Shown piece by piece: positions 1 to 64,000 of a DNA stretch of 64,000 nucleotides. Below the pieces are notes generated by a model. That model did no database searches. It was not told the origin of the DNA and saw only the letters and a program-made list of their open reading frames with translations. Numbering within the stretch: the first letter of the stretch is position 1; every line of letters begins with the position of its first letter. The DNA comes from Nonomuraea sp. SYSU D8015 (GTDB taxonomy: Bacteria; Actinomycetota; Actinomycetes; Streptosporangiales; Streptosporangiaceae): positions 186,001 through 250,000 of the forward strand of contig NZ_VJYI01000008.1 of assembly GCF_008065375.1 (NCBI RefSeq), in the 5' to 3' direction. The translations under genes were made by a program, and so were the position numbers.

Positions 1-250
1 CTGCACCGGCATCGGGCGCCCGCGGCGTCGGCGCCACCCCGTTGCCCGCCATGACGACGACCGCCGCGGTCGCGGCGGCCGCGGCGCCCGCCAGGCCGAG
101 CCCCCACATCGGCCGGACGATCCTGCGCCGCCGCGGCTGACGCGGCTGGGACATGGCGTGGGAAAGCTCCGCGGCCCTGGTGCGTGCGTCCACCGGCCGG
201 TCACCGAGATGCGCGGGCCGGGCGGCCCGGAGTTCGTCGATGGGGTTCAT
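1..250 (-). CDS. CU044_5270-type membrane protein, 3' end outside window
   Basis: Only the first 83 codons lie in the window. The protein begins MNPIDELRAARP, has an Arg-rich stretch (QPRQPRRRRIVRP) and then one Ala-rich membrane segment at about residues 49-70, so the rest should be extracytoplasmic. The ATG overlaps the stop of the upstream sigma factor as ATGA, indicating translational coupling. Proteins of this shape, often annotated CU044_5270 family, commonly follow ECF-like sigma factors in actinomycetes and may act as anti-sigma or sensory partners. That role is inferred from position; no zinc-binding anti-sigma motif is visible in the available part. Confidence 0.65.
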   Translation of the reverse strand, partial: MNPIDELRAARPAHLGDRPVDARTRAAELSHAMSQPRQPRRRRIVRPMWGLGLAGAAAAATAAVVVMAGNGVAPTPRAPDAGA

Positions 251-834
251 GACCACTCCTCGCTGAGATTCCGAACGTTGGACAGGGGCGGCTGAGCCGA
301 CGGCACAGGAGCCGACGAGCCGCGGCCCCGCGGGCTCCGCGCCGCGTGAGCCGGGTCGGCGACGTCCTCCATCGCCTGCTTGAGCCGCTTGCGCGCCCGA
401 TGCAGGCGGACCCGGAAGGCCGCCGACGAGCAGCCGACCACCTTGGCCGCCTCCTTCGGCGACAGGTCGTGCCAGGCGACCAGGACGAGGATCTCGCGAT
501 CCTCATCCGCCAACGCGGCCAGCGCCCGCAGCACCCCCATCCGCTCGGTCACCTGATCGGCCACGTCGCCCTCGGTCCAGGACCGCAGCTCCCCGGCCAG
601 CGCCTCTCTGCGTGCCTCGGCCCGTACGTTGTCGCGCAGAATGTTCCTGGCCACGCCGAGCAGCCACGGCAGGGCCGGCTCCGGCACGTCGTCCAGCCGC
701 CGCCAGGCGATGGCGAACGTCTCGCTCACCACCTCGTCCGCGACCTGCCGTCCCGCGCGGCTGACCACGTAGGCCCACACACGTTGTCGGCATTCGTCGT
801 ACATGCCGGTGAACCGGTGCGAATCATCCGTCAC
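247..834 (-). CDS. ECF-type RNA polymerase sigma factor
   Basis: A 195-residue sigma-70 family protein. Region 2 spans about residues 10-80 (MYDECRQRVWAYVVSRAG, then ADEVVSETFAIAWRR and PWLLGVARNILRDN). Region 4 spans about 110-165 and contains the helix-turn-helix LSPKEAAKVVGCSSAAFRVR. It lacks regions 1 and 3, as ECF factors do. I chose the GTG at 834 because GAAAGGG lies about 8 bases upstream; an in-frame ATG at 894 would add 20 non-conserved residues. The Pro/Ser-rich tail (about residues 160-195) is not conserved sigma sequence. It is coupled to the downstream membrane protein, the probable regulator. Confidence 0.85.
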   Translation of the reverse strand: MTDDSHRFTGMYDECRQRVWAYVVSRAGRQVADEVVSETFAIAWRRLDDVPEPALPWLLGVARNILRDNVRAEARREALAGELRSWTEGDVADQVTERMGVLRALAALADEDREILVLVAWHDLSPKEAAKVVGCSSAAFRVRLHRARKRLKQAMEDVADPAHAARSPRGRGSSAPVPSAQPPLSNVRNLSEEWS

Positions 835-1187
835 CGCCCAGCCCTTTCGTTCGGGGATGCGTTCTCCTGACACCAGGAAGTGGTCCGAGCCCACCTCTTG
901 TTACACGGCGGCATGTGTTCTGGAGAAAGTAGCCCACACGCGGTGGCGGCACTCACTAACATCTGTAGCGGCAATGTCACGCTGGGCGACGGCGGCCGGG
1001 GTTTCGTTCGATCTTTCTCGTCTGGGTCTCCCTGAGCGATGCCCCGGTCGCCTTCCTCTACCTCCCGAAGCTCCCGGCCAGAGCCTCCACCCGATCCCGC
1101 TCGGCATCGAGGTCCCAGAAGATGGCGCCGTCGCCGCGTTCCACCATGCCGGTTGAGGACCCGCCGCACCAGGGCGATGGCCGATAG
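835..1187. other. no recognisable gene; leader of sigma gene and decayed flank
   Basis: About 350 bases between the sigma factor and the first recognisable piece of a broken TetR gene. It must hold the sigma gene promoter (minus strand), but no clear -35/-10 pair is evident. Short open frames here are G/C-driven and match nothing I know. It probably contains the lost 5' part of the adjacent regulator, too degraded to align by eye. Confidence 0.4.
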
Positions 1188-1546
1188 CAGGAAGCGGTCC
1201 ACGTCCTGGAGTGGGTGTGCGAGCTCCAGGCCGCCGACCGCGGCTACAACGACCTCGTCTCGCGGCGCGCGCCGGCGGAGAGCCACACGCGGGGATAGAT
1301 GCAGCGCATCGTGGCGCGGGCACGGGAGACCGGGGCGGTGCGCGACGACTGCCCCCTGGGAGAATGGCCTTCGTGACCGGGGGAATCGCGCGCACGGTCG
1401 AGGCGCCGGCGAGCGTGCGGCCGCGACCGTGGCGGCGGCACCTGGCCTTGATACCGGACGGGTTCCGGGCCTCGGCGGCTCACCCGCTGCCGGAGCCGCC
1501 CATGCGTCCCGAGGAGTTGGCGCGCATCATGCGGGAGTGTTCCTGA
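1188..1546 (+). pseudogene. TetR/AcrR regulator remnant (C-terminal domain only)
   Basis: Three consecutive pieces read like the ligand-binding half of an actinobacterial TetR regulator. The first is VLEWVCELQAADRGYNDLV (1203-1259). It ends in an in-frame TAG at 1296, followed by MQRIVARARETGAVRDD from 1299. The frame then ends at a TGA near 1376, and the next piece continues in another frame with MAFVTGGIARTVEA, WRRHLALIPDGFRASAAHPL and PPMRPEELARIM to a TGA at 1544. No DNA-binding domain can be found upstream. At least one stop/deletion and one frameshift are needed, so this is a pseudogene. Confidence 0.7.
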
Positions 1547-2004
1547 TCGCCGTCGTCGGCGCCCCAGCTGGCCGGCAGGCGCAGGTTCTCCGCCGCGGCG
1601 GAGCCGGGCCGGACGTGGTAGACGGTCAGGCACTGCTCGCTGTCATCGGGCCAACCGAGCCGGAACGCCTCGAAGGACAACGTGAGCTCGCCGACCAATC
1701 GTCCGGACGGCAGCCCGCGCACAACCGCAGCGCGGCGACCGCGTCGGCCACCCGTCACGTACGCCGGCACCCCCTCCATGGCCGCCAGCATGTCGCGGAG
1801 CGTGCCCCGCGCCTGCTCCCGGTGGGGCGGCGACGCCTGCCGCTTGCGGTGGCGGCACCGGATCAGGTGGGTGAGGTGCTCGTGCTCGGCGTCCGACAGC
1901 CGCAGCGCGGTCGAGATCGCGTCCAGGGCGGCCGCGCAGGAACTCGCCGAGCTCGGCCCGCGGGTCAGCGGCTCAGGGACGCTTCGGTCGTCGATATCGC
2001 TCAT
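1480..2004 (-). pseudogene. MmyB-like XRE regulator with its HTH deleted
   Basis: An open frame from ATG 2004 that keeps only parts of the MmyB-like XRE family. It retains the extreme N-terminus (MSDIDDRSVPEPLTRG), the helix after the HTH (CAAALDAISTALRLSDAEHE), the start of the ligand domain (DMLAAMEGVPAYV) and its end (VGELTLSFEAFRL, CLTVYHVRPGSAAAENL). About 55 residues holding the DNA-binding HTH are missing in frame after residue 16, as is much of the middle of the sensor domain. An intact family member occurs at 50208-51041. The reading frame is open but a DNA-binding function is not possible. It runs opposite to the MFS remnant that follows, a usual regulator/exporter arrangement. Confidence 0.7.
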
Positions 2005-2170
2005 CGCCTCCGATCGTACGCAAACCACCGCAAACGATCCTGTCCCTGTCAGTAGTAGGACCACTGGTCGTCAGCATGACAGGGCTCTGGGAGACCTCCG
2101 CCGGCCGCGGCAGGCTCAGTCACCGCGCCCCGATGGGCGGGGCGCCTGACCACGATCCGGGGAGACATCC

Positions 2171-2671
2171 ATGAGCACTGTCGCCTCGCCGTCCCAGAGG
2201 GATCTCGTACGCTGGCCGCCGCGGTTGTGGATCGCGCTGCTCGTCTTCAGCGGGGTGATCCTGCTCGGCGGGCTCGAGAACGTTTCCTCCTGCTGGGCGG
2301 GCGGTTCGCCGACCTGTTCGGCCGGCGGCGGGTGCTGGTGACCGCCATGGCCGTGTTCGCCGTCCTGTCGCTGCTCGGCGCGGTGATCGACGACGCGGGG
2401 CTGCTGATCGTCTCGCGCTTCGTCAAGGGCATGGCGGCGGCCTTCACGGCGCCGGCGGCCATGTCACTGCTGACCACGACGTTCCCCGAGGGCCCGCAAC
2501 GCAACAAGGCCTTTCGCTGCAGGTCGGCGGGGCCTTCGGGCTCGCGGTCGTCACCGCCGCGATCGTGCCGGGCACGCGCCTGGACATGCTCTATCCGGGG
2601 TCGTCGCCGTCCTGGCGTTCGCGGTGCTGACGCTGCTGACGCAGGTGATCCGCAAGCAGCCCGAGCGGTAG
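2171..2671 (+). pseudogene. MFS (DHA2-type) transporter remnant
   Basis: A GGAGA ribosome site precedes ATG 2171 and the start of a transporter (RLWIALLVFSGVILLGGL, first membrane helix). The frame then breaks near 2276. A second frame carries the typical MFS loop GGRFADLFGRRRVLV and two helices (AVFAVLSLLGAVIDDAG, GLLIVSRFVKGMAAAFTAPAA). It breaks again near 2512, continues as LQVGGAFGLAVVTAAIVPGT, then ends with VVAVLAFAVLTLLTQVIRK and TAG 2669. Most of the usual 450-500 residues are gone. At least two frameshifts and large deletions make it a pseudogene. Confidence 0.75.
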
Positions 2672-2701
2672 CGAGGTCCGCTCGGGCTGCGCTCGAGCGG
2701 G

Positions 2702-3438
2702 CTACTTGGCGTTCGCCTTCAGGTAGTCGGCGTTCATACGGGCGATCGCGTCCAGCGGGATGCCCTTCGGGCACACCGCCGTGCACTCGCCGGTGTTGGT
2801 GCAGCCGCCGAAGCCCTCCGCGTCCATCTGGTCCACCATGGCCTTCGCGCGCGACAGGCGCTCCGGCTGGCCCTGCGGGAGCAGGCTCAGGTGAGTGATC
2901 TTGGCGGCGGTGAACAGCGAGGCCGAGCCGTTCGGGCAGGCCGCGACGCAGGCGCCGCAGCCGATGCACGTGGCCGCGTCGAAGGCCGCGTCCGCGTCCT
3001 CCTTGCGTACCGGGATGCTGTGGGCGTCGGGGGCCGAGCCGGCCGGGACCGAGACGAAGCCGCCGGCCTGGATGATCCGGTCGAACGCGCTCCGGTCCAC
3101 GACCAGGTCCTTGACGACCGGGAACGGGGCCGCGCGCCACGGTTCGATGGTGATCGTGGCGCCGTCCTCGAAGTGGCGCATGTGGAGCTGGCAGGTGGTC
3201 GTGGCGCGCTGCTCGCCGTGGGCGACGCCGTTGATCACCATGCCGCACATGCCGCAGATGCCCTCGCGGCAGTCGTGGTCGAAGGCGATCGGGTCGTCGC
3301 CCTCGAGGATGAGGCGCTCATTCAGGACGTCGAGCATCTCGAGGAAGGACATGTCCGGAGACACGTCCTCCACCTTGTACGTCACCATGCGTCCCTTGTC
3401 AGAAGGGCCGCTCTGACGCCAGACCTTGAGGGTCAGGT

Positions 3439-3442
<4 letters not shown>
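2702..3442 (-). CDS. sdhB: succinate dehydrogenase iron-sulfur subunit (operon 1)
   Basis: A 246-residue SdhB/FrdB protein carrying electrons from the flavoprotein to the membrane quinone site. The N-terminal ferredoxin-like domain has the [2Fe-2S] ligands in [13 protein letters not shown] plus a later Cys (TTTCQLHM). The C-terminal domain has [14 protein letters not shown] and [15 protein letters not shown] for the [4Fe-4S] and [3Fe-4S] clusters. The GTG start at 3442 overlaps the sdhA stop as GTGA. It is the last gene of a three-gene sdhC-A-B operon. Size and sequence style match the type B enzymes (Bacillus or Corynebacterium-like) rather than the second operon's SdhB. Confidence 0.93.
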
Positions 3443-5357
<1,915 letters not shown>

Positions 5358-5361
<4 letters not shown>

Positions 5362-6107
5362 TTGACGACTCCGAACGTGATCGCGAGGGGCGGGGCGAGG
5401 AAGCCGATGACCAGAACGGCGGAGAGCAGGCCCGCCGACAGGCGCAGAACCTTGTTGCGGGTGCTGTTGGCCCAGCCCAGGGTCTGGACGGCGCTCCAGA
5501 CGCCGTGCCGCAGGTGCAGGCCGACCATGACCACGGCCACGATGTAGATCAGCGTCACCCACCACCGCGACGGCTCGAAGCCGGCGATCATCCGGTCGGC
5601 GGGGGCGGAGTCGAAGCCCTTGGGGTTGACGACGCCGAAGGTCAGGTCGAGCAGGTGCCAGACCACGAAGAGCGCGATCGTCACGCCGCCCCACCGCATG
5701 ATGTGCGTGGTGTAGCCGGCGGCCTGCGACTTCTTGGCGACGTACTTGACCGGCCTCGCCTTGCCGGCGCGGCGGGAGAGCGAGATCGCGGCCCACATGT
5801 GCAGGACGACCGAGGCGACGAGGACGACCTCCAGGACCGTCAGCACCGTCCGGTACGGCAGCAGCGGCTCGAGCAGCGTCCGCAGCGCGTGGGCGTACTC
5901 GTTGAACGAGTCCTTGCCGAGGAAGATCTTGAGGTTGCCCAGCATATGGAGGACGAGGAAGAGCACCATCACGGCGCCCGTGACCGCCATGACGACCTTC
6001 TTGCCGTTCGACGAGGTCAGGAACCCGCCGTTCGGCTTGCGCGTTGGAGTGGACTTGGGAGGTGTAACAGGCGCGGTGGAGGCGCCGCGCTCAATCGTCG
6101 CAGTCAC
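5358..6107 (-). CDS. sdhC: succinate dehydrogenase cytochrome b subunit (operon 1)
   Basis: A 249-residue integral membrane protein with five predicted helices (about residues 35-56, 78-101, 125-150, 174-197, 211-235). Histidines inside four of them (LHMLGN, LHMWAA, WHLLDL, LHLRHG) fit the di-haem type B cytochrome b. It anchors SdhAB and passes electrons to quinone. GTG 6107 is the chosen start, with a weak ribosome site (GAAGA); a Thr/Pro-rich cytoplasmic leader precedes helix 1. The frame stays open further upstream but with unconvincing sequence. It is the first gene of the operon and diverges from the LysR gene. Confidence 0.88.
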
Positions 6108-6166
6108 GTCTTCAGACGCTAGATACGCAGCGATGATCCCGTCCAAGTCATCGACGGTCTGGTTTC

Positions 6167-6183
6167 CATAGCCGGAAGCTATG
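6167..6183. promoter_or_regulatory. LysR-type T-N11-A operator between sdhC and lysR
   Basis: CATAGC-CGGAA-GCTATG is a perfect 6+6 inverted repeat in the 135-base gap between the divergent sdhC and lysR genes. It contains T-N11-A (T6169, A6181), the core signature of LysR-family binding boxes. A TATAAG hexamer at 6191-6196 could be the lysR -10 element. Its position would allow one regulator to repress itself and control sdhCAB. Binding is inferred. Confidence 0.55.
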
Positions 6184-6242
6184 ATGCTGGTATAAGCGGC
6201 TTTTTTCCGGACAAACCGGTGAGCTGATGCGAGGAAAATCAC

Positions 6243-7172
6243 ATGCAGCTGCAACAGCTCGCCTACTTCGTCGCCGTCGCGGAGACCAGGCACTTCACCC
6301 AGGCCGCCGAGCGCATGCGGGTGGCGCAGCCGTCGCTGAGCAAGCAGATCAAGGCGCTGGAGACCGACCTCGGCGCCCCGCTGTTCTCCCGGGCGCGCGG
6401 CAACGTCACGCTGACCCCGGCCGGCGAGGCGCTGCTGCCGCTGGCGCGCCGGATCCTCGCCGACGCCGACACCGCCAGGCAGGAGGTGGCCCAGCTCGCG
6501 GGGCTCAGGAGGGGCCGGGTGCGGCTCGGGGCCACGCCGTCGCTCTGCGCGGGGCTGGTGGCGGACGCCCTGGCCCGCTTCCACCGCGCGTACCCGGGGA
6601 TCGAGCTGCTGGTCGAGGAGGGCGGCTCACGTGACCTGGTCAGGGCGCTGGCACGGGGGCAGCTCGACCTGTCGTTGATCATCATGCCGCTGCAGAGCGA
6701 CGACCCGTCGCTGGTGACCGAGGAGATCCTCCGGGAGAACCTCGTGGTGGTGACACCCTCCCACGAGCAGCACAAACGCCCGTTCGCGGAGATCGAGGAC
6801 CTGCGCGGCAGGCCGATGGTGATGTTCCGGCGCGGCTACGACCTGCGGGAGGCCACGCTGGCGGCGTGCCGGCAGGCCGGGTTCGAGCCGCGGTTCGCGG
6901 TGCAGGGCGGCGAGATGGACGCGGTGCTGCGGTTCGTGGAGGCGGGGCTGGGGGTGGCCGTGGTGCCCTCGATGGTGCTCGACGGGCGGCCGGGCCTCTC
7001 GGGCACGCCGCTCAGGCCGCCGGGGCTGAGCCGGACGATCGCGCTGGCCCACCGCAAGGACGTCGAGCCGACCACGGCCGCGCAGGCGTTCCGGGAAACT
7101 TTGCTAACTTTTGTGGTGGAGGCCGGACAAGAGGGGACGCTTCCACAAGGGGTGGAGCTCATCGCAGAATGA
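6243..7172 (+). CDS. LysR-family transcriptional regulator
   Basis: A 309-residue LTTR. The winged HTH is at residues 1-60 (FVAVAETRHFTQAAERMRVA, then QPSLSKQIKALE), followed by the linker helix and a substrate-binding domain from about 90 to 295. The ATG has a GAGGAAAA ribosome site. It diverges from sdhCAB, with a T-N11-A box between them, the usual layout for an LTTR controlling its neighbour. Its stop overlaps the next ATG (ATGA), tying it to a phosphatase/kinase/response-regulator chain, which is unusual for this family. The ligand cannot be predicted. Confidence 0.9.
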   Translation: MQLQQLAYFVAVAETRHFTQAAERMRVAQPSLSKQIKALETDLGAPLFSRARGNVTLTPAGEALLPLARRILADADTARQEVAQLAGLRRGRVRLGATPSLCAGLVADALARFHRAYPGIELLVEEGGSRDLVRALARGQLDLSLIIMPLQSDDPSLVTEEILRENLVVVTPSHEQHKRPFAEIEDLRGRPMVMFRRGYDLREATLAACRQAGFEPRFAVQGGEMDAVLRFVEAGLGVAVVPSMVLDGRPGLSGTPLRPPGLSRTIALAHRKDVEPTTAAQAFRETLLTFVVEAGQEGTLPQGVELIAE

Positions 7173-8341
7173 GCAGCAACGTTCCCGACGTCCCGGTGAG
7201 GCGGTCTGTGACGGCAAATCTCTCCGAAACGCTGACGCTGCTCCTCGTCGAGGACGACGACGGCGACGCTTTCCTCGTCGAGGAACTGCTCGAGCAGGCC
7301 GTGGCGCCGCCGAAGATCTTCCGGGCGCGGAGCCTCCAGGAGGCCAAGTCCAAGCTGACCTCCACCATTCAGTGTGTGCTCGTCGACCTCTCACTGCCCG
7401 ACGCCAGCCGGCTGGAGGCCCTGGAAGAGGTGCTGGCGCTGGCGCCGCACGCGGCGGTGCTCGTGCTCACCGGGCTCAGGGACGCCCACGTGGGCGTGGC
7501 CGCCGTCCAGGCCGGCGCGCAGGACTACCTCGTCAAGCAGGACATCGACGCGCGACTGCTGGCCAGGGCCATCAGGTACGCGATGGAGCGCAAGCGGGCC
7601 GACCTCGCGCAGCTGAGGCTGGTCGAGGCCGAGCTGATCGCCGGCCAGAACGCCAGGATGCAGCGGGACCTGCTCCCCATCGCGCTGCTGCACACCGACG
7701 AGATCGAGCACACGACCCGCTACCTGCCGGGCAGCGGCGGCACGCTGGCCGGTGACTTCCTCGACACGGTGCAGACGCCGGACGGCGCCGTGCACGTCGT
7801 GGTGGGCGACGTGTGCGGGCACGGGCCGGACGAGGCCGCGCTCGGCGTGGCGATGCGCATCGCCTGGCGCACGCTGGTGCTGGCCGGGCAGACCGGCGAC
7901 ACGCTGCTGCGCACCCTCGACGCGCTGTTGCGGGCCGAGCGCAAGGCGCCGGAGATCTTCACCACCCTGTGCATGGCGACGATCACACCGGACCTGAGGT
8001 ACGCGAGGATGCGCGTGGTCGGGCACCCGCCGCCGGTGCTGGTGCGCGACGGCGCCGTCGAGGTGGTCGACGGCGCCCCGTCCGGCCCGCCGCTCGGGAT
8101 CTTCCCCGACGCGGAGTGGTCGGTGCTCGACGTGCCGCTGGGTGACAAGTGGTCGATGATGCTCTACACCGACGGCCTGATCGAGGCGGCCGTGGGCGAG
8201 CGCAACGAACTGCTGGGCGTGGAGGGCCTGGTCGGGCTGGTGCGCGAGCACGGCGCCGTCGACCTCGACCGGCTCATCCGGCACGTGGGCACGCTCAGCG
8301 ACGACCTGGCCGTGGTTCTGGTGAGCAGGAGGAGAGCATGA
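7169..8341 (+). CDS. response regulator with C-terminal PP2C (SpoIIE/RsbU-type) phosphatase
   Basis: 390 residues. An N-terminal receiver domain (about 20-140) has the acidic pocket EDDDGD, a phospho-acceptor Asp73 (VLVDLSLPD), and a Thr and Lys in VLTGLR and LVKQD. After a coiled linker (about 140-170), a PPM/SpoIIE-type phosphatase domain covers about 180-388, with metal-binding motifs GDFLD, GDVCGHGPDEAA and the final DDLAVV. Such proteins dephosphorylate anti-sigma-factor antagonists or similar Ser/Thr phosphoproteins. No anti-sigma antagonist gene is adjacent. The start and stop overlap both neighbours (ATGA each). The adjacent histidine kinase is the likely phosphodonor. Confidence 0.88.
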   Translation: MSSNVPDVPVRRSVTANLSETLTLLLVEDDDGDAFLVEELLEQAVAPPKIFRARSLQEAKSKLTSTIQCVLVDLSLPDASRLEALEEVLALAPHAAVLVLTGLRDAHVGVAAVQAGAQDYLVKQDIDARLLARAIRYAMERKRADLAQLRLVEAELIAGQNARMQRDLLPIALLHTDEIEHTTRYLPGSGGTLAGDFLDTVQTPDGAVHVVVGDVCGHGPDEAALGVAMRIAWRTLVLAGQTGDTLLRTLDALLRAERKAPEIFTTLCMATITPDLRYARMRVVGHPPPVLVRDGAVEVVDGAPSGPPLGIFPDAEWSVLDVPLGDKWSMMLYTDGLIEAAVGERNELLGVEGLVGLVREHGAVDLDRLIRHVGTLSDDLAVVLVSRRRA

Positions 8342-9483
8342 GCATCCACCCGCTGCCGCCGCCCAGGGAGCCCACCGGGCTCGGCAGGCTACCGGTCGCC
8401 CGCTGGTTCCTGTTCATCGGGGCGGTGGCCGGCGTGGCGTTCGCGGCCGGGGTCGTGGTCACCATGGTGATGCTCGCCCAGACGCAGGCGCTGGACCCGA
8501 AGCCCGAGGTGGCCGCGCAGATCGGGCGGCTCAACGCGGCGCTCATCGTGCTGTTCGCGGTGCTGCTCGTCTGCGGCGTCGGGCTCGGGGTCATCGTGCG
8601 CTACGCCGTGCTGAAGCCCATCGACCAGCTCACCGACCAGGTACGCAAGGTCGCCGCCGGCGATTTCGACCACGCCCTGCACGTCGACAGGCCGGCGGAG
8701 CTGGCTGAGCTGTCCAGCCACATCGACTCCATGCGCGACCGCATCGTGTCGGCCTGGCGGGTGGCCTCCGAGCAGGCCGAGGAGCTGCGCAGGTCCAACG
8801 GCGAGCTGGAGCAGTTCGCGTACGTGGCCAGCCACGACCTGCAGGAGCCGCTGCGCAAGGTCGCCAGCTTCACCCAGATGCTGGAGCAGCGCTACGGCCC
8901 GCAGCTCGACGAACGCGCCAAGCAGTACATCCACTACGCCGTGGACGGCGCCAAACGCATGCAGCTGCTGATCAACGACCTGCTGGACTTCTCCCGCGTG
9001 GGCCGGGTCACCGGCGAGCGCACGGTGACCGACTCCGGCGAGGCGCTGAACCAGGCGCTGGAGAACCTCTCGGCCGTGATCGAGGACACCGGGGCCACGG
9101 TCACCAGGGACGACATGCCCAAGGTCAAGGGCAACCGGCTGCAGCTCACCCAGCTCTTCCAGAACCTGATCGAGAACGCCGTCAAGTTCCGCTCCGAGGA
9201 GCCGCCGCGCATCCACATCGGGGTCAAGCGCTCCGGCGCCATGTGGGAGTTCAGCTGCTCGGACAACGGGATCGGGGTCGAGGCGAAGTACGCCGACCGG
9301 ATCTTCCTCATCTTCCAGCGCCTCCACGCCCGCGACGTGTATCCAGGGACTGGCATCGGCCTGGCACTGTGCCGCAAGATCGTCGAGTACCACGGCGGAC
9401 AACTGTGGCTCGACGGCAGCGCGGAGGGCCAGGGCGCGACGTTCCGCTGGACGCTACCCGCGGCTGGAGACGACGATGACTGA
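8338..9483 (+). CDS. membrane sensor histidine kinase (HAMP, HisKA, HATPase)
   Basis: 381 residues. Two membrane helices (about 19-47 and 65-88) enclose a periplasm-facing loop of only about 20 residues, too short for a typical ligand domain. A HAMP domain follows (about 88-140), then a HisKA helix with His166 in [13 protein letters not shown]. The ATPase domain carries the N box [14 protein letters not shown]1 DNGIGVE and G2 GTGIGLALC. The SHDLQEP type of His box is shared with phytochrome-like kinases that pair with small Rcp1-like regulators, as encoded next. The stop overlaps the next gene by 8 bases. Confidence 0.92.
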
Positions 9484-9925
9484 GTGGCGCCCGATCGAGG
9501 TGCTCCTGGTGGAGGACGACCAGGGCGACATCCTGCTCACCAAGGAGGCCTTCGACTTCAACAAGGTACGCAACCGCCTCAACGTGGTGAACGACGGCGA
9601 GCAGGCCATGGCGTACCTGCGCCAGGAGGGCGGCTACGCCGACGCTCCCCGGCCCGACCTCATCCTGCTCGACCTCAACCTGCCGCGGATGAGCGGCATG
9701 GAGGTGCTGCGCGAGGTGAAGGCCGACAACGCGCTGCGGACGATCCCGGTGGTGATCCTGACGACGTCGGAGGCGGAGGAGGACATCCTCCACAGCTACC
9801 GGCTCCACGCCAACGCCTATGTCTCGAAACCGGTGGACTTTGAGCAATTTATCCGGGTTGTCCGGCAGATCGATGATTTTTTCGTGACCGTGGTTAAGTT
9901 GCCGACCCAGGGGCAGCGCCTCTGA
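9476..9925 (+). CDS. single-domain response regulator (Rcp1-like)
   Basis: 149 residues, receiver domain only. The acidic pair is in LLVEDDQGD, the phospho-acceptor is Asp66 ([13 protein letters not shown]), the conserved Thr is in [13 protein letters not shown], and the Lys is in YVSKPVDF. There is no output domain, so it probably acts by protein contact or as a phosphate relay or sink for the overlapping histidine kinase. The long loop between the fourth and fifth strands ([18 protein letters not shown]) is characteristic of Rcp1-type regulators. It is the last gene of the four-gene chain. Confidence 0.92.
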
Positions 9926-9965
9926 CGGGCATACGTGACAGGAATCACAGCTAGTCATCGAAAAA

Positions 9966-9983
9966 GTGAGTGACCCCGCTCAC
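9966..9983. promoter_or_regulatory. inverted repeat upstream of the second sdh operon
   Basis: GTGAG-N8-CTCAC lies in the 190-base leader before sdh operon 2, about 135 bases upstream of its first start. The symmetry suggests a regulator site, but the spacing does not fit CRP (GTGA-N6-TCAC). No factor can be named. Confidence 0.35.
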
Positions 9984-10071
9984 AAATGTCGATGCGGTCG
10001 TCGTAACGTATCCCCCACCAACGCGCGCTTGAGCGGATACCGCACGTACGCGCGCCCAGCGAAACGAACCA

Positions 10072-10096
10072 CGGACCCGCCGCGCGAAAGGGTCCG
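10072..10096 (+). promoter_or_regulatory. 5' leader hairpin before sdh operon 2
   Basis: CGGACCC, an 11-base loop and GGGTCCG form a 7-bp stem directly ahead of the GGAGAGG ribosome site. It could affect mRNA stability or translation of the operon. There is no riboswitch resemblance that I recognise. Confidence 0.35.
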
Positions 10097-10117
10097 CGGG
10101 AGGTGGAGAGGTCCGCG

Positions 10118-10909
10118 ATGACCCAGACGACGCCCGAAGCCACGGTCAGACGGCAGCGTGCGCAAGTCAAGGTACGCACCCTGCGTACTGACCGATGGTG
10201 GCTGACCCCGCTGCTGACCTTTCTTGGGCTCAGCGCCTTCTTGATATACGGCGTGTGGGCGATCTTCGATACCAGCTACTACGTGCCGGCGTCGGAGTAC
10301 ATCGCCCCGTTCTCGTCGCCGTGCCTGGCGACCTCATGCCCCGAGGGGGCGAGATTCCTCGGCCTGGCACCCTTCGGTGACTGGTATGCGCTGCCACCGG
10401 GGCTGCTGATCCTCGGCCTGCCCGGCGGCTTCCGGTTGACCTGCTACTACTACCGGAAGTCGTATTACCGGTCGTTCTGGCTGGCGCCGGCCGCCTGCGC
10501 CGTGCAGGAGCCGCACGGGAAGTACACCGGTGAGACCCGCTTCCCGCTGATCTTCCAGAACATCCACCGCTACTTCTTCTACGCCGCCCTGCTCATCGGC
10601 TCCGTCCTCACCTACGACGCGATCCTCGCGCTCGTCCACAAGCCGCTCGGGCTGGGCTCCTGGATCCTGGCGCTCAACGTCGTGCTCATCTGGGGCTACA
10701 CGCTCGGCTGCCACTCCTGCCGGCACATCACGGCGGGCCGGCTCAACCACTTCTCCCGTCACCCGCTGCGCTACCGGGCCTGGACGTTCGTCTCCAAGCT
10801 CAACGCCAAGCACCAGCCCCTCGCGTGGGCCTCGATGTTCTCGGTCATGGGCGCCGACCTGTACGTCCGCCTGGTCGCCAAGGGCATCATCGCCTTCCCG
10901 TACGCGTAA
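10118..10909 (+). CDS. succinate dehydrogenase membrane anchor (operon 2, Rv0249c-like)
   Basis: 263 residues with about five hydrophobic segments (WWLTPLLTFLGLSAFLIYG; a segment around residues 90-115; FFYAALLIGSVLTYDAILAL; WILALNVVLIWGYTLG; and a C-terminal one). It differs in sequence from the operon 1 cytochrome b and has conserved-looking polar patches (CHSCRHITAGRLNHFSRHP). Its order and size match the membrane subunit of the mycobacterial Sdh1 complex (Rv0247c-Rv0249c). I chose ATG 10118, preceded by GGAGAGG, over an in-frame GTG at 10103. Nine bases separate it from the flavoprotein gene. Confidence 0.85.
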   Translation: MTQTTPEATVRRQRAQVKVRTLRTDRWWLTPLLTFLGLSAFLIYGVWAIFDTSYYVPASEYIAPFSSPCLATSCPEGARFLGLAPFGDWYALPPGLLILGLPGGFRLTCYYYRKSYYRSFWLAPAACAVQEPHGKYTGETRFPLIFQNIHRYFFYAALLIGSVLTYDAILALVHKPLGLGSWILALNVVLIWGYTLGCHSCRHITAGRLNHFSRHPLRYRAWTFVSKLNAKHQPLAWASMFSVMGADLYVRLVAKGIIAFPYA

Positions 10910-10918
10910 GGATCAACA

Positions 10919-12808
10919 GTGGAAATCGAACGTCACGAATACGACGTCGTCGTCATCGGCGCGGGCGGCGCCGGGCTTCGGGCCGCGATCGAGGCCCGCC
11001 AGCAGGGCAAGAGGACGGCGATCGTCTGCAAGTCGCTGTTCGGCAAGGCGCACACGGTCATGGCCGAGGGCGGCGCCGCCGCGGCGATGGGCAACGTCAA
11101 CCCCGACGACAACTGGATGGTGCACTTCCGTGACACCATGCGGGGCGGAAAGTTCCTCAACAACTGGCGGATGGCCGAGCTGCACGCCAAGGAGGCGCCC
11201 GACCGGGTGTGGGAGCTGGAGGCCTGGGGCGCGCTGTTCGACCGCACCAAGGACGGCAAGATCAGCCAGCGGAACTTCGGCGGGCACGAGTACCCACGGC
11301 TCGCACACGTGGGCGACCGTACCGGGCTGGAGCTGATCCGCACGCTGCAGCAGCGCGTGGTGGCGCTGCAGCAGGAGGACTACGAGAACCACGGCGACTA
11401 CGAGGCCTACATCAAGGTCTTCGCCGAGTGCACGGTCACGCGGCTGCTCAAGGACGGCGACCGGATCTCCGGCGCGTTCGGCTACTGGCGCGAGACCGGC
11501 AACTTCATCCTGTTCGACACGCCGGCCGTGGTCCTCGCCACCGGCGGCATCGGCAAGTCGTACGTCGTCACCTCCAACTCCTGGGAGTACACCGGTGACG
11601 GCCACGCCCTGGCCCTCCTGGCCGGCGCGAAGCTGATCAACATGGAGTTCATCCAGTTCCACCCCACCGGGATGGTCTGGCCGCCCTCCGTGCGCGGCAT
11701 CCTCGTCACCGAGTCCGTCCGCGGCGACGGCGGCGTGCTGCGCAACTCCGAGGGCAAGCGCTTCATGTTCGACTACATCCCCGAGGTGTTCAAGGACAAG
11801 TACGCCACCACCGAGGAGGAGGCCGACCGCTGGTACACCGACCAGGCCAACAACCGGCGCCCGCCGGAGCTGCTGCCGCGTGACGAGGTGGCCCGGGCGA
11901 TCAACGCCGAGGTGAAGGCCGGCCGGGGGTCACCGCAGGGCGGCGTGTTCCTGGACGTCTCCACCCGGCTCCCGGCCGAGGAGATCAAGAGGCGGCTGCC
12001 GTCGATGCACCACCAGTTCAAGGAGCTGGCCGACGTCGACATCACCGCCGAGCCCATGCAGGTGGGCCCGACCTGCCACTACATCATGGGCGGCGTCGAG
12101 GTGGACGCCGACACCGGCCAGGCGGCCGTGCCCGGGCTGTTCGCGGCGGGCGAGGTGTCCGGCGGCATGCACGGCTCCAACCGGCTCGGCGGCAACTCGC
12201 TGTCCGACCTGCTGGTCTTCGGGCGCCGCGCGGGCGCGGGCGCGGCGGCGTACGTGGACGGGCTCCCCGACCGGCCCAAGATCGCACAGGAGCTCGTGGA
12301 CGAGGCCCGCGAGGAGGCGCTGGCGCCGCTCGAGCGCAGTGGCGAGAACCCCTACGAGGTCCACCACGAGCTGCAGCGCACGATGAACGACCTGGTCGGC
12401 ATCATCCGCAAGGCCGAGGAGATCTCCGAGGCGCTGCAGGTCGTGGAGAAGCTCAAGGAGCGGGTGCGCATGGTCGGGGCGGGCGGCTCCCGCATCTACA
12501 ACCCCGGTTGGCATCTCGCGATCGACCTGCGCAACATGGTGCTGGTGTCGGAGTGCGTGGCCAAGGCGGCGCTGCTGCGCGAGGAGAGCCGCGGCGGGCA
12601 CACCCGCGACGACTTCCCCGGGATGAACCCGGAATGGCGCCGCAAACTGCTCGTCTGCTCCACCCCTGACGGCTCGACCGTCGAGGTCGAGGAGAAGGTC
12701 CAGCCGCCCATGCGCGACGACCTGATCACCCTGTTCGACCGGGACGAGCTGAAGAAATATCTCACCGACGAAGAGATGGCCGAGTTCGACGGGATAGCGA
12801 AGTCATGA
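10919..12808 (+). CDS. sdhA: succinate dehydrogenase/fumarate reductase flavoprotein subunit (operon 2)
   Basis: 629 residues. The FAD Rossmann motif GAGGAG is at residues 14-19, with the probable flavin-linking histidine His45 in FGKAHTVMAEGGAAAAMG. Substrate-site segments include HPTGMVWPP, RGDGGVLRN, GPTCHYIMGG and HGSNRLGGNSLSDLLVFGRR. It resembles the Rv0248c type strongly along its length. GTG 10919 has an AAGGA site, and the stop overlaps sdhB as ATGA. It oxidises succinate, or reduces fumarate in some relatives; the direction here cannot be told from sequence. Confidence 0.93.
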   Translation: MEIERHEYDVVVIGAGGAGLRAAIEARQQGKRTAIVCKSLFGKAHTVMAEGGAAAAMGNVNPDDNWMVHFRDTMRGGKFLNNWRMAELHAKEAPDRVWELEAWGALFDRTKDGKISQRNFGGHEYPRLAHVGDRTGLELIRTLQQRVVALQQEDYENHGDYEAYIKVFAECTVTRLLKDGDRISGAFGYWRETGNFILFDTPAVVLATGGIGKSYVVTSNSWEYTGDGHALALLAGAKLINMEFIQFHPTGMVWPPSVRGILVTESVRGDGGVLRNSEGKRFMFDYIPEVFKDKYATTEEEADRWYTDQANNRRPPELLPRDEVARAINAEVKAGRGSPQGGVFLDVSTRLPAEEIKRRLPSMHHQFKELADVDITAEPMQVGPTCHYIMGGVEVDADTGQAAVPGLFAAGEVSGGMHGSNRLGGNSLSDLLVFGRRAGAGAAAYVDGLPDRPKIAQELVDEAREEALAPLERSGENPYEVHHELQRTMNDLVGIIRKAEEISEALQVVEKLKERVRMVGAGGSRIYNPGWHLAIDLRNMVLVSECVAKAALLREESRGGHTRDDFPGMNPEWRRKLLVCSTPDGSTVEVEEKVQPPMRDDLITLFDRDELKKYLTDEEMAEFDGIAKS

Positions 12809-13557
12809 GCTACAAGGCAAAGTTCAAGGTCTGGCGCGGTGAGGGCGGCGAGGGCAAGCTCGAGGACTTCACCGTGGAGGTCAACGAGGGCGAGGTCGTC
12901 CTCGACATCATCCACCGGCTGCAGGCCACCCAGGCTCCGGACCTGGCGGTGCGGTGGAACTGCAAGGCGGGCAAGTGCGGCTCGTGCAGCATGGAGATCA
13001 ACGGCAAGCCGCGGCTCGGCTGCATGACCCGCATGTCGACCTTCGACCCGGACGAGACCATCACGGTCACGCCGATGCGGACGTTCCCGGTCATCAAGGA
13101 CCTCGTCACGGACGTCTCGTACAACTACCAGAAGGCCAGGGAGGTCCCCTCCTTCACGCCGCCGGCCGGCGTGCGGCCGGGCGAATACCGGATGAAGCAG
13201 GTCGACGTCGAGCGGTCCCAGGAGTTCCGCAAGTGCATCGAGTGCTTCATGTGCAACAACGTCTGCCACGTGATCCGCGACCACGAGGAGAACAAGACCA
13301 ACTTCTCCGGTCCGCGCTTCCTCATGCGGATCGCCGAGCTGGACATGCACCCGTATGACGTGGCGGACCGGCAAGAGGCGGCCCAGGAGCAGCACGGGCT
13401 CGGCTACTGCAACATCACCAAGTGCTGCACCGAGGTCTGCCCCGAGCACATCAAGATCACCGACAACGCGCTGATCCCGATGAAGGAGCGCGTGGTCGAC
13501 CGGAAGTACGACCCGCTGGTGTGGCTCGGCAACAAGATCTTCAAGCGCGCCAAGTAG
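12805..13557 (+). CDS. sdhB: succinate dehydrogenase iron-sulfur subunit (operon 2)
   Basis: 250 residues. [2Fe-2S] ligands lie in NCKAGKCGSCSMEINGKPRL plus a following GC. The C-terminal clusters use CIECFMCNNVCHV and CNITKCCTEVCPEHI, a cysteine pattern different from operon 1 and characteristic of the Rv0247c type. It is translationally coupled to sdhA (ATGA). The operon ends at the strong hairpin 10 bases downstream. Confidence 0.93.
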   Translation: MSYKAKFKVWRGEGGEGKLEDFTVEVNEGEVVLDIIHRLQATQAPDLAVRWNCKAGKCGSCSMEINGKPRLGCMTRMSTFDPDETITVTPMRTFPVIKDLVTDVSYNYQKAREVPSFTPPAGVRPGEYRMKQVDVERSQEFRKCIECFMCNNVCHVIRDHEENKTNFSGPRFLMRIAELDMHPYDVADRQEAAQEQHGLGYCNITKCCTEVCPEHIKITDNALIPMKERVVDRKYDPLVWLGNKIFKRAK

Positions 13558-13566
13558 TCCGACGCA

Positions 13567-13595
13567 GAAGGGGGCTGGATGATCCAGCCCCCTTC
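13567..13595. terminator. bidirectional terminator hairpin after sdh operon 2
   Basis: A perfect 13-bp stem (GAAGGGGGCTGGA / TCCAGCCCCCTTC) with a 3-base loop, followed by TTGT on the plus strand. It lies between the convergent ends of sdhB (13557) and the minus-strand locus (13609) and probably serves both. Confidence 0.85.
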
Positions 13596-13608
13596 TTGTC
13601 GTCCCGGC

Positions 13609-14931
13609 TCACTTCCCGCGGCGGAAGCGCTTGCGCTTGGAGTCCGGCATCTCCTTGGTCGGCTCCTCCTGCGGCTGCGGCGGCGGGAGGGGCTGCACGG
13701 CCGTCACGTCGCCGTCGGCGGGCACGTCGACCGGCAGGTACGGCGGCGGCTCGTACTCGGCGGGCTTCGAGGCGGGTTCGAACAGGGACGGACCCTGCTG
13801 CTGCCACGGCTCGGAGTCGCCCGGCTCAGCCGTCGGGGTAGGGCCGAGCGGGTGCTCGCGGCCGTCGTCGTACGGGGCGGCGCCGCCCGGCGGGATGTCC
13901 GACGGCGGGACCAGCGGCTCGAACGGGTCGCGATACTCCTTGGCCTTCGGCGGCTCGTGGCTGTAGGAGTCGAACTCGTCCGGGTGCAGCACGACGGGGG
14001 GCGGCTCGTCCGAAGCCGCCGGCGGGGGCTCCGGCGCGTAACCCTGCGGCGGGTACGGGTGTCCCGGGTCCTGGTAGACCGGGCCGCTCGGGTAGGTCTG
14101 CACGGGCACGAAGCTGATGATCGGCGCGTACGCCGTTCCGCCCGGGTAGGCGGCCGAGCCGGGGAAGCCCGCAGCGTATCCGGGACCGGCCGGGTAGCCG
14201 GCGCCCGGCGGGTAGCCGGCGCCGGGCTGGGGCGGCGGCATGTCCGGACGTCCCATCTGCGGCCCCGCCTTGCGCACGGCCGCCGCGTGGGCCAGGCGGC
14301 GCAGCCGTCCCTCGAAGATCAGCACGGCGAAGAGCGCGAGCAGGACCAGCACCAGCGCAGGGATGCTGAGCTTGCGCGTCAGGGACTCCTGGTCGAACTC
14401 CGGCGCCGCGTTACGCAGCTCCAGCGGCACTTCCTCCTGCGAGGCGGGCTGCGTCTCGCTCGGCGTCGTCACCGGGGTGGACGGCGTGGGCGCGATGCTG
14501 GGCATCTCGACGCTCGCCTCGGTCGTGGGTGAGACGCTGGTGGTGGGCGGCGGCTCGACGTTCTGCGAGGGCGGTATCACCGGCTGGGGGTTCTGGGTCG
14601 GAGTGGCCGGCGGCGGGGTGTTCGCCTGAGGGGTGGAGCTCTTCGTCGGCGAAGGGCTCTTGGTCTTCTTCGTCGGCGACGCCGTGACGGTCTTGGTGAC
14701 CGTGGTCTCCGGCGGGTCCGTGGGCGTCGGCGTGCCTAAGGTGGTGGTCACCGTGACCGTGGTCTGGGGGTCGGACTCACACGAAGGGTCATCGACGTCA
14801 CACGGCTCGACGGGGTCGAACGCCGACACCGACGCGCTCGCGCTCTGCACGATGAACGGCGTCGCTCCGGCGCCGGTCAGTCCCAGCGCCAGGACGATCG
14901 CGGACACGGCTGTCGCTCGGGTGCGTGCCAC
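13609..14931 (-). CDS. secreted Pro/Thr-rich membrane-anchored protein, secretion-locus end
   Basis: 440 residues with no family I recognise. A signal peptide (about 1-34, ending near ASASVSA) leads to a Thr/Pro/Ser-rich stalk (about 50-175). One membrane helix follows (LSIPALVLVLLALFAVLIF, about 190-208), then a Pro/Tyr/Gly-rich cytoplasmic tail ending in a basic patch (SKRKRFRRGK). The stalk should lie outside the membrane and the tail inside. GTG 14931 has a GGAGGG site. It is the last of the minus-strand genes that begin at 28491. Membership in the same functional unit is inferred from strand and shared architecture with the next gene. Confidence 0.7.
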   Translation of the reverse strand: MARTRATAVSAIVLALGLTGAGATPFIVQSASASVSAFDPVEPCDVDDPSCESDPQTTVTVTTTLGTPTPTDPPETTVTKTVTASPTKKTKSPSPTKSSTPQANTPPPATPTQNPQPVIPPSQNVEPPPTTSVSPTTEASVEMPSIAPTPSTPVTTPSETQPASQEEVPLELRNAAPEFDQESLTRKLSIPALVLVLLALFAVLIFEGRLRRLAHAAAVRKAGPQMGRPDMPPPQPGAGYPPGAGYPAGPGYAAGFPGSAAYPGGTAYAPIISFVPVQTYPSGPVYQDPGHPYPPQGYAPEPPPAASDEPPPVVLHPDEFDSYSHEPPKAKEYRDPFEPLVPPSDIPPGGAAPYDDGREHPLGPTPTAEPGDSEPWQQQGPSLFEPASKPAEYEPPPYLPVDVPADGDVTAVQPLPPPQPQEEPTKEMPDSKRKRFRRGK

Positions 14932-15005
14932 CGTTGCCCTCCGCGTAGTCCCGGAACCATGGTCAAGGGAATACTAGTCGGGTCAAAGTAACAGTAAAGA
15001 CCGAA

Positions 15006-16349
15006 TTACGACACCATTCTACGCCTCTGGCGCTTTTGTACCGTGACAATGACCCAAAGAGCTCCGAGCAGCGTCGCAATGGCCCCAACGGCCAGCGTAT
15101 GCCCCACGGGCCCTTTGAGCGGGCTGACCCGTCCGTCGGGCCGCGCCGCCCGCTTCGTCGCAGCCGCCATTTCCCACGGCAACGGCGCCCCGGGGGGCGC
15201 GGCGGCCAGAGGGGGCGGGGCCGCACCGGGCGCGGGCGAGGCCTGGGGCAGGAGGCCGGGGGCCTCTCCGGGCATGCCTGGGAACGCGCTCGCGGCGGCA
15301 TCGGGGCCGGCGGCCGACGCGGACGCATGAGGAAGCGCCTGTCCGCCCCCGTAGACCACGCTCGGCAGATCCTCATCGGCCGGGCCTGGCCTACGCGCAT
15401 CCGCCGTGTCCCGCCCACGCGCCAAGGTCGCCGCCTCGCCGGTCGGATGCGCACGCACCTCGGCTATGCCTGTGCGACGCGGCCGCGCCTCGGCCTTGCC
15501 CTGCTCACGTCCGGCGGTCGCGGAGGCGTCCGGCGCCTGACGGCCACCCGTGGAATCCTCCACAAGGGGACCCCCTGCCGCCGTGGAACCACCACCGCCC
15601 TCCGGGCCTCCCGAGCCGACTGTGGCGGGCTCCGGCCCCTCCCAGCCTTGTACAGGTGTCTCGGGACCGGCCGAGGGGTCTCCGGGCGTCTCCGCGCCCT
15701 GCGAGCCGTGCTTCGCCGTGGCGGGGCCGCTGATCGTCGGGACTGTGTCCGTCACCCGGGTGGTGACCGTCCGCTGCATGGTGGTCAGGCCGTCACCCTC
15801 GGCGGCCCGCATGTTGGCCGCCGCGGCCAGCACCACCGTCCCAGCCCCATCGGGGGCCGTGAGCGTCACGTCCACGGAGCGTTCACCGGTGACGCTCCCG
15901 AGCCTGCACACCTGCGCCCCATCAGGAAGAGCGGCGGAGGCCCCGGCGACCTTCAGCGCCCGCACGGCCAGCCCCTGGGCGGCGAGCGTCACGTCCTGCG
16001 CGTCTTGGGAAGGCACCGCCATGGCACCAGCGCCCGTGGCCGGCGGCGCTTGGATGACGGGCGGGCTCGGGGTGGCAGACAGCCCCAGGGCGGCGCGGGC
16101 CGACGGCATGCACGTCACCTCCGCCAGCGCCTCCACCGGACTGGCCGCCACCGCCACACTGGCCCGCTCGCCCATCCCGTTCAGCCGTATCCGGAACCGC
16201 TGCACGTCCCCGGTCCTGGTCCACTTCCCGACCTCGCCGCCGGAGTCGTTCACCCGCTCCAGCACCAGCGAGACCCCGGTCGCGGCCATGGGCACGGAGG
16301 GCACCGCCGCCAGGATCACCGCTCCGGCCAGGATCCAGCCACGACGCAT
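15006..16349 (-). CDS. secreted protein with C-terminal membrane anchor, unknown function
   Basis: 447 residues. The signal peptide is MRRGWILAGAVILAAVPSV onward. A structured part runs to about 205 (strand-rich, with SLVLERVND, RFRIRLNG and VDVTLTAPDGAGTVVLAA and two cysteines), resembling an immunoglobulin-like extracellular domain. A Gly/Pro/Ala-rich linker of about 200 residues follows, then a C-terminal membrane helix (LAVGAIATLLGALWVIVTV) and a short basic tail (QKRQRRRMVS). I chose ATG 16349 because GGGGGAGTGGGAG precedes it. It has no LPXTG motif. It is a possible surface component of the secretion-like locus. Confidence 0.7.
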   Translation of the reverse strand: MRRGWILAGAVILAAVPSVPMAATGVSLVLERVNDSGGEVGKWTRTGDVQRFRIRLNGMGERASVAVAASPVEALAEVTCMPSARAALGLSATPSPPVIQAPPATGAGAMAVPSQDAQDVTLAAQGLAVRALKVAGASAALPDGAQVCRLGSVTGERSVDVTLTAPDGAGTVVLAAAANMRAAEGDGLTTMQRTVTTRVTDTVPTISGPATAKHGSQGAETPGDPSAGPETPVQGWEGPEPATVGSGGPEGGGGSTAAGGPLVEDSTGGRQAPDASATAGREQGKAEARPRRTGIAEVRAHPTGEAATLARGRDTADARRPGPADEDLPSVVYGGGQALPHASASAAGPDAAASAFPGMPGEAPGLLPQASPAPGAAPPPLAAAPPGAPLPWEMAAATKRAARPDGRVSPLKGPVGHTLAVGAIATLLGALWVIVTVQKRQRRRMVS

Positions 16350-16424
16350 CACTCCCACTCCCCCGTTGCGACAGATCACCAGCTAGTAACGCCTAGTAAT
16401 CATTCTGTCACAGAGAGGAACCAG

Positions 16425-16820
16425 TCAATCAGGCAGGATCAGCCCCTCAACGGTCTTCATGATCGGCAGATCGGCCCCGAGCCACTCCACGTCGTAGTAT
16501 TCGCCGGGCCCGAGCCATCTCAGCGCCAGATGCTCCCTGGGCTCCGGCGTCCCGGAGGCCAGCGTGGCCAGCCAGACGCGCAGCACGTACCCCTCGGACA
16601 GCGTCCAGTCGCCGCCCACGCGCTCGCCCACCGCGATCTCCACGCCGAGCTCCTCACGGCACTCCCGGACCAGCGCCGCCACCTCGCTCTCCCCCGGGTC
16701 CACCTTGCCACCGGGGAACTCCCAGCCGCCGGCGTGCGCCGCGGGGGCCGCGCGCTGGGCGGCCAGCACCCGGCCGCCCTCGGCGACGATCACCGCGGCC
16801 ACGACCACGATGTTGCTCAT
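16425..16820 (-). CDS. Nudix hydrolase, MutT-like
   Basis: 131 residues. A complete Nudix box, GGKVDPGESEVAALVRECREELG, starts at about residue 37, giving the metal-binding RECREEL core. It probably hydrolyses nucleoside triphosphates or oxidised nucleotides (MutT/CTP-pyrophosphohydrolase-like group). It sits on the same strand inside the secretion-like cluster, with 75-base and 125-base gaps on either side, so it may be an unrelated insertion. Nothing ties its chemistry to secretion. Confidence 0.88.
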   Translation of the reverse strand: MSNIVVVAAVIVAEGGRVLAAQRAAPAAHAGGWEFPGGKVDPGESEVAALVRECREELGVEIAVGERVGGDWTLSEGYVLRVWLATLASGTPEPREHLALRWLGPGEYYDVEWLGADLPIMKTVEGLILPD

Positions 16821-16945
16821 TGCCTCACCCCGTTCGGCGGCTCAGTCGCCATATGCCGCCGCCTTCCCCCGTCGCTCCTTCGTCGCTCCTCCTCCAGACG
16901 ACGGCACTCCCTCGCGTGCTCATGTGTTCCGATCCCTCATATGCC

Positions 16946-18040
16946 TCATCGGGCTGCATTCTGCAGCTTCTTGAGCTGCTCCAGCACATCGGGGTTCTGC
17001 AGCGGGCGGGTGAAGCCGACACGGTTGGCCCGGGACGAGTAGCTGGTCACCTTGATCGGCCCGCACCGCGTGCACCGTGCCTCCAGCATCTTGCCCTTCG
17101 ACACCACCAGGCCGACGTGCCCCGGGTTGTTGGCCGAAGTGCCCGGCCCGGAGTTGAAGAACACCAGGTCGCCTGGCTGCTCCTCACCCTCTAAGACCTT
17201 CACCCCGAACGGCCACTGGCCGAACGTGGTCCGCGGGATCAACAGCCCCGCCTCTTTGTAGGCCGCGTAGATGACGCCCGAGCAGTCGAACGCGTCCGGC
17301 CCCGTGCCGCCCCACAGGTACGGCTTGCCGCGCTGCGCCAGGGCGTACTGGAGGATCTTGGCCACGACATCGCTCGGCGCGGCCTCGATCAGCGGCTCGT
17401 CGCACTCCTCCTCGGCCTGCGGCGGCACCTTGACGTCGCCGGACTTTGCGTACTTCCTGGCGATCGCCTCGACCTGGTCCACGTACCACCAGGCGCGGTT
17501 GTAGACGAACAGCGCCTGCCGCACGTTCTCGGGCGCCCCGTTGCGCTTGAGCATCTTCGCGGCGCCGAGGATGGCGTCGGCCGGGTTGTACACGTCACCG
17601 ACGCCGTCGCCGTCGCCGTCGGAGGCGTACCCGTTGAACTGCGACGACATCGGGATCCTGGCCTTGCCGCCCCAGGTGGAGATCAGGAACTGCATCGGCC
17701 CGGCCGCGCCGGCGGAGTTGGTGCCGCTCTTGACGCCGGGCAGCGTGGAGCGGCCGTGGTCGGTCTCGCGCTTGCCCACGGCGGCCAGGATGTTCCACTG
17801 GACGCCGATCTTCTCACCGTGCTCTTTGTACAGCTGCAGGTAGTTGGCGGGGATGTCGGTGGAGGCCGAGTCGGACGCCTCCTCCACCTGGACGGTGTCC
17901 TCGCAGTCGATGGTGGTGCGGCCCTCGCTGAGGAACGACGGCATCGAGATCAGCAGCATCGGCGACACGATGACCAGAACCAGCAGGAGCATCCCCGCCA
18001 GGCCGATCAGGAGGGCGAGACGTGCGCGTGAGACGTTCAC
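16946..18040 (-). CDS. bifunctional lytic transglycosylase / NlpC-P60 peptidoglycan hydrolase (TcpG-like)
   Basis: 364 residues. An N-terminal membrane helix (about 8-30) is followed by an SLT-type muramidase domain (about 75-200, catalytic Glu in AAVGKRETDHGRS, plus GAAGPMQFLISTWG). A C-terminal NlpC/P60 endopeptidase (about 225-345) carries the catalytic Cys in DCSGVIYAAY and His in NPGHVGLVV. It would open peptidoglycan locally, the role of VirB1/TcpG in type IV secretion. GTG 18040 has AGGAGG upstream and overlaps the previous stop (GTGA). An EF-hand-like Asp-rich loop (SDGDGDGVGD) lies in the first domain, as in related enzymes. Confidence 0.9.
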   Translation of the reverse strand: MNVSRARLALLIGLAGMLLLVLVIVSPMLLISMPSFLSEGRTTIDCEDTVQVEEASDSASTDIPANYLQLYKEHGEKIGVQWNILAAVGKRETDHGRSTLPGVKSGTNSAGAAGPMQFLISTWGGKARIPMSSQFNGYASDGDGDGVGDVYNPADAILGAAKMLKRNGAPENVRQALFVYNRAWWYVDQVEAIARKYAKSGDVKVPPQAEEECDEPLIEAAPSDVVAKILQYALAQRGKPYLWGGTGPDAFDCSGVIYAAYKEAGLLIPRTTFGQWPFGVKVLEGEEQPGDLVFFNSGPGTSANNPGHVGLVVSKGKMLEARCTRCGPIKVTSYSSRANRVGFTRPLQNPDVLEQLKKLQNAAR

Positions 18041-18660
18041 CCCGGGTCTCCCTCCTGGCCCTCGGCCGCCGGCAGGATGTCGAAGATCCGCCAATCCGTC
18101 CCGGACTGGCGGACCGTGACCGCGTAGTCCTCGTTGAGCAATTTGTCGCCGCTCTTGGCGGAGACCTTCCTGGTGCCGGTGACGACGAAGATGATGGAGG
18201 TCTTGTCGATCTGCCTGATCTCCTTCAACCGGGCCGTGGCCGTGGAGACGATCTCGTCGTCGCGGTTCTGCTCGACGGTGCCCGCCGACGTCATCGTGCG
18301 GCCCAGGATCTCGCCGAGCTCAGGCGTGGTGTACGCCTTCAGCCGCTCGGCGTAGGCCGCCGGGTCCTCGTCGTACCGGAACGTGCCGTAGACGGCGGTG
18401 AACCGCTGGGCCAGGTCCGCCGCCGCGGCAAGGTGCTCCTTCTTCATCGGCAGGTAGTCGTAGACGTCGAACGGCGCGTCGCTGGCGGTCGCCAGCGGCG
18501 TGGACGAGGCGACGGCCACGCTGGTGGGGCGGCTCTGCTGCGGCGCCGGCTCGGCCGGGTCGGCGGATCCCGGCCACAGGGTGACGTAGACGCCGACCGC
18601 GGCGATGACCACGACGATGGCGGCGAAGGCCAGCCCCCGCCTGTCACCTGGCTGGGCCAT
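18037..18660 (-). CDS. single-pass membrane protein, VirB8/NTF2-like
   Basis: 207 residues with a cytoplasmic N-terminus, one membrane helix (about 10-30) and a Ser/Pro linker. A globular external domain follows (about 65-200: AADLAQRFTAVYGTF, YTTPELGEILGRTM, YAVTVRQSGTDWRIFDI). The helix/strand order resembles the NTF2-like fold of VirB8-type proteins. The fold assignment is by eye. It lies 2 bases after the VirB6-like gene and overlaps the hydrolase gene (GTGA), so it is part of the operon. Confidence 0.65.
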   Translation of the reverse strand: MAQPGDRRGLAFAAIVVVIAAVGVYVTLWPGSADPAEPAPQQSRPTSVAVASSTPLATASDAPFDVYDYLPMKKEHLAAAADLAQRFTAVYGTFRYDEDPAAYAERLKAYTTPELGEILGRTMTSAGTVEQNRDDEIVSTATARLKEIRQIDKTSIIFVVTGTRKVSAKSGDKLLNEDYAVTVRQSGTDWRIFDILPAAEGQEGDPG

Positions 18661-18662
18661 GT

Positions 18663-20939
18663 TCAGTCCTTGTCCGGGTTGTTCGGCTTGAGCCAGAAGG
18701 GCACGGACGGGCGGTCGTCGGAGCCACCGTCACGGCTGCTCTGCAGCCACAGCGGCGGCGCTTCCGACGCGCGCGACGCGGGCTCGTCGGAGCCGAAGAT
18801 GCGGGGTCCGCCCGCCCTGGCGCCGCCGCGGGGCGCGCCTCCTGTGGGCCTGGCTCCGCCGTTGCGCGAGCCTCCGCCCCCGGAGCCTCCGAACAGGCCG
18901 CCACCGCCGTTGCGCGAGCCCCCACCCGAACCACCGAACAGGCCGCCACCGTTGGAGCCGCGCGAGCGCGTGCCCCCGCCGCCCGAGCCGCCGAACCTCG
19001 ACCCACGGGACGAGCCGGTACGCGGACCCGCCGACGAGCCGCCGCGCGGGGCCCAGCCGCCGCCCGACCGGCCGCCGAACCAGCCGCCACCGGACGAGGA
19101 ACCGTTGGAGCCCGTCGAGCCACCCGTCCCGGCCCCTCTGGCGCCGCCCGTGCCGCCCACCCGGGGACCGCCGGCGCCCGGCGTGCGGGTCGAGCCGCCG
19201 CCCAGGTTGAGCGGTGGCGCGGTGCCCCTGCGCGGCTCCATCGGGGCCCTGGCGCCCGCCTTGCCGCCCTGCTGGTCGGTGTCGAGCGGCGCCGCCGTGG
19301 CCGGGACCCGGGAGCCGGAGGACGTGCCGTCGCCCTCCTCGCCGCGTACCCGGACCTGCCCCGCGGCCGCGGCCGTGGTCGCCGCCGCGGCGGCCGGGTT
19401 GGCAGCAGCGGCCGCCCTGATGAGGGGCTCGGCCTTGCGCAGCCCCCAGCGGCCGATCCGGGCCTGGGCGACCGGCGGCAGCACGCCCGCCGAGCGTTCG
19501 AGCACGGACGAGCTCGCGGCTTCGCCGAGCATGCGGGTGGTGACGTTGTGGCCGTTGATCGAGGCGAACAGGTGCTGGAACGGGCGCCGGTAGAAGAACA
19601 CCGCGATCGTCAGCAGGGCCATGAACAGCACCTGCATGCCCCATGGCATGGCCGTGGAGATGATCAGGGCATACCCGTACACGAGGACGCTCAGCACGAG
19701 CGTCAGCACCGCCTGTCTCAGCAGCGTGCCGATGAGCATCTCCACCCAGCGCATGGCGATGATGCGGCCGCTGCCCGGATGCACGCCGATGAGCAGGAAC
19801 ACCGGCCCCAATATCAGCAACAGCAGGAAGCCCACCTTCAACACCAGCAGCGACACCGCCACCAGGAAGATGAGCAGCCCGGCCACGACGGCGGCGATCA
19901 ACGCGCCGACGGCCACGCCGAGCCGGTTGGACCAGTCACGGCCGGAGAAGACGGTGTAGCGGGGGTCGTTCCTGAGCTTCTCGGCGAGCGCGGCGTATTC
20001 CTGCTGGCGGGCACCCACGTCAGGAGCCGGCTGACCGGCCACGGCAGGCGGGATCGACTGCATCTCCAGCACCTTGCGGCCCCAGTCGCGCACGATGGGC
20101 TGCTGCGGGTCGGCGGTGCCGAACAGGCCCACGAGCCACGGCTTGCAGACCAGCGTGGACCACAGCGCGTCGGCGTTCTGGTCGACGCCCGGCGTGCCGG
20201 TCTGGGCGTAGCCGCCGGCCTTGACCTCCGCGCCGGATCCGCCGGGCGGCGGCAGACAGGAGGCGCCGCCCGCGCCGGGCAGACCGGAGAAGGCCGAGTT
20301 GACGACCTCGCCGGTCTTGTCGGTGACGACCTTGCCCAGGCCGGTGAAGTCGCCGGGCCGGCTGAGGAACCAGACCGCCACGGTGACCGCCAGCACCATC
20401 CAGATCACGCCCTCGGCGGTCGTGGTGGCCCGCTTGCGGATCAGCCCGTACCAGGCCAGCCAGATCGCGCCGAGGATGACGACCGGCTGCAGGTACGGCC
20501 AGTACATCGCCTTGGAGAGGTTCGTGACGATGTCGTCGACCACGTCCTTGATCGACTGGAGCGGTCCTTCGGTTGCCGCCGCCTGGTACGTGGTGATCGT
20601 CAGCCGGTCGATGGCCTTGGCCGCGGTGAAGACGCCGTTGGCCCACATGTTGCCGAGCACGGCGACGTAGTCGGCGCAGCCCAGGTCGTGGGTGTGCCAG
20701 AACTGGCCGCTCATGCCGAACTGACCGTAGTTGGTGGTCGGCGCCCCGTTCGCCGGGTTCGGCGCCTGGATCAGGCCGTCGGTGCCGCCGCCGACCATCT
20801 CGGGATTGAGCGGGCCCGACAGGTCACAGGGGGCCGCGGCGGCCGGGGCGGACATGCCGCCGATGGCCAGCGGCACTGCCAGGATGGCTGTGACCAGCGC
20901 AAGAGCCAGCGCGAGTCGTCGGGATAGCCGGATCTTCAT
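18663..20939 (-). CDS. polytopic membrane protein, VirB6/TcpH-like, with long Gly/Ser-rich tail
   Basis: 758 residues. A signal-like helix (1-36) is followed by an external segment, helices at about 150-190, a second extracytoplasmic part with two cysteines, then a cluster of at least five helices (about 345-475). The last 250 residues are low-complexity and include repeats of the type FGGSGGGSRNGGG, with scattered Arg. The topology matches VirB6/TrbL-like channel proteins and TcpH of Gram-positive systems. The tail should be cytoplasmic and disordered. The start overlaps the ATPase stop (ATGA). Confidence 0.75.
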   Translation of the reverse strand: MKIRLSRRLALALALVTAILAVPLAIGGMSAPAAAAPCDLSGPLNPEMVGGGTDGLIQAPNPANGAPTTNYGQFGMSGQFWHTHDLGCADYVAVLGNMWANGVFTAAKAIDRLTITTYQAAATEGPLQSIKDVVDDIVTNLSKAMYWPYLQPVVILGAIWLAWYGLIRKRATTTAEGVIWMVLAVTVAVWFLSRPGDFTGLGKVVTDKTGEVVNSAFSGLPGAGGASCLPPPGGSGAEVKAGGYAQTGTPGVDQNADALWSTLVCKPWLVGLFGTADPQQPIVRDWGRKVLEMQSIPPAVAGQPAPDVGARQQEYAALAEKLRNDPRYTVFSGRDWSNRLGVAVGALIAAVVAGLLIFLVAVSLLVLKVGFLLLLILGPVFLLIGVHPGSGRIIAMRWVEMLIGTLLRQAVLTLVLSVLVYGYALIISTAMPWGMQVLFMALLTIAVFFYRRPFQHLFASINGHNVTTRMLGEAASSSVLERSAGVLPPVAQARIGRWGLRKAEPLIRAAAAANPAAAAATTAAAAGQVRVRGEEGDGTSSGSRVPATAAPLDTDQQGGKAGARAPMEPRRGTAPPLNLGGGSTRTPGAGGPRVGGTGGARGAGTGGSTGSNGSSSGGGWFGGRSGGGWAPRGGSSAGPRTGSSRGSRFGGSGGGGTRSRGSNGGGLFGGSGGGSRNGGGGLFGGSGGGGSRNGGARPTGGAPRGGARAGGPRIFGSDEPASRASEAPPLWLQSSRDGGSDDRPSVPFWLKPNNPDKD

Positions 20940-23413
20940 GACCGTACCTCCTGCGCCCTGCCCACGCCCCCTTGAAGATCATCATGCCCGGCGCCGTCGG
21001 GTTTGTCGTGTGTTGGATTCGTGTCGAGCCAGCGGAGAAGCTCCTCGGAGATCAGGTCTACTCCGATACGGCCTGCCCTGCCATCCAGATCGCGGAATAC
21101 GCATTCGCCGTTTCCGAGCGAGCGCAGCACTGCCTTGTGCTCTTCCGACGGTTCCACCCCGAGCAGGGACATGACGTGGTCCACCTCCACCCGTTCGGTG
21201 GACCTGAACGCGAAGACGGACGACAGGCAGTTGGTCACCTGCTCGTTCAGCAGGTCTCCCGCGTTCTGCGAGACCAGCACGAGCGCGGTGTTGCGGGAGC
21301 GGCCCATCCGGCTGACCTCGGGCACCAGCTTGGCGCCCTCGGGCGTGGAGGTGATCGCCCACGCCTCGTCCAGGAAGATCGCCTTGGGGGCACGCCGGTC
21401 GAGGCCGTTCATGAGCCTGCGCGCGAACTGTGACACCAGGTAGAGCAGGGCCACCGACAGCCGCTGCTCGTAGGAGTAGTCCTCCCTGGTCGTGGTCACG
21501 TCGGGGAGCGTCAGCCCGCCCAGCGTGAACACGGTCGTCCACCCCTCCGTGTCGATCTGGTCGCCGCCCGACGGGTCGAAGCAGAGCCTGGCCAGGTGCA
21601 TCTCCGACATCGAGCGCAGCACGGCGCCGAGGTTCTTCGACGCCGGGTCCTCGGCCTGCTCCAGGTGGTCCACGACCTTGCCGAGCGACGGGTCGGGCTG
21701 GTTGGAGACCGCGGCCACCGCCTGGATCATCGCCGACTCGCGCTCCTCCGACATGCGCGGCAGCAGCAACCGCAGCGTCTCGGTGGCCATGGTCTTCTTG
21801 GCCGCGATGTCGTCGCCGAACGAGAACGGGTCGAGCAGGCCCGGCGCCGCCGAGCCGAGCGGGATGATCCGCGCCTTGCGCCCGCGCTTCTCCAGCAGCC
21901 GCACCAGCGACTCGGCGTCGCCCTTGGGGTCGATCACCGCGACGGTCACGCCGCGCAACGCCATCTGGTAGATCATCAGCAGCGCGAGCGTGGTCTTGCC
22001 GCCGCCCGGCTCGCCGGTGATCGCGATGGCGGTGGGCCGGTTGCGGGTGGCCGCCAGCAGCGGGTCGAAGTGCACGATGCTGCGGGCGCGGCCGACGGTC
22101 TCGCCGATGTACGGGCCCAGCCAGCCCTCGCTGCCCTCGCCGAGCCGGTCGCCGAGGTCGACGGTGGCCGTGGCCATGCCGCCCGCGATCGTCCGCAGCG
22201 GCTGGCGCTGCGCGTAGGCGTTGACGCGTACCTTCTCGCCCGGCAGCGACTCGCAGAACAGCGAGAACTGGTCGCCGGTCGAGTTGACCACGTCGATGCC
22301 CATGTCGCGGTAGTGCTCGACGACCGCCTCCACCCGCTGCACGCAGATGTCCTCGGTCGGGGCCGACACGATCAAGCGGTGCCAGCCGTACACGAAGGGC
22401 AGCCGCTCCTTCGCGATGCCGTGCTCCAGCATCCGGGCCGCGTCGATCTGCTCGGCCAGCGCGAGGGGCGCCTCCGCGCCCGCCTCGCGGATGTGCTGGT
22501 CCATGTCGCGGGCGTGCGCCAGCTTGCGCGCCACGTCCTTCGACGCCTTGACCGGCGGGATCAGCCGCATCCGCGACGAGATCTCCACCGGGAACGGCAG
22601 TTGGTCGGCGAAGTGCATCCACGGCTCGCCGTCCGGGAACGGCATGAGGTCGGGGAAGCGGGCGAACGACAGGTGAGCCACGTACGAGTCGCCCTGCGGC
22701 TGCACGATCCGCAGCAGCGACCTGCCGTTGTGGATCTCGCCCTCGACCAGCGACTCGATCTCGCCCCTGCCCCAGCGCCGGCGCGGGCTGGCCGACGGCG
22801 GCGGGTCGCCGAGCGCGCCCGCGGCCGCGTGCTGGAACAACCACGCCACCTCGACGGAGGTGGCGTGACGGGCGTAGAGCGCGCTCGATGCGAGCGCTCG
22901 GCCCAAGCGTTCGGACTGCTCCGTCCACCGCCCGATCTCGCTGTCGGGCACGTGATCGTCCTCCATGCCGAGCGCCTTCTCCGTCTTCTGGTAGAAGCCG
23001 AAGAGCTGGGCGAGCACGCCGCTGCCGAGCTGCTTGCCCCGCGGGCCCAGCCGAACGCCGAGATAGACCTCCTTCGTCCAGAAGTCCTTCGCCCAGACGT
23101 GCCGGTACATCTCCTCGAGGTAGTCGCGCCAGCCGGGCCCCTCGTCGGACGTGGCGTTGAGCGCCATGGCCCACTCCGCAGCCGGGTACGTGCGGTGCGC
23201 GACCCTCAGGTGGACCTCGGCGTCGGGCATCCTGATCGCGGCCAGCGCGATCGTGATGTTGGTGGCCAGTGCCTCGCGCTCCTCCGGCGTGACGAACTCG
23301 TAGCTGACCGTCGGGAGGCGGAAGTACGCCCATGCGGAGGAGTCTGTGAGCAGGATGCGGTCGTCGAAATAGCGGACCGCGAGGCGCTGGTGCGCTCGGG
23401 ACGCCCTGCTCAT
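20936..23413 (-). CDS. VirB4/TraC/TcpF-like secretion ATPase
   Basis: 825 residues. The N-terminal half is VirB4-like. The C-terminal RecA-like motor has Walker A GEPGGGKTT (Lys473), a second motif VIDPKGDAESL, Walker B KAIFLDEAW at about 680, and the downstream VLVSQNAGDLL motif usual in VirB4/TraC proteins. I chose ATG 23413 because GAGGGGG lies just upstream; an ATG at 23431 is also in frame. It would energise assembly or transport in a type IV secretion apparatus and is the clearest marker of this locus. It overlaps the VirB6-like gene. Confidence 0.88.
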   Translation of the reverse strand: MSRASRAHQRLAVRYFDDRILLTDSSAWAYFRLPTVSYEFVTPEEREALATNITIALAAIRMPDAEVHLRVAHRTYPAAEWAMALNATSDEGPGWRDYLEEMYRHVWAKDFWTKEVYLGVRLGPRGKQLGSGVLAQLFGFYQKTEKALGMEDDHVPDSEIGRWTEQSERLGRALASSALYARHATSVEVAWLFQHAAAGALGDPPPSASPRRRWGRGEIESLVEGEIHNGRSLLRIVQPQGDSYVAHLSFARFPDLMPFPDGEPWMHFADQLPFPVEISSRMRLIPPVKASKDVARKLAHARDMDQHIREAGAEAPLALAEQIDAARMLEHGIAKERLPFVYGWHRLIVSAPTEDICVQRVEAVVEHYRDMGIDVVNSTGDQFSLFCESLPGEKVRVNAYAQRQPLRTIAGGMATATVDLGDRLGEGSEGWLGPYIGETVGRARSIVHFDPLLAATRNRPTAIAITGEPGGGKTTLALLMIYQMALRGVTVAVIDPKGDAESLVRLLEKRGRKARIIPLGSAAPGLLDPFSFGDDIAAKKTMATETLRLLLPRMSEERESAMIQAVAAVSNQPDPSLGKVVDHLEQAEDPASKNLGAVLRSMSEMHLARLCFDPSGGDQIDTEGWTTVFTLGGLTLPDVTTTREDYSYEQRLSVALLYLVSQFARRLMNGLDRRAPKAIFLDEAWAITSTPEGAKLVPEVSRMGRSRNTALVLVSQNAGDLLNEQVTNCLSSVFAFRSTERVEVDHVMSLLGVEPSEEHKAVLRSLGNGECVFRDLDGRAGRIGVDLISEELLRWLDTNPTHDKPDGAGHDDLQGGVGRAQEVRS

Positions 23414-23460
23414 GCCGCCCCCTCGGCGCATGAACGGGCCAGACCTGCTCGCTTGTTCAC

Positions 23461-26400
23461 TTATCGCTCACCGATTCTCGTGCCCGGGGGGTCACTCGCC
23501 AACTCCTCTTCGCTCGGTCGTACGGTCTGTGCCGCGAAGCCCGCGACCACGACACCGGCGAGGGCGAGGTAGGCCCGCCGCCCGGCCGCGCGCAACTGCC
23601 CGGGATCGACGACCTCCGCACCGCCCGGCGCCAGGTCGTCCTCCCAGGGGACCCTGACGATGGCCCGGCACCTGCCCCTGGCCACCGCCTCCGCCTGCTC
23701 GACGTCGGCCATCGAACGCCTGCTCACGCCGTTGACCACCATCACCGCACGCCTGCGCAGCTCCGCGCAGCCGTGCCCGTCGAGCCACTCGTATGTCATC
23801 GCCACCGCCTCGGACGCCTCCTCGCTCGCCGGGACCACCAGGACGAGCTGGTCCGCGTACGGCAGCAGCCGCGCCGCCAGCGCGGCGGCCGGGTCGATCA
23901 CGGCCAGCTTGTAGTGGCGGTCGAGCAGCCGCATGGACTCGCCCAGCCGGTGGTCGGAGAAGAACGACCGGTCCGCCAGGCGCTGCTCGGCGCCCGCGTC
24001 GGTGTCCGCGCTGATCACCTCGAGGCCGGTGGCCGTCCTCGTGGTGTAGCCGCGCATCGTCAGGTAGCCGCTGACCCGGTCGAGCCCGGACAGCAGCGAG
24101 GTGAGGGTCTCGGGGGTCTCGGGCTGGATCCTGCTGGTCAGGGTGCTGCCGCCGGTGTTGGCGTCGACGGCCACGATCCTGTCGTCGCGGTATTGGGCGA
24201 AGGTGTGGCCGAGCATGAGCGCCGTGGTGCTCTGCCCGGCCCCGCCGGTGCAGCCCAGCACGACGATCCTCCGGCTGCCGCTGAACACGGCCCTGGCCCT
24301 GGCCTCGTCGATCTCCGACCCGTCGGTCCGCACCCCGCTCCCGCCGACGACCACCTGCGCGATCCGCCGCCACCCGCCGGAGTCCCGCCCCACGACGGAC
24401 TCGACCCTGCGCACCCGCCCCTCACCGGGCCTCGGCACCGGCACGGGCGCCACCAACTCCCCGGTCCGCACACCAGACCGCTCGCCGGCCTCCCGCCCGG
24501 CGACCCCGCGCCGCTCCTCGACCGCCTCCCGCCGGGCGGCCTCTCTCCGCTCCTCAACCACTCCGCGGCCGGCCGCCTCACGCCGCTCCCCGGCGGTCTC
24601 GCGCCGCTCGCTGGTCGCATCCTGCGTGAAGGACCCGGCGCGTTCGGAGGCCTCCTCGCGCGCGAAGGTCTCCCCCTCGCGCGCAGGCAAGGCCCCGTCG
24701 CGCGCAGGCAAGGCCCCCTCGCGTACAGGCAAGGTCCCGTCGCGCGTAGGCAAGGCGCCGTCGCGCGCGGATGCCGCCGCCTCGCCGGGCGCATCCGCAT
24801 CCGTCTCGCCCTGTCCGGACACCGCCGCCTCGCCGGACGCTTGCGCCCCCGGTTCGTCTTGCCCGGACACCGCCTGCTCGTGGTCGGCCCCGAACTCGTG
24901 GACCGACCCGGCCTCGCGGACCGACCCCGCCACCTGGCTTTGGGCGGAAATGCCCGTCTCGTCCCGCACGGACGCCGCCGCCTGGTCGTGGACGGACGCC
25001 ACCGCCTGGTCGAGCGCAGAAGCTCCTGGACGACCGTGCGCGGATGCCGCCGGTCGATCGACGGGGCTCGGCTCCGGTCCCGGCCGACCATCCGCGTCCA
25101 TGGACGCCTCGGACGTGTTGCCGCCCGTCCCGCCGGGCTCCACCGACGCGTCGCCAGTCGCCGCACTCTGCGCCACCGCAGTCGCGTCAGGCCGCGAAGC
25201 ACCGTCCTCCGGCAGGTCAACCGTGGCGGCCGGTTCGTTCGGCTCGTCGATCGGCGTGGTCGTTCCTCCGGGGATCTCGCCCACGGGGCCCGACTCGGTC
25301 CGTCCGTCACGCGCCGCAGGCTGCTCGCCCGGGACGTCGCGTACCGGCTCCAGCTTGTCCAGGCCCTCGGCGACCGGCGGCGGGGCCGGCGTGTCGGTGT
25401 CGCCGGGCGCCGGGGCCGCGCTGCCTGCGGCGGGGAGGTCCGTTGTCTGGGAGCCAGGGCGGGGAATGTCTGGGCGGGGCGAGGGCTTGGCGTCCGGGTT
25501 GAGCGGCGGCCAGACCCGTCGCGTGCCCGCCGGCGCCGACGCAGGGCCCAGCCTGGGCGGCTGCCCCTTCCTGTGCTGGTCCCGCGCGACTTCTTCCTCG
25601 TGCCGCTCGCTCTCCAACCGGCCCGCCACGTCCACGCGCCCGGCCGGGTCGGCCGGTGCGTCGGCGCTGGCGGCGAGTCTCCTCAGCCGTCGCAGTGCCT
25701 CCGTGTCGATCGGCTTCCCCGCTGCGGGCCTGCGGCTTTGCGCCGTCTTGATCGGCACGACCGTTCCGCGCGCGGTCTCCGCCTCACCCGGCGCTCCGTG
25801 CCCGGCCCTGCGCTCGGCATCGCCTCCTCTGCCCGCGCTCCCGGCGTCGTCTCGACTGCTTGTGTCCTCGGCACCACTTCGGGTCGCACGCACCGGAGCG
25901 GCGCCCATCTCGCGGAGGGCCAACTCTTCGGCGGCGATCTCACGCCCCTCGGCCCCGCGGCCCTCGACCCGGCGCCCCTCTACCCCGAGGCCCTGGGCTC
26001 GGCGAGCGGCGATCCCTTCGCCGTCGCTCCCACGGTCGCCGTGTGTCGGCTCGCCGCTCCCGGCGGCCTGCCGAGTAGCGGACTGCCCAGTCGCGGACTG
26101 CTGCGTCGCGGACTGCTGGGTCGCGGACTGCTGGGTCGCGGACCGCTGGGCCTCGCCATCGCTGAGGGCGCGCTCGCGGCCGGGCAGCCGCCATCCGCCG
26201 CCCCTCTTGCCGCCGCCTCTCCGGCCGTCGTCCTTGCGCCCGTCGTCCGCACGGCCGCGGTCCGTCCGGCCACCGTCCGCACGATCGCGGTCCGTCCGGG
26301 CACCGTCCGTACGACCCCGGTCCGTCCGACCGTCGGCTCTCAGGGCCGTGGGCTGGCGCTCGACCGGTGCGGACGTCGATGCCGGGCCTGGCGCGTCGTC

Positions 26401-27096
26401 CCCGTGGACGACGACCAGCGGCAGGTCCTGGCGGCGCCCAGAGCCCCCTGAGAGCCCCTCCTGGCGCCGTACAGCCCCCGCCGGTCCTCCAGTGGCAGGG
26501 GCAGGGGCGCCCTGGCGTACCTGGGCCTTCAGGGCGGGCGCGGCCGTGCCGCGGCGGGCGCCCCAGCCGGTGCCGCCGGTCGCCGGCTCGGCGACAGGAG
26601 CCTGGCCGGCCGCGGCGGCGGCGGCCGCGACGGCGGGGCGCACCTGGCGGGGGCCGGCGATCCGCTGGTCCTCACGCCTGCGCTGCGGATGGCGGGCCTT
26701 GCCCGGCCGCCGCGACTTGGCACGGGCGGGAGCGGTGCGCCAGACGCGCGCCGAGAAGGTGATCGTCTCGGGCTCGGCCAAGGGCGCGAGGCGGTACCAC
26801 GCCTTGGGCTCGCCCAGGTAGCGCAGGTGGGACTCGAGGAGCTCGGTGAGCCGTTTGCCCTCGATGACGGGCCGGGTCGACAGCCAGGTCACGATCCCAG
26901 GCGGCACCAGGAAGAGCACGTGCCACGGCATCGCGACCGGCACGCCCACCAGGATCAGCAGGAGGGACCACGGGACGAACACCCCGACGAAGACGCCGAT
27001 CCAGACGATGGGCAGCGGCATCGGCAGCCGTAGGTCGTACAGCTTGTAGAGCCGCTTCTCGATGCGCCAGATGTTCGTATACGTGGGCAGGTCCAC
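23461..27096 (-). CDS. giant TcpE-like / disordered / ParA-MinD-like fusion protein
   Basis: 1211 residues. Residues 1-120 resemble TcpE-family conjugation proteins (PTYTNIWRIEKRLYKLYD, then two membrane helices). Residues of about 130-920 are Arg/Gly/Ala/Glu-rich low complexity with several tandem repeats. Residues of about 930-1200 form a ParA/MinD-like domain (VVLGCTGGAGQSTTALMLGH, IVAVDANTGGSTL, VVMVNGVSRRSM). The P-loop reads GGAGQST, so the normal Lys is Gln955 and the signature Lys is Cys949 or Thr950; ATP hydrolysis is doubtful. GTG 27096 has a perfect AGGAGG. The long frame in one phase, with consistent codon use and no stops, supports a real fusion. Confidence 0.8.
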   Translation of the reverse strand: MDLPTYTNIWRIEKRLYKLYDLRLPMPLPIVWIGVFVGVFVPWSLLLILVGVPVAMPWHVLFLVPPGIVTWLSTRPVIEGKRLTELLESHLRYLGEPKAWYRLAPLAEPETITFSARVWRTAPARAKSRRPGKARHPQRRREDQRIAGPRQVRPAVAAAAAAAGQAPVAEPATGGTGWGARRGTAAPALKAQVRQGAPAPATGGPAGAVRRQEGLSGGSGRRQDLPLVVVHGDDAPGPASTSAPVERQPTALRADGRTDRGRTDGARTDRDRADGGRTDRGRADDGRKDDGRRGGGKRGGGWRLPGRERALSDGEAQRSATQQSATQQSATQQSATGQSATRQAAGSGEPTHGDRGSDGEGIAARRAQGLGVEGRRVEGRGAEGREIAAEELALREMGAAPVRATRSGAEDTSSRDDAGSAGRGGDAERRAGHGAPGEAETARGTVVPIKTAQSRRPAAGKPIDTEALRRLRRLAASADAPADPAGRVDVAGRLESERHEEEVARDQHRKGQPPRLGPASAPAGTRRVWPPLNPDAKPSPRPDIPRPGSQTTDLPAAGSAAPAPGDTDTPAPPPVAEGLDKLEPVRDVPGEQPAARDGRTESGPVGEIPGGTTTPIDEPNEPAATVDLPEDGASRPDATAVAQSAATGDASVEPGGTGGNTSEASMDADGRPGPEPSPVDRPAASAHGRPGASALDQAVASVHDQAAASVRDETGISAQSQVAGSVREAGSVHEFGADHEQAVSGQDEPGAQASGEAAVSGQGETDADAPGEAAASARDGALPTRDGTLPVREGALPARDGALPAREGETFAREEASERAGSFTQDATSERRETAGERREAAGRGVVEERREAARREAVEERRGVAGREAGERSGVRTGELVAPVPVPRPGEGRVRRVESVVGRDSGGWRRIAQVVVGGSGVRTDGSEIDEARARAVFSGSRRIVVLGCTGGAGQSTTALMLGHTFAQYRDDRIVAVDANTGGSTLTSRIQPETPETLTSLLSGLDRVSGYLTMRGYTTRTATGLEVISADTDAGAEQRLADRSFFSDHRLGESMRLLDRHYKLAVIDPAAALAARLLPYADQLVLVVPASEEASEAVAMTYEWLDGHGCAELRRRAVMVVNGVSRRSMADVEQAEAVARGRCRAIVRVPWEDDLAPGGAEVVDPGQLRAAGRRAYLALAGVVVAGFAAQTVRPSEEELASDPPGTRIGER
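24683..24766 (-). repeat. 21-bp in-frame tandem repeats in the fusion-protein linker
   Basis: Four near-identical 21-bp units encode seven-residue repeats of the form GALPARD/GTLPVRE. They keep frame and differ at a few positions, typical of slippage expansion in a disordered linker. Confidence 0.85.
26076..26153 (-). repeat. 15-bp in-frame tandem repeats in the fusion-protein linker
   Basis: About five units of 15 bp encode SATQQ pentapeptides (variants SATGQ and SATRQ). A further Arg/Asp/Gly repeat block (GRTDRDRADG type) lies upstream in the coding direction at roughly 26230-26340. Confidence 0.85.
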
Positions 27097-27150
27097 CCGG
27101 TCCTCCTCTCCACCCGCTCGTGTATGACCGCCGCCGGACGGTCTCAACCC

Positions 27151-27432
27151 TTACTTGATGCCCAGTGCGCCCGCGATCGCCTTCGCCGTCACCTCGATGA
27201 TGTTGGGAACGTAGAAGATCACTCCGATGGCCACGGCCAGTATCAGGAATTGCACGAATCGCGTGATCTCGCGGGTGAAGAGGAAGAAGAGCGCGACCAC
27301 GGAGACGACAACGAGGAACAACGGGGCGAAGAACGCGCGCAGGAAGTCGGCCAGCCCTCCGGTGTCGATGCCGGTCGACGTGGGCGTCGGCGTCATTTCG
27401 ATCAAGGTGAGCACTAGGGTCTTCAAGGTCAC
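27151..27432 (-). CDS. small two-helix membrane protein, TcpD-like
   Basis: 93 residues. A short Thr/Pro-rich start is followed by two hydrophobic helices (about 33-52 FAPLFLVVVSVVALFFLF and 60-78 FLILAVAIGVIFYVP). Size, position between TcpC-like and TcpE-like genes, and topology suggest TcpD or a VirB2/VirB3-like small component; sequence alone is not decisive. GTG 27432 has GGGAGGA upstream. Confidence 0.7.
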   Translation of the reverse strand: MTLKTLVLTLIEMTPTPTSTGIDTGGLADFLRAFFAPLFLVVVSVVALFFLFTREITRFVQFLILAVAIGVIFYVPNIIEVTAKAIAGALGIK

Positions 27433-27477
27433 TTCTCGTCCTCCCGGGGGGTACCGATCAGCAGTGCGTCCGCGCCT

Positions 27478-28491
27478 CTAGTCAACGACCCGGCCCGCGC
27501 CGCGGATGTCGGCGACGAACCACTTGTCGCCCTGCTTCTCGACGGTGAGCCGGTAGGCCTGCTCCAAGCGCGCGCCGACCGCGGCGGGGTCGGTGGCGTT
27601 CGGGGAGGGCGGGGTCTCGCCGTTCGACACGACCCACACGACGACCGCCTGAATCTCTCGGGTGGCACCCCCCACAGGCACCACGACTTTCTGGAGCTCT
27701 GAGAACGTGAACAGGCCATCGAAGCTCGGCAGGCTCTTGCCCGCGGCGACGTAGCGCTGCAATCCGGCGGCGTTGCCGGAGGAGTATTCCTTGAAGAAGC
27801 CCTCCAACTGCGGCTTCAGCTCTGCGGCGGCCGCCTCGTCGGTCTCCGGCGGCGCCACCTGGGGCAGCTCGGCCGGGGCGGGGGCGGGCAGGATCGCCGG
27901 GCGGCCGGAGACGACGAACCTCTTTCCGGCCTCGGCGCCGGAGTAGTAGATCGGGACCGACAGCATCATCCTGCGGGGGCCGGACTGGAAGGCCACGCTG
28001 GCCACGGCGTTGTTGGAGTCGGTCGTCTCGATGTCGTACGGCTGGATGGCGACGGCGGCCAGCCTGCCGTTGCCGTCCCAGCCGAACTGCGGGGACGAGG
28101 CGTCGGGCAGGAACGCCGCCAGCTTGCGCTGCCTGCTGTCCGCATCCTCGGGAGTGAAATTGAGATAGACCCCTGCGAACTGGGCCGCGAAAGCCATGCC
28201 CTGCTCAGCGGGGAATCCGCTGCGGGCCACCGCTGCGCCATTGGGCGTTGCGGCGTCTTGCTGGGTAAACCGCTCAAATGGGGCACGAATCCCATTCACC
28301 ACGATAACCACGATTAGGGCCCACAGAATGATGCGGCCCGTCCACACAAGCCACCGTCCACCGCCACCGGACCAGCCACCACGGCGCGGCCTGCGGGGTG
28401 GCGGCGCGTCGAAGTCAGCCGTGTCCAGGGTTGCGGAAAGCCCGGGGCCGTCAGCGATCCGAGGATCGTGGACGGTAGACCTACGAGCCAT
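27478..28491 (-). CDS. TcpC-like conjugation protein (VirB8 fold)
   Basis: 337 residues with a cytoplasmic Arg/Pro/Gly-rich N-terminus, one helix (about 50-68, WTGRIILWALIVVIVVNGI) and two consecutive external NTF2-like domains (about 90-195 and 220-337). This is the layout of TcpC from clostridial conjugation systems. Diagnostic segments include FAAQFAGVYLNFTPED and LEGFFKEYSSGNAAGLQRYV. ATG 28491 follows GGAGG; the adjacent GTG at 28494 is too close to it. It is the first gene of the operon running to about 16946 or further. Confidence 0.82.
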   Translation of the reverse strand: MARRSTVHDPRIADGPGLSATLDTADFDAPPPRRPRRGGWSGGGGRWLVWTGRIILWALIVVIVVNGIRAPFERFTQQDAATPNGAAVARSGFPAEQGMAFAAQFAGVYLNFTPEDADSRQRKLAAFLPDASSPQFGWDGNGRLAAVAIQPYDIETTDSNNAVASVAFQSGPRRMMLSVPIYYSGAEAGKRFVVSGRPAILPAPAPAELPQVAPPETDEAAAAELKPQLEGFFKEYSSGNAAGLQRYVAAGKSLPSFDGLFTFSELQKVVVPVGGATREIQAVVVWVVSNGETPPSPNATDPAAVGARLEQAYRLTVEKQGDKWFVADIRGAGRVVD

Positions 28492-28921
28492 CACGCCTCC
28501 GCTCGCGCCGATCCCCCCGGCTGGCGCGGTGTCGTCCGTTGCCGATCCCCATCATCCGCGGTGAAGTAGTCACCCTATCCGGTCTCCGCCATTGTTCCAG
28601 GAAAGCCACGCCCATGCTGCAGGCACGACCGCCCTCACGGCAAACCGGGCCCATATGACAGGCTCCAGTGCCGATTCCTGTCACTTCCCGGTGGAAACGC
28701 CTTTTGACCAGGCCAAACACCTAAAAACGCCTAGCGTGGCGGCCACGGATTCCTGACCAAAATAGGCATGGACTCTCACGGCACGCGCAGGGCGGCGCAC
28801 CGACGGGAAACCTGCTCGCCGGCCCGCCGCCCTGTTGTCGCGCCACGTCACGGCCGCGGCGGCGATCCATACGGATTTCTCATCGGCGGCTCGCGTACGG
28901 AGGAGCGAGCGGAGGGGCGCG
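28492..28921. other. 430-base non-coding stretch upstream of the secretion-like operon
   Basis: It should contain the promoter of the minus-strand operon starting at 28491. It is less G/C-biased in parts (AAAACG and AAAAT tracts near 28725-28765) and has no open frame with good coding character. I see no convincing -35/-10 pair, riboswitch or RNA gene. Confidence 0.4.
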
Positions 28922-29275
28922 TCAGGCGGGTTCGGGGTCCTGCGTGGACCGTGACTGACGGCGGCTTTGGAGGTCCACGACGCCGGTCCGGCTCTGGAGG
29001 TCGACGACGCCGGTCCGGCTCTGGAGGTCGACGACCGTGGGGCGCACCGATCGTTCGAGCGAGCCCCGCAGGTCGGCCAGCATCCCGGCGGTGTCACGAT
29101 CACGCATCCGGCTCGCCATCTCGTTGCGCTCGTCGACCTTCCTGCGCAGGTAGGCCTCCCGGTTGACGCGCAGGCCGTACATGAGTTCGACCCTGATCAG
29201 GGCGAGCTCCTCTTCGAGGCTGATGCCCGCGAGCGTGGGCGCGGGGCGTCGTTTCCGGATGATGCGACGGATCAT
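28922..29275 (-). CDS. small hypothetical protein with VVDLQSRTG repeats
   Basis: 117 residues, no family recognised. A basic start (MIRRIIRKRRPAP) is followed by a probable helical region (GISLEEELALIRVELMYGL onward, about 17-75). The tail has the nonapeptide VVDLQSRTG twice and a third partial copy, encoded by 27-bp DNA repeats. ATG 29275 has GGGAGG 6 bases upstream; an in-frame start at 29344 would add poorly supported residues. It has no signal peptide or membrane segment. Confidence 0.55.
   Translation of the reverse strand: MIRRIIRKRRPAPTLAGISLEEELALIRVELMYGLRVNREAYLRRKVDERNEMASRMRDRDTAGMLADLRGSLERSVRPTVVDLQSRTGVVDLQSRTGVVDLQSRRQSRSTQDPEPA
28969..29036 (-). repeat. 27-bp tandem repeat (2.5 copies)
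   Basis: Units 28969-28995 and 28996-29022 differ at one base, and a third is cut off at 29036. They are in frame with the small gene above. Confidence 0.9.
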
Positions 29276-29508
29276 GAGGGCCTCCCGATTCAGCGTGAAC
29301 GCCGTGACGATTCGACGCGCGGGGGCCCCAAGTGGTTGACGCATCAGTTGTCCGCGGATCAGACGTCAGAGGGATCCGGGACGCCGGACGCCGTAGCGGG
29401 CGTCACCGCCGTCCGACCGTCGGTGACTCAGCGTAGCGAAGATATGCGGCGAGTAGTCGGATCGGCGGTGCGCGGCGGATGGCGGCCGGCGCGTCTAGGG
29501 TGGTGAAC

Positions 29509-29748
29509 GTGGCAGCAGACGAGAAGACGCCCTCATACGAGCAGGCCCGCGAGGAGTTGACCGAGGTCGTGCGCCGTCTGGAGACGGGCGGGCTCACCCT
29601 CGAGCAGTCGATCGAGCTCTGGGAGCGCGGCGAGAAACTGGCGGCGGTCTGCGAGGAGTGGCTTCAGGGGGCCAGGGTCAAGCTGGCCGCCGCCATGGCC
29701 CGCCGCTCGGAGCCAGGCTCGGGCCATGCCGACGACGCACCCTTCTGA
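29509..29748 (+). CDS. xseB: exodeoxyribonuclease VII small subunit
   Basis: 79 residues from GTG 29509. It is the usual short helical XseB (SYEQAREELTEVVRRLETGG, LTLEQSIELWERGEKLA). It forms exonuclease VII with XseA, degrading single-stranded DNA. AGGGTGG precedes the chosen start; GTG 29503 and ATG 29479 are also in frame. Here xseB is separated from xseA by three genes and lies on the opposite strand, whereas the two are usually adjacent. Confidence 0.93.
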   Translation: MAADEKTPSYEQAREELTEVVRRLETGGLTLEQSIELWERGEKLAAVCEEWLQGARVKLAAAMARRSEPGSGHADDAPF

Positions 29749-29846
29749 GCAGCCGCAGGACGCCTCTGAAGGTCCGCATACGCGGGCGACCGCCGGACCG
29801 GCGGTCCTTAGACCCTGACGCACGGCGGCTTCCGCGGGTCCTCAGG

Positions 29847-30260
29847 TCAGGCGTCCTGGCGCAGCAGCGCCACCACGGGGATGCGGCGGCTCGTCCTGGC
29901 CTCGTACTCCGCGAAGCCCGGCGCCTGCTCCACCATTCTGGCGTAGAGCCGGTCGCGCTCCCCGTCCTCGACGAACTCGGCCTTGGCCGTGAACTTCTCC
30001 GTCCCGACCTCCACCGTCGCCTGCGGCGTGGCACGCAGGTTGTGGTACCACGCCGGGTGGTTGTCCGCGCCGGCGTTGGACGCGATCACGACATAGCGCT
30101 CGCCGTCTGCCAGATACATCACCGGAGTCGTGACCTGCCTGCCGCTCTTGGCCCCCGTGGTCGTGAGCAGTACCAGCGGCGCGCCCTCGAACATGCCGCC
30201 GACCCGGCCCTCGTTGGCGCGGAACTCCTCGATGACCTGCTGGTTGAAGTCGTTGGGCAT
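29847..30260 (-). CDS. nitroreductase/deazaflavin-dependent (DDN-type) protein
   Basis: 137 residues of the split beta-barrel F420H2-dependent family. The typical opening is FNQQVIEEFRANEGRVGG, followed by the cofactor-region segments LLTTTGAKSGRQVTTPVMY and NAGADNHPAWYHNLRATPQA. It probably uses deazaflavin F420 to reduce an unknown substrate. It diverges from a TetR regulator across an 82-base gap that holds a perfect inverted repeat, so TetR control is likely. Confidence 0.88.
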   Translation of the reverse strand: MPNDFNQQVIEEFRANEGRVGGMFEGAPLVLLTTTGAKSGRQVTTPVMYLADGERYVVIASNAGADNHPAWYHNLRATPQATVEVGTEKFTAKAEFVEDGERDRLYARMVEQAPGFAEYEARTSRRIPVVALLRQDA

Positions 30261-30286
30261 CCTCTGCTCCCTCTAATCGGAGATTC

Positions 30287-30310
30287 CTCCGGTTGGCAGA
30301 CTAACCGGAG
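30287..30310. promoter_or_regulatory. probable TetR operator between DDN and TetR genes
   Basis: CTCCGGTT-N8-AACCGGAG is a perfect 8+8 inverted repeat centred between divergent genes. Half-site variants (CTCCGGAT, AACCGG) follow at 30314-30330. This fits autoregulation and control of the oxidoreductase by the TetR protein at 30343. Confidence 0.65.
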
Positions 30311-30342
30311 ACCTCTCCGGATACAACCGGTATGCTCCAACC

Positions 30343-30945
30343 GTGCGCGGACGCAGATACCTGCCCGTCGTCGGGCAACCCCAGCCGGAGCGGGCCGACG
30401 CCGCGCGGAACCGGCAGCGGATCATCGAGGTCGCGGCCAGGATGATCGCCGAGCACGGCACCGACGGGCTGTCGCTCGACGAGGTGGCCCGCGCGGCCGG
30501 CGTCGGGGTGGGCACGGTCTACCGGCGCTTCGGCGACCGGACCGGCCTCGTCTACGCGCTGCTCGACGAGCAGGAGCGACGCTTCCAGTCCGACTTCTTC
30601 GCCGGGCCGCCGCCGCTCGGGCCCGGTGCCCCGCCCTGCGATCGGATCGACGCGTTCCTGAGCGCGCTGGTCGACCGCATCGTGGCGCAGGAGGGGCTGT
30701 TCCTGCTGCTGGAGAAGGGCAGGAAGCCGAGCACGTACAGCGGGCCGTACCGCGTGCATCACATCCACCTGGCCACCCTGCTCAGCCAGGCATGCCCGCA
30801 CGTCAACGCCGCCTACCTGGCCGACGCGCTGCTCGCGCCGGTCAACGCCCGCCTGATCGCGTTCCAGCGCGAGGAGCGGGGCATGACGATCGAGGAGATC
30901 AAGGCCGGGCTGACGGACCTCGCCGCGGCCGTGATCCGTCTCTAG
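30343..30945 (+). CDS. TetR-family transcriptional regulator
   Basis: 200 residues. The HTH is at about 20-65 (RNRQRIIEVAARMIAEHG, LSLDEVARAAGVGVGTVYRR). The ligand domain belongs to the SbtR-like group (LVDRIVAQEGLFLLLEKG). The start is GTG 30343. It is divergent from the F420-type oxidoreductase and ends 3 bases before the convergent VOC gene. Confidence 0.9.
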   Translation: MRGRRYLPVVGQPQPERADAARNRQRIIEVAARMIAEHGTDGLSLDEVARAAGVGVGTVYRRFGDRTGLVYALLDEQERRFQSDFFAGPPPLGPGAPPCDRIDAFLSALVDRIVAQEGLFLLLEKGRKPSTYSGPYRVHHIHLATLLSQACPHVNAAYLADALLAPVNARLIAFQREERGMTIEEIKAGLTDLAAAVIRL

Positions 30946-30948
30946 GGC

Positions 30949-31305
30949 TCATGTCATCAGGCAGAGCAGGTTGCCCTCCGAGTCCCTGAACGCGGCCATG
31001 CGGATCTCCCTGCCCGGCGTGCCGAAGGTGCCGTCGTCAGTGAAGATCAGATGTGGCTTCTCGACGATCGCGACGTCGTGGGCGCGCAGCCGCGCCACGT
31101 CCGCCTCGATGTCGTCAGAGGCCAGGTAGAGCACCGCGGAGGGCGCGCCCTTCTCGATCAGCAGCCGGACGCCGTCGAGGTCGAAGAACGCCAGCCCGGG
31201 CGGCCGGTAGGTGGCGATGTGCCGCAGGCCGAGCACGTCGCGGTAGAAGGCCGTGGCCCTGTCGAGGTCGTCGGCGTGCTGGGCGACCTGCGCGAGTCCT
31301 CTCAT
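30949..31305 (-). CDS. VOC-family (glyoxalase/bleomycin-resistance-like) protein
   Basis: 118 residues, two beta-alpha-beta-beta-beta modules (VAQHADDLDRATAFYRDVLG and VARLRAHDVAIVEKPH, ending FRDSEGNLLCLM). The metal-site positions include the His near the start and Glu in DSEGN. Substrate unknown. It is a single-domain protein that would dimerise. Confidence 0.87.
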   Translation of the reverse strand: MRGLAQVAQHADDLDRATAFYRDVLGLRHIATYRPPGLAFFDLDGVRLLIEKGAPSAVLYLASDDIEADVARLRAHDVAIVEKPHLIFTDDGTFGTPGREIRMAAFRDSEGNLLCLMT

Positions 31306-31330
31306 GTGCCGAACGTAGACCTCCGACCCG

Positions 31331-32545
31331 CTACGCGCCCTCGTTTTCCACCCGGACGGTCAGCCGGTCGTCGGAGAAGCGGATGGTCAGCGGCGAGCCG
31401 GGCGCCACGTCCTTGGCCAGCCGCACCACCTCGCCCGTCGGATGCTGCACGATGGCGTAGCCGCGCTCCAGCGTGGCCGCCGGGGACAGCGCGACCAGGC
31501 GCGCCCGCAGGTGGACCAGGTCGTCGGCGGCCCTGTCGAGAGAGCCGGACAGCGAGCGCCTGGCCCGGTCGCGCATGGCCTCCACCTGCTCCGCCCGGCG
31601 TTCGAGCTCGCGTACGGGGTCGGCCAGCGACGGCCGGGAGCGCACCGACGTCAGCCAGGACATCTCCCTGTCGAGCCAGCCGCTCACCACCCTGCGGCCC
31701 CGGTCGCGCAACTGGCGCACCAGCGTCAGCTGCTCGCCGACGTCGGGCACGATCTTCTTGGCCGCGTCGGTGGGAGTGGACGCGCGGACGTCCGCCACCA
31801 GGTCGAGCAGTGGGCTGTCCTGCTCGTGGCCGATCGCGCTCACGACAGGCGTGCGGCAGGCGGCCACCGCGCGGACCAGCGTCTCGTCGGAAAACGGCAG
31901 CAGGTCCTCCAGGGAGCCGCCGCCGCGGGCGATGACGATCACGTCGACCTCGGCGTCCGCGTCCAGCTTGCGCAGCGCCTCGGTCACCTCGCCCACCGCG
32001 TACGGGCCCTGGACGGCCACTTCCTCGACCTTGAACCGCACGGCGGGCCAGCGCCGGCGCGAGTTTTCCAGCACGTCCCGCTCGGCCGCGGAGTCGCGGC
32101 CGCAGACGAGCCCGATCGTGCCCGGCAGGAACGGCAGCCGCCGCTTCCTTTCCGCGCTGAACAGCCCCTCGGCGGCCAGCAGCTGCCTGAGCCGCTCCAG
32201 CCTGGCCAGCAGCTCGCCCACGCCGACCGGGCGGATCTCCAGGGCGGTGAAGGCGAAGGAGCCCTTGTTGACCCAGAAGTCCGGCTTCACCTGCATCACG
32301 ACCCTGGCGCCGTCGACCGGCCGCGGCACGGCCGCCTCGTAGACGCCGCGCGGAGCGGTGACCCTGGCCGACACGTTGGCGACCGGGTCACGCAGGGTCA
32401 GGAACACCGTGCCGCCGCGCGCGCTCAGATCGGTGATCTGGCCCTCGACCCAGACCGTGCCGAGTCTCGCGATCCAGCCCCCCACCATCTGCAGGACCGT
32501 GCGGATCGGCAGGGGGGACTCGGGCGAGGTCTTCGTCGAGGTCAT
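31331..32545 (-). CDS. xseA: exodeoxyribonuclease VII large subunit
   Basis: 404 residues. The N-terminal OB-fold is at about 12-105 ([20 protein letters not shown]). The catalytic region carries [36 protein letters not shown] and [24 protein letters not shown], with a long coiled C-terminal part (about 270-350) where XseB binds. The length is normal. Its neighbours (lipid-droplet-like gene, ispH, ychF) keep an order seen in mycobacteria. Confidence 0.95.
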
Positions 32546-32560
32546 GGCGGAAGACTACGC

Positions 32561-32578
32561 GGGGAAGCCTGCTTCCCC
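32561..32578. terminator. hairpin in xseA upstream gap
   Basis: GGGGAAGC-CT-GCTTCCCC, a perfect 8-bp stem, lies between xseA and the next upstream gene. It may be part of a double terminator for the gene at 32645. Confidence 0.5.
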
Positions 32579-32615
32579 GAAAGACGAACGTCCCTTCCTT
32601 CCCGGTTTTCGGGGA

Positions 32616-32635
32616 CGCGGGGGCTTGCCCCCGCG
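32616..32635. terminator. terminator hairpin after the Ala/Pro-rich protein gene
   Basis: CGCGGGGGC-TT-GCCCCCGCG forms a perfect 9-bp stem 10 bases downstream of the minus-strand gene ending at 32645. There is no U-tract, as is common in high-GC actinobacteria. Confidence 0.65.
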
Positions 32636-32644
32636 AGAGTGCGG

Positions 32645-33697
32645 CTATTCCCCGGCCTGGAGCTTGGCGAGGCGGTTCTCGAACATCTTGATGACCTCGG
32701 GCCGCGCCTTCGTCGCCCGCTCGTAGGCCAGGAAGGCGCCGATCTGCTCGGCGCTCTTGCCGCGCATCCTGGCGCGCAGGGAGGCGACGGTCATCTCGGA
32801 GTAACCGGGCAGCGGCTCCGCCAGTTCACCGGCCTCAGGAGTGGCGGCGGGCTCCGGCGTCGCGGCGGGCTCCTCCGCGGCCGCGGGCTGGGCGGCCTTG
32901 CGGGTGCGCCTGGCCTTCGGCTTCGCCGCGGGCTCGGCGGCCGTGGGCGCGGCCTCCGCCTCGGCGGCAGGCTCTTCCACCACGACCGGCTCGGCGGCGG
33001 GCTTTTCGGCCACAGCGGGCTCGACAGCGGGCTCGACAGCGGCTTCTGGAGCGGCGGCGGAAGCGGGCTCCTCCTCGGCCTTCGGCTCCGCGACGGCGGC
33101 CTTGGCCTTCTTCGGAGCGGCCTCCGGCTCGGCGACCGCGGCCTCGGGCTCGACGACCGCCTCCGGCTTCGGAGCGGCTTCGGTCGTGGCGGCGGGCTTC
33201 GGGGCCGCTTCGGTCGTCGCGGTGGCCTCGGCGGTCGGCTTCGGGGCCGCTTCGGTGGTGGCGGCGGGCTCGGCGACCGCCTCCGGCTTCGGAGCGGCTT
33301 CGGTCGTGGCGGCGGGCTTCGGGGCCGTCTCGGTCTTCGCGGGAGCGAAGATGACCGGGTCCGGCTTGGTCTTGGCGACTCCGTTGGGCTCGGACGCGCC
33401 CGGGCGCGGCGCGAAGATGACCGGCTCCTTGCGGGCCGGCTTGACCTCCTCGTCCGCCGGCGCCGCGGCCACCTGGCCGGCGGAGGGACGGGAGTCGTAC
33501 GCCTCCTCCTCCCGCTCTTCCTTCCTGCCTATACCCTTGATCGAGTTTTTCACCCGGTCCACCACGAGCAGCGCCTGGCCGGCGGCGCTCAGGGTGGTCT
33601 GGACGACGAGGAGCGGAAGGTCCTTGGCCTTCTCCTTCAACTCGTCCTTGTTCGTGACGGTTTTAGCAATGTTGCGTATCACGTCGCTGAAGGACAT
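32645..33697 (-). CDS. Ala/Pro/Glu-rich protein in the Rv1109c position (lipid-droplet-associated-like)
   Basis: 350 residues. The N-terminal 60 residues are conserved-looking and helical ([38 protein letters not shown]). A low-complexity middle (about 80-290) is built from TTEAAPKP and AAEP-type repeats. The C-terminal region is ordered ([39 protein letters not shown]). Related actinobacterial proteins between xseA and ispH are sometimes annotated lipid-droplet-associated; I cannot confirm that function. The AGGGAG site supports ATG 33697. Confidence 0.75.
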
Positions 33698-33796
33698 GAC
33701 GTCTCCCTGGGAGGTCAGTATGGACGGCCAGTCTGGCAAACCGCGGGCGACCACGCACGGCCGGGCCTGATGGCCGCTCCACGTAGCATAGAAAGT

Positions 33797-34765
33797 ATGG
33801 AGCCCCAGACCCCCTCTTCCCGCCGAGTCCTCGTAGCCAAGCCGCGGGGCTACTGTGCCGGAGTCGATCGAGCCGTGGTCGCGGTCGAGAAGGCTTTGGA
33901 GCAGTACGGCGCGCCGATCTACGTACGCAAGCAGATCGTCCACAACACCCACGTCGTCAAGACGCTCGAGGCCCGGGGCGCCATTTTCGTCGAGGAGACC
34001 GAGGAGGTCCCCGAGGGCGCGATCGTGGTGTTCTCCGCCCACGGCGTGTCGCCCGCCGTGCACGCCGAGGCCAGGCAACGCGGACTGCGCACCATCGACG
34101 CCACCTGCCCGCTGGTCACCAAGGTGCACAACGAGGCGAAGAGGTTCGCCGGCCAGGACTACGAGATCCTGCTGATCGGGCACGAGGGTCACGAGGAGGT
34201 CGAGGGCACCTCCGGCGAGGCCCCCGAGCACATCAAGCTCGTCGACGGGCTCGACTCTGTCGACAAGGTGGAGGTGAAAGACCCGAGCAAGCTGGTGTGG
34301 CTGTCGCAGACCACCCTCTCGGTCGACGAGACCACCGAGACCGTGGCCCGGCTCAAGCAGCGTTTCCCCAACCTGATCGACCCGCCGAGCGACGACATCT
34401 GCTACGCCACGCAAAACCGCCAGACCGCGGTCAAGGAGATCGCGGCCGAGGCGCAACTGGTCATCGTGGTCGGCTCGGAAAACTCCTCCAACTCCAAGCG
34501 CCTGGTCGAGGTGGCCAAAGACTACGGCGCCGACGCCTCCTACCTCGTCGACAACGCCGGATTCATCAAGGACGAGTGGCTCGAAGGCGTCACCACGGTC
34601 GGCGTGACCAGCGGCGCCTCGGTCCCCGAGGAGCTCGTCGAGGAGGTGCTCGCCCACCTGGCCGAGCGCGGCTTCGGCGACGTGACCGAGGTCGAGCCGG
34701 TGCAGGAGAGCATGCGCTTCGCACTGCCCCACGAGCTGCGCAGGCAGCTCAGGGTCGTCTCCTAG
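33797..34765 (+). CDS. ispH: 4-hydroxy-3-methylbut-2-enyl diphosphate reductase
   Basis: 322 residues. Last enzyme of the MEP isoprenoid pathway, making IPP and DMAPP. The three [4Fe-4S] cysteines are Cys20 ([11 protein letters not shown]), Cys104 ([11 protein letters not shown]) and Cys202 ([10 protein letters not shown]). HGVSP and [11 protein letters not shown] are also typical. ATG 33797 begins [13 protein letters not shown]. Its stop overlaps the convergent neighbour by 4 bases (CTAG is shared as stop on both strands). Confidence 0.97.
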
Positions 34766-35274
34766 TCCTCGCCACGCGGCGTCCCGTACACCTTGGGCTC
34801 GAAGTAGCCCTCGGGCTCGGGCACGAAAGGCTGACGCGGGCGCGGCGCCTCCGCCGCCCCCGCCTTCAGCTCTTCGCGCAGCTCGCGTACGTTGTCCCAC
34901 AGCCCGCGCCGCCACGCCACGCCCAGCACGACGGCCGAGCCGGCGAACAGCCACGGCGCGCCCTGCGTCAGAGACGTGTAGAGGCCCAGCGCCAGCGACT
35001 GCAGGATCGACACCGAGCCGAACGCCCGCCCGAGCTCCACGAACGACGTGGCGCAGAAGAACACCAGCGGCGGCGACACCACCAGTGACAGCAGCTCGCG
35101 CCGGTTGACCAGCAGCATGCCCAGCAGGCTCGACGCCACGAAGACCGCGCCCACCAGCTGCTGGATGTCGAGCAGCGCCGCCAGCACGTAGCCCGCCAGG
35201 GTGGCGACCAGGGCGAGCGCGATGGCGCCGCGAGCGGTCAACCTGACAGCCGGGCGCCTGCCCCTCTCACCCAC
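34762..35274 (-). CDS. four-helix membrane protein, DUF6542-like (Rv1111c position)
   Basis: 170 residues. About four hydrophobic helices lie within residues 14-123 ([64 protein letters not shown]). A charged cytoplasmic tail ends in Pro/Glu-rich sequence. Function unknown; conserved beside ispH and ychF in actinobacteria. Confidence 0.8.
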
Positions 35275-35289
35275 CGGTCCACCCCCCGT

Positions 35290-36546
35290 TCACTGCGACC
35301 CGTGGGCCAACTTACCGTTCGAGCCGGAGAGCAGAGGCGACGTTTCGAGTAGTTCGGGGGACGCGAGGGGTCTCGGGAGGTCTTCGAGCATCTCGGGAGA
35401 GTCGAGATCGCCGTCGACCACGCCCAGGTCATGCAGCTTGCGCGCGGTGACCAGCACGCGGCTCTCGAGCGAGCCGACCGACTTGTTGTACGCCTCCACG
35501 GCCCGCGTCAGCGCCCTGCCCAGCGAATCGACGTTCCTGCCCAGGGACGACAGCCGCTCGTACAGCTCTTTGCCCAGCTCGAACACCGCCCGCGCGTTCT
35601 CGCTGAGCGCGGCCTGCTGCCAGGCGTAGTGCGCGGTGCGCAGCATCGTGATCAGCGTCGTCGGGGTGGCGATGTGCACGCGGCGCGTCATCGCGTACTC
35701 CAGCAGCCCGGGGTCGCGTTCGAGCGCCGGCGCCAGGAACGCCTCGCCGGGGATGAACAGCACCACGAACTCCGGCGACGGGTTGAATGCCTGCCAGTAG
35801 GACTTGGCGGCCAGCCGGTCGATGTGCTCGCGCACGTGCCTGGCGTGCGCGTCGAGGCGCACCGTGGCCAGCGACTCGTCCGACGCCTCGGCGGCCTCCA
35901 GATAGGCCGCCAGCGACACCTTGGAGTCGACCACGATGTTCTTGCCGCCGGCCAGGCGCACGACCATGTCGGGCCGCATCGAGCCCTCCGTGACCTGCTC
36001 GTCGAAGTCGCAGTAGCGCTGCATCCCGGCGATCTCGGCGACCCTGCGCAACTGCAGCTCGCCCCACCGGCCGCGGGCCTCGGGCCGCTGCAGCGCCCTG
36101 ACCAGGGCGGTGGTCTGGGAACGCAGCTGCTCGTTGCTCTGCCGGACGAACTCCATCTGCTTGACGAGCTCCGCCCGCGCCGCCCGCTGGCCCGACTCGG
36201 TGTCGCGCAGCTGCGCCTCGACCCGCGCCAGGGCGTCCTTCAGCGGCTCCACCAGATGCTCGACGGCCTGCTTGCGCTGCTCCAGATCGCCGGCGGCCTC
36301 GGCGCGGCTGGCCGCGAGCCTGGTCTCGGCCAACTCCAGGAACCGCACGTTGTTGACGTCGAGCGCGCGCGTGGACAGCGCCTGGAAGCGCTCGGCCAGC
36401 TGCTCCTCGACGTAGACCAGCTTGTCGGCGGCCGCCTTGGCCCGCGCGTCGGCCTCGGCCACCCGCACCGCCGCCCGCGTCCTGGCCACCAGGAACCCGA
36501 CGAGCAGACCGACGGCCAGACCGAGGAGAAGCGACACGACATCCAC
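35290..36546 (-). CDS. rmuC: DNA recombination protein RmuC
   Basis: 418 residues. An N-terminal membrane-like helix (VVSLLLGLAVGLLVGFLVA) leads to a coiled coil (about 25-160). The RmuC domain follows (about 165-370: RGRWGELQLRRVAEIAGM, MRPDMVVRLAGGKNIVVDSK, VVLFIPGEAFLAPAL, TPTTLITMLRTAHYAW). It is a putative nuclease limiting inversions and illegitimate recombination. The start is GTG 36546, with a weak ribosome site. Divergent from ychF. Confidence 0.92.
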   Translation of the reverse strand: MDVVSLLLGLAVGLLVGFLVARTRAAVRVAEADARAKAAADKLVYVEEQLAERFQALSTRALDVNNVRFLELAETRLAASRAEAAGDLEQRKQAVEHLVEPLKDALARVEAQLRDTESGQRAARAELVKQMEFVRQSNEQLRSQTTALVRALQRPEARGRWGELQLRRVAEIAGMQRYCDFDEQVTEGSMRPDMVVRLAGGKNIVVDSKVSLAAYLEAAEASDESLATVRLDAHARHVREHIDRLAAKSYWQAFNPSPEFVVLFIPGEAFLAPALERDPGLLEYAMTRRVHIATPTTLITMLRTAHYAWQQAALSENARAVFELGKELYERLSSLGRNVDSLGRALTRAVEAYNKSVGSLESRVLVTARKLHDLGVVDGDLDSPEMLEDLPRPLASPELLETSPLLSGSNGKLAHGSQ

Positions 36547-36625
36547 TCAATCGATGATTGCAGGACTCCGGCGCGCCGTTCCCGCCCGACACGCTAGTTA
36601 CGCTCAGCACGTAAACTTGGGCTCC

Positions 36626-37702
36626 GTGAGCCTCTCCATCGGAATCGTCGGTCTGCCGAACGTCGGTAAGTCCACGCTGTTCAACGCGCTTACCAAGTCC
36701 GGCAACGCGCTCGCCGCAAACTACCCGTTCGCCACCATCGAGCCCAACGTGGGCATCGTGGGCGTGCCCGACGACCGCCTGCCCGTGCTGGCCGAGATCT
36801 TCGGCTCGGCCCGCATCCTGCCCGCCAAGGTCGAGTTCGTCGACATCGCGGGCCTGGTCAAGGGGGCGTCGGAGGGGCAGGGCAGGGGCAACCAGTTCCT
36901 CTCCAACATCCGCAACACCGACGCGATCTGCCAGGTCATCCGGGTCTTCAGCGACCCCGACGTCACGCACGTCGACGGCGACATCTCCCCCAAGCGCGAC
37001 ATCGAGACCATCAACTTCGAGTTGATCATGGCCGACCTGCAGACGCTCGAGAAGGCCATCCCGCGCCTGCAGAAGGAGGCGCGCAACGTCAAGGACAAGC
37101 GGCCCATGCTCGAGGCCGCCGAGGCCGCGAAGGCGGTCCTGGAGACCGGCAAGACCATCTTCGAGAGCGGCCTGGACCGCACCGAGCTGCGTGACTTCCA
37201 TCTCCTGACGGCCAAGCCCTTCCTGTACGTCTTCAACCTCGACGCCGACGAGCTGACCGACACCGCGCTCAGGGAGCAGTTGTCGTCGCTGGTCGCCCCG
37301 GCCGAGGCGGTCTTCCTCGACGCCAAGATCGAGTCCGAGCTGGTCGAGCTCGACGAGGAGGAGGCGCTGGAGCTCCTGCAGTCGGTCGGCCAGGAGGAGT
37401 CGGGGCTGCGCCAGCTGGCCAGGGTCGGCTTCGAGACGCTGGGCCTGCAGACCTACCTCACGGCCGGCCCCAAGGAAGCCCGGGCCTGGACGATCCGCAA
37501 GGGCGCCACCGCTCCCGAGGCGGCCGGCGTGATCCACACCGACTTCCAGCGCGGCTTCATCAAGGCCGAGATCGTCTCCTTCGACGACCTGGTCGAGGCC
37601 GGCTCGATCGCCAACGCCCGCGCGGCCGGCAAGGCCCGCATCGAGGGCAAGGACTACGTGATGCGCGACGGCGACGTGGTGGAGTTCCGCTTCAACGTCT
37701 GA
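36626..37702 (+). CDS. ychF: redox-regulated ATPase YchF (Obg family)
   Basis: 358 residues. The P-loop is GLPNVGKST (residues 8-16). The switch region includes DIAGLVKGASEGQGRGNQFL, and the NxxE motif replacing NKxD makes it ATP-selective. The C-terminal TGS domain is intact (about 275-358, QTYLTAGPKEARAWTIR). GTG 36626 is the only sensible start, with no good ribosome site. It acts on ribosomes and the stress response. Confidence 0.95.
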   Translation: MSLSIGIVGLPNVGKSTLFNALTKSGNALAANYPFATIEPNVGIVGVPDDRLPVLAEIFGSARILPAKVEFVDIAGLVKGASEGQGRGNQFLSNIRNTDAICQVIRVFSDPDVTHVDGDISPKRDIETINFELIMADLQTLEKAIPRLQKEARNVKDKRPMLEAAEAAKAVLETGKTIFESGLDRTELRDFHLLTAKPFLYVFNLDADELTDTALREQLSSLVAPAEAVFLDAKIESELVELDEEEALELLQSVGQEESGLRQLARVGFETLGLQTYLTAGPKEARAWTIRKGATAPEAAGVIHTDFQRGFIKAEIVSFDDLVEAGSIANARAAGKARIEGKDYVMRDGDVVEFRFNV

Positions 37703-37730
37703 GCGAGGTGCGGATACGCAGGCCAGAGGG

Positions 37731-38087
37731 TTGTTCACCCTCTGCGGTCCACGTCCAGTCCGCAGATTCTTGCGAGAGCCTTTCGGAGAGCAGGACCGCT
37801 GGAGCGTTGCGGGTGCGATCTTCGGCGCAAACCGGCGACGACCCGCTCACCGCATACAAGGCGGTAGCCAAGGAACTGGCCGACGTCCTCTACGTCACCT
37901 ACGGCGCCGCAGATGCGCTGCGGATCGACCTGCCGGCTGTCTTCGTCGAGGTCCATCGGTCCAACATGAGCAGCTTGACGTGGACGGCCGAGTCCTCCGC
38001 CGAGCCGACGGCAAGATACTCAAAGGCCCCGGCTACCAACCACCGATCCTCGATGACCTCGCCGAGTGGCCGTCGACCGGTTCCTAA
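37731..38087 (+). pseudogene. MazG-like NTP pyrophosphohydrolase, frameshifted
   Basis: One frame encodes AVAKELADVLYVTYGAADAL followed by RIDLPAVFVEVHRSNMSSL, typical of small MazG-like/NTP-PPase proteins (the second metal-binding ELADVLYV motif). After about 37980 the homology continues in another frame as LDVDGRVLRRADGKILKGPG and YQPPILDDLAEWP to the stop at 38085-38087. The N-terminal first metal-site helix is eroded, and no good start exists. One frameshift plus a damaged 5' end make it inactive. Confidence 0.72.
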
Positions 38088-38258
38088 GCGCCTCGCGCGA
38101 CGTCCGACCAAGGTTTGCGGAGGTGCCGTGGGTCGCCGGCTGCGGTTCGTGGCCGGTCACCCGCGAAGTTCCCCGCACCCCCTTCAGGGCGCAAACCGCG
38201 GCGAGCCTCGCCGAAACTAGACTCCACGGACGCCGACAAGCAGCCAGGGAGGCGCCCC

Positions 38259-38726
38259 GTGCACAACCATGAACCCGCCGACTACCACTGCCCGTTCTGC
38301 CACCTGACCCCGGACCGGGAACCCGACGTGGTCTACCGCGACGAGCGCGTCTTCGCGATGATCTGCCCCCGCTGGTGGCCGCGGAACGCGGGACATCTGC
38401 TGATCATCCCCGTCGCCCATCACGAGAACCTCTACGACCTCCCCGCCGCCGACGGCCACGCGATCTTCGATGCCACCCGGATGCTCGCCCGCGCCATGCG
38501 CACCGCCTACGACTGCGCGGGCGTCTCCACCCGCCAGCACAACGAGCCCGCCGGCAACCAAGATGTCTGGCACTTCCACCAGCACCTCTTCCCGCGCTAC
38601 CCCGGCGACGACCTGTACGGCACGCCCCCGCAGCCCGACTGGCTCCCCGCCGACCGCCGCCGCGCCTACGCGGAGCGGCTGCGCGCCGCACTCGAAAAGC
38701 CACAGCGATCCCAGCTCGGCACCTAG
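38259..38726 (+). CDS. HIT-family nucleotide-binding hydrolase
   Basis: 155 residues. A zinc-like CPFC pair near the N-terminus, the central strand GHLLIIPVAHHENLYDL, and the HIT catalytic triad in VWHFHQHLFPRY (HxHxH). It hydrolyses or transfers AMP from nucleotide conjugates; substrate unknown. GTG 38259 lies 6 bases after AGGGAGG. It stands alone between a MazG-like pseudogene and the deaminase. Confidence 0.9.
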   Translation: MHNHEPADYHCPFCHLTPDREPDVVYRDERVFAMICPRWWPRNAGHLLIIPVAHHENLYDLPAADGHAIFDATRMLARAMRTAYDCAGVSTRQHNEPAGNQDVWHFHQHLFPRYPGDDLYGTPPQPDWLPADRRRAYAERLRAALEKPQRSQLGT

Positions 38727-38776
38727 CGCCGCGTCAAGCAACCTTGGCCCTGGAATCGTGGGGGTGTCAGCTCGTG

Positions 38777-39205
38777 CTAAGTGGTGCATTTCTCCTCGGC
38801 ATCGAGCTGGTGGTCCGCCCAGACGTAGCTTTCGGGAAGTAAGTCAGTGATTGAGACAGTGCGGGGTCCGTCACTTGTGCCGACGATGACCTTGAGGGCT
38901 GGGAAGTAGTCGAGAAGGACCTGGCGGCAGCGGCCGCATGGGGGCACAACACCTCGGTCGCGGTCGCCCACGGCAACGAGGGTGTCCAGGTCGTAAGCGC
39001 CCTGCGCGGCAGCCGTACCGATGAGGACCAGCTCCGCGCAGGGGCCGCCGGTGAAGTGGTAGGCGTTCACCGCCGTGACGATCCGGCCATCTTGGTTGCG
39101 GGCGGCGGCCGCCATGGTGTGGTTGTCGCCCCGGCAGCGCGTGGCCGCGACATGCGCCGCAGCCTGGATCAGTTCATGGTCGACGTGATTGCTCTGTGTA
39201 GTCAT
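38777..39205 (-). CDS. blasticidin-S deaminase-like cytidine deaminase family protein
   Basis: 142 residues. Zinc and catalytic residues match blasticidin-S deaminase in order and spacing: Cys56 and Glu58 (HFTGGPCAELV), then Cys90 and Cys93 (VVPPCGRCRQVLLDYFP). The flanking NAYHFTGGPC and LLPESYVW also match that enzyme. It would deaminate a free nucleoside or the nucleoside antibiotic blasticidin S; which one is not settled. I chose ATG 39205 (AGAGAAG upstream); a start at 39274 would be longer. The flanking DNA is less G/C-biased than its surroundings, hinting at transfer. Confidence 0.82.
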   Translation of the reverse strand: MTTQSNHVDHELIQAAAHVAATRCRGDNHTMAAAARNQDGRIVTAVNAYHFTGGPCAELVLIGTAAAQGAYDLDTLVAVGDRDRGVVPPCGRCRQVLLDYFPALKVIVGTSDGPRTVSITDLLPESYVWADHQLDAEEKCTT

Positions 39206-39825
39206 CTTCTCTGCTTCATGTGGTGTCAGGCGGCGTGCGCCGGGGCGACCAGACAGTACGTCACAACGGGGCAAACCTGCGGCACTAGTTGGGTCGTTGG
39301 CTGCGGACTCGCCGAACTCGATTGCCTGTCACGTCGAAGGGCTCTGGACCATTCGTGCTCTCGTGATCGTGATATTCGGTCCGCACTCAGTGCGCAGAAC
39401 GTCCGCATCCCCCAACTCTCACCAACGCGACCCAATGATGAACGCGCAGGTCAGCGAGCTATCCCGATGATCATTGCAGGTCATATCCCTATCCAACGGG
39501 GCGTGCGCGTGCCAGGGCATGCATCAGCCTTGTCCGGCGGGCCCGCTGTCGCTGGTCGCACGGCTGGGATCTGTCATGGACGGTGGGAGAGTCTCGGAGA
39601 AGCTGGTGGCGAAGACGCCCGCATGCCCGCGTTCGAGGTCGACACCTCGGGCTTCCAATACGTCGAGAAAGGGTCGATCGCGGGGCACCGCTGGTGGGCT
39701 CTCAGACGAGTTGAGCGCCACGGCGGGTGTCGTGCGACCTGCCGGGCTGCCCCGGTTGGCGGCGGCGCTCCTGGCGGAGGGCCCGCCGAAGCACCCGATC
39801 GTCGTCGACGGCTGGCTCCGCGATG
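39206..39825. other. 620 bases of degraded or non-coding DNA
   Basis: Lower G+C and mixed codon bias. Broken coding-like fragments occur on the plus strand: FEVDTSGFQYVEKGSIAG at about 39627-39680, and PRLAAALLAEGPPKHPIVV in another frame at about 39755-39812. I cannot assign either. No intact gene, RNA or repeat is evident. It probably represents remnants of former mobile or accessory genes next to the deaminase. Confidence 0.4.
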
Positions 39826-40746
39826 TCATGAGACCTCGGCGGCCGGGGCGCGATCGGGCACGGCGGCGTCATCGGTTCGCGCGGATGTACCACCGGAGGC
39901 CCTGGAAGGCCGGCCCGCGGTGAGGCCCAGGACGATGCCCGCGATCACCAGCCCCGCCCCCAGCAGGTCGTACGTGGTGGGCGTGGCGACGCCGAGCACC
40001 ACTCCCGTGACGATCGCCCCCACCGGGATGAGACCCGCGAACAGCCCCGCCAGCCCGGGTCCGAGTTTGGGCAGCGCGGTGTACCAGAGGAAGAACGCCA
40101 TCACCGTGATCACGACGGCCAGGTAGGCGAACCCGAGGGCCTCCGCCGTCGTCGGCTCCCTGAGCATGGCCGTCCCCTCCTCCACCAGCCCCACCACGAC
40201 CAGCATGGGCACGGCGAGCGCCGTCGAGTAGGCCGACACCCGGATCGCCCCCAGCTTCGGCAGCAGCGGGATGGCCAGCAGGGAGAAGGCCACCTCGCCC
40301 ACCAGCGCGCCGAGCGACCACAGCAGACTCGTCAGATTGCCGCTGCCGAGCCCCGTGGCCAGCGTCGCGCCCGCCACGACCACGCTCGCCCCCATCAGCA
40401 GCCGGGGCGCGGGACGCCCGCCGGCCAGCGCCAGCCACAGCGGCACCGTGCCGAGGATGGTCCCGACCAACGCGGGGCCCGAGGCACGCGTGGACTCGAC
40501 CACGCACACGTTGAAGAACACCAGGCCGAGCAGGGTGAGCCCGCCCAGGCACAGGCTCTCGCGCAGCGTCAGCCGTACGAACCGCAGGCCGAGAACCCTC
40601 GTTATGAGAAGCAAGATGACCGCCGCGACGAGATACCGGACGGCCTGTCCGCCGTATATGGGGTACGCGTCGACGAGTCCGGACACCCCGGCCAGCGTCC
40701 CCACCAGGAACATGGCCGAGGCGGCGCCAAGGATGCCGTTTCTCAT
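39826..40746 (-). CDS. EamA/DMT-family exporter
   Basis: 306 residues with about ten membrane helices in two five-helix EamA repeats (first about 5-130, second about 140-280). Typical of small-molecule or amino-acid exporters (RhaT/YdcZ-like). The tail after about 285 is charged (RPSRASGGTSARTDD). ATG 40746 is used, with no strong ribosome site. It diverges from a MocR regulator with 68 bases between them, a common exporter/MocR pair. Confidence 0.88.
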   Translation of the reverse strand: MRNGILGAASAMFLVGTLAGVSGLVDAYPIYGGQAVRYLVAAVILLLITRVLGLRFVRLTLRESLCLGGLTLLGLVFFNVCVVESTRASGPALVGTILGTVPLWLALAGGRPAPRLLMGASVVVAGATLATGLGSGNLTSLLWSLGALVGEVAFSLLAIPLLPKLGAIRVSAYSTALAVPMLVVVGLVEEGTAMLREPTTAEALGFAYLAVVITVMAFFLWYTALPKLGPGLAGLFAGLIPVGAIVTGVVLGVATPTTYDLLGAGLVIAGIVLGLTAGRPSRASGGTSARTDDAAVPDRAPAAEVS

Positions 40747-40783
40747 GCGAAGGATGCTAAGGAGAGAATGGTTCACACAAGCA

Positions 40784-40814
40784 GTCCAATGTCCCGCCGA
40801 AAGACAGGACCAAT
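40784..40814. promoter_or_regulatory. direct repeat, likely MocR binding site
   Basis: GTCCAAT at 40784-40790 and GACCAAT at 40808-40814, 24 bases apart, in the divergent EamA/MocR gap. The second copy abuts the MocR ATG. MocR/GntR-type regulators often bind spaced direct repeats, so this may mediate autorepression and exporter control. Confidence 0.45.
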
Positions 40815-42203
40815 ATGGCTGACCTCCATATCCAGATAAATCGTGAAAAGGGCGGGATAGCTGGGCAGATCGCGTCCGAACTGCGCGACTCCATCCGCCG
40901 CGGCAGGCTCGCACCCGGCACGCGCCTGCCCGCCACCCGCGACCTCGCCACCGACCTCCAGGTCTCCAGGGGTGTGGTGGTGGAGGCGTACGAGCAACTC
41001 GTCGCCGAAGGCTTCCTGGTCTCCAGGGTGGGCGTCGGCACCCAGGTCACTCCCAAGAACGCCGTGAACAACGCGCGCAAGCCCCCGAGAGCGGCAGCGC
41101 CCACTCGCGTGAGACCGATGCGCCGCACGGGGGCCAACCCCTATTACGGACACCGCCCCACCTCTCCCGATCTCACCCACTTCCCCAGGGAACGCTGGCT
41201 GGCGGCGGTGCGGCACGTGCTCACCACCGTCCCCTCCGACGCGCTCGACTACGGCGACCCTGGCGGTGTGCCCGAGCTGCGCGAGGAGCTGGCCGGCTAT
41301 CTCAGGAGGGTCAGGGCGGCCGACGTGCGCCCGGAGAACCTGATCGTCGTCGGCGGCGTGGCCCAGGGCCTCAGCCTGGTCCTGCACGTGCTGTCCCAGC
41401 ATCGCGGGCTTCGCCTCGCGGTCGAGGACCCGACCAGCCACCGCCAGCTCCCACTGCTCAGGCGGGCGGGCGCGCATCTCGTCCGGGTGCCCGTGGACGA
41501 GGAGGGCCTGGACGTGCGGCGGCTCAGCGGCGACGCGGTCCTGGTCACCCCGGCGCATCAGTTCCCGACGGGTGTGGTCCTGTCCCCGCGGCGTCGCGCC
41601 GCGCTGATGGAGTGGGCGCACGCGGGCCACCGCACGATCCTGGAGGACGACTACGACGCCGAGTTCCGCTTCGACCGCGACCCGGTCGGGTGCCTGCAGG
41701 GCCTGGCCCCGGACCGGGTGATCCTCTCCGGCAGCGTCAGCAAGGCCCTCGCCCCGGGGTTGCGGATGGGATGGGTGGCGGCGCCGGCCGACCTGGCCGA
41801 GGCGATCCGGCGCGCCCGGGGCGAGCTGGACCTCGGCTCACCGGTCATCGAGCAGTACGCGTTGGCCCACTTCCTGCGTACCGGCGGCTATGACAAGCAC
41901 CTGAGGCGGATGCGCCGTGAATATCGTCGCCGCAGGGACGCCCTGGTCGCCGCGCTGGCGGAGGAGCTGCCGAAGGTGCAGGTCAAGGGCATCGAGGCGG
42001 GGCTGCACATGTATCTGGAGCTGCCGAGCGGGTGGGAGGAGCAGGACGTGGTGCGGGCCGCGAAGGACCTCGGGCTGTCCGCCGAGCCGGTGGGGCCCAT
42101 GCGGGAGTCGCCGGGACCACCGGCCGTCGTGGTGGGGTTCGCGCGGCTGCCCACGCACAAGGCCGCCGAGGCCGTACGGGGACTGAAGATCAGAATGTCA
42201 TGA
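40815..42203 (+). CDS. MocR-type PLP-dependent transcriptional regulator
   Basis: 462 residues. The GntR winged HTH is at about 10-78 (RLAPGTRLPATRDLATDL, VSRGVVVEAYEQLVAEGF). An aminotransferase-like fold (about 110-460) has the PLP lysine at Lys310 (SGSVSKALAPGLRMGW) and DYDAEFRFD. It senses a PLP- or amino-acid-related ligand and probably controls the divergent exporter. AGGA lies 6 bases upstream of ATG 40815. Confidence 0.92.
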   Translation: MADLHIQINREKGGIAGQIASELRDSIRRGRLAPGTRLPATRDLATDLQVSRGVVVEAYEQLVAEGFLVSRVGVGTQVTPKNAVNNARKPPRAAAPTRVRPMRRTGANPYYGHRPTSPDLTHFPRERWLAAVRHVLTTVPSDALDYGDPGGVPELREELAGYLRRVRAADVRPENLIVVGGVAQGLSLVLHVLSQHRGLRLAVEDPTSHRQLPLLRRAGAHLVRVPVDEEGLDVRRLSGDAVLVTPAHQFPTGVVLSPRRRAALMEWAHAGHRTILEDDYDAEFRFDRDPVGCLQGLAPDRVILSGSVSKALAPGLRMGWVAAPADLAEAIRRARGELDLGSPVIEQYALAHFLRTGGYDKHLRRMRREYRRRRDALVAALAEELPKVQVKGIEAGLHMYLELPSGWEEQDVVRAAKDLGLSAEPVGPMRESPGPPAVVVGFARLPTHKAAEAVRGLKIRMS

Positions 42204-42276
42204 CCGAGCGCCACACCGAGCCGGGACATCCCTGCCTTCCGGGAGGAACACGGTGGACGGGGTGTCTCGACGAGCC

Positions 42277-42306
42277 GGAGACCGCCGCCGGCCCGCGGCG
42301 GTCTCC
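42277..42306. terminator. bidirectional terminator between MocR and MFS genes
   Basis: GGAGACCGCCGC and GCGGCGGTCTCC form a perfect 12-bp stem with a 6-base loop, located between two convergent gene ends (42203 and 42321). Confidence 0.85.
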
Positions 42307-42320
42307 GTGCTCCAGCCCGC

Positions 42321-43490
42321 CTAGTAGATCTTGTGTGGCACGACGGCGGGCTTCGGCTGGAAGCCGGAGGCCAGCGCGATGATCACGGCGGCCAGCACCA
42401 GCGGCGCGGCGAACGCCACCCTCATGTCGGCGGCCTCGGCGATGCCACCGACGAGCGCCGCGCCGACGATGAAGCCGACGTAGTTGAAGAGGTTGACCCG
42501 GGCGATGGCCACTCCGGTACCGGCCGGGTCGAGCTTGCCGGCCGCCGAGAACGACTGCGGCGCCACGACCGCCAGCCCCATCCCCGTGAGGGCGAACGCG
42601 ACGATGCCGAGAGGCTGGTTGGGGGCGAGCACGACGCCCAGGAAGCCGAGCGTGGCGATCGCGCCGCCGACCCTGACGATGGCGGCGGGGCCGTACCTCC
42701 TGGCAGCGAAGTCGCCGCCGAGCCGGACGGCCAGCGTGGCCGCCTGGTAGGCGGCATAGGCCAGCGGGATGACACTCGCGCTCGCCCCGAGCACGTCCTT
42801 CATGAACACGGTGTTGAAGTTGGAGACAGCGGCGTCGCCGACGTACAGGAAGGCCATGGCCAGGCAGAGCGGGATGATGGGCCGCCACGGGACCTTTCCG
42901 CCGGCCGGCGCGGCGACGCTGTCGGCCTTCTCCTCGTCCTTCGTGCACAGATCCCGCCCGGCGTAGAGGGAGCCGGCCACCGCGAGGACCATGGGGATCG
43001 CCATGACGAGCGGCAACGGCAGGCCGGCGGCGACCGACGCCCACAGCGCGGCGGCCATGCTGAACACGCTCCACACGCAGTGGAACCCGTTGAGCACCTG
43101 GACGCCGTACCTGCGCTCGACCGCGACGCCCTGCATGTTCATGCCCGCGTCCACCGCACCCACGGCCACCCCGAACAGCAGGAGCACCGGCACCAGCAGC
43201 GGCACGTTCGGCGCGAGCCCGGTCAGCACCACGGCGACGGCGACCGCCGGCTGCGCGATGCGGAGCAGCAGCTTGCTGCCCAGCCGGGCGGCGAACGCGC
43301 CCGCCGCCACGCTGCCGACACCCGCCAGCACGGGCACGATCAGCAGCAGCAACGTCAGCGTGCCCTCGTCGAGCCCATGCTTGGCCTGGAGGTTGGCGAC
43401 CTGGATGAGCAGCGAGGCGAATGACAGGCCCTGTACGGCGTAGACGACGTACGTGGCGACGCGGGCCTGGCGATCACGTTGGGACGGCAC
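42321..43490 (-). CDS. MFS transporter (YbjJ-like)
   Basis: 389 residues with twelve predicted helices. It has the short loop motifs ARLGSKLLLRIAQP and ARRYGPAAIVRVGG in the two halves, and GAVDAGMNMQGVAVERRYG, typical of YbjJ-type MFS proteins. GTG 43490 follows GGAGG. Divergent from a TetR gene across 191 bases, so probably TetR-controlled. Substrate unknown. Confidence 0.87.
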   Translation of the reverse strand: MPSQRDRQARVATYVVYAVQGLSFASLLIQVANLQAKHGLDEGTLTLLLLIVPVLAGVGSVAAGAFAARLGSKLLLRIAQPAVAVAVVLTGLAPNVPLLVPVLLLFGVAVGAVDAGMNMQGVAVERRYGVQVLNGFHCVWSVFSMAAALWASVAAGLPLPLVMAIPMVLAVAGSLYAGRDLCTKDEEKADSVAAPAGGKVPWRPIIPLCLAMAFLYVGDAAVSNFNTVFMKDVLGASASVIPLAYAAYQAATLAVRLGGDFAARRYGPAAIVRVGGAIATLGFLGVVLAPNQPLGIVAFALTGMGLAVVAPQSFSAAGKLDPAGTGVAIARVNLFNYVGFIVGAALVGGIAEAADMRVAFAAPLVLAAVIIALASGFQPKPAVVPHKIY

Positions 43491-43681
43491 GGCGGCCTCC
43501 TGATTGGGGGGAAGATCAAACGTGAGCCGGGGTCAGGTTAGCGCCAGGCCAGGCGGTCGCGCCACCTGCAGATGCAGCCCGATGAGAAAGCCGCTGAAGG
43601 GACTGCCGCTAGGGTGACCCCCGGCCCGGACAGCGGGGCGGCAGGCTGATTGTGCAGGCTTCTTGTGGGGAGGCGTCGAAC

Positions 43682-44287
43682 GTGAAACGGAGCTACGCGT
43701 CGGGCGAGGCGCGCAAGGAGCGCATCATGGCCGCCGCGCTCCTGGAATTCGCCGAGCACGGCTACCGGGGCGCCTCGCTGGCCCGCATCGCCCAGCGCGT
43801 CGAGCTCTCCCAGGCCGGGCTGCTGCACCACTTCAAGAGCAAGGAACGGCTGCTCGTCGCGGTGCTCGACTACCGTGACGCGCTCGACGCACACAAGCTG
43901 GGCCTGGAGCCGGCCGACGGGATCAACACGCTGCGCGGCCTGGTGCGACTGGTGGAGCACAACTCACGCGTGCCGGGCCTGGTGCAGCTGTTCTCCGTGA
44001 TCAGCGGCGAGGCCGTGACCCCCGACCACCCCGGGCACGAGTGGGCCAGGCAGCGCTACCGCCGGCTGCGCGCGCAGGTGGCGGCGGCGCTGCGCAAGGG
44101 CGCCGAACGCGGCGAGTTCCGGGCGGATCTGGACGCCGAGGCGCACGCCGACCGGCTGATCGCGATGATGGACGGCCTGCAGACGCAGTGGCTGATCGAC
44201 CCCGACCAGGTGGACATGGCGGCCGTCTTCAGCGGTTACGTGGACGACCTCATCGCGCTGCTGCGCCCGGCGACGACCTCCCCCTGA
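43682..44287 (+). CDS. TetR-family transcriptional regulator
   Basis: 201 residues. HTH at about 10-56 (RIMAAALLEFAEHGYRGASL, RIAQRVELSQAGLLHHF). The C-terminal domain has the BetI-like EWARQRYRRLRAQVAAALR segment. GTG 43682 follows GGGGAGG. It is divergent from the MFS gene, which is the likely target. Its last 52 bases overlap the convergent DUF998 gene. Confidence 0.9.
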   Translation: MKRSYASGEARKERIMAAALLEFAEHGYRGASLARIAQRVELSQAGLLHHFKSKERLLVAVLDYRDALDAHKLGLEPADGINTLRGLVRLVEHNSRVPGLVQLFSVISGEAVTPDHPGHEWARQRYRRLRAQVAAALRKGAERGEFRADLDAEAHADRLIAMMDGLQTQWLIDPDQVDMAAVFSGYVDDLIALLRPATTSP

Positions 44288-44925
44288 GGGGCCGCCACCT
44301 CGTCGTCGCCCAGTCGCCTGGCCGCGGCCCACACGCCCAGGGCGAGCAGCGCGGCGACCTCGATGATCGCGAGCCCCCGCTCCACCAGCCCGAGCGGCAT
44401 GACGCGCCACCACGGCATCCCGTCCTGGGCCCCGAACCACATCATGACGATCATGCCCACGATGAACAGCACCGAGAACACCCCGAACCCGAAGGCCACG
44501 AGGGTGGCACGCGACCGCTCCGGGTGCCGCCACGGCCGGGCGATGATCACCGCGGCGAGCGGCAGGCACAGGAAGGCCACGATGCTGCCCCACCGGTGGA
44601 TGGTGCCGCCCAGGCTGGGCCCGACGGACCAGTCGGTCTTCTCGAACCAGGCCGCCAGGAACAGCCCCACGGCCCACCCCATGAGGGCAATGGTGCCGAG
44701 GGGCCCGGCGAGCTTCTTGCGTGCCAGCGACACCCCGATGGCCACCGATCCGGCCGCGAGCAGGCCGACGCCCAGCCCGAAGATCCAGCCGTCAGGACCG
44801 AGGCCGTGCTCGCTGATGGTCCGCCTGATCAGATTCATCTCGTCGAGGCTCGACAGCTCCAGGCCCGCGATCACCGCGACGCCCGTGCCCGCCACGCCGA
44901 GTCCCCATCGCGCCGGCTGATGCAC
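44236..44925 (-). CDS. DUF998-like membrane protein
   Basis: 229 residues with six predicted helices (first about 10-25, last about 185-205). DUF998-like by topology and by WSVGPSLGGTIHRWGSIVAF. Function unknown. GTG 44925 is spaced well from GGGAGG; a GTG at 44931 overlaps that site and is less likely. The 3' end overlaps the TetR gene in antiparallel fashion by 52 bases. Confidence 0.75.
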   Translation of the reverse strand: MHQPARWGLGVAGTGVAVIAGLELSSLDEMNLIRRTISEHGLGPDGWIFGLGVGLLAAGSVAIGVSLARKKLAGPLGTIALMGWAVGLFLAAWFEKTDWSVGPSLGGTIHRWGSIVAFLCLPLAAVIIARPWRHPERSRATLVAFGFGVFSVLFIVGMIVMMWFGAQDGMPWWRVMPLGLVERGLAIIEVAALLALGVWAAARRLGDDEVAAPQGEVVAGRSSAMRSST

Positions 44926-44982
44926 GTACACCTCCCTGTGTCTGGTTCAACAGGGAGAGTGTGCGTGGTGATTCCTAGAATT

Positions 44983-45780
44983 TCATGAGAGCGCGCGCCG
45001 AACGAGGTCGTCGCTCAGGTGGCGCAGTCGTTTCCTGGCCTCCAGGTCGTACGCCTGCACGTCGGCCCGGCTCTCCCGCCGCTGGTCGAAGTAGCGCCCG
45101 GTGACGCCGTCCAGCTCGTCCACCAGCCGGAGCACGGCCTCGGCGCCCTGGCCGACGCTGCTGATCGGCGGCACCATGGCCTCGCGGACCATCGAGGTGT
45201 TCATGAACGTCGCCGGGTGCAGGGCGTTGACGGTCACGCCTGTGCCCGCCAGCTCCTCCGCCAGGTCGAAGGTGAACATGATCTGTGCCAGTTTGCTCTG
45301 GCTGTAGGCCCGCTGGCGGCCGTACCCCTCGGTCAGCATGGGGTCGGCGAAGTCGATGGCCTGCTGGCCCGCGGAGGCCACATTGACCACGCGCGACGGG
45401 GCCGAGGCGACCAGCAGCGGGATCAGCCGCCGGGTCAGGTGGTATCCGGCCAGGTAGTTGACCGCGAAGCGGAGCTCGATGCCGTCGGCGCTCTCCTGCC
45501 GCCCGGAGAACGGCCTGCCGCCCCCGACCCCGGCGTTGTTGACCAGCACGTCGAGCCGGTCGAACCGGTCCAGCACCTCGGAGGCCATCCGCTCGACCTG
45601 GCGCAGCTCGGACAGATCGGCCAGGATCCCCTCCGTCAGGCCTCCGGCCCGCTCGCGCGCCCGGCGCACCCGCTCGGGGTCGCGGCCGTGCACGATCACG
45701 CGGTCGCCCGCGGCCGCGAGCCTGCGGGCCAGCTCCTTGCCGAGGCCGTCGGTGGCCCCGGTGATCAGGATCGTCCTCAC
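44983..45780 (-). CDS. short-chain dehydrogenase/reductase
   Basis: 265 residues. NAD(P)-binding TGATDGLG at about 7-14, the structural motif VLVNNAG, Ser in VVNVASAGQQ and the YSQSK catalytic Tyr/Lys. It resembles retinol-dehydrogenase/oxidoreductase-like SDRs (classical, extended C-terminus). I chose GTG 45780 (GGGGGAAG upstream); ATG 45801 is also in frame. Divergent from a TetR gene with palindromic sites between. Confidence 0.88.
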   Translation of the reverse strand: MRTILITGATDGLGKELARRLAAAGDRVIVHGRDPERVRRARERAGGLTEGILADLSELRQVERMASEVLDRFDRLDVLVNNAGVGGGRPFSGRQESADGIELRFAVNYLAGYHLTRRLIPLLVASAPSRVVNVASAGQQAIDFADPMLTEGYGRQRAYSQSKLAQIMFTFDLAEELAGTGVTVNALHPATFMNTSMVREAMVPPISSVGQGAEAVLRLVDELDGVTGRYFDQRRESRADVQAYDLEARKRLRHLSDDLVRRALS

Positions 45781-45791
45781 GCTTCCCCCAA

Positions 45792-45837
45792 TTCGAGACA
45801 TCTTGCCTCGAATATAAAACGAGACACAATGCCTTGT
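45792..45837. promoter_or_regulatory. paired palindromes and -10 box in SDR/TetR gap
   Basis: TTCGAG-N9-CTCGAA (45792-45812) is followed by the -10-like TATAAA (45813-45818) and a related imperfect palindrome (45819-45837). Both contain GAGACA near the left and TGCCT near the right. This is the expected layout for the TetR protein at 45851 repressing itself and the SDR. Confidence 0.6.
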
Positions 45838-45850
45838 AAAGTGAGGCATC

Positions 45851-46387
45851 ATGGCAGGCAGACCACGCAGCGAGGTGGCGCGCAGGGCGATCCTCAGGGC
45901 GGCGCTCGACCTGTGCGCCCGCGACGGGTACCAGAACGTGACCATGAAGGGCATCGCCCAGGCCGCGGGCAGCGGCCGCCAGACCGTCTACCGCTGGTGG
46001 CAGACCAAGGCGCAGGTGCTCCTCGAGGCCCTGACGGACATCATGGCCGAGGAGGTCCCGCCCACGCCCGACGGCGATCTCGTGGCGTTCCTGCGGCAGA
46101 CGTTCGACCTGGCCAACGGCGTGGCGGGTCAGGTCGTCGTGGGGCTGATGGCGGACGCCCAGTCCGACCCCGGGCTGGCCGCCGAGCTCCGCTCGAAGAT
46201 CATCGGGCCGCGCCGGCGCGCGCTGCGCGCCGTGCTCGAACGCGGCGCCCTGCCCGCCGACGTGGACCTGGAGCTGGCCGTCGATCTCGTCTTCGGCGCC
46301 ATGTGGTACCGCCTGCTCAACCGCCACGCCGAGGTGAACGACGCGCTGGCGGAGGATATAGCCGGGCTGCTGGGGCGAATTCGCTAG
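45851..46387 (+). CDS. TetR-family transcriptional regulator
   Basis: 178 residues. HTH in ARRAILRAALDLCARDGYQN and GIAQAAGSGRQTVYRWW; the WWQTKAQV after the recognition helix and a short C-terminal domain (TetR_C_11-like) follow. ATG 45851 has GTGAGG. Divergent from the SDR. Confidence 0.9.
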   Translation: MAGRPRSEVARRAILRAALDLCARDGYQNVTMKGIAQAAGSGRQTVYRWWQTKAQVLLEALTDIMAEEVPPTPDGDLVAFLRQTFDLANGVAGQVVVGLMADAQSDPGLAAELRSKIIGPRRRALRAVLERGALPADVDLELAVDLVFGAMWYRLLNRHAEVNDALAEDIAGLLGRIR

Positions 46388-46441
46388 GAGTGGCCGATTC
46401 AGGACGAGCGATTCCGGCGGGCGCCGGATATCGTCAGAAGT

Positions 46442-47092
46442 GTGAACGAACGCGCGGGATCCTGGTTGCCGAAGCTGCAGGAAGTCGGAGAGCGTCTGGC
46501 CGAGGAGATCGTGTCGGCCCGCCGCTCACCCGCCGCGAGCGACGTGCCGCAGCCGCATGAGCTACGCGCGTCAGACGCCGACCGCGAGCGCATCGCGCAG
46601 GTCCTCCAGGACGCGCACGCCGACGGCCGGCTCACCCTCGACGAGCTGGAGGAGCGGCTCGGCGTCCTCTACTCCGCCCGCACGCTGGGCGAGCTCGCCC
46701 AGCTCACCGGCGACCTCCTGCCGGCCGACCAGCAGCCGCTCAACCTGGACGACCGGCCCGTCTCGGCGTTCTTCAAGAAGGAGCAGCGCGGCGGACGCTG
46801 GGTGGTGCCCGCCGAGCTCACGGTGACGGCCATGTTCGGCACCACCAAGCTGGACCTCCGCGACGCGATCCTGCAGAACCACCGGATCATCATCAACGCC
46901 ACGCTGGTCTTCGGCGGGCTGGAGATCCACGTGCCGGAGGACCTGGAGGTCATCAGGGTCGCCAAGGGCAAGACGGTCCGCCTGACCAAACAACCGACCG
47001 AGCCGGGCGCGCCCGTGGTCGAGGTGCGCACCACGAACTTCGCCGGCGAGGTCAAGGTCAAGGAACCGCCCCGCCGCAGGCGCCGCCGCTGA
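46442..47092 (+). CDS. DUF1707 (SHOCT-like) plus LiaF-like C-terminal domain protein
   Basis: 216 residues. The DUF1707 domain at about 40-92 (LRASDADRERIAQVLQDAHA, GRLTLDELEERLGVLYSART) is a common actinobacterial SHOCT-like helix pair. A beta-rich region (about 120-200, VTAMFGTTKLDLRDA, ATLVFGGLEIHVPEDLEV) resembles the LiaF/cell-wall-active-antibiotic response domain. Ends in a run of Arg. No membrane helix. Function unknown, perhaps envelope-stress related. Start GTG 46442. Confidence 0.82.
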   Translation: MNERAGSWLPKLQEVGERLAEEIVSARRSPAASDVPQPHELRASDADRERIAQVLQDAHADGRLTLDELEERLGVLYSARTLGELAQLTGDLLPADQQPLNLDDRPVSAFFKKEQRGGRWVVPAELTVTAMFGTTKLDLRDAILQNHRIIINATLVFGGLEIHVPEDLEVIRVAKGKTVRLTKQPTEPGAPVVEVRTTNFAGEVKVKEPPRRRRRR

Positions 47093-47162
47093 CGCCGCCG
47101 AGCTCAGACGGCCGCGGCGGCCGCCGGTGAAGCTGCCCGACCCGCCCTGCGCGGCGCGTTGC

Positions 47163-48191
47163 TCAGCCTGCCGTGTCGAAGTTGATCGCGCTGTACGCGC
47201 GCAGCTTCCACAGCTGGTGCTCGCTCTCGATCTTGCGGATCGTGCCGGAACGGCCCCGCATCACCAGTGACTGCGTCACCGCGGAGCCGGCGCGGAACCG
47301 TACACCCTGCATGAGCTCGCCGTGCGTGATGCCGGTCGCCGCGAAGAACACGTCGTCGGAGCTGACGAGGTCGTTGGTGGTGAGCACCCGGTCGAGGTCG
47401 TGACCGGCGTCGAGGGCGCGGCCCCGCTCGGCGTCGTCGCGCGGCCACAGCTTGCCCTGGATCACGCCGCCCAGGCACTTGAGCGCGCACGCCGCCACGA
47501 TGCCCTCCGGCGTGCCGCCGATGCCCAGCATGAGGTCGATGCCGGTGCCCGCGCGGCCCGCCATGATCGCGCCCGCCACGTCGCCGTCGGTGATGAACTT
47601 GATGCGCGCACCCGTCTCCCTGATCTCCTTGACCAACCGCTCGTGCCTGGGCCGGTCGAGCACGACCACCGTCACGTCGGAGGGCGAGCAGTGCTTGGCC
47701 CTGGCGACGGCGTTGATGTTGACGGACACGGGGGCCTCGATGTCCACCACGTCGGCCGCCTCCGGGCCGGTGACCAGCTTCTCCATGTAGAACACGGCCG
47801 ACGGGTCGTACATCGAGCCGCGCTCGCTCACCGCGATCACCGACACCGCGTCGGGCATGCCCATCGCGGTGAGGCGGGTGCCGTCGATGGGGTCCACGGC
47901 CACGTCGCAGTCCGGACCGCTGCCGTCGCCCACGCGCTCGCCGTTGTAGAGCATCGGGGCGTGGTCCTTCTCGCCCTCGCCGATGACCACCACGCCGTTC
48001 ATCGAGACCGTGTTGATCAGCTGGCGCATGGCGTTCACCGCCGCGCCGTCGGCGCCGTTCTTGTCCCCGCGGCCGACCCACCGGGCCGCGGCCATCGCCG
48101 CCGCCTCCGTGACCCGGACGAGCTCCATCGCCAGATTTCGATCAGGGGCGTGCTCGCCGGTGGCGAGCGGCGCCGGTACCGAATCGGACAT
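47163..48191 (-). CDS. glpX: class II fructose-1,6-bisphosphatase
   Basis: 342 residues. GlpX motifs include [32 protein letters not shown] and the catalytic loop [12 protein letters not shown], plus [10 protein letters not shown]. Gluconeogenic conversion of fructose-1,6-bisphosphate to fructose-6-phosphate. An AGGAGG lies just upstream of two consecutive ATGs (48194 and 48191); 48191 has the better spacing. A GTG at 48212 is less likely. In mycobacteria glpX adjoins a fumarase and a DUF4245 gene, as here. Confidence 0.95.
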
Positions 48192-48395
48192 CATTGGCCT
48201 CCTCGTAGACAACTCTCTCGATCGTAGTTGCCGTTCTCTTCCCGGTCAGAGGGGGATAATCTGCCTGGCTCGGCTTAGTGCTGTGCCCCGCGGAGCTCGT
48301 AAGCTTCGAGTTGCGCCTGCATGTCGCAGAACGGGTGCGCGTCAAGGATCTTTCCTCCACCATGGAGCATGGCGCCGCGCCGTGGAGGAGGGCGA

Positions 48396-49004
48396 ATGAG
48401 CGATGTCGAACACGTGGTGGCCCAGCCGCGCACGTCCGAACGAGGTGCGGCGACGCGTAGCTCGCTGCTCGCCGCCGCCAGGGAGGTCTTCGTCTCGAAG
48501 GGCTTCGCCGAGGCGGGCGTGACCGACGTGGTGGCGAGGGCCGACGCCAGCGTGGGCAGCCTCTACCACCATTTCTCCGGCAAGGCCGACCTCTACCTCA
48601 CATTGTTCGAGGAGTGGCAGGCCCGGCAGTCGCAGCGGACCAAGCAGGCGGCCAGGGCGGCCCGCGCCGCCGGCGAGAGCGACCCGATGAGCGTCTTCAT
48701 CAGCGCCGCCCGCGCCTACCTCGACGGCTGCCTGGAGGAGCGCGAGGTGGCCGCGCTGTTCCTGCGCGGCGACGGCCCGCCCGGCTTCGACGTGGTCATG
48801 CGCGACCGGCTGCGCAAGTGGGCGCAGCTCAACGCGGCGCTGTTCGAGGACCAGCCCGCGCTGGCCGTGGTCATCACCGGCGCGCTGGCCGCGGCCGTGT
48901 CCGAGGTCGTCCGCACCGGCGACCGCGCCCTGGCCGAGGAGGTCCTCGTCATCATCGGCCAGATCCGCCCGGCCGCGTCGGCGACCGCCTCCTCCAGCGG
49001 GTAA
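48396..49004 (+). CDS. TetR-family transcriptional regulator
   Basis: 202 residues. HTH in LLAAAREVFVSKGFAEAG and VVARADASVGSLYHHF. ATG 48396 is preceded by GGAGGAGGG, an excellent ribosome site. Twelve bases separate it from the DUF4245 gene, so the two are co-transcribed. Divergent from glpX across about 200 bases. Confidence 0.9.
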   Translation: MSDVEHVVAQPRTSERGAATRSSLLAAAREVFVSKGFAEAGVTDVVARADASVGSLYHHFSGKADLYLTLFEEWQARQSQRTKQAARAARAAGESDPMSVFISAARAYLDGCLEEREVAALFLRGDGPPGFDVVMRDRLRKWAQLNAALFEDQPALAVVITGALAAAVSEVVRTGDRALAEEVLVIIGQIRPAASATASSSG

Positions 49005-49015
49005 CCTCGCGAACT

Positions 49016-49546
49016 GTGCGAGGGTTCACCCAAGGTTTCTACGGCTACGTGGTAGCGCTCTTCGTCTGCCTCGCGGGGGCCGGCCTGTTCCTGCTGGTCG
49101 CCCCGCAGGGCCGCGACGAGCACATCCCGCGGCGCGACTACTCGATCACGGTCGCCAACTTCGGCCACTCGGTGCCCTACGGCGTGTGGGCCCCGCGACA
49201 GGACCCGCCCGGCTGGGTGCCCAACAGCAACAGGATCGCCAAGGGCGAGAACGGCGCCCAGGTCCTCTACCTCGGCTACGCCACGGCCGAGCGTGAGCAC
49301 GCGATGTTCGTGCAGAGCAACGAGCAGCCGGCCGCCGGCTTCGCCAGCCGCATGGCCAACTCCGACAAAGCCGTCGGCACGCAGCAGGTCGGCGAGGTGA
49401 CGTGGGAGAAGCGCTACCGCGAGGACAAGAACCAGCGCACGCTGGTCCGCATCCTGCCCGACGTGACCCTGGTGATCACGGGCACGGCCGACTGGCCGGA
49501 GCTCGCCGAGCTGGCCGCCCTCCTCCAGCAGCGTCCCAAGGGCTGA
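49016..49546 (+). CDS. DUF4245-family membrane-anchored protein (Rv1100-like)
   Basis: 176 residues. One N-terminal helix (about 9-30, YGYVVALFVCLAGAGLFLLV) followed by an external domain with VPYGVWAPRQDPPGWVPNS and a DUF4245-type strand pattern. Function unknown. GTG 49016. Adjacent to glpX and near fumarase as in mycobacteria. Confidence 0.82.
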   Translation: MRGFTQGFYGYVVALFVCLAGAGLFLLVAPQGRDEHIPRRDYSITVANFGHSVPYGVWAPRQDPPGWVPNSNRIAKGENGAQVLYLGYATAEREHAMFVQSNEQPAAGFASRMANSDKAVGTQQVGEVTWEKRYREDKNQRTLVRILPDVTLVITGTADWPELAELAALLQQRPKG

Positions 49547-49621
49547 GCCAACCTCGCCGCTCCGTCCGCGCCATCAGCTGAAGGGCCGTACCTCGCCGCA
49601 AGCCGACCGGCCCGGCCCTGT

Positions 49622-50068
49622 TCAACGACTCAATCCCGCCAGACTGTCACGCGAGCGCCGCAGGCCGATGAGCTCCAGTCCCGCGTAGACCGCCACCACC
49701 AGTGCTCCGACCAGCATGAAGGCGACTCCCAAGCCGGTGAGCGGGATCACATCCGCGAACGCCAGGGCCACCAGCGCCACACCCGACAGTCCGTTGCCCG
49801 CGACCACGAAGGCGACATGACGCGCCGGGATCCGCGGGTAGCCGGCGATCAGGACGAGGGCGACCGCCCCGCCCAGCATGGCGACACCGAACGGGATCGA
49901 CCAGGCCGTCGGCAGGCCGAGCGGACCGCTGAGCGGCTGGGCGAGGGCCAGCATGACCACGCCGAAGACGGCGGTGCTCCATCCGTCGATCCGCAGGATC
50001 CGGCGCAACAGGTCCGATCCGTTGCCGTCCGCGACCGGGCGCCGGACGCGTGGGGTCGGGGTGTTCAT
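49622..50068 (-). CDS. four-helix membrane protein, unknown function
   Basis: 148 residues with four hydrophobic helices at about 30-135 (AVFGVVMLALAQPL, WSIPFGVAMLGGAVALVLI, HVAFVVAGNGLSGVALVAL, LGVAFMLVGALVVAVYAGL). Similar small proteins occur beside XRE/MmyB-type regulators, such as the divergent gene at 50208. ATG 50068 has AAGGAGAG upstream. Confidence 0.72.
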   Translation of the reverse strand: MNTPTPRVRRPVADGNGSDLLRRILRIDGWSTAVFGVVMLALAQPLSGPLGLPTAWSIPFGVAMLGGAVALVLIAGYPRIPARHVAFVVAGNGLSGVALVALAFADVIPLTGLGVAFMLVGALVVAVYAGLELIGLRRSRDSLAGLSR

Positions 50069-50207
50069 GACGGCTCTCCTTCGTTCTTCCTGGTGAACGG
50101 GGGCCTGACCGGCCCCGGAGCAGCACCATGTCACCGGCCGGGTAATGGCCTCAATAACCTCCGAAGTCATGCAAGCGGCAAGCTCGTGGCCGTTTATCCT
50201 CCTCGGC

Positions 50208-51041
50208 ATGGATCTGCAACGTCCGTCTCGTGTGGGGGGCCTGCTCAGGGAGTGGCGGCAGCGGCGCCGGCTCAGCCAACTCGATCTCGCCAACCTGGCG
50301 GACACGTCCGCGCGGCACCTGTCCTACATGGAGACCGGTCGCGCGCGGCCGAGCCGGGCGATGCTGCTGCGCCTGTCGGCCGCGCTGGACATCCCCCTGC
50401 GCGAGCGCAACACGCTGCTCATGGCGGCCGACTACGCCCCCGCGTACCGGGAGAGCAGCCTTGACGACGGCTACATGGCGTCGATCCGCTCCGCCCTGGA
50501 CACCATGCTGACGGCGCACGAGCCCTACCCTGCCGTGGTGGTCGATCGCCTGTGGAACGTGCTGCTGGGCAACCGCGCCATGGACGTGCTCATGGAGGGC
50601 ATTCCGCCGCACCTGCTGCAGCCGCGGCCGAACGTGTTCCGTCTGGCGTTGCACCCCGACGGGCTGGCCTCGCGGCTGGCCAACCTCGGCGAGGTCAGGA
50701 CGTTGTTCCTCGAACGACTCCAGCGCCAGGTCCACGCCACCGGCGACGCCGAGCTGCGCGCGCTCTTCCAGGAAGTGTCGGCCTACCCCGCGCCGCAGGA
50801 CGAGGACGTACCCTCCGAGCACCTGTCCTCCCCGATCCAGGTGCCGTTGAGGATCCGCACCCCGTTCGGCGAGCTCGCGATGTTCAGCACCATGGCGACG
50901 TTCGGGGCGCCGGCCGATGTCACGCTGTCGGAGCTGGCGATCGAGTTGTTCTATCCCCTCGACGACTTCACCGCCGGTGCGCTCCACGCCAACTGGTCGT
51001 CGGCCGGCACTGAGGCGGCAGTGCGGGCGCGTAATCTCTAG
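50208..51041 (+). CDS. XRE-family regulator with MmyB-like ligand domain
   Basis: 277 residues. An HTH_31-type HTH (about 8-70: [39 protein letters not shown]) and an MmyB-like/MLTR ligand-binding domain (about 100-270; [20 protein letters not shown]). An intact relative of the remnant at 1480-2004. ATG 50208; the upstream ATG at 50145 is less supported. It is 19 bases before the fumarase gene, so it might be cotranscribed or divergent-regulatory with 49622-50068. Confidence 0.87.
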
Positions 51042-51060
51042 GGAAATCGAAAGGATGGAC

Positions 51061-52713
51061 ATGGGCGAGTTCGACTACACCGACCTGCTGCCGCTGGGAG
51101 CCGATGAGACGGAATATCGGCTGATCACGACGGAGGGGGTGCGGAAGGTCGAGGCGGCTGGGCGTACGTTCCTCGAGGTCGAGCCGGAGGCGTTGCGGCT
51201 GCTCACCGAGACGGCCATCCACGACATCTCCCACTACCTTCGGGCGTCCCACCTCGCCCAGCTCAGGAAGATCGTCGATGACCCCGAGTCCAGCGGCAAC
51301 GACCGGTTCGTGGCGCTCGACCTGCTGAAGAACGCCTCCATCTCGGCCGGCGGCGTGCTGCCGATGTGCCAGGACACCGGCACCGCCATCGTCATGGGCA
51401 AGCGCGGCCGCCACGTGCTGACCGACGGGCGCGACGCCGAGCACATCGCCCACGGCGTGTACGACGCCTACACCCGCCTCAACCTGCGCTACTCCCAGAT
51501 GGCCCCGCTCACCATGTGGGAGGAGAAGAACACGGGCAACAACCTGCCCGCCCAGATCGAGCTGTACGCCGAGGACCCGCACGGCCACCCGGACGAGTAC
51601 AAACTGCTGTTCATGGCCAAGGGCGGCGGCTCGGCCAACAAGTCGTTCCTGTACCAGGAGACGAAGGCCGTGCTCAACGAGAAGCGCATGATGGCCTTCC
51701 TGGAGGAGAAGATCCGCTCGCTGGGCACCGCGGCCTGCCCGCCGTACCACCTGGCCGTCGTCGTGGGCGGCACCTCCGCCGAGTACGCGCTCAAGACCGC
51801 CAAATACGCCAGCGCCCGCTACCTCGACTCGATCCCCACCGAGGGCTCGCCGTCCGGGCACGGCTTCCGCGACCTGGAGATGGAGCAGAAGGTCTTCGAG
51901 CTCACCCAGAAGCTCGGCATCGGGGCGCAGTTCGGCGGCAAATACTTTTGCCACGACGTCCGCGTCATCCGCCTGCCCCGGCACGGGGCCTCGTGCCCGG
52001 TGGCCATCGCCGTGTCGTGCTCGGCCGACCGCCAGGCGCTGGCGAAGATCACGCCGGAGGGCGTGTTCCTGGAGCAGCTGGAGACGGATCCGGCGCGGTT
52101 CCTGCCGGAGACGACCGACGAGCACCTGTCGGACGACGTCGTCCACATCGACCTCAACCGCCCGATGCAGGAGATCCTCGCCGAGCTCACGAAATATCCG
52201 GTCAAGACCCGGCTGTCCCTCACCGGCCCGCTCGTGGTCGCCCGCGACATCGCCCACGCGAAGATCGCCGAACTTCTCGACAACGGCGGCGAGATGCCTC
52301 AGTACATGAAGGACCACGCGGTCTACTACGCGGGTCCGGCCAAGACGCCCGAGGGCTACGCCTCCGGCTCGTTCGGGCCCACGACGGCCGGGCGGATGGA
52401 CTCGTACGTCGAGCGCTTCCAGGCGGCCGGCGGCTCGATGGTGATGCTGGCCAAGGGCAACAGGTCGAAGCAGGTGACGGAGGCCTGCCAGAAGTACGGC
52501 GGCTTCTACCTGGGCTCCATCGGCGGTCCGGCGGCCAGGCTGGCGCAGGACTGCATCAAGAAGGTGGAGGTCCTGGAGTATCCCGAACTCGGGATGGAAG
52601 CGGTGTGGAAGATCGAGGTGGTGGACTTCCCGGCGTTCATCGTCGTCGACGACAAGGGCGACGACTTCTTCACCGATCGCACGGGGCCGGTGCTGACGAT
52701 CGGGCGCCGCTGA
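51061..52713 (+). CDS. class I fumarate hydratase (iron-sulfur, oxygen-sensitive type)
   Basis: 550 residues. N-terminal region with the cluster ligand Cys in [14 protein letters not shown] and further Cys in [20 protein letters not shown] and [18 protein letters not shown]. The C-terminal domain includes [11 protein letters not shown] and [15 protein letters not shown]. Converts fumarate to malate using a [4Fe-4S] cluster. ATG 51061 is spaced 6 bases from AAAGG; ATG 51055 is too close. This is separate from the class II FumC at 57028. Confidence 0.95.
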
Positions 52714-52807
52714 GGGGATGCCGATGCCATGGGGTGCCGGGTGGTCGTTCGCGCCGCTCGGCACCGGCGTCGGGTGAGGGTCGGGGATCGGATGAGCTGA
52801 GGGATTG

Positions 52808-53002
52808 CTAGGCGGCCAGTTGCATCGGCGCCCGGTGGGGGGCCACGACGGTGCCGTCGGGCAGCAGCAGACCGGTGTCCTCGAACAGCACGACACCGTT
52901 GCACAGCAGGCTCCAGCCCTGGTCGGGGTGGGCCGAGATCACGTGCGACGCCTCACGGTTGGGCGAGTCGGCGCTGGGACAAGGGGGGTAGTGACTGCAC
53001 AT
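52808..53002 (-). CDS. DUF5999-family small protein
   Basis: 64 residues beginning MCSHYPPCPSADSPNREASH, with HPDQGWSLLCNGVVLFEDTG and PDGTVVAPHR. Small proteins of this type are widespread in streptomycetes and relatives. Two Cys/His clusters near the start could bind metal. Function unknown. GAGAGG precedes ATG 53002. Confidence 0.8.
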   Translation of the reverse strand: MCSHYPPCPSADSPNREASHVISAHPDQGWSLLCNGVVLFEDTGLLLPDGTVVAPHRAPMQLAA

Positions 53003-53729
53003 CGCGCACCTCTCAGATGACGCTCCTGGTTCCGGCTTGTCAAAAGGGCAGCTTGCGCCCCGATGGCGTGCGAAGGTCCAGCGCGGCTCCGCTCGGCTTC
53101 CTCGGCCGGCGGCGAACCTGTGTCTGGCGCATCTTCATCACGTCCTTCAATGGCCTGTCGTTAGTTGTCGAACTCTCTTGGCGTACTCCCAGTGTGACGT
53201 TCGACACTGACACTTTCGGCCGTCTCCGGGTGATCGCCTTCTGTTCTTGGCTCTACCATGCCCCCGCCCCCTTACGACACCCTTACAACTCGCTGACGGG
53301 CCCCCGAGGTTCCCTGTCAGTCGGCTTGCCGTCCGCGTGAAAGCCCCTACCAGGCATCATGCACATTTCCTCGCGGCGCGTGTGTGCCGGCCGATACACC
53401 CCTGGTGACCTGCGGAAACGCGGACGCTCATCCGGGCCTCGGCGTCACGGGGGCACGTGAGCGTCGACGCGGCCTGTGAGATCGCCTCGCACACCCGGAC
53501 GGGACGGCGGCGGAAAGTCACCCGCACACTGGACAGTCCAAGCCGGCTGCGGGGCCGAGAAGGCGACTATCGCAACGTGCGCCCGGGAAACTATGGCCCA
53601 CATCAACTGGACCGATGTGGGGCGGGAGGTTTGCTGACGTGACGAGTCAGGCGGGTTGACTTAAGTTCGCAACAAATTATCGGCCGCGCCTCTACTGGTC
53701 GGTTTACACAAATAGGTAAGCTGCCAGGC
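53003..53729. other. 730-base intergenic region with no recognised gene
   Basis: G+C is lower and coding bias is poor; the longest open frame (53017-53340) looks spurious. It includes an imperfect hairpin at about 53293-53320 (CTGACGGG / CCCTGTCAG). It must hold the promoter for the DUF5999 gene and the kinase genes. An unannotated small RNA is possible but unsupported. Confidence 0.45.
53656..53683 (+). promoter_or_regulatory. sigma-70-like promoter for the kinase genes
   Basis: TTGACT (53656-53661), a 16-base spacer and TATCGG (53678-53683), about 46 bases before the first kinase ATG. The -35 is a good match, the -10 a fair one, in an A/T-rich island (ACAAATTAT) of this G/C-rich DNA. Confidence 0.5.
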
Positions 53730-54836
53730 ATGCGTGCGCCCTCCGGATACCTACTCGCCGCGCGCTATCGGCTTGTGGAGCCGGTCGGTCGCGGCGGCAT
53801 GGGCACCGTTTGGCGGGCGCATGACGAGCTGCTCAACCGCTACGTGGCGGTCAAGGAAGTGCGGTTGCCCGCCGTGCTCGACGAGGAGCTGCGTGCCGAG
53901 CTGTGCGCGCGCACCGAGCGCGAGGGCCGCGCGACCGCGATGGTCGCGCATCCGTCCGTCATCACGGTCTTCGACGTGGTCACCGAGGACGACCGGCCGT
54001 GGATCGTCATGGAGCTGCTCCGCGCCAAGTCACTGGAGCAGCTCATCCAGGAGGAGGGCGCGCTCGAGCCGCGCCGGGTCGCCGAGATAGGCCGGCAGAT
54101 CCTCGGCGCGCTGCGGGCCGTGCACGCCAAGGGCATCCTGCACCGCGACGTCAAGCCGAGCAACGTGCTGGTGACCGAGGACCGCGCGGTGCTCACCGAC
54201 TTCGGACTGGCCGCGCTCGAAGGTGAGGTTTCCATTACCCAAGCGGGCATCGTCCTGGGGTCCGCGGGTTACATCGCCCCCGAGCGGGTGCTCGGCTCGA
54301 AGGCCAGCCCCGCGGGCGATCTGTGGTCGCTCGGGGCGACCCTCTACACCGCCGTCGAGGGCAAGGGGCTGCACGGCCGCCGTACGGCCGCCGCCGCGCT
54401 GGCGGCGCTGACCAGCGGCGAGCCGATCCCGATGACCAAGGCGGGCCCGCTCGCCCCTGTCCTCGACGCGCTGCTCAGGATCGACCCGCAGACCAGGCTC
54501 GACTCCGTACGCGCCTCGCTCATGCTGGCCAGGGTGGCCGCGGGCGGCTCCGCCGAGGAGCCGCTGACCCCGCGCAAACCCGCACGTTCCGGGCCGGTGA
54601 TCACGCCCCCGTCTTTCACACGCAGGCCCGCGCACCGCGGGCTGCACCGAGCCGACGTCACCACGGGCATGTCCGTGCCCGCGCCCCGGCAAGAACGCAA
54701 ACCCGGCGAGGGCGTACACAGGAAGCGCGTTGAACCCCGCCCCACGCCGTCCGCATATGCCCGCTTCAAAGCGACGGTGATAAAGTTGTGCCTTCCTCGG
54801 CGGTTCTGGCCAAGAGAACTTCGCAAGCGAGGGTAA
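53730..54836 (+). CDS. Ser/Thr protein kinase (PknB-like), soluble
   Basis: 368 residues. Kinase domain at about 13-270: glycine loop GRGGMGTV, ATP-binding Lys42 (VAVKEV), catalytic Asp140 (LHRDVKPSNV), DFG motif DFGLA, activation segment ending SAGYIAPER. The tail (about 275-368) is basic and Pro-rich with no membrane helix, unlike PknB. The next gene is a paralogue with identical numbering of Lys42 and Asp140, showing tandem duplication. Substrates unknown. Confidence 0.92.
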   Translation: MRAPSGYLLAARYRLVEPVGRGGMGTVWRAHDELLNRYVAVKEVRLPAVLDEELRAELCARTEREGRATAMVAHPSVITVFDVVTEDDRPWIVMELLRAKSLEQLIQEEGALEPRRVAEIGRQILGALRAVHAKGILHRDVKPSNVLVTEDRAVLTDFGLAALEGEVSITQAGIVLGSAGYIAPERVLGSKASPAGDLWSLGATLYTAVEGKGLHGRRTAAAALAALTSGEPIPMTKAGPLAPVLDALLRIDPQTRLDSVRASLMLARVAAGGSAEEPLTPRKPARSGPVITPPSFTRRPAHRGLHRADVTTGMSVPAPRQERKPGEGVHRKRVEPRPTPSAYARFKATVIKLCLPRRFWPRELRKRG

Positions 54837-54871
54837 AGCACTTCCCAAGCGAGAATCGATATCTTCTTCTC

Positions 54872-56956
54872 ATGCCGGAACAGCAGACACGCCTGCTCGC
54901 GGAGCGCTACGAGCTCATCGCCCCCCTCGGCCGGGGGACCATGGGCACCGTGTGGCGCGCTCGCGACCGCGCGCTCGGGCGCGAGGTGGCGGTCAAGGAA
55001 ATCCGCCAGGACCCGGGACTCACCGAGGAACAGCGGGCCGAGCTGCGCGAACGCATGGTCCGCGAAGGCCGCATCGCCTCGCGGATCAACCACCCGTCCG
55101 TGGCCTCCATCCACGACGTGCTGATCCACGAGGGCAGTCCGTGGATCATCATGGAGCTCATCGAGGGACGCTCGCTGGAGCAGGTCATCGAGGAGGAGGG
55201 GCCGCTGCCGCCGCGGCTCGTGGCGGAGATCGGCGTCGACCTGCTCGGCGCCCTGCGGGCCGCGCACTCGCGCGGCATCACTCACCGCGACGTCAAGCCG
55301 GGCAACGTGCTCATCACCGAGAGCGGGCGCGTGGTGCTGACCGACTTCGGCATCGCCAAGGCCGAAGGCGACTCGCGGCTGACCAAGACGGGCATGGTGA
55401 TCGGCTCCCCCGGCTACACGGCTCCGGAACGTGCCAGGGGTGAGTACACCGGCCCGGAGTCGGACATCTGGTCTCTCGGGGCGACGCTGTACTTCGCCGT
55501 CGAGGGGCGGCCGGCGTACGAGCGGTCCACGATCGCCGAGACGCTGGCGGCGCTGCTCACCGAGAGCGCCGACCCGCCCACGCAGGCGGGGCAGCTGCGG
55601 CCCGTGCTGAACGGGCTGCTCAACAAGGACTACCGGCAGCGGCTGAACGCTGCCAAGGCGGAGACCCTGCTGCGCATGGTCGCCGACACCCCGACGAGCG
55701 AGATGCCGGTGCTCACGGCCGAGGCTCTTATGGCGCAGGAGGCAGATTTGCCCGACCCGTTCGCCGCCCCGAAAACCCCCGCCCCGCAGGGACCCGGCGG
55801 CCCTGGAGCCCAAGGAGGACCGGGCGGGCCGGTAGCGCAGGGGCCCGCGGGCGGACCTGGACACGGCCCTGGCGGGCCTGGAATGCCCGGACCGGGCGGT
55901 CCGGTCGGGCCGGGCGGCCACGGCCCTGGCGGGCCCGCTCAGGGGCCCGCAGGACGCGGAGGACCGGGTGCGGGCGGGCCCGGCACGCCAGGGGTTGGGG
56001 GACCCGGCACGGGCGGGCCGGGGCAGCGGCCGGTGCCCGGGCCGCAGGGACCGATGCAGGGGCCGGGATCCGGGTCTCAGCGCCCGGCACAGGGGCCGGG
56101 ATCCGGGCCTCAGATGCCTGGAGGAGCGGGGCAGGGACCTGGCTCAGGGCCACAGGGCCACGGACCCGGGTCAGGACCGCAGCGACCCGGATCTGGGTCA
56201 GGACCGCAGGGACCCGGACCGGGGTCGGGACCGCAGGGCCACAGACAGGGGTCGGGACCGCACGGGCCGATGCGTGGGGCGAATGCGCCCACCACGCCGC
56301 AGAACGCGCCCGGGCTCCCGCCGCAGGGACAGCAGCCGCCCTCGATGGGCGCTGGCGCGGCCGGACGCGGCCCCGGCGCACCGGGCGGGGCGGGACAAGG
56401 CAGGCCGGGCGCCGGGCAGGCGGCGCAGGGAGCCCGGTTCGCCGAGCAGGGCACCGCGCCCTTGCCGCAGGCAGGTGGGCCGGGCCAGGCGGGCGATCCA
56501 GGGGCCGAGGAGGGCTACGATCCCGACCGGACGGTGAGCATCGCACGTCCCAAGGGGCCCTTCCCCGGGGCGCCGGAGCAGAACCGGCCGCCGCAGCAGC
56601 CCGGTGACGAGGGCGCCATCACCACGATGCGCATCCAGACGCCACCGAGCGGCTCCCCTGGCCAGCAGGTCTATCCGCTGCCCACACCCCCCGCCCAACA
56701 GCAGCAGCCCATGCCGCACCAGCAGCACGGGATGCCGCAGCAGCAGGCCATGCCACCGGGCGCTCAACAGCCCGGCCAGCCGGGCCAGCAGGGTGTCCAC
56801 GAGGGCAAGGGGCTCGGGACGGATCTGTTCGCCATCGCCGGGCAGCCGGAGCAGAAGCCTGAGGGGAACCGCAACGGCATGCTGGTGCTCATGGCGGTGG
56901 CCGCCGCGGCCGCCGTGGTGATCGCCGTGCTCATCGTGGCGCTCTTCTCCAGCTGA
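54872..56956 (+). CDS. Ser/Thr protein kinase with Gly/Pro/Gln-rich linker and C-terminal membrane anchor
   Basis: 694 residues. Kinase domain at about 13-270 with Lys42 (VAVKEI), Asp140 ([10 protein letters not shown]), DFGIA and [11 protein letters not shown] roughly 350-residue linker is rich in Gly, Pro and Gln, made of short GPGSGPQ-like repeats. The final 25 residues are a membrane helix ([20 protein letters not shown]) with almost nothing beyond, so it is tail-anchored and lacks external sensor domains. ATG 54872; a longer start at 54788 overlaps the previous gene and is unlikely. Confidence 0.9.
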
Positions 56957-57027
56957 CGACCTCTGGCCATCATCCAGCCGGACGACCACCCGCTGATCAT
57001 CGGAGGCCGTGGTTCAGACTGGAAGTC

Positions 57028-58413
57028 ATGAGCGAGTTCAGAATAGAACATGACTCGATGGGCGAGGTACGCGTGCCCGCCGGTGCGAGGTGGCGCGCGC
57101 AGACCCAGCGGGCAGTGGAGAACTTCCCTATCTCCGGACGGCCGCTCGAGCCGTCCCACATCGCCGCGCTGGGCCTGATCAAGGCGGTCGCCGCCGAGGT
57201 CAACGGCGAGCTGGGCGTGATCGACAAGGACATGGCCGAGGCCATCGCGCAGGCCGCCGCCGACGTGGCCGACAACGAGCACGACGACCAGTTCCCCATC
57301 GACGTGTTCCAGACTGGCTCGGGCACCTCGTCCAACATGAACGCCAACGAGGTCATCGCCACGCTGGCCGAGGAGCGGCTCGGCCGGCCGGTCCACCCCA
57401 ACGACCACGTCAACGCCTCGCAGTCGTCCAACGACGTCTTCCCCACCTCGATTCACGTGGCCGCCGCCACCGAGGTCATCTACCACCTGGTGCCGTCACT
57501 GCAGCACCTGGCGACCGCGTTGCGCGCCAAGGCGATGGAGTTCGACACGGTCGTCAAGTCGGGACGCACCCACCTGATGGACGCCACTCCCGTCACGCTC
57601 GGCCAGGAGTTCGGCGGGTACGCCTCGCAGGTCGAGCACGGAGTCAACCGGGTCAAGAGCGCGCTCGTCCACGTGGTGGAGCTGCCGCTCGGCGGCACCG
57701 CCGTCGGCACCGGCATCAACACGCCGCCGGGCTTCGCCGAGATGGCCGTCGCCAAGCTCAGCGAGGCGACCGGCATCAAGTTCGTCGAGGCGCCCGACCA
57801 TTTCGAGGCGCAGAGCGCGCAGGACTCCATCGTCGAGCTGTCCGGGCAACTCAAGGTCGTGGCCGTGGCGCTGAACAAGATCGCCAACGATCTCCGCTGG
57901 ATGGGGTCGGGCCCGCGGGCGGGCCTCGGCGAGATCAACCTGCCCGACCTGCAGCCCGGCTCGTCCATCATGCCCGGCAAGGTCAACCCGGTGATCCCCG
58001 AGGCCACGGCCATGGTCGCGGCCCAGGTCATCGGCAACGACGCGGCGATCACGTTCGCGGGCGCGTCCGGCAGCTTCGAGCTGAACGTGCAGCTGCCGCT
58101 CATCGCGCGCAACATCCTGGAGTCCATCAGGCTGCTGGCCAACGTCTCGCGCCTGCTCGCCGACCGGTGCGTCACCGGCATCACGGCGAACAAGGAGCGC
58201 CTGCGCGAGTACGCCGAGTCGTCCCCGTCGATCGTCACGCCGCTGAACAAGTACGTCGGCTACGAGGAGGCCGCCAGGATCGCCAAGCAGGCCCTCGCCG
58301 AGCGCAAGACCATCCGCGAGGTCGTCATCGAGCGCGGCCACGTGGCCGCGGGCACCCTGACCGAGGACCAGCTCGACGCCGCACTCGACGTGCTCTCGAT
58401 GACGCGCCCATAG
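57028..58413 (+). CDS. fumC: class II fumarate hydratase
   Basis: 461 residues. Fumarase/aspartase superfamily with [32 protein letters not shown] and the signature [15 protein letters not shown]. Oxygen-stable, cluster-free isozyme converting fumarate and malate. ATG 57028. The class I enzyme lies about 4 kb upstream with two kinases between. Confidence 0.97.
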
Positions 58414-58441
58414 CCCCGCTTTCCGCGCGTCCCCACGACTC

Positions 58442-58459
58442 CCCCGCACTTCGGCGGGG
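58442..58459. terminator. possible terminator between fumC and trpD
   Basis: CCCCGC-ACTTCG-GCGGGG forms a 6-bp stem between the convergent fumC (ends 58413) and trpD (ends 58540), followed by TCCCTTCT. Weak but well placed. Confidence 0.5.
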
Positions 58460-58539
58460 TCCCTTCTGGAGAGGAAGTCGAAGGGCACCGGGCACCCATG
58501 GCGCTGAGTGGGACGAAGCGGGCACGTGCGGAAACGGGC

Positions 58540-59598
58540 CTAGCCGCGCAGCGACCGCGTGGCGTGCCCCCAGCGGGTGAGCAGGGACAGGGCGGCGCCG
58601 GAGTCCACGGCGTCGGCGGCGCGCTTGTAGGCGCCGGCCAGGGCGGGCGTGAGCTCGTCCGCGAGCGGCGTGCCCTCGGCGGCCACGACGGCGGCGGCGG
58701 CGTTCAGGAGCACGATGTCGCGTACCGGGCCCCGCTCGCCCGCCAGGACGGTCCGCGCCACGGCGGCGTTGTCACGCGCGTCGCCGCCGCGCAGGTCGTC
58801 GGGGCGGGCACGCGGGATCGACAGGTCGGCGGGGTCGAAGGAGGTGCGCGTGACGGTGCCACGGCGTACGACCCAGATCGTCGAGGTGCCGCAGGTCGTC
58901 AGCTCGTCGAGCCCGTCGTCGCCGCGGAAGACCAGCGAGGAGCCGCCGCGCTCGGCCAGGACGCCCGCGATGATGGGCGCCAGCCCCGGATGGAAGACGC
59001 CCACGGCCTGCGCCGGGGGCAGGGCCGGGTTGGTGAGCGGGCCGAGGAAGTTGAAGACCGTGGGGACGCCCAGCTCGCGGCGCGGCCCCGCGGTCCGCCG
59101 CAACGCCGGGTTGAACGCCGGCGCGAAGCAGAACGTGATGCCGATCTCGTCGGCGATGTCCACGACCGCGGCGGGCGGAAGGTCGATGACCACGCCCAGT
59201 TCCTCCAGCACGTCGGCGGCGCCCGCCCGGGAGGAGGCGGCCCGGCCGCCGTGCTTGACGACCTTCACGCCCACGGCGGCGGCCACGATGGCGGCCATCG
59301 TGGAGATGTTCACGGTGTTGGCCTGGTCGCCGCCGGTGCCGACGAGGTCGACGGGATCGCCGGAGACCCGGATCGCGGCGGATCTGGACAGCATGCCGTC
59401 GGCCAGCCCGGACACCTCCTCCACGGTCTCGCCCTTGGCGCGCAGGGCGACGGCGAACGCGGCGATCTGGGCGTTCGTCGCCTCTCCCGACATGATCTGT
59501 TCCATGGCCCAGGCGGTCTGGCGGGAGGTGAGCGACACGCCGTCGAGGAGCAGGCTGAGGAGCTCGGCCCAGGTCGTGGTGATGGTGTCGTCGGTCAC
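58540..59598 (-). CDS. trpD: anthranilate phosphoribosyltransferase
   Basis: 352 residues. Helical N-terminal domain ([19 protein letters not shown]), PRPP-binding [14 protein letters not shown], and [20 protein letters not shown]. Second step of tryptophan synthesis, transferring phosphoribose to anthranilate. The start is probably GTG 59598, about 9 bases after AAAGGGG; ATG 59616 is also in frame. It stands alone, not in a trp operon, as in several actinomycetes. Confidence 0.94.
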
Positions 59599-59838
59599 GA
59601 GGAGCGCCCCTTTCATCAGAGCTCGACGGGGGCGCGTGCGGATACCGACGGCCGCCTCGTCGAGGCGGCCGGTGTGCGTATGCGCTGGGAGGTCCGCCCT
59701 AGGAGGCGGGCCACCACTGAAGCGAATACGCGATCATGTGTCCAAAGATAGCAGACTCGTTGATCCACATAGCGAAGCACCGATCTATGTCGTCGGCACC
59801 CATGCGTCCCGGCGCGGCGACCGCCTAGGGTTCGGTGT

Positions 59839-60591
59839 ATGGCGAAGGAGCTGACTGGGCGGACCGCGCTGGTGACGGGGGCGGGAGCCGGCATCGGGGC
59901 GGCCTGCGCCCGCCGGCTGGCCGCGGCCGGGGCCAGGGTGCTGGTCGTCGACCTACGGGCCGAGCCCGCCGAGAAGGTGGCCGCCGAGCTGGGCGGCACG
60001 GCCGTGGTGGCCGATCTGAGCGATCCCGGGTTCGTGGCCGCACTGCCCGACGAACCCGTCGACATCGTCGTGAACAACGCGGGGTTCCAGCACGTCGCGC
60101 CGATCGAGGAGTTCCCGCCCGAGGTGTTCGCCACGATGCTGCGGGTCATGGTGGAGGCGCCGTTCCTGATCGCGCGGCGGGTGCTGCCCGGCATGTACGC
60201 CAGGGGCTGGGGAAGGTTCGTGAACATCTCGTCCGTGCACGGGCTGCGGGCCTCGCCGTTCAAGTCGGCGTACACGGCGGCCAAGCACGCGCTGGAGGGC
60301 TTCTCCAAGGCCCTGGCGCTGGAAGGGGCGCCCCACGGGGTGACCTCGACCTGCGTATGCCCCGCGTATGTGCGGACCGGGCTGGTCGAGGCGCAGATCG
60401 CCGACCAGGCCAAAGTGCACGGCATCGACCCGGACGAGGTCGTCGGGAGCATCATGCTGCAGCCCGCCGCGATCAAGCGGCTCATCGAGCCGATGGAGGT
60501 GGCCGAGCTGGTCGCCTACCTGTGCGGGCCGGCCGGCTCGTTCATCACCGGCGTGTCGCTGCCGGTCGACGGCGGCTGGACGGCGCGCTAG
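59839..60591 (+). CDS. 3-hydroxybutyrate dehydrogenase-like SDR
   Basis: 250 residues. NAD motif TGAGAGIGAACARR, NNAGFQHVAPIEEFP (the FQHVAPIEEFP segment is typical of 3-hydroxybutyrate dehydrogenases), catalytic Ser in ISSVHGLRAS and YTAAK. The C-terminal SFITGVSLPVDGGW is also usual. It interconverts 3-hydroxybutyrate and acetoacetate. Followed by a regulator and an MHS-family carrier, suggesting a use-and-uptake module for a short acid. Confidence 0.88.
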   Translation: MAKELTGRTALVTGAGAGIGAACARRLAAAGARVLVVDLRAEPAEKVAAELGGTAVVADLSDPGFVAALPDEPVDIVVNNAGFQHVAPIEEFPPEVFATMLRVMVEAPFLIARRVLPGMYARGWGRFVNISSVHGLRASPFKSAYTAAKHALEGFSKALALEGAPHGVTSTCVCPAYVRTGLVEAQIADQAKVHGIDPDEVVGSIMLQPAAIKRLIEPMEVAELVAYLCGPAGSFITGVSLPVDGGWTAR

Positions 60592-60694
60592 ATGACCACG
60601 CGAGGGAGTGCCGTCGCATGGAGGAGGAGCGACGAAGGAGCGACGGGGGAGGGCGGCGGCGTGTGGCGACCGGGCCGCCGAACGGAGTGAGGCC

Positions 60695-62842
60695 ATGAGC
60701 ACGCGCTACCTGGAGCTGCTGGCCAGGGAGGCGTCGGCGGTCGAGTTCGAGGGGCCGATCATCGAGGCCAGGGCGCGGGGCGCCGATCCGGCCGAGATCG
60801 AGGAGCTGGAGCAGGCCAAGGTCGAGGCGTTGAAGGTGCGGGCCCTGCTCAAGCGGCGGGCCAGGCGCGAGGCGGAGCTGTCGGCGCTGTACGACACCGC
60901 GGGCGACCTGGCGGCGTTGCGCGACCTGGACGCCGTGCTGGAGGCCATCGTGCATCGGGCCAGACAGCTGCTGGCGACCGACGTGGCCTACATGACGCTG
61001 CACGACCCCGAGCGGGGCGACACGTACATGCGGGTCACCGACGGGTCGATCTCGGCCAAGTTCCGTGCGCTGCGGCTGGCCTTGGGGGCGGGGCTGGGCG
61101 GCCTGGTGGCGCTGACGGCGACGCCGTACTCGACGGCCGACTACTTCGCCGACGACCGCTTCCGGCACGAGCAGCACATCGACGTGGCCGTCAAGGAGGA
61201 GGGCCTGGTCGCGATCCTCGGCGTGCCGCTGCGGCTCGGCAAGCGGGTGATCGGCGTGCTGATGGCGGCCAACCGCAGCGCCAGGCCGTTCCACCAGGAG
61301 GAGGTGTCGCTGCTGGCCAGCCTGGCCGCGCACGCCGCGGTGGCGATCGACAACGCCCGCCTGCTGCAGGAGACCAGGAACGCGCTGGAGGAGCTGTCCC
61401 AGGCCCACAAGACGGCCAGGGAGCACGGGGAGGCGGTGGAGCGGGCGGCGCTGGCCCACGACCGGATGACGTCTCTGGTGCTGCGCGGCGGAGGGATCGA
61501 GGACGTCGCGGCCGTGGTGACCGACGTGCTGGGCGGGTCGCTGGCCGTGCTCGACGACCTGGGGCGGCCGCTCACGGGCGACGTGGGCGAGCTCGACTCG
61601 GGGGTGTTCGAGGCGGCGCAGGCGTCCAGGGCGCTGGGGCGCACCGTGCGCCGGGGCGATCTGCTGATCGCGTCCGTGGACGTCGGCGGGGAGCCGCTGT
61701 GCACGCTCATCCTGCGCAGCGACGACGCCGACGAGCGGATCCTGGAGCGGGCAGCGCTGGTGTGCGCGTTGCTGCTGCTGTTCCGCAGGAGCGTGGCGGA
61801 GGCCGAGGGGCGGGTGAGGGGCGAGCTGCTCGACGACCTGATCTCCCGGCCGGACTCTCCCGGGCTCGCCGATCGGGCGCGCCGGCTCGGGGTCGACCTC
61901 GGCGCGCCGCACGTCGTCGTGGTGGCGCGGCACGACGGGCAGCGGGAGCGGGCCGCATTCTGGGCGTCGTCGCAGGCCGCGCTGCGGCACGGGCTCGCCG
62001 CCGGCCGGGCGGGCGAGGTGGTGCTGCTGCTGCCGGGCGACAACGCGGGCGCCATCGCGCAGCGGGTGGCGGCCGAGCTCAGCGCCTCACTCGGCGCTCC
62101 GGCGACGGCGGGCGCGGCCAGAGCGGACGCGAGCGGTTTGAGATCCACCACGCCGACCACAGGCATCGGCCGGGCAGCAGGACGCGCAGGACCGGGGCAC
62201 GCGGCAGAGGGCCTGGGAACGGGCCGCGGCGCAGGACCGGGGCACGCGGCAGGCGGCCTGGGAACGGGCCGCGCCGCTAGTCCGGGGCACGCGGCAGGCG
62301 GCGCGGTAACGGGCCGCGGTGCGAGGCCGGGGCACCCGGTCGGAGGCGTGGGAACGGGTCAGGCGGTGGAGGGCGGACACTGGGCGGAGGCGGGCGTGGG
62401 CGGCGCCGATGACGGCAGTGTGGCCGCCGCCTACCAGGAGGCGCGGCGGTGCGCCGAGGCGCTGATCGCTCTCGGGCGGGCCGGTGACGGCGCGAGCGCG
62501 GCGGAGCTGGGCTTCGTCGGGCTGCTCGTGGGCGACGGCCGCGACGTGGGCGGCTTCGTCGACCGGGTGCTCGGCGCGGTGATCGACTACGACGCGCGCC
62601 GGGGCACCGCCCTGGCCGACACGCTGTCGGCGTACTTCGGCACCGGCGGCTCGCCCTCCCGTACGGCCGAGGCCATGCACATCCACGTCAACACCGTCAC
62701 GCAGCGCCTCGACCGCATCGGCAAGCTGCTCGGCGACGGCTGGCTGGAGCCGGAGCGGGCGCTGGAGATCCAGCTGGCGCTGCGCCTGCACCGGCTCGGC
62801 CACACATCCACACCACAGACTGTGGGCCCCGACTCCATATGA
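60695..62842 (+). CDS. GAF/PucR-type transcriptional regulator with repeat insertion
   Basis: 715 residues. A helical N-terminus (about 1-60) and a GAF domain (about 75-220) come first. A GGDEF-like/central PucR region follows, interrupted at about 495-553 by a Gly/Ala-rich repeat. The C-terminal PucR HTH is at about 640-700 (ALADTLSAYFGTGGSPSRTA, HIHVNTVTQRLDRIGKLLG). The gene lies between the 3-hydroxybutyrate dehydrogenase and the MHS transporter, likely its targets. ATG 60695 has a GGAGTGAGG leader. Confidence 0.88.
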   Translation: MSTRYLELLAREASAVEFEGPIIEARARGADPAEIEELEQAKVEALKVRALLKRRARREAELSALYDTAGDLAALRDLDAVLEAIVHRARQLLATDVAYMTLHDPERGDTYMRVTDGSISAKFRALRLALGAGLGGLVALTATPYSTADYFADDRFRHEQHIDVAVKEEGLVAILGVPLRLGKRVIGVLMAANRSARPFHQEEVSLLASLAAHAAVAIDNARLLQETRNALEELSQAHKTAREHGEAVERAALAHDRMTSLVLRGGGIEDVAAVVTDVLGGSLAVLDDLGRPLTGDVGELDSGVFEAAQASRALGRTVRRGDLLIASVDVGGEPLCTLILRSDDADERILERAALVCALLLLFRRSVAEAEGRVRGELLDDLISRPDSPGLADRARRLGVDLGAPHVVVVARHDGQRERAAFWASSQAALRHGLAAGRAGEVVLLLPGDNAGAIAQRVAAELSASLGAPATAGAARADASGLRSTTPTTGIGRAAGRAGPGHAAEGLGTGRGAGPGHAAGGLGTGRAASPGHAAGGAVTGRGARPGHPVGGVGTGQAVEGGHWAEAGVGGADDGSVAAAYQEARRCAEALIALGRAGDGASAAELGFVGLLVGDGRDVGGFVDRVLGAVIDYDARRGTALADTLSAYFGTGGSPSRTAEAMHIHVNTVTQRLDRIGKLLGDGWLEPERALEIQLALRLHRLGHTSTPQTVGPDSI
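62179..62355 (+). repeat. 45-bp in-frame tandem repeats in the PucR-type regulator
   Basis: Three full 45-bp units (62221-62265, 62266-62310, 62311-62355) follow a shorter related one (from about 62179). They encode 15-residue repeats such as GRGAGPGHAAGGLGT. They keep the frame and lie between domains. Confidence 0.9.
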
Positions 62843-62845
62843 GTG

Positions 62846-62875
62846 ATGCCGGTCACTCTTTAGCGTGACCGGCAT
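62846..62875. promoter_or_regulatory. perfect 11-bp inverted repeat over the MHS transporter start
   Basis: ATGCCGGTCAC-N8-GTGACCGGCAT covers the region from 4 bases after the regulator stop to within the transporter ATG (62874). As DNA it could be an operator; as RNA a hairpin would occlude the transporter start and could also act as terminator. The PucR-type regulator upstream is a candidate binder. Confidence 0.65.
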
Positions 62876-64000
62876 GGCCACTTCCATCAAGAAGATCGTC
62901 GCCGCGAGCCTGATCGGCACCACCATCGAGTGGTACGACTTCTTCCTGTACGGCTCGGCAGCCGCCCTCGTGTTCAACAAGCTCTTCTTCCCCGAGTCCG
63001 ACCCGCTGACCGGCACACTGCTGTCGTTCCTCACCTACGCCGTCGGATTCGTCGCCCGCCCGCTCGGCGGCCTGGTCTTCGGCCACTTCGGCGACCGCGT
63101 GGGCCGCAAGACGCTGCTGGTCGTCAGCCTGCTGCTGATGGGCGCCGCCACGTTCCTCATCGGCTGCCTGCCGACGTACGAGACCCTCGGCCCGGCCGCG
63201 GCGCTGCTGCTGACGGCGCTCCGGCTGGTGCAGGGCTTCGCGCTGGGCGGCGAGTGGGGCGGCGCGGTGCTGATCGTCTCCGAGCACGGCGACAACGGCC
63301 GGCGCGGCTTCTGGGCGTCCTGGCCGCAGGCCGGCGCTCCCGGCGGGAATCTGCTGGCCACCGGCGTGCTGGCGGCGCTGGCCGCCTGGCAGCCGGACGA
63401 GGCGTTCCTGTCGTGGGGCTGGCGGGTGCCGTTCCTGCTGTCGGGCGTGCTGGTGCTGATCGGCCTGTGGATCCGGCTGTCGATCAGCGAGTCGCCGGTG
63501 TTCCAGCAGGCCCCGCCGGAGGAGCGGGCGCCGATCGTCGGCGTGCTCCGCGACCACTGGAAGGACGTGATCACCGCGATCGGCGCGCGCCTGGCCGAGA
63601 ACATCTCCTTCTACCTGCTGACCGTCTTCGTCATCACCTACGCCAAGACGAACGGCATCCCCAACTCGACGGTGCTGAACGCGGTGCTGATCGCCTCCGG
63701 GATCCACTTCGTCACGATCCCGATGTGGGGCGCGCTGTCCGACCGCGTCGGCCGCCGCCCGATCTACCTGGCGGGCGCCGCCGGCATCGGAGTGTGGATC
63801 TTCGCCTTCTTCCCGCTCGTCGACACGGGCAACTTCCTGGCGATCACCCTCGCCGTCACGGTCGGCCTGCTCTTCCACGGCATGATGTACGGCCCGCAGG
63901 CGGCCTTCTTCTCCGAGCTGTTCGGCACCAGGATGCGCTACACCGGCGTGTCGATCGGGGCGCAGCTGTCGGCGATCGTGGCGGGCGCGCTGGCCCCCAT
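62874..64000 (+). CDS. MHS-family MFS transporter (metabolite:H+ symporter), 3' end outside window
   Basis: The first 375 codons of a transporter of the MHS group (ProP, KgtP, ShiA). It starts MATSIKKIVAASLIGTTIEW with YDFFLYGSAAA, the diagnostic N-terminus. The loop motif GHFGDRVGRKT lies between helices 2 and 3, and GALSDRVGRRPIYL in the second half. Roughly ten of twelve helices are present before the window ends. Probably takes up a small carboxylic acid with protons. The gene follows the regulator closely and carries the palindrome over its start. Confidence 0.88.
   Translation, partial: MATSIKKIVAASLIGTTIEWYDFFLYGSAAALVFNKLFFPESDPLTGTLLSFLTYAVGFVARPLGGLVFGHFGDRVGRKTLLVVSLLLMGAATFLIGCLPTYETLGPAAALLLTALRLVQGFALGGEWGGAVLIVSEHGDNGRRGFWASWPQAGAPGGNLLATGVLAALAAWQPDEAFLSWGWRVPFLLSGVLVLIGLWIRLSISESPVFQQAPPEERAPIVGVLRDHWKDVITAIGARLAENISFYLLTVFVITYAKTNGIPNSTVLNAVLIASGIHFVTIPMWGALSDRVGRRPIYLAGAAGIGVWIFAFFPLVDTGNFLAITLAVTVGLLFHGMMYGPQAAFFSELFGTRMRYTGVSIGAQLSAIVAGALAP

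Follow-up and report, generated by a model that had tools for sequence, protein, structure and literature searches.

The question raised by the locus described here is what a conjugation channel does in a chromosome when no relaxase and no coupling protein are encoded beside it. The window that we analysed, a stretch of 64,000 nucleotides of Nonomuraea sp. SYSU D8015 (contig NZ_VJYI01000008.1, positions 186,001 to 250,000), carries at 16946-28494 on the - strand seven components of a type IV channel of the Gram-positive (Tcp/Tn916-like) kind (Table 1). The single-strand Tcp-type operon postulated in the first-pass annotation is thus confirmed, mostly with family support for the named components. 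Its statement that relaxase, coupling protein and integrase are missing nearby holds for the 38 distinct open reading frames of the window that were scanned, among which the relaxase and coupling protein expected within the locus of a conjugation system were not found. That annotation left two branches, a domesticated machine or a relaxosome located elsewhere, and both are supported by our data. We propose, with slightly better than even confidence, that the locus is a domesticated Tcp-type channel that exports a host substrate, and into which channel-less plasmids with MobF and VirD4 plug.

The locus possesses the elements by which an MPF-FA channel is recognized, namely a VirB4 with intact Walker motifs, a VirB3 of the TcpE family encoded next to virB4, and TcpC, together with VirB6, a VirB8 fold and a VirB1 hydrolase. 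The spacing of the genes is operon-like: the overlaps noticed at first reading are present at the VirB4/VirB6 and VirB8/SLT junctions (4 bases each), and the remaining gaps range from 2 to about 54 bases. The starts of TcpE (27096), VirB4 (23413) and SLT (18040) are likely to lie inside the longest open reading frames; for VirB4 the shorter version is probable because the longer reading meets a stop at residue 3 in 6/100 loci. TcpE matches PF12648 (1.7e-20), and its C end also gives a weak CbiA/AAA_31 match. The TcpD-like protein scores far under the cut-off of the NCBIfam TcpD model (15.4 of 100 bits, E 0.015), but it matches its positional counterpart in a conjugation operon of B. subtilis (29%, 5e-9). 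For the second VirB8-like protein no family profile gave a match, but its AlphaFold model (pLDDT 80) resembles structures of the VirB8 type (IcmL-like, PrgL, CagV, DotI), which upholds the original VirB8 call.

Table 1. Features of the channel locus and its neighbourhood (positions within the window).
Feature	Position	Strand	Evidence and occurrence
TcpC (VirB8-type)	27478..28494	-	PF12642, 2.4e-16; 59/59 full loci
TcpD-like two-TM protein, 93 aa	27151..27432	-	29% to B. subtilis plasmid counterpart
TcpE (VirB3-type) and MinD/ParA-like domain, fused with a long variable linker between them	23461..27096	-	
MinD/ParA-like domain, C end of TcpE	about 23461-24327	-	Walker-A Lys replaced by Gln
VirB4-type ATPase	20936..23431 (start probably 23413)	-	AAA_10, 5.6e-68
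VirB6/TrbL-type channel protein, CD3337/EF1877-like	18663..20939	-	TrbL/VirB6, 1.4e-7
Second VirB8-like protein, one TM and NTF2-like domain	18037..18660	-	structure model
VirB1-type SLT and NlpC/P60 peptidoglycan hydrolase	16946..18040	-	NlpC/P60 4.7e-20, SLT_2 3e-6
NUDIX hydrolase, between the SLT-NlpC gene and the Pro-rich pair	16425-16820	-	59/59 full named loci
Pro-rich protein, hydrophobic N- and C-terminal segments	15006..16379	-	fast-evolving; detected in 25/59 loci
Protein with N-terminal hydrophobic segment, Thr/Pro-rich stretch, TM-like segment and Pro-rich tail	13609..14931	-	58/59 loci
sdhA-sdhB, chromosomal flank	10919..13557	+	sdhB within reach in 49/59 full loci

The fusion of TcpE to a ParA-like domain, also proposed at first reading, is borne out by a model of the C-terminal domain (pLDDT 86), which adopts the MinD/ParA fold and matches FlhG and ParA; our two structure models were built on 33 and 22 alignment rows, from Streptosporangiaceae only. 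The Walker-A lysine of the MinD/ParA ATPases is replaced by Gln in all 95 loci with the domain. A simple motif scan found the TcpE start in 75/97 MinD-matching frames, the 22 others including plasmid, truncated and divergent ones. The domain might conceivably derive from EspI of type VII secretion. A VirB3 fused to a MinD-like domain without the catalytic lysine is by itself an uncommon component.

According to the gene content, the locus could be the transfer module of an integrative conjugative element, either recently inserted or decaying. This interpretation is highly improbable. A strong VirB4 match was found in 197 of 200 genomes of the order, a weak one in 2 and none in 1, the three exceptions all belonging to one family; VirB4 is present as one strong copy in 20/20 genomes examined more deeply, and TcpD was found in 194/200. 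The gene order is complete in 57/59 long named loci (VirB6 was undetected in the remaining two), which together with the nearby sdhB indicates a conserved chromosomal position. The distances of VirB4 and sdhB are correlated (Mantel r 0.67, 50 loci, 0 of 2000 permutations). Neither a tRNA in the window nor an integrase among the 38 frames was found, and the flanks are ordinary chromosomal genes, as first described, with sdhAB downstream and matches to xseA and rmuC upstream. The distribution is not sporadic, and a survey of 396 genomes of the phylum gave strong matches in only 3 besides our own. Decay of the ATPase, the other outcome that the first-pass annotation had considered, is contradicted by Walker motifs of the motor intact in 100/100 loci (98 distinct VirB4 stretches, some genomes having been entered twice) and by low dN/dS: 0.07 for VirB4, 0.05 for the MinD domain and 0.08 for sdhB in comparison with genome G050, and 0.14 for VirB4 and 0.11 for sdhB in comparison with G184. 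The locus is no recent mobile element but a vertically inherited core operon in nearly the whole order. Here and below, the genus and family of the numbered genomes, including the clade taken as Nocardiopsaceae, are inferred.

The closest colinear system that we compared is the operon of the B. subtilis plasmid NZ_CP154917.1 (pCW3/Tn916 type, MPF-FA), which shows the same order TcpC-TcpD-TcpE-VirB4-VirB6-VirB8-SLT/C40 with one small extra gene. The identities are 30% for VirB4, 29% for TcpD and SLT (the latter over 344 aa), 28% for TcpE, 23% for TcpC and 19% for VirB6, whereas the second VirB8 corresponds by position only. Unlike the plasmid, the locus in the window lacks both a DUF87 coupler and a relaxase, carries the TcpE-MinD fusion, and is core chromosomal. 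In the plasmid, a DUF87 protein and a replication-relaxation protein are encoded upstream of the operon, which invites the idea of a complete housekeeping conjugation system that would transfer chromosomal DNA between hyphae with an FtsK/HerA-type coupler encoded elsewhere in the chromosome and a relaxase of another family. We regard this as quite unlikely: the DUF87 and replication-relaxation proteins were not found in 101 sources (100 loci and the window), a single B. subtilis query having been used for the FtsK/DUF87-type coupler.

The loading apparatus is patchy across the genomes of the order. Among 61 genomes, VirD4 (PF02534) occurs in 37, PF03432 in 11 and TrwC (PF08751) in 20, so that neither a relaxase of these families nor VirD4 accompanies the channel in all hosts; 19 genomes lack all three, and all 19 have a strong VirB4. 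The genome-wide search called for at first reading revealed in our own genome a VirD4 on contig 41 and a TrwC relaxase on contig 20, and the three other genomes of the genus in the sample (G013, G034, G050) gave no PF02534, PF03432 or TrwC match. The VirD4 of contig 41 was set aside as a partner because it belongs to a different T4SS-like cassette with a P-loop_TraG ATPase. Another VirD4, about 5 kb beyond the operon in G024, was treated as unrelated since it is paired with a peptidase M48 gene, as are its relatives in G031 and G004. An anti-phage role was also considered and rejected; a scan of 8 proteins gave a match for VirB4 alone, to mad8, and we take this as a generic ATPase match.

The Ptl system of pertussis and the VirB system of Brucella work without VirD4, and both are protein exporters of diderms with a known role. 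By analogy, the Streptosporangiales channel might be a dedicated protein exporter that has lost DNA transfer and recognizes host proteins without VirD4, which would agree with the absence of relaxase and VirD4 from the locus, their patchiness in the genomes, and the purifying selection that implies a host function. Two Pro-rich membrane proteins adjoin the operon, and the first-pass annotation had counted them among its components. The pair is indeed present, but the core operon ends at the SLT-NlpC gene, and the NUDIX gene, which that annotation did not list, intervenes. Moreover, the pair is fast-evolving, as its members share 44% and 71% identity with a relative whose VirB4 is 98% identical, and it was not found in several divergent loci. 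No substrate was found, the same type of channel occurs on Nocardiopsis plasmids together with MobF and VirD4, and TcpD occurs on some channel-less MobF plasmids. Taken alone, pure protein export is therefore unlikely in our estimation.

The first of these Nocardiopsis MobF plasmids, NZ_CP099838.1, has counterparts to all eight parts of the locus (MinD counted), with 74% identity in VirB4 and only 25% (E 2e-4) in the second VirB8; the other, NZ_CP080600.1, matches each of the same eight. Both differ in having an unfused MinD with KGGVGKT, a rearranged operon, and VirD4 and MobF. Their VirB4s nest within a chromosomal clade (UFBoot 100), although an exclusive chromosomal clade is not rejected by the AU test (p 0.055). 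PLSDB types both plasmids as non-mobilizable.

The order also contains MobF+VirD4 plasmids with no match to VirB4, VirB6, TcpC or TcpE, and these may be the missing relaxosome of the domesticated channel. Three have terminal overlaps (G022:C2, 37.6 kb; G138:C16, 37.8 kb; G059:C34, 40.3 kb), in G093:C4 (47.7 kb) VirD4 spans the contig ends, and G041:C77 measures 36 kb; G093 and G138 are two further genomes of the same genus. An extra TcpD occurs in 3/6 genomes found by the plasmid VirD4, in these on the plasmid, versus 3/95 others (Fisher p 0.002, assuming that the 101 genomes are G000-G100), the VirD4-found genomes without it being G033, G059 and G090. G138:C16 was not counted because it was found through its TcpD. 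No TcpD was found on the closed plasmid G022:C5, which has MobF and a more distant VirD4. There are 15 extra TcpD copies in total, 7 of them located among the matches listed, and for 2 of these 7 (G130:C4, G119:C239) the stretch read contains neither VirD4 nor MobF. Three Streptomyces MobF+VirD4 plasmids show neither channel genes nor TcpD in the parts fetched (28/35, 33/35 and 40/46 kb), and we noticed no sign of the locus in their hosts, strong matches in the phylum survey being limited to 3 of the 396 genomes besides our own. A missing channel does not prove the use of a host channel, because Streptomyces has channel-less MobF plasmids too.

We propose the following scenario for the domesticated channel and its plasmids. 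A Tcp/Tn916 (MPF-FA) conjugation channel would have been domesticated before most Streptosporangiales diversified and would persist as a vertically inherited core operon. VirB4, VirB6 and TcpE-MinD would form the membrane translocon, and TcpC, the second VirB8 and the SLT-NlpC enzyme the path across the thick wall. The MinD-like domain probably no longer hydrolyses ATP and may instead be a tethered domain that serves for scaffolding or positioning. The channel would export a host substrate, and MobF+VirD4 plasmids without a channel would bring a relaxase and a coupling protein, sometimes with their own TcpD as an interface. That the core-genome channel serves as such a host service, with plasmids contributing no more than a relaxase and a coupling protein, plus a TcpD adaptor in some of them, is a tentative suggestion, somewhat short of an even chance. 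If plasmids bring only the loading parts, mobility typing that seeks the channel on the plasmid would miss them.

We found no published description of the locus in the open-licence literature on Streptosporangiaceae/Nonomuraea type IV secretion or Nocardiopsis conjugative plasmids. According to a review, the T4SS of Patescibacteria is likewise lineage-wide, chromosomal and monoderm, but it differs in having a VirD4-like protein and an array of VirB2-like pilins (PMC12857230). The same review describes the known Gram-positive type IV functions as nearly all DNA transfer, other roles being a long-standing question (PMC12857230). A channel in the core genome of an order, with no loader encoded in its locus, would make a model of domestication, and the TcpD pattern offers a direct test of the docking of a coupling protein on a foreign channel. 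If plasmids use the channel in trans, those typed as non-mobilizable may transfer in many soil genera.

The channel operon (Table) encodes TcpC, a TcpD-like protein with two TM segments, TcpE joined to a MinD/ParA-like domain, VirB4, VirB6, a second VirB8 and an SLT-NlpC/P60 hydrolase. Two neighbouring gene pairs overlap by 4 bases, and the remaining genes are separated by short gaps. The second VirB8 protein is predicted to be of the VirB8 type on the basis of its modelled structure (pLDDT 80), which matches those of IcmL-like, PrgL, CagV and DotI proteins. The conjugation operon of the B. subtilis plasmid NZ_CP154917.1 has the same gene order apart from one small extra gene, with sequence identities of 23% for TcpC, 29% for TcpD, 28% for TcpE, 30% for VirB4, 19% for VirB6 and 29% for SLT, while the VirB8 proteins correspond in position only. 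Upstream of its operon this plasmid carries a DUF87 protein, taken as the coupler, and a replication-relaxation protein; neither of these gave a match when used as a query against the window and 100 related loci.

Coordinates of the channel operon and of other features discussed in the text
Feature	Location	Strand	Remarks
Channel operon	window 28494 to 16946	-	seven encoded components
Flavoprotein of succinate dehydrogenase/fumarate reductase type	window 3439-5796	-	second of its type; about 5 kb from sdhAB
MinD-less channel locus	L074:4065-11197		genome of another class
VirD4/P-loop_TraG cassette	L174:12957-17979		own genome, contig 41
NERD-domain (nuclease-related) gene and similar-looking frame	L222:14585-15319 and L220:8187-8957		gene adjoins extra TcpD on G022:C2; frame adjoins that on G041:C77

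In 13 loci, TcpE and the MinD-like domain are encoded in one and the same frame, 895-1883 aa long. The predicted model of the domain matches FlhG and ParA, and its Walker-A lysine is replaced by Gln in all 95 loci in which the domain was found; five distant loci of the 100 gave no match. The MinD-like protein of two Nocardiopsis plasmids (NZ_CP099838.1 and NZ_CP080600.1) is unfused and retains KGGVGKT. The L074 locus has matches to TcpC, TcpD, a short TcpE, VirB4, VirB6, VirB8 and SLT in the same order and none to MinD, suggesting a derived origin of the fusion.

In our judgement, domestication of the channel by the host lineage is well supported. VirB4 is matched in 199 of 200 genomes of the order Streptosporangiales (197 strongly, 2 weakly), and the non-matching genome and the two weak ones are all three members of one family. 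Across the phylum the match occurs in 76 of 396 genomes, for the most part weakly, and three genomes besides our own attain about 39-50% identity. Our 12.4 Mb genome has one VirB4 of this kind, and a deeper search of 20 genomes found exactly one strong copy in each. The named loci (80 kept out of 308) are those of Nonomuraea, Streptosporangium, Microbispora, Planobispora and relatives; in the 59 longer than 20 kb the full gene order is present in 57, the other two being without detected VirB6, and sdhB lies within reach of the operon in 49. VirB4 and sdhB distances are correlated (r 0.67; 50 loci; 0/2000 permutations). Relative to G050, another genome of the order, VirB4 has a dN/dS of 0.07, the MinD domain one of 0.05 and sdhB one of 0.08, but the values for both Pro-rich neighbours and for the TcpE-MinD linker lie at 0.36-0.55; relative to the more distant G184, dN/dS is 0.14 for VirB4 and 0.11 for sdhB. 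The VirB4 Walker Lys, Asp and Glu are retained in 100/100 loci (98 distinct VirB4 stretches). In six loci the longest VirB4 reading is interrupted at residue 3 by a stop, which favours a start at residue 7 over decay. In both sampled genomes of another genus of the class, a VirB4 of 32% identity has a weak TcpD match nearby, possibly representing a second chromosomal channel lineage.

The two Nocardiopsis plasmids carry a channel of this type (VirB4 74.5% and 71%) together with VirD4 and a MobF relaxase; a third record, nearly equal in length, is among the matches listed. Both plasmid VirB4s nest in a chromosomal clade (UFBoot 100), taken to be Nocardiopsaceae, and a tree holding the chromosomal rows together was not rejected (AU p 0.055). 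Plasmid TcpC, TcpD, VirB4 and VirB6 are nearest to this clade; the affinity of TcpE, SLT and MinD to it is not clear.

As to possible loaders, VirD4 (PF02534) occurs in 37 of 61 genomes, and the relaxase families PF03432 and TrwC in 11 and 20, respectively; by our own tally, all three are absent from 19. The VirD4 of our genome was set aside as a partner of the channel, since its T4SS-like cassette, which also encodes a P-loop_TraG ATPase and gives a weak EccE-like match, is another system. Related cassettes are present in other genomes of the order.

With the VirD4 of contig 77 of G041 (G041:C77) as query, 48 of the 101 genomes searched had a match at E 0.001, and the identity was about 38% or more in six: G041, G033, G022, G093, G059 and G090. 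MobF and VirD4 occur together on G022:C2, G093:C4, G059:C34 and G041:C77, where VirB4, VirB6, TcpC and TcpE had no match; the G033 element is fragmented, and contig 1 of G090 (L243-L245) holds tandem repeats of a roughly 22-kb MobF plasmid unit with broken VirD4 frames, either an assembly artefact or a concatemer. A TcpD with 61-68% identity to that of the window is present on G022:C2, G093:C4 and G041:C77; none was found on G059:C34, nor a second one in G033 or G090. An extra TcpD accompanies this VirD4 type in 3 of 6 genomes vs 3 of 95 without it (Fisher p 0.002; the 101 searched genomes taken to be G000-G100). Altogether, 14 of 194 TcpD-bearing genomes have 15 extra copies. Seven were examined: five share a contig with such a VirD4 (G041, G022, G093, G138:C16 and G130:C26, the last chromosome-sized and with a broken VirD4), and two (G130:C4, G119:C239) do not. 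No transfer ATPase other than VirD4 was found in ten tested frames each of G022:C2 and G138:C16. Among the top candidates scored, G022, G093 and G138 have one VirB4 match each; a second match in G041 is weak and of a different kind.

That such plasmids borrow the host channel is plausible, and we propose it tentatively. In the portions retrieved of three Streptomyces plasmids that have MobF and VirD4, channel genes and TcpD were likewise not seen, so plasmids without a channel are a common format. What is specific in the argument is the association with TcpD, which is based on few plasmids. Plasmids alone poorly explain purifying selection on an order-wide locus, and therefore the channel is likely to confer a benefit on the host itself.
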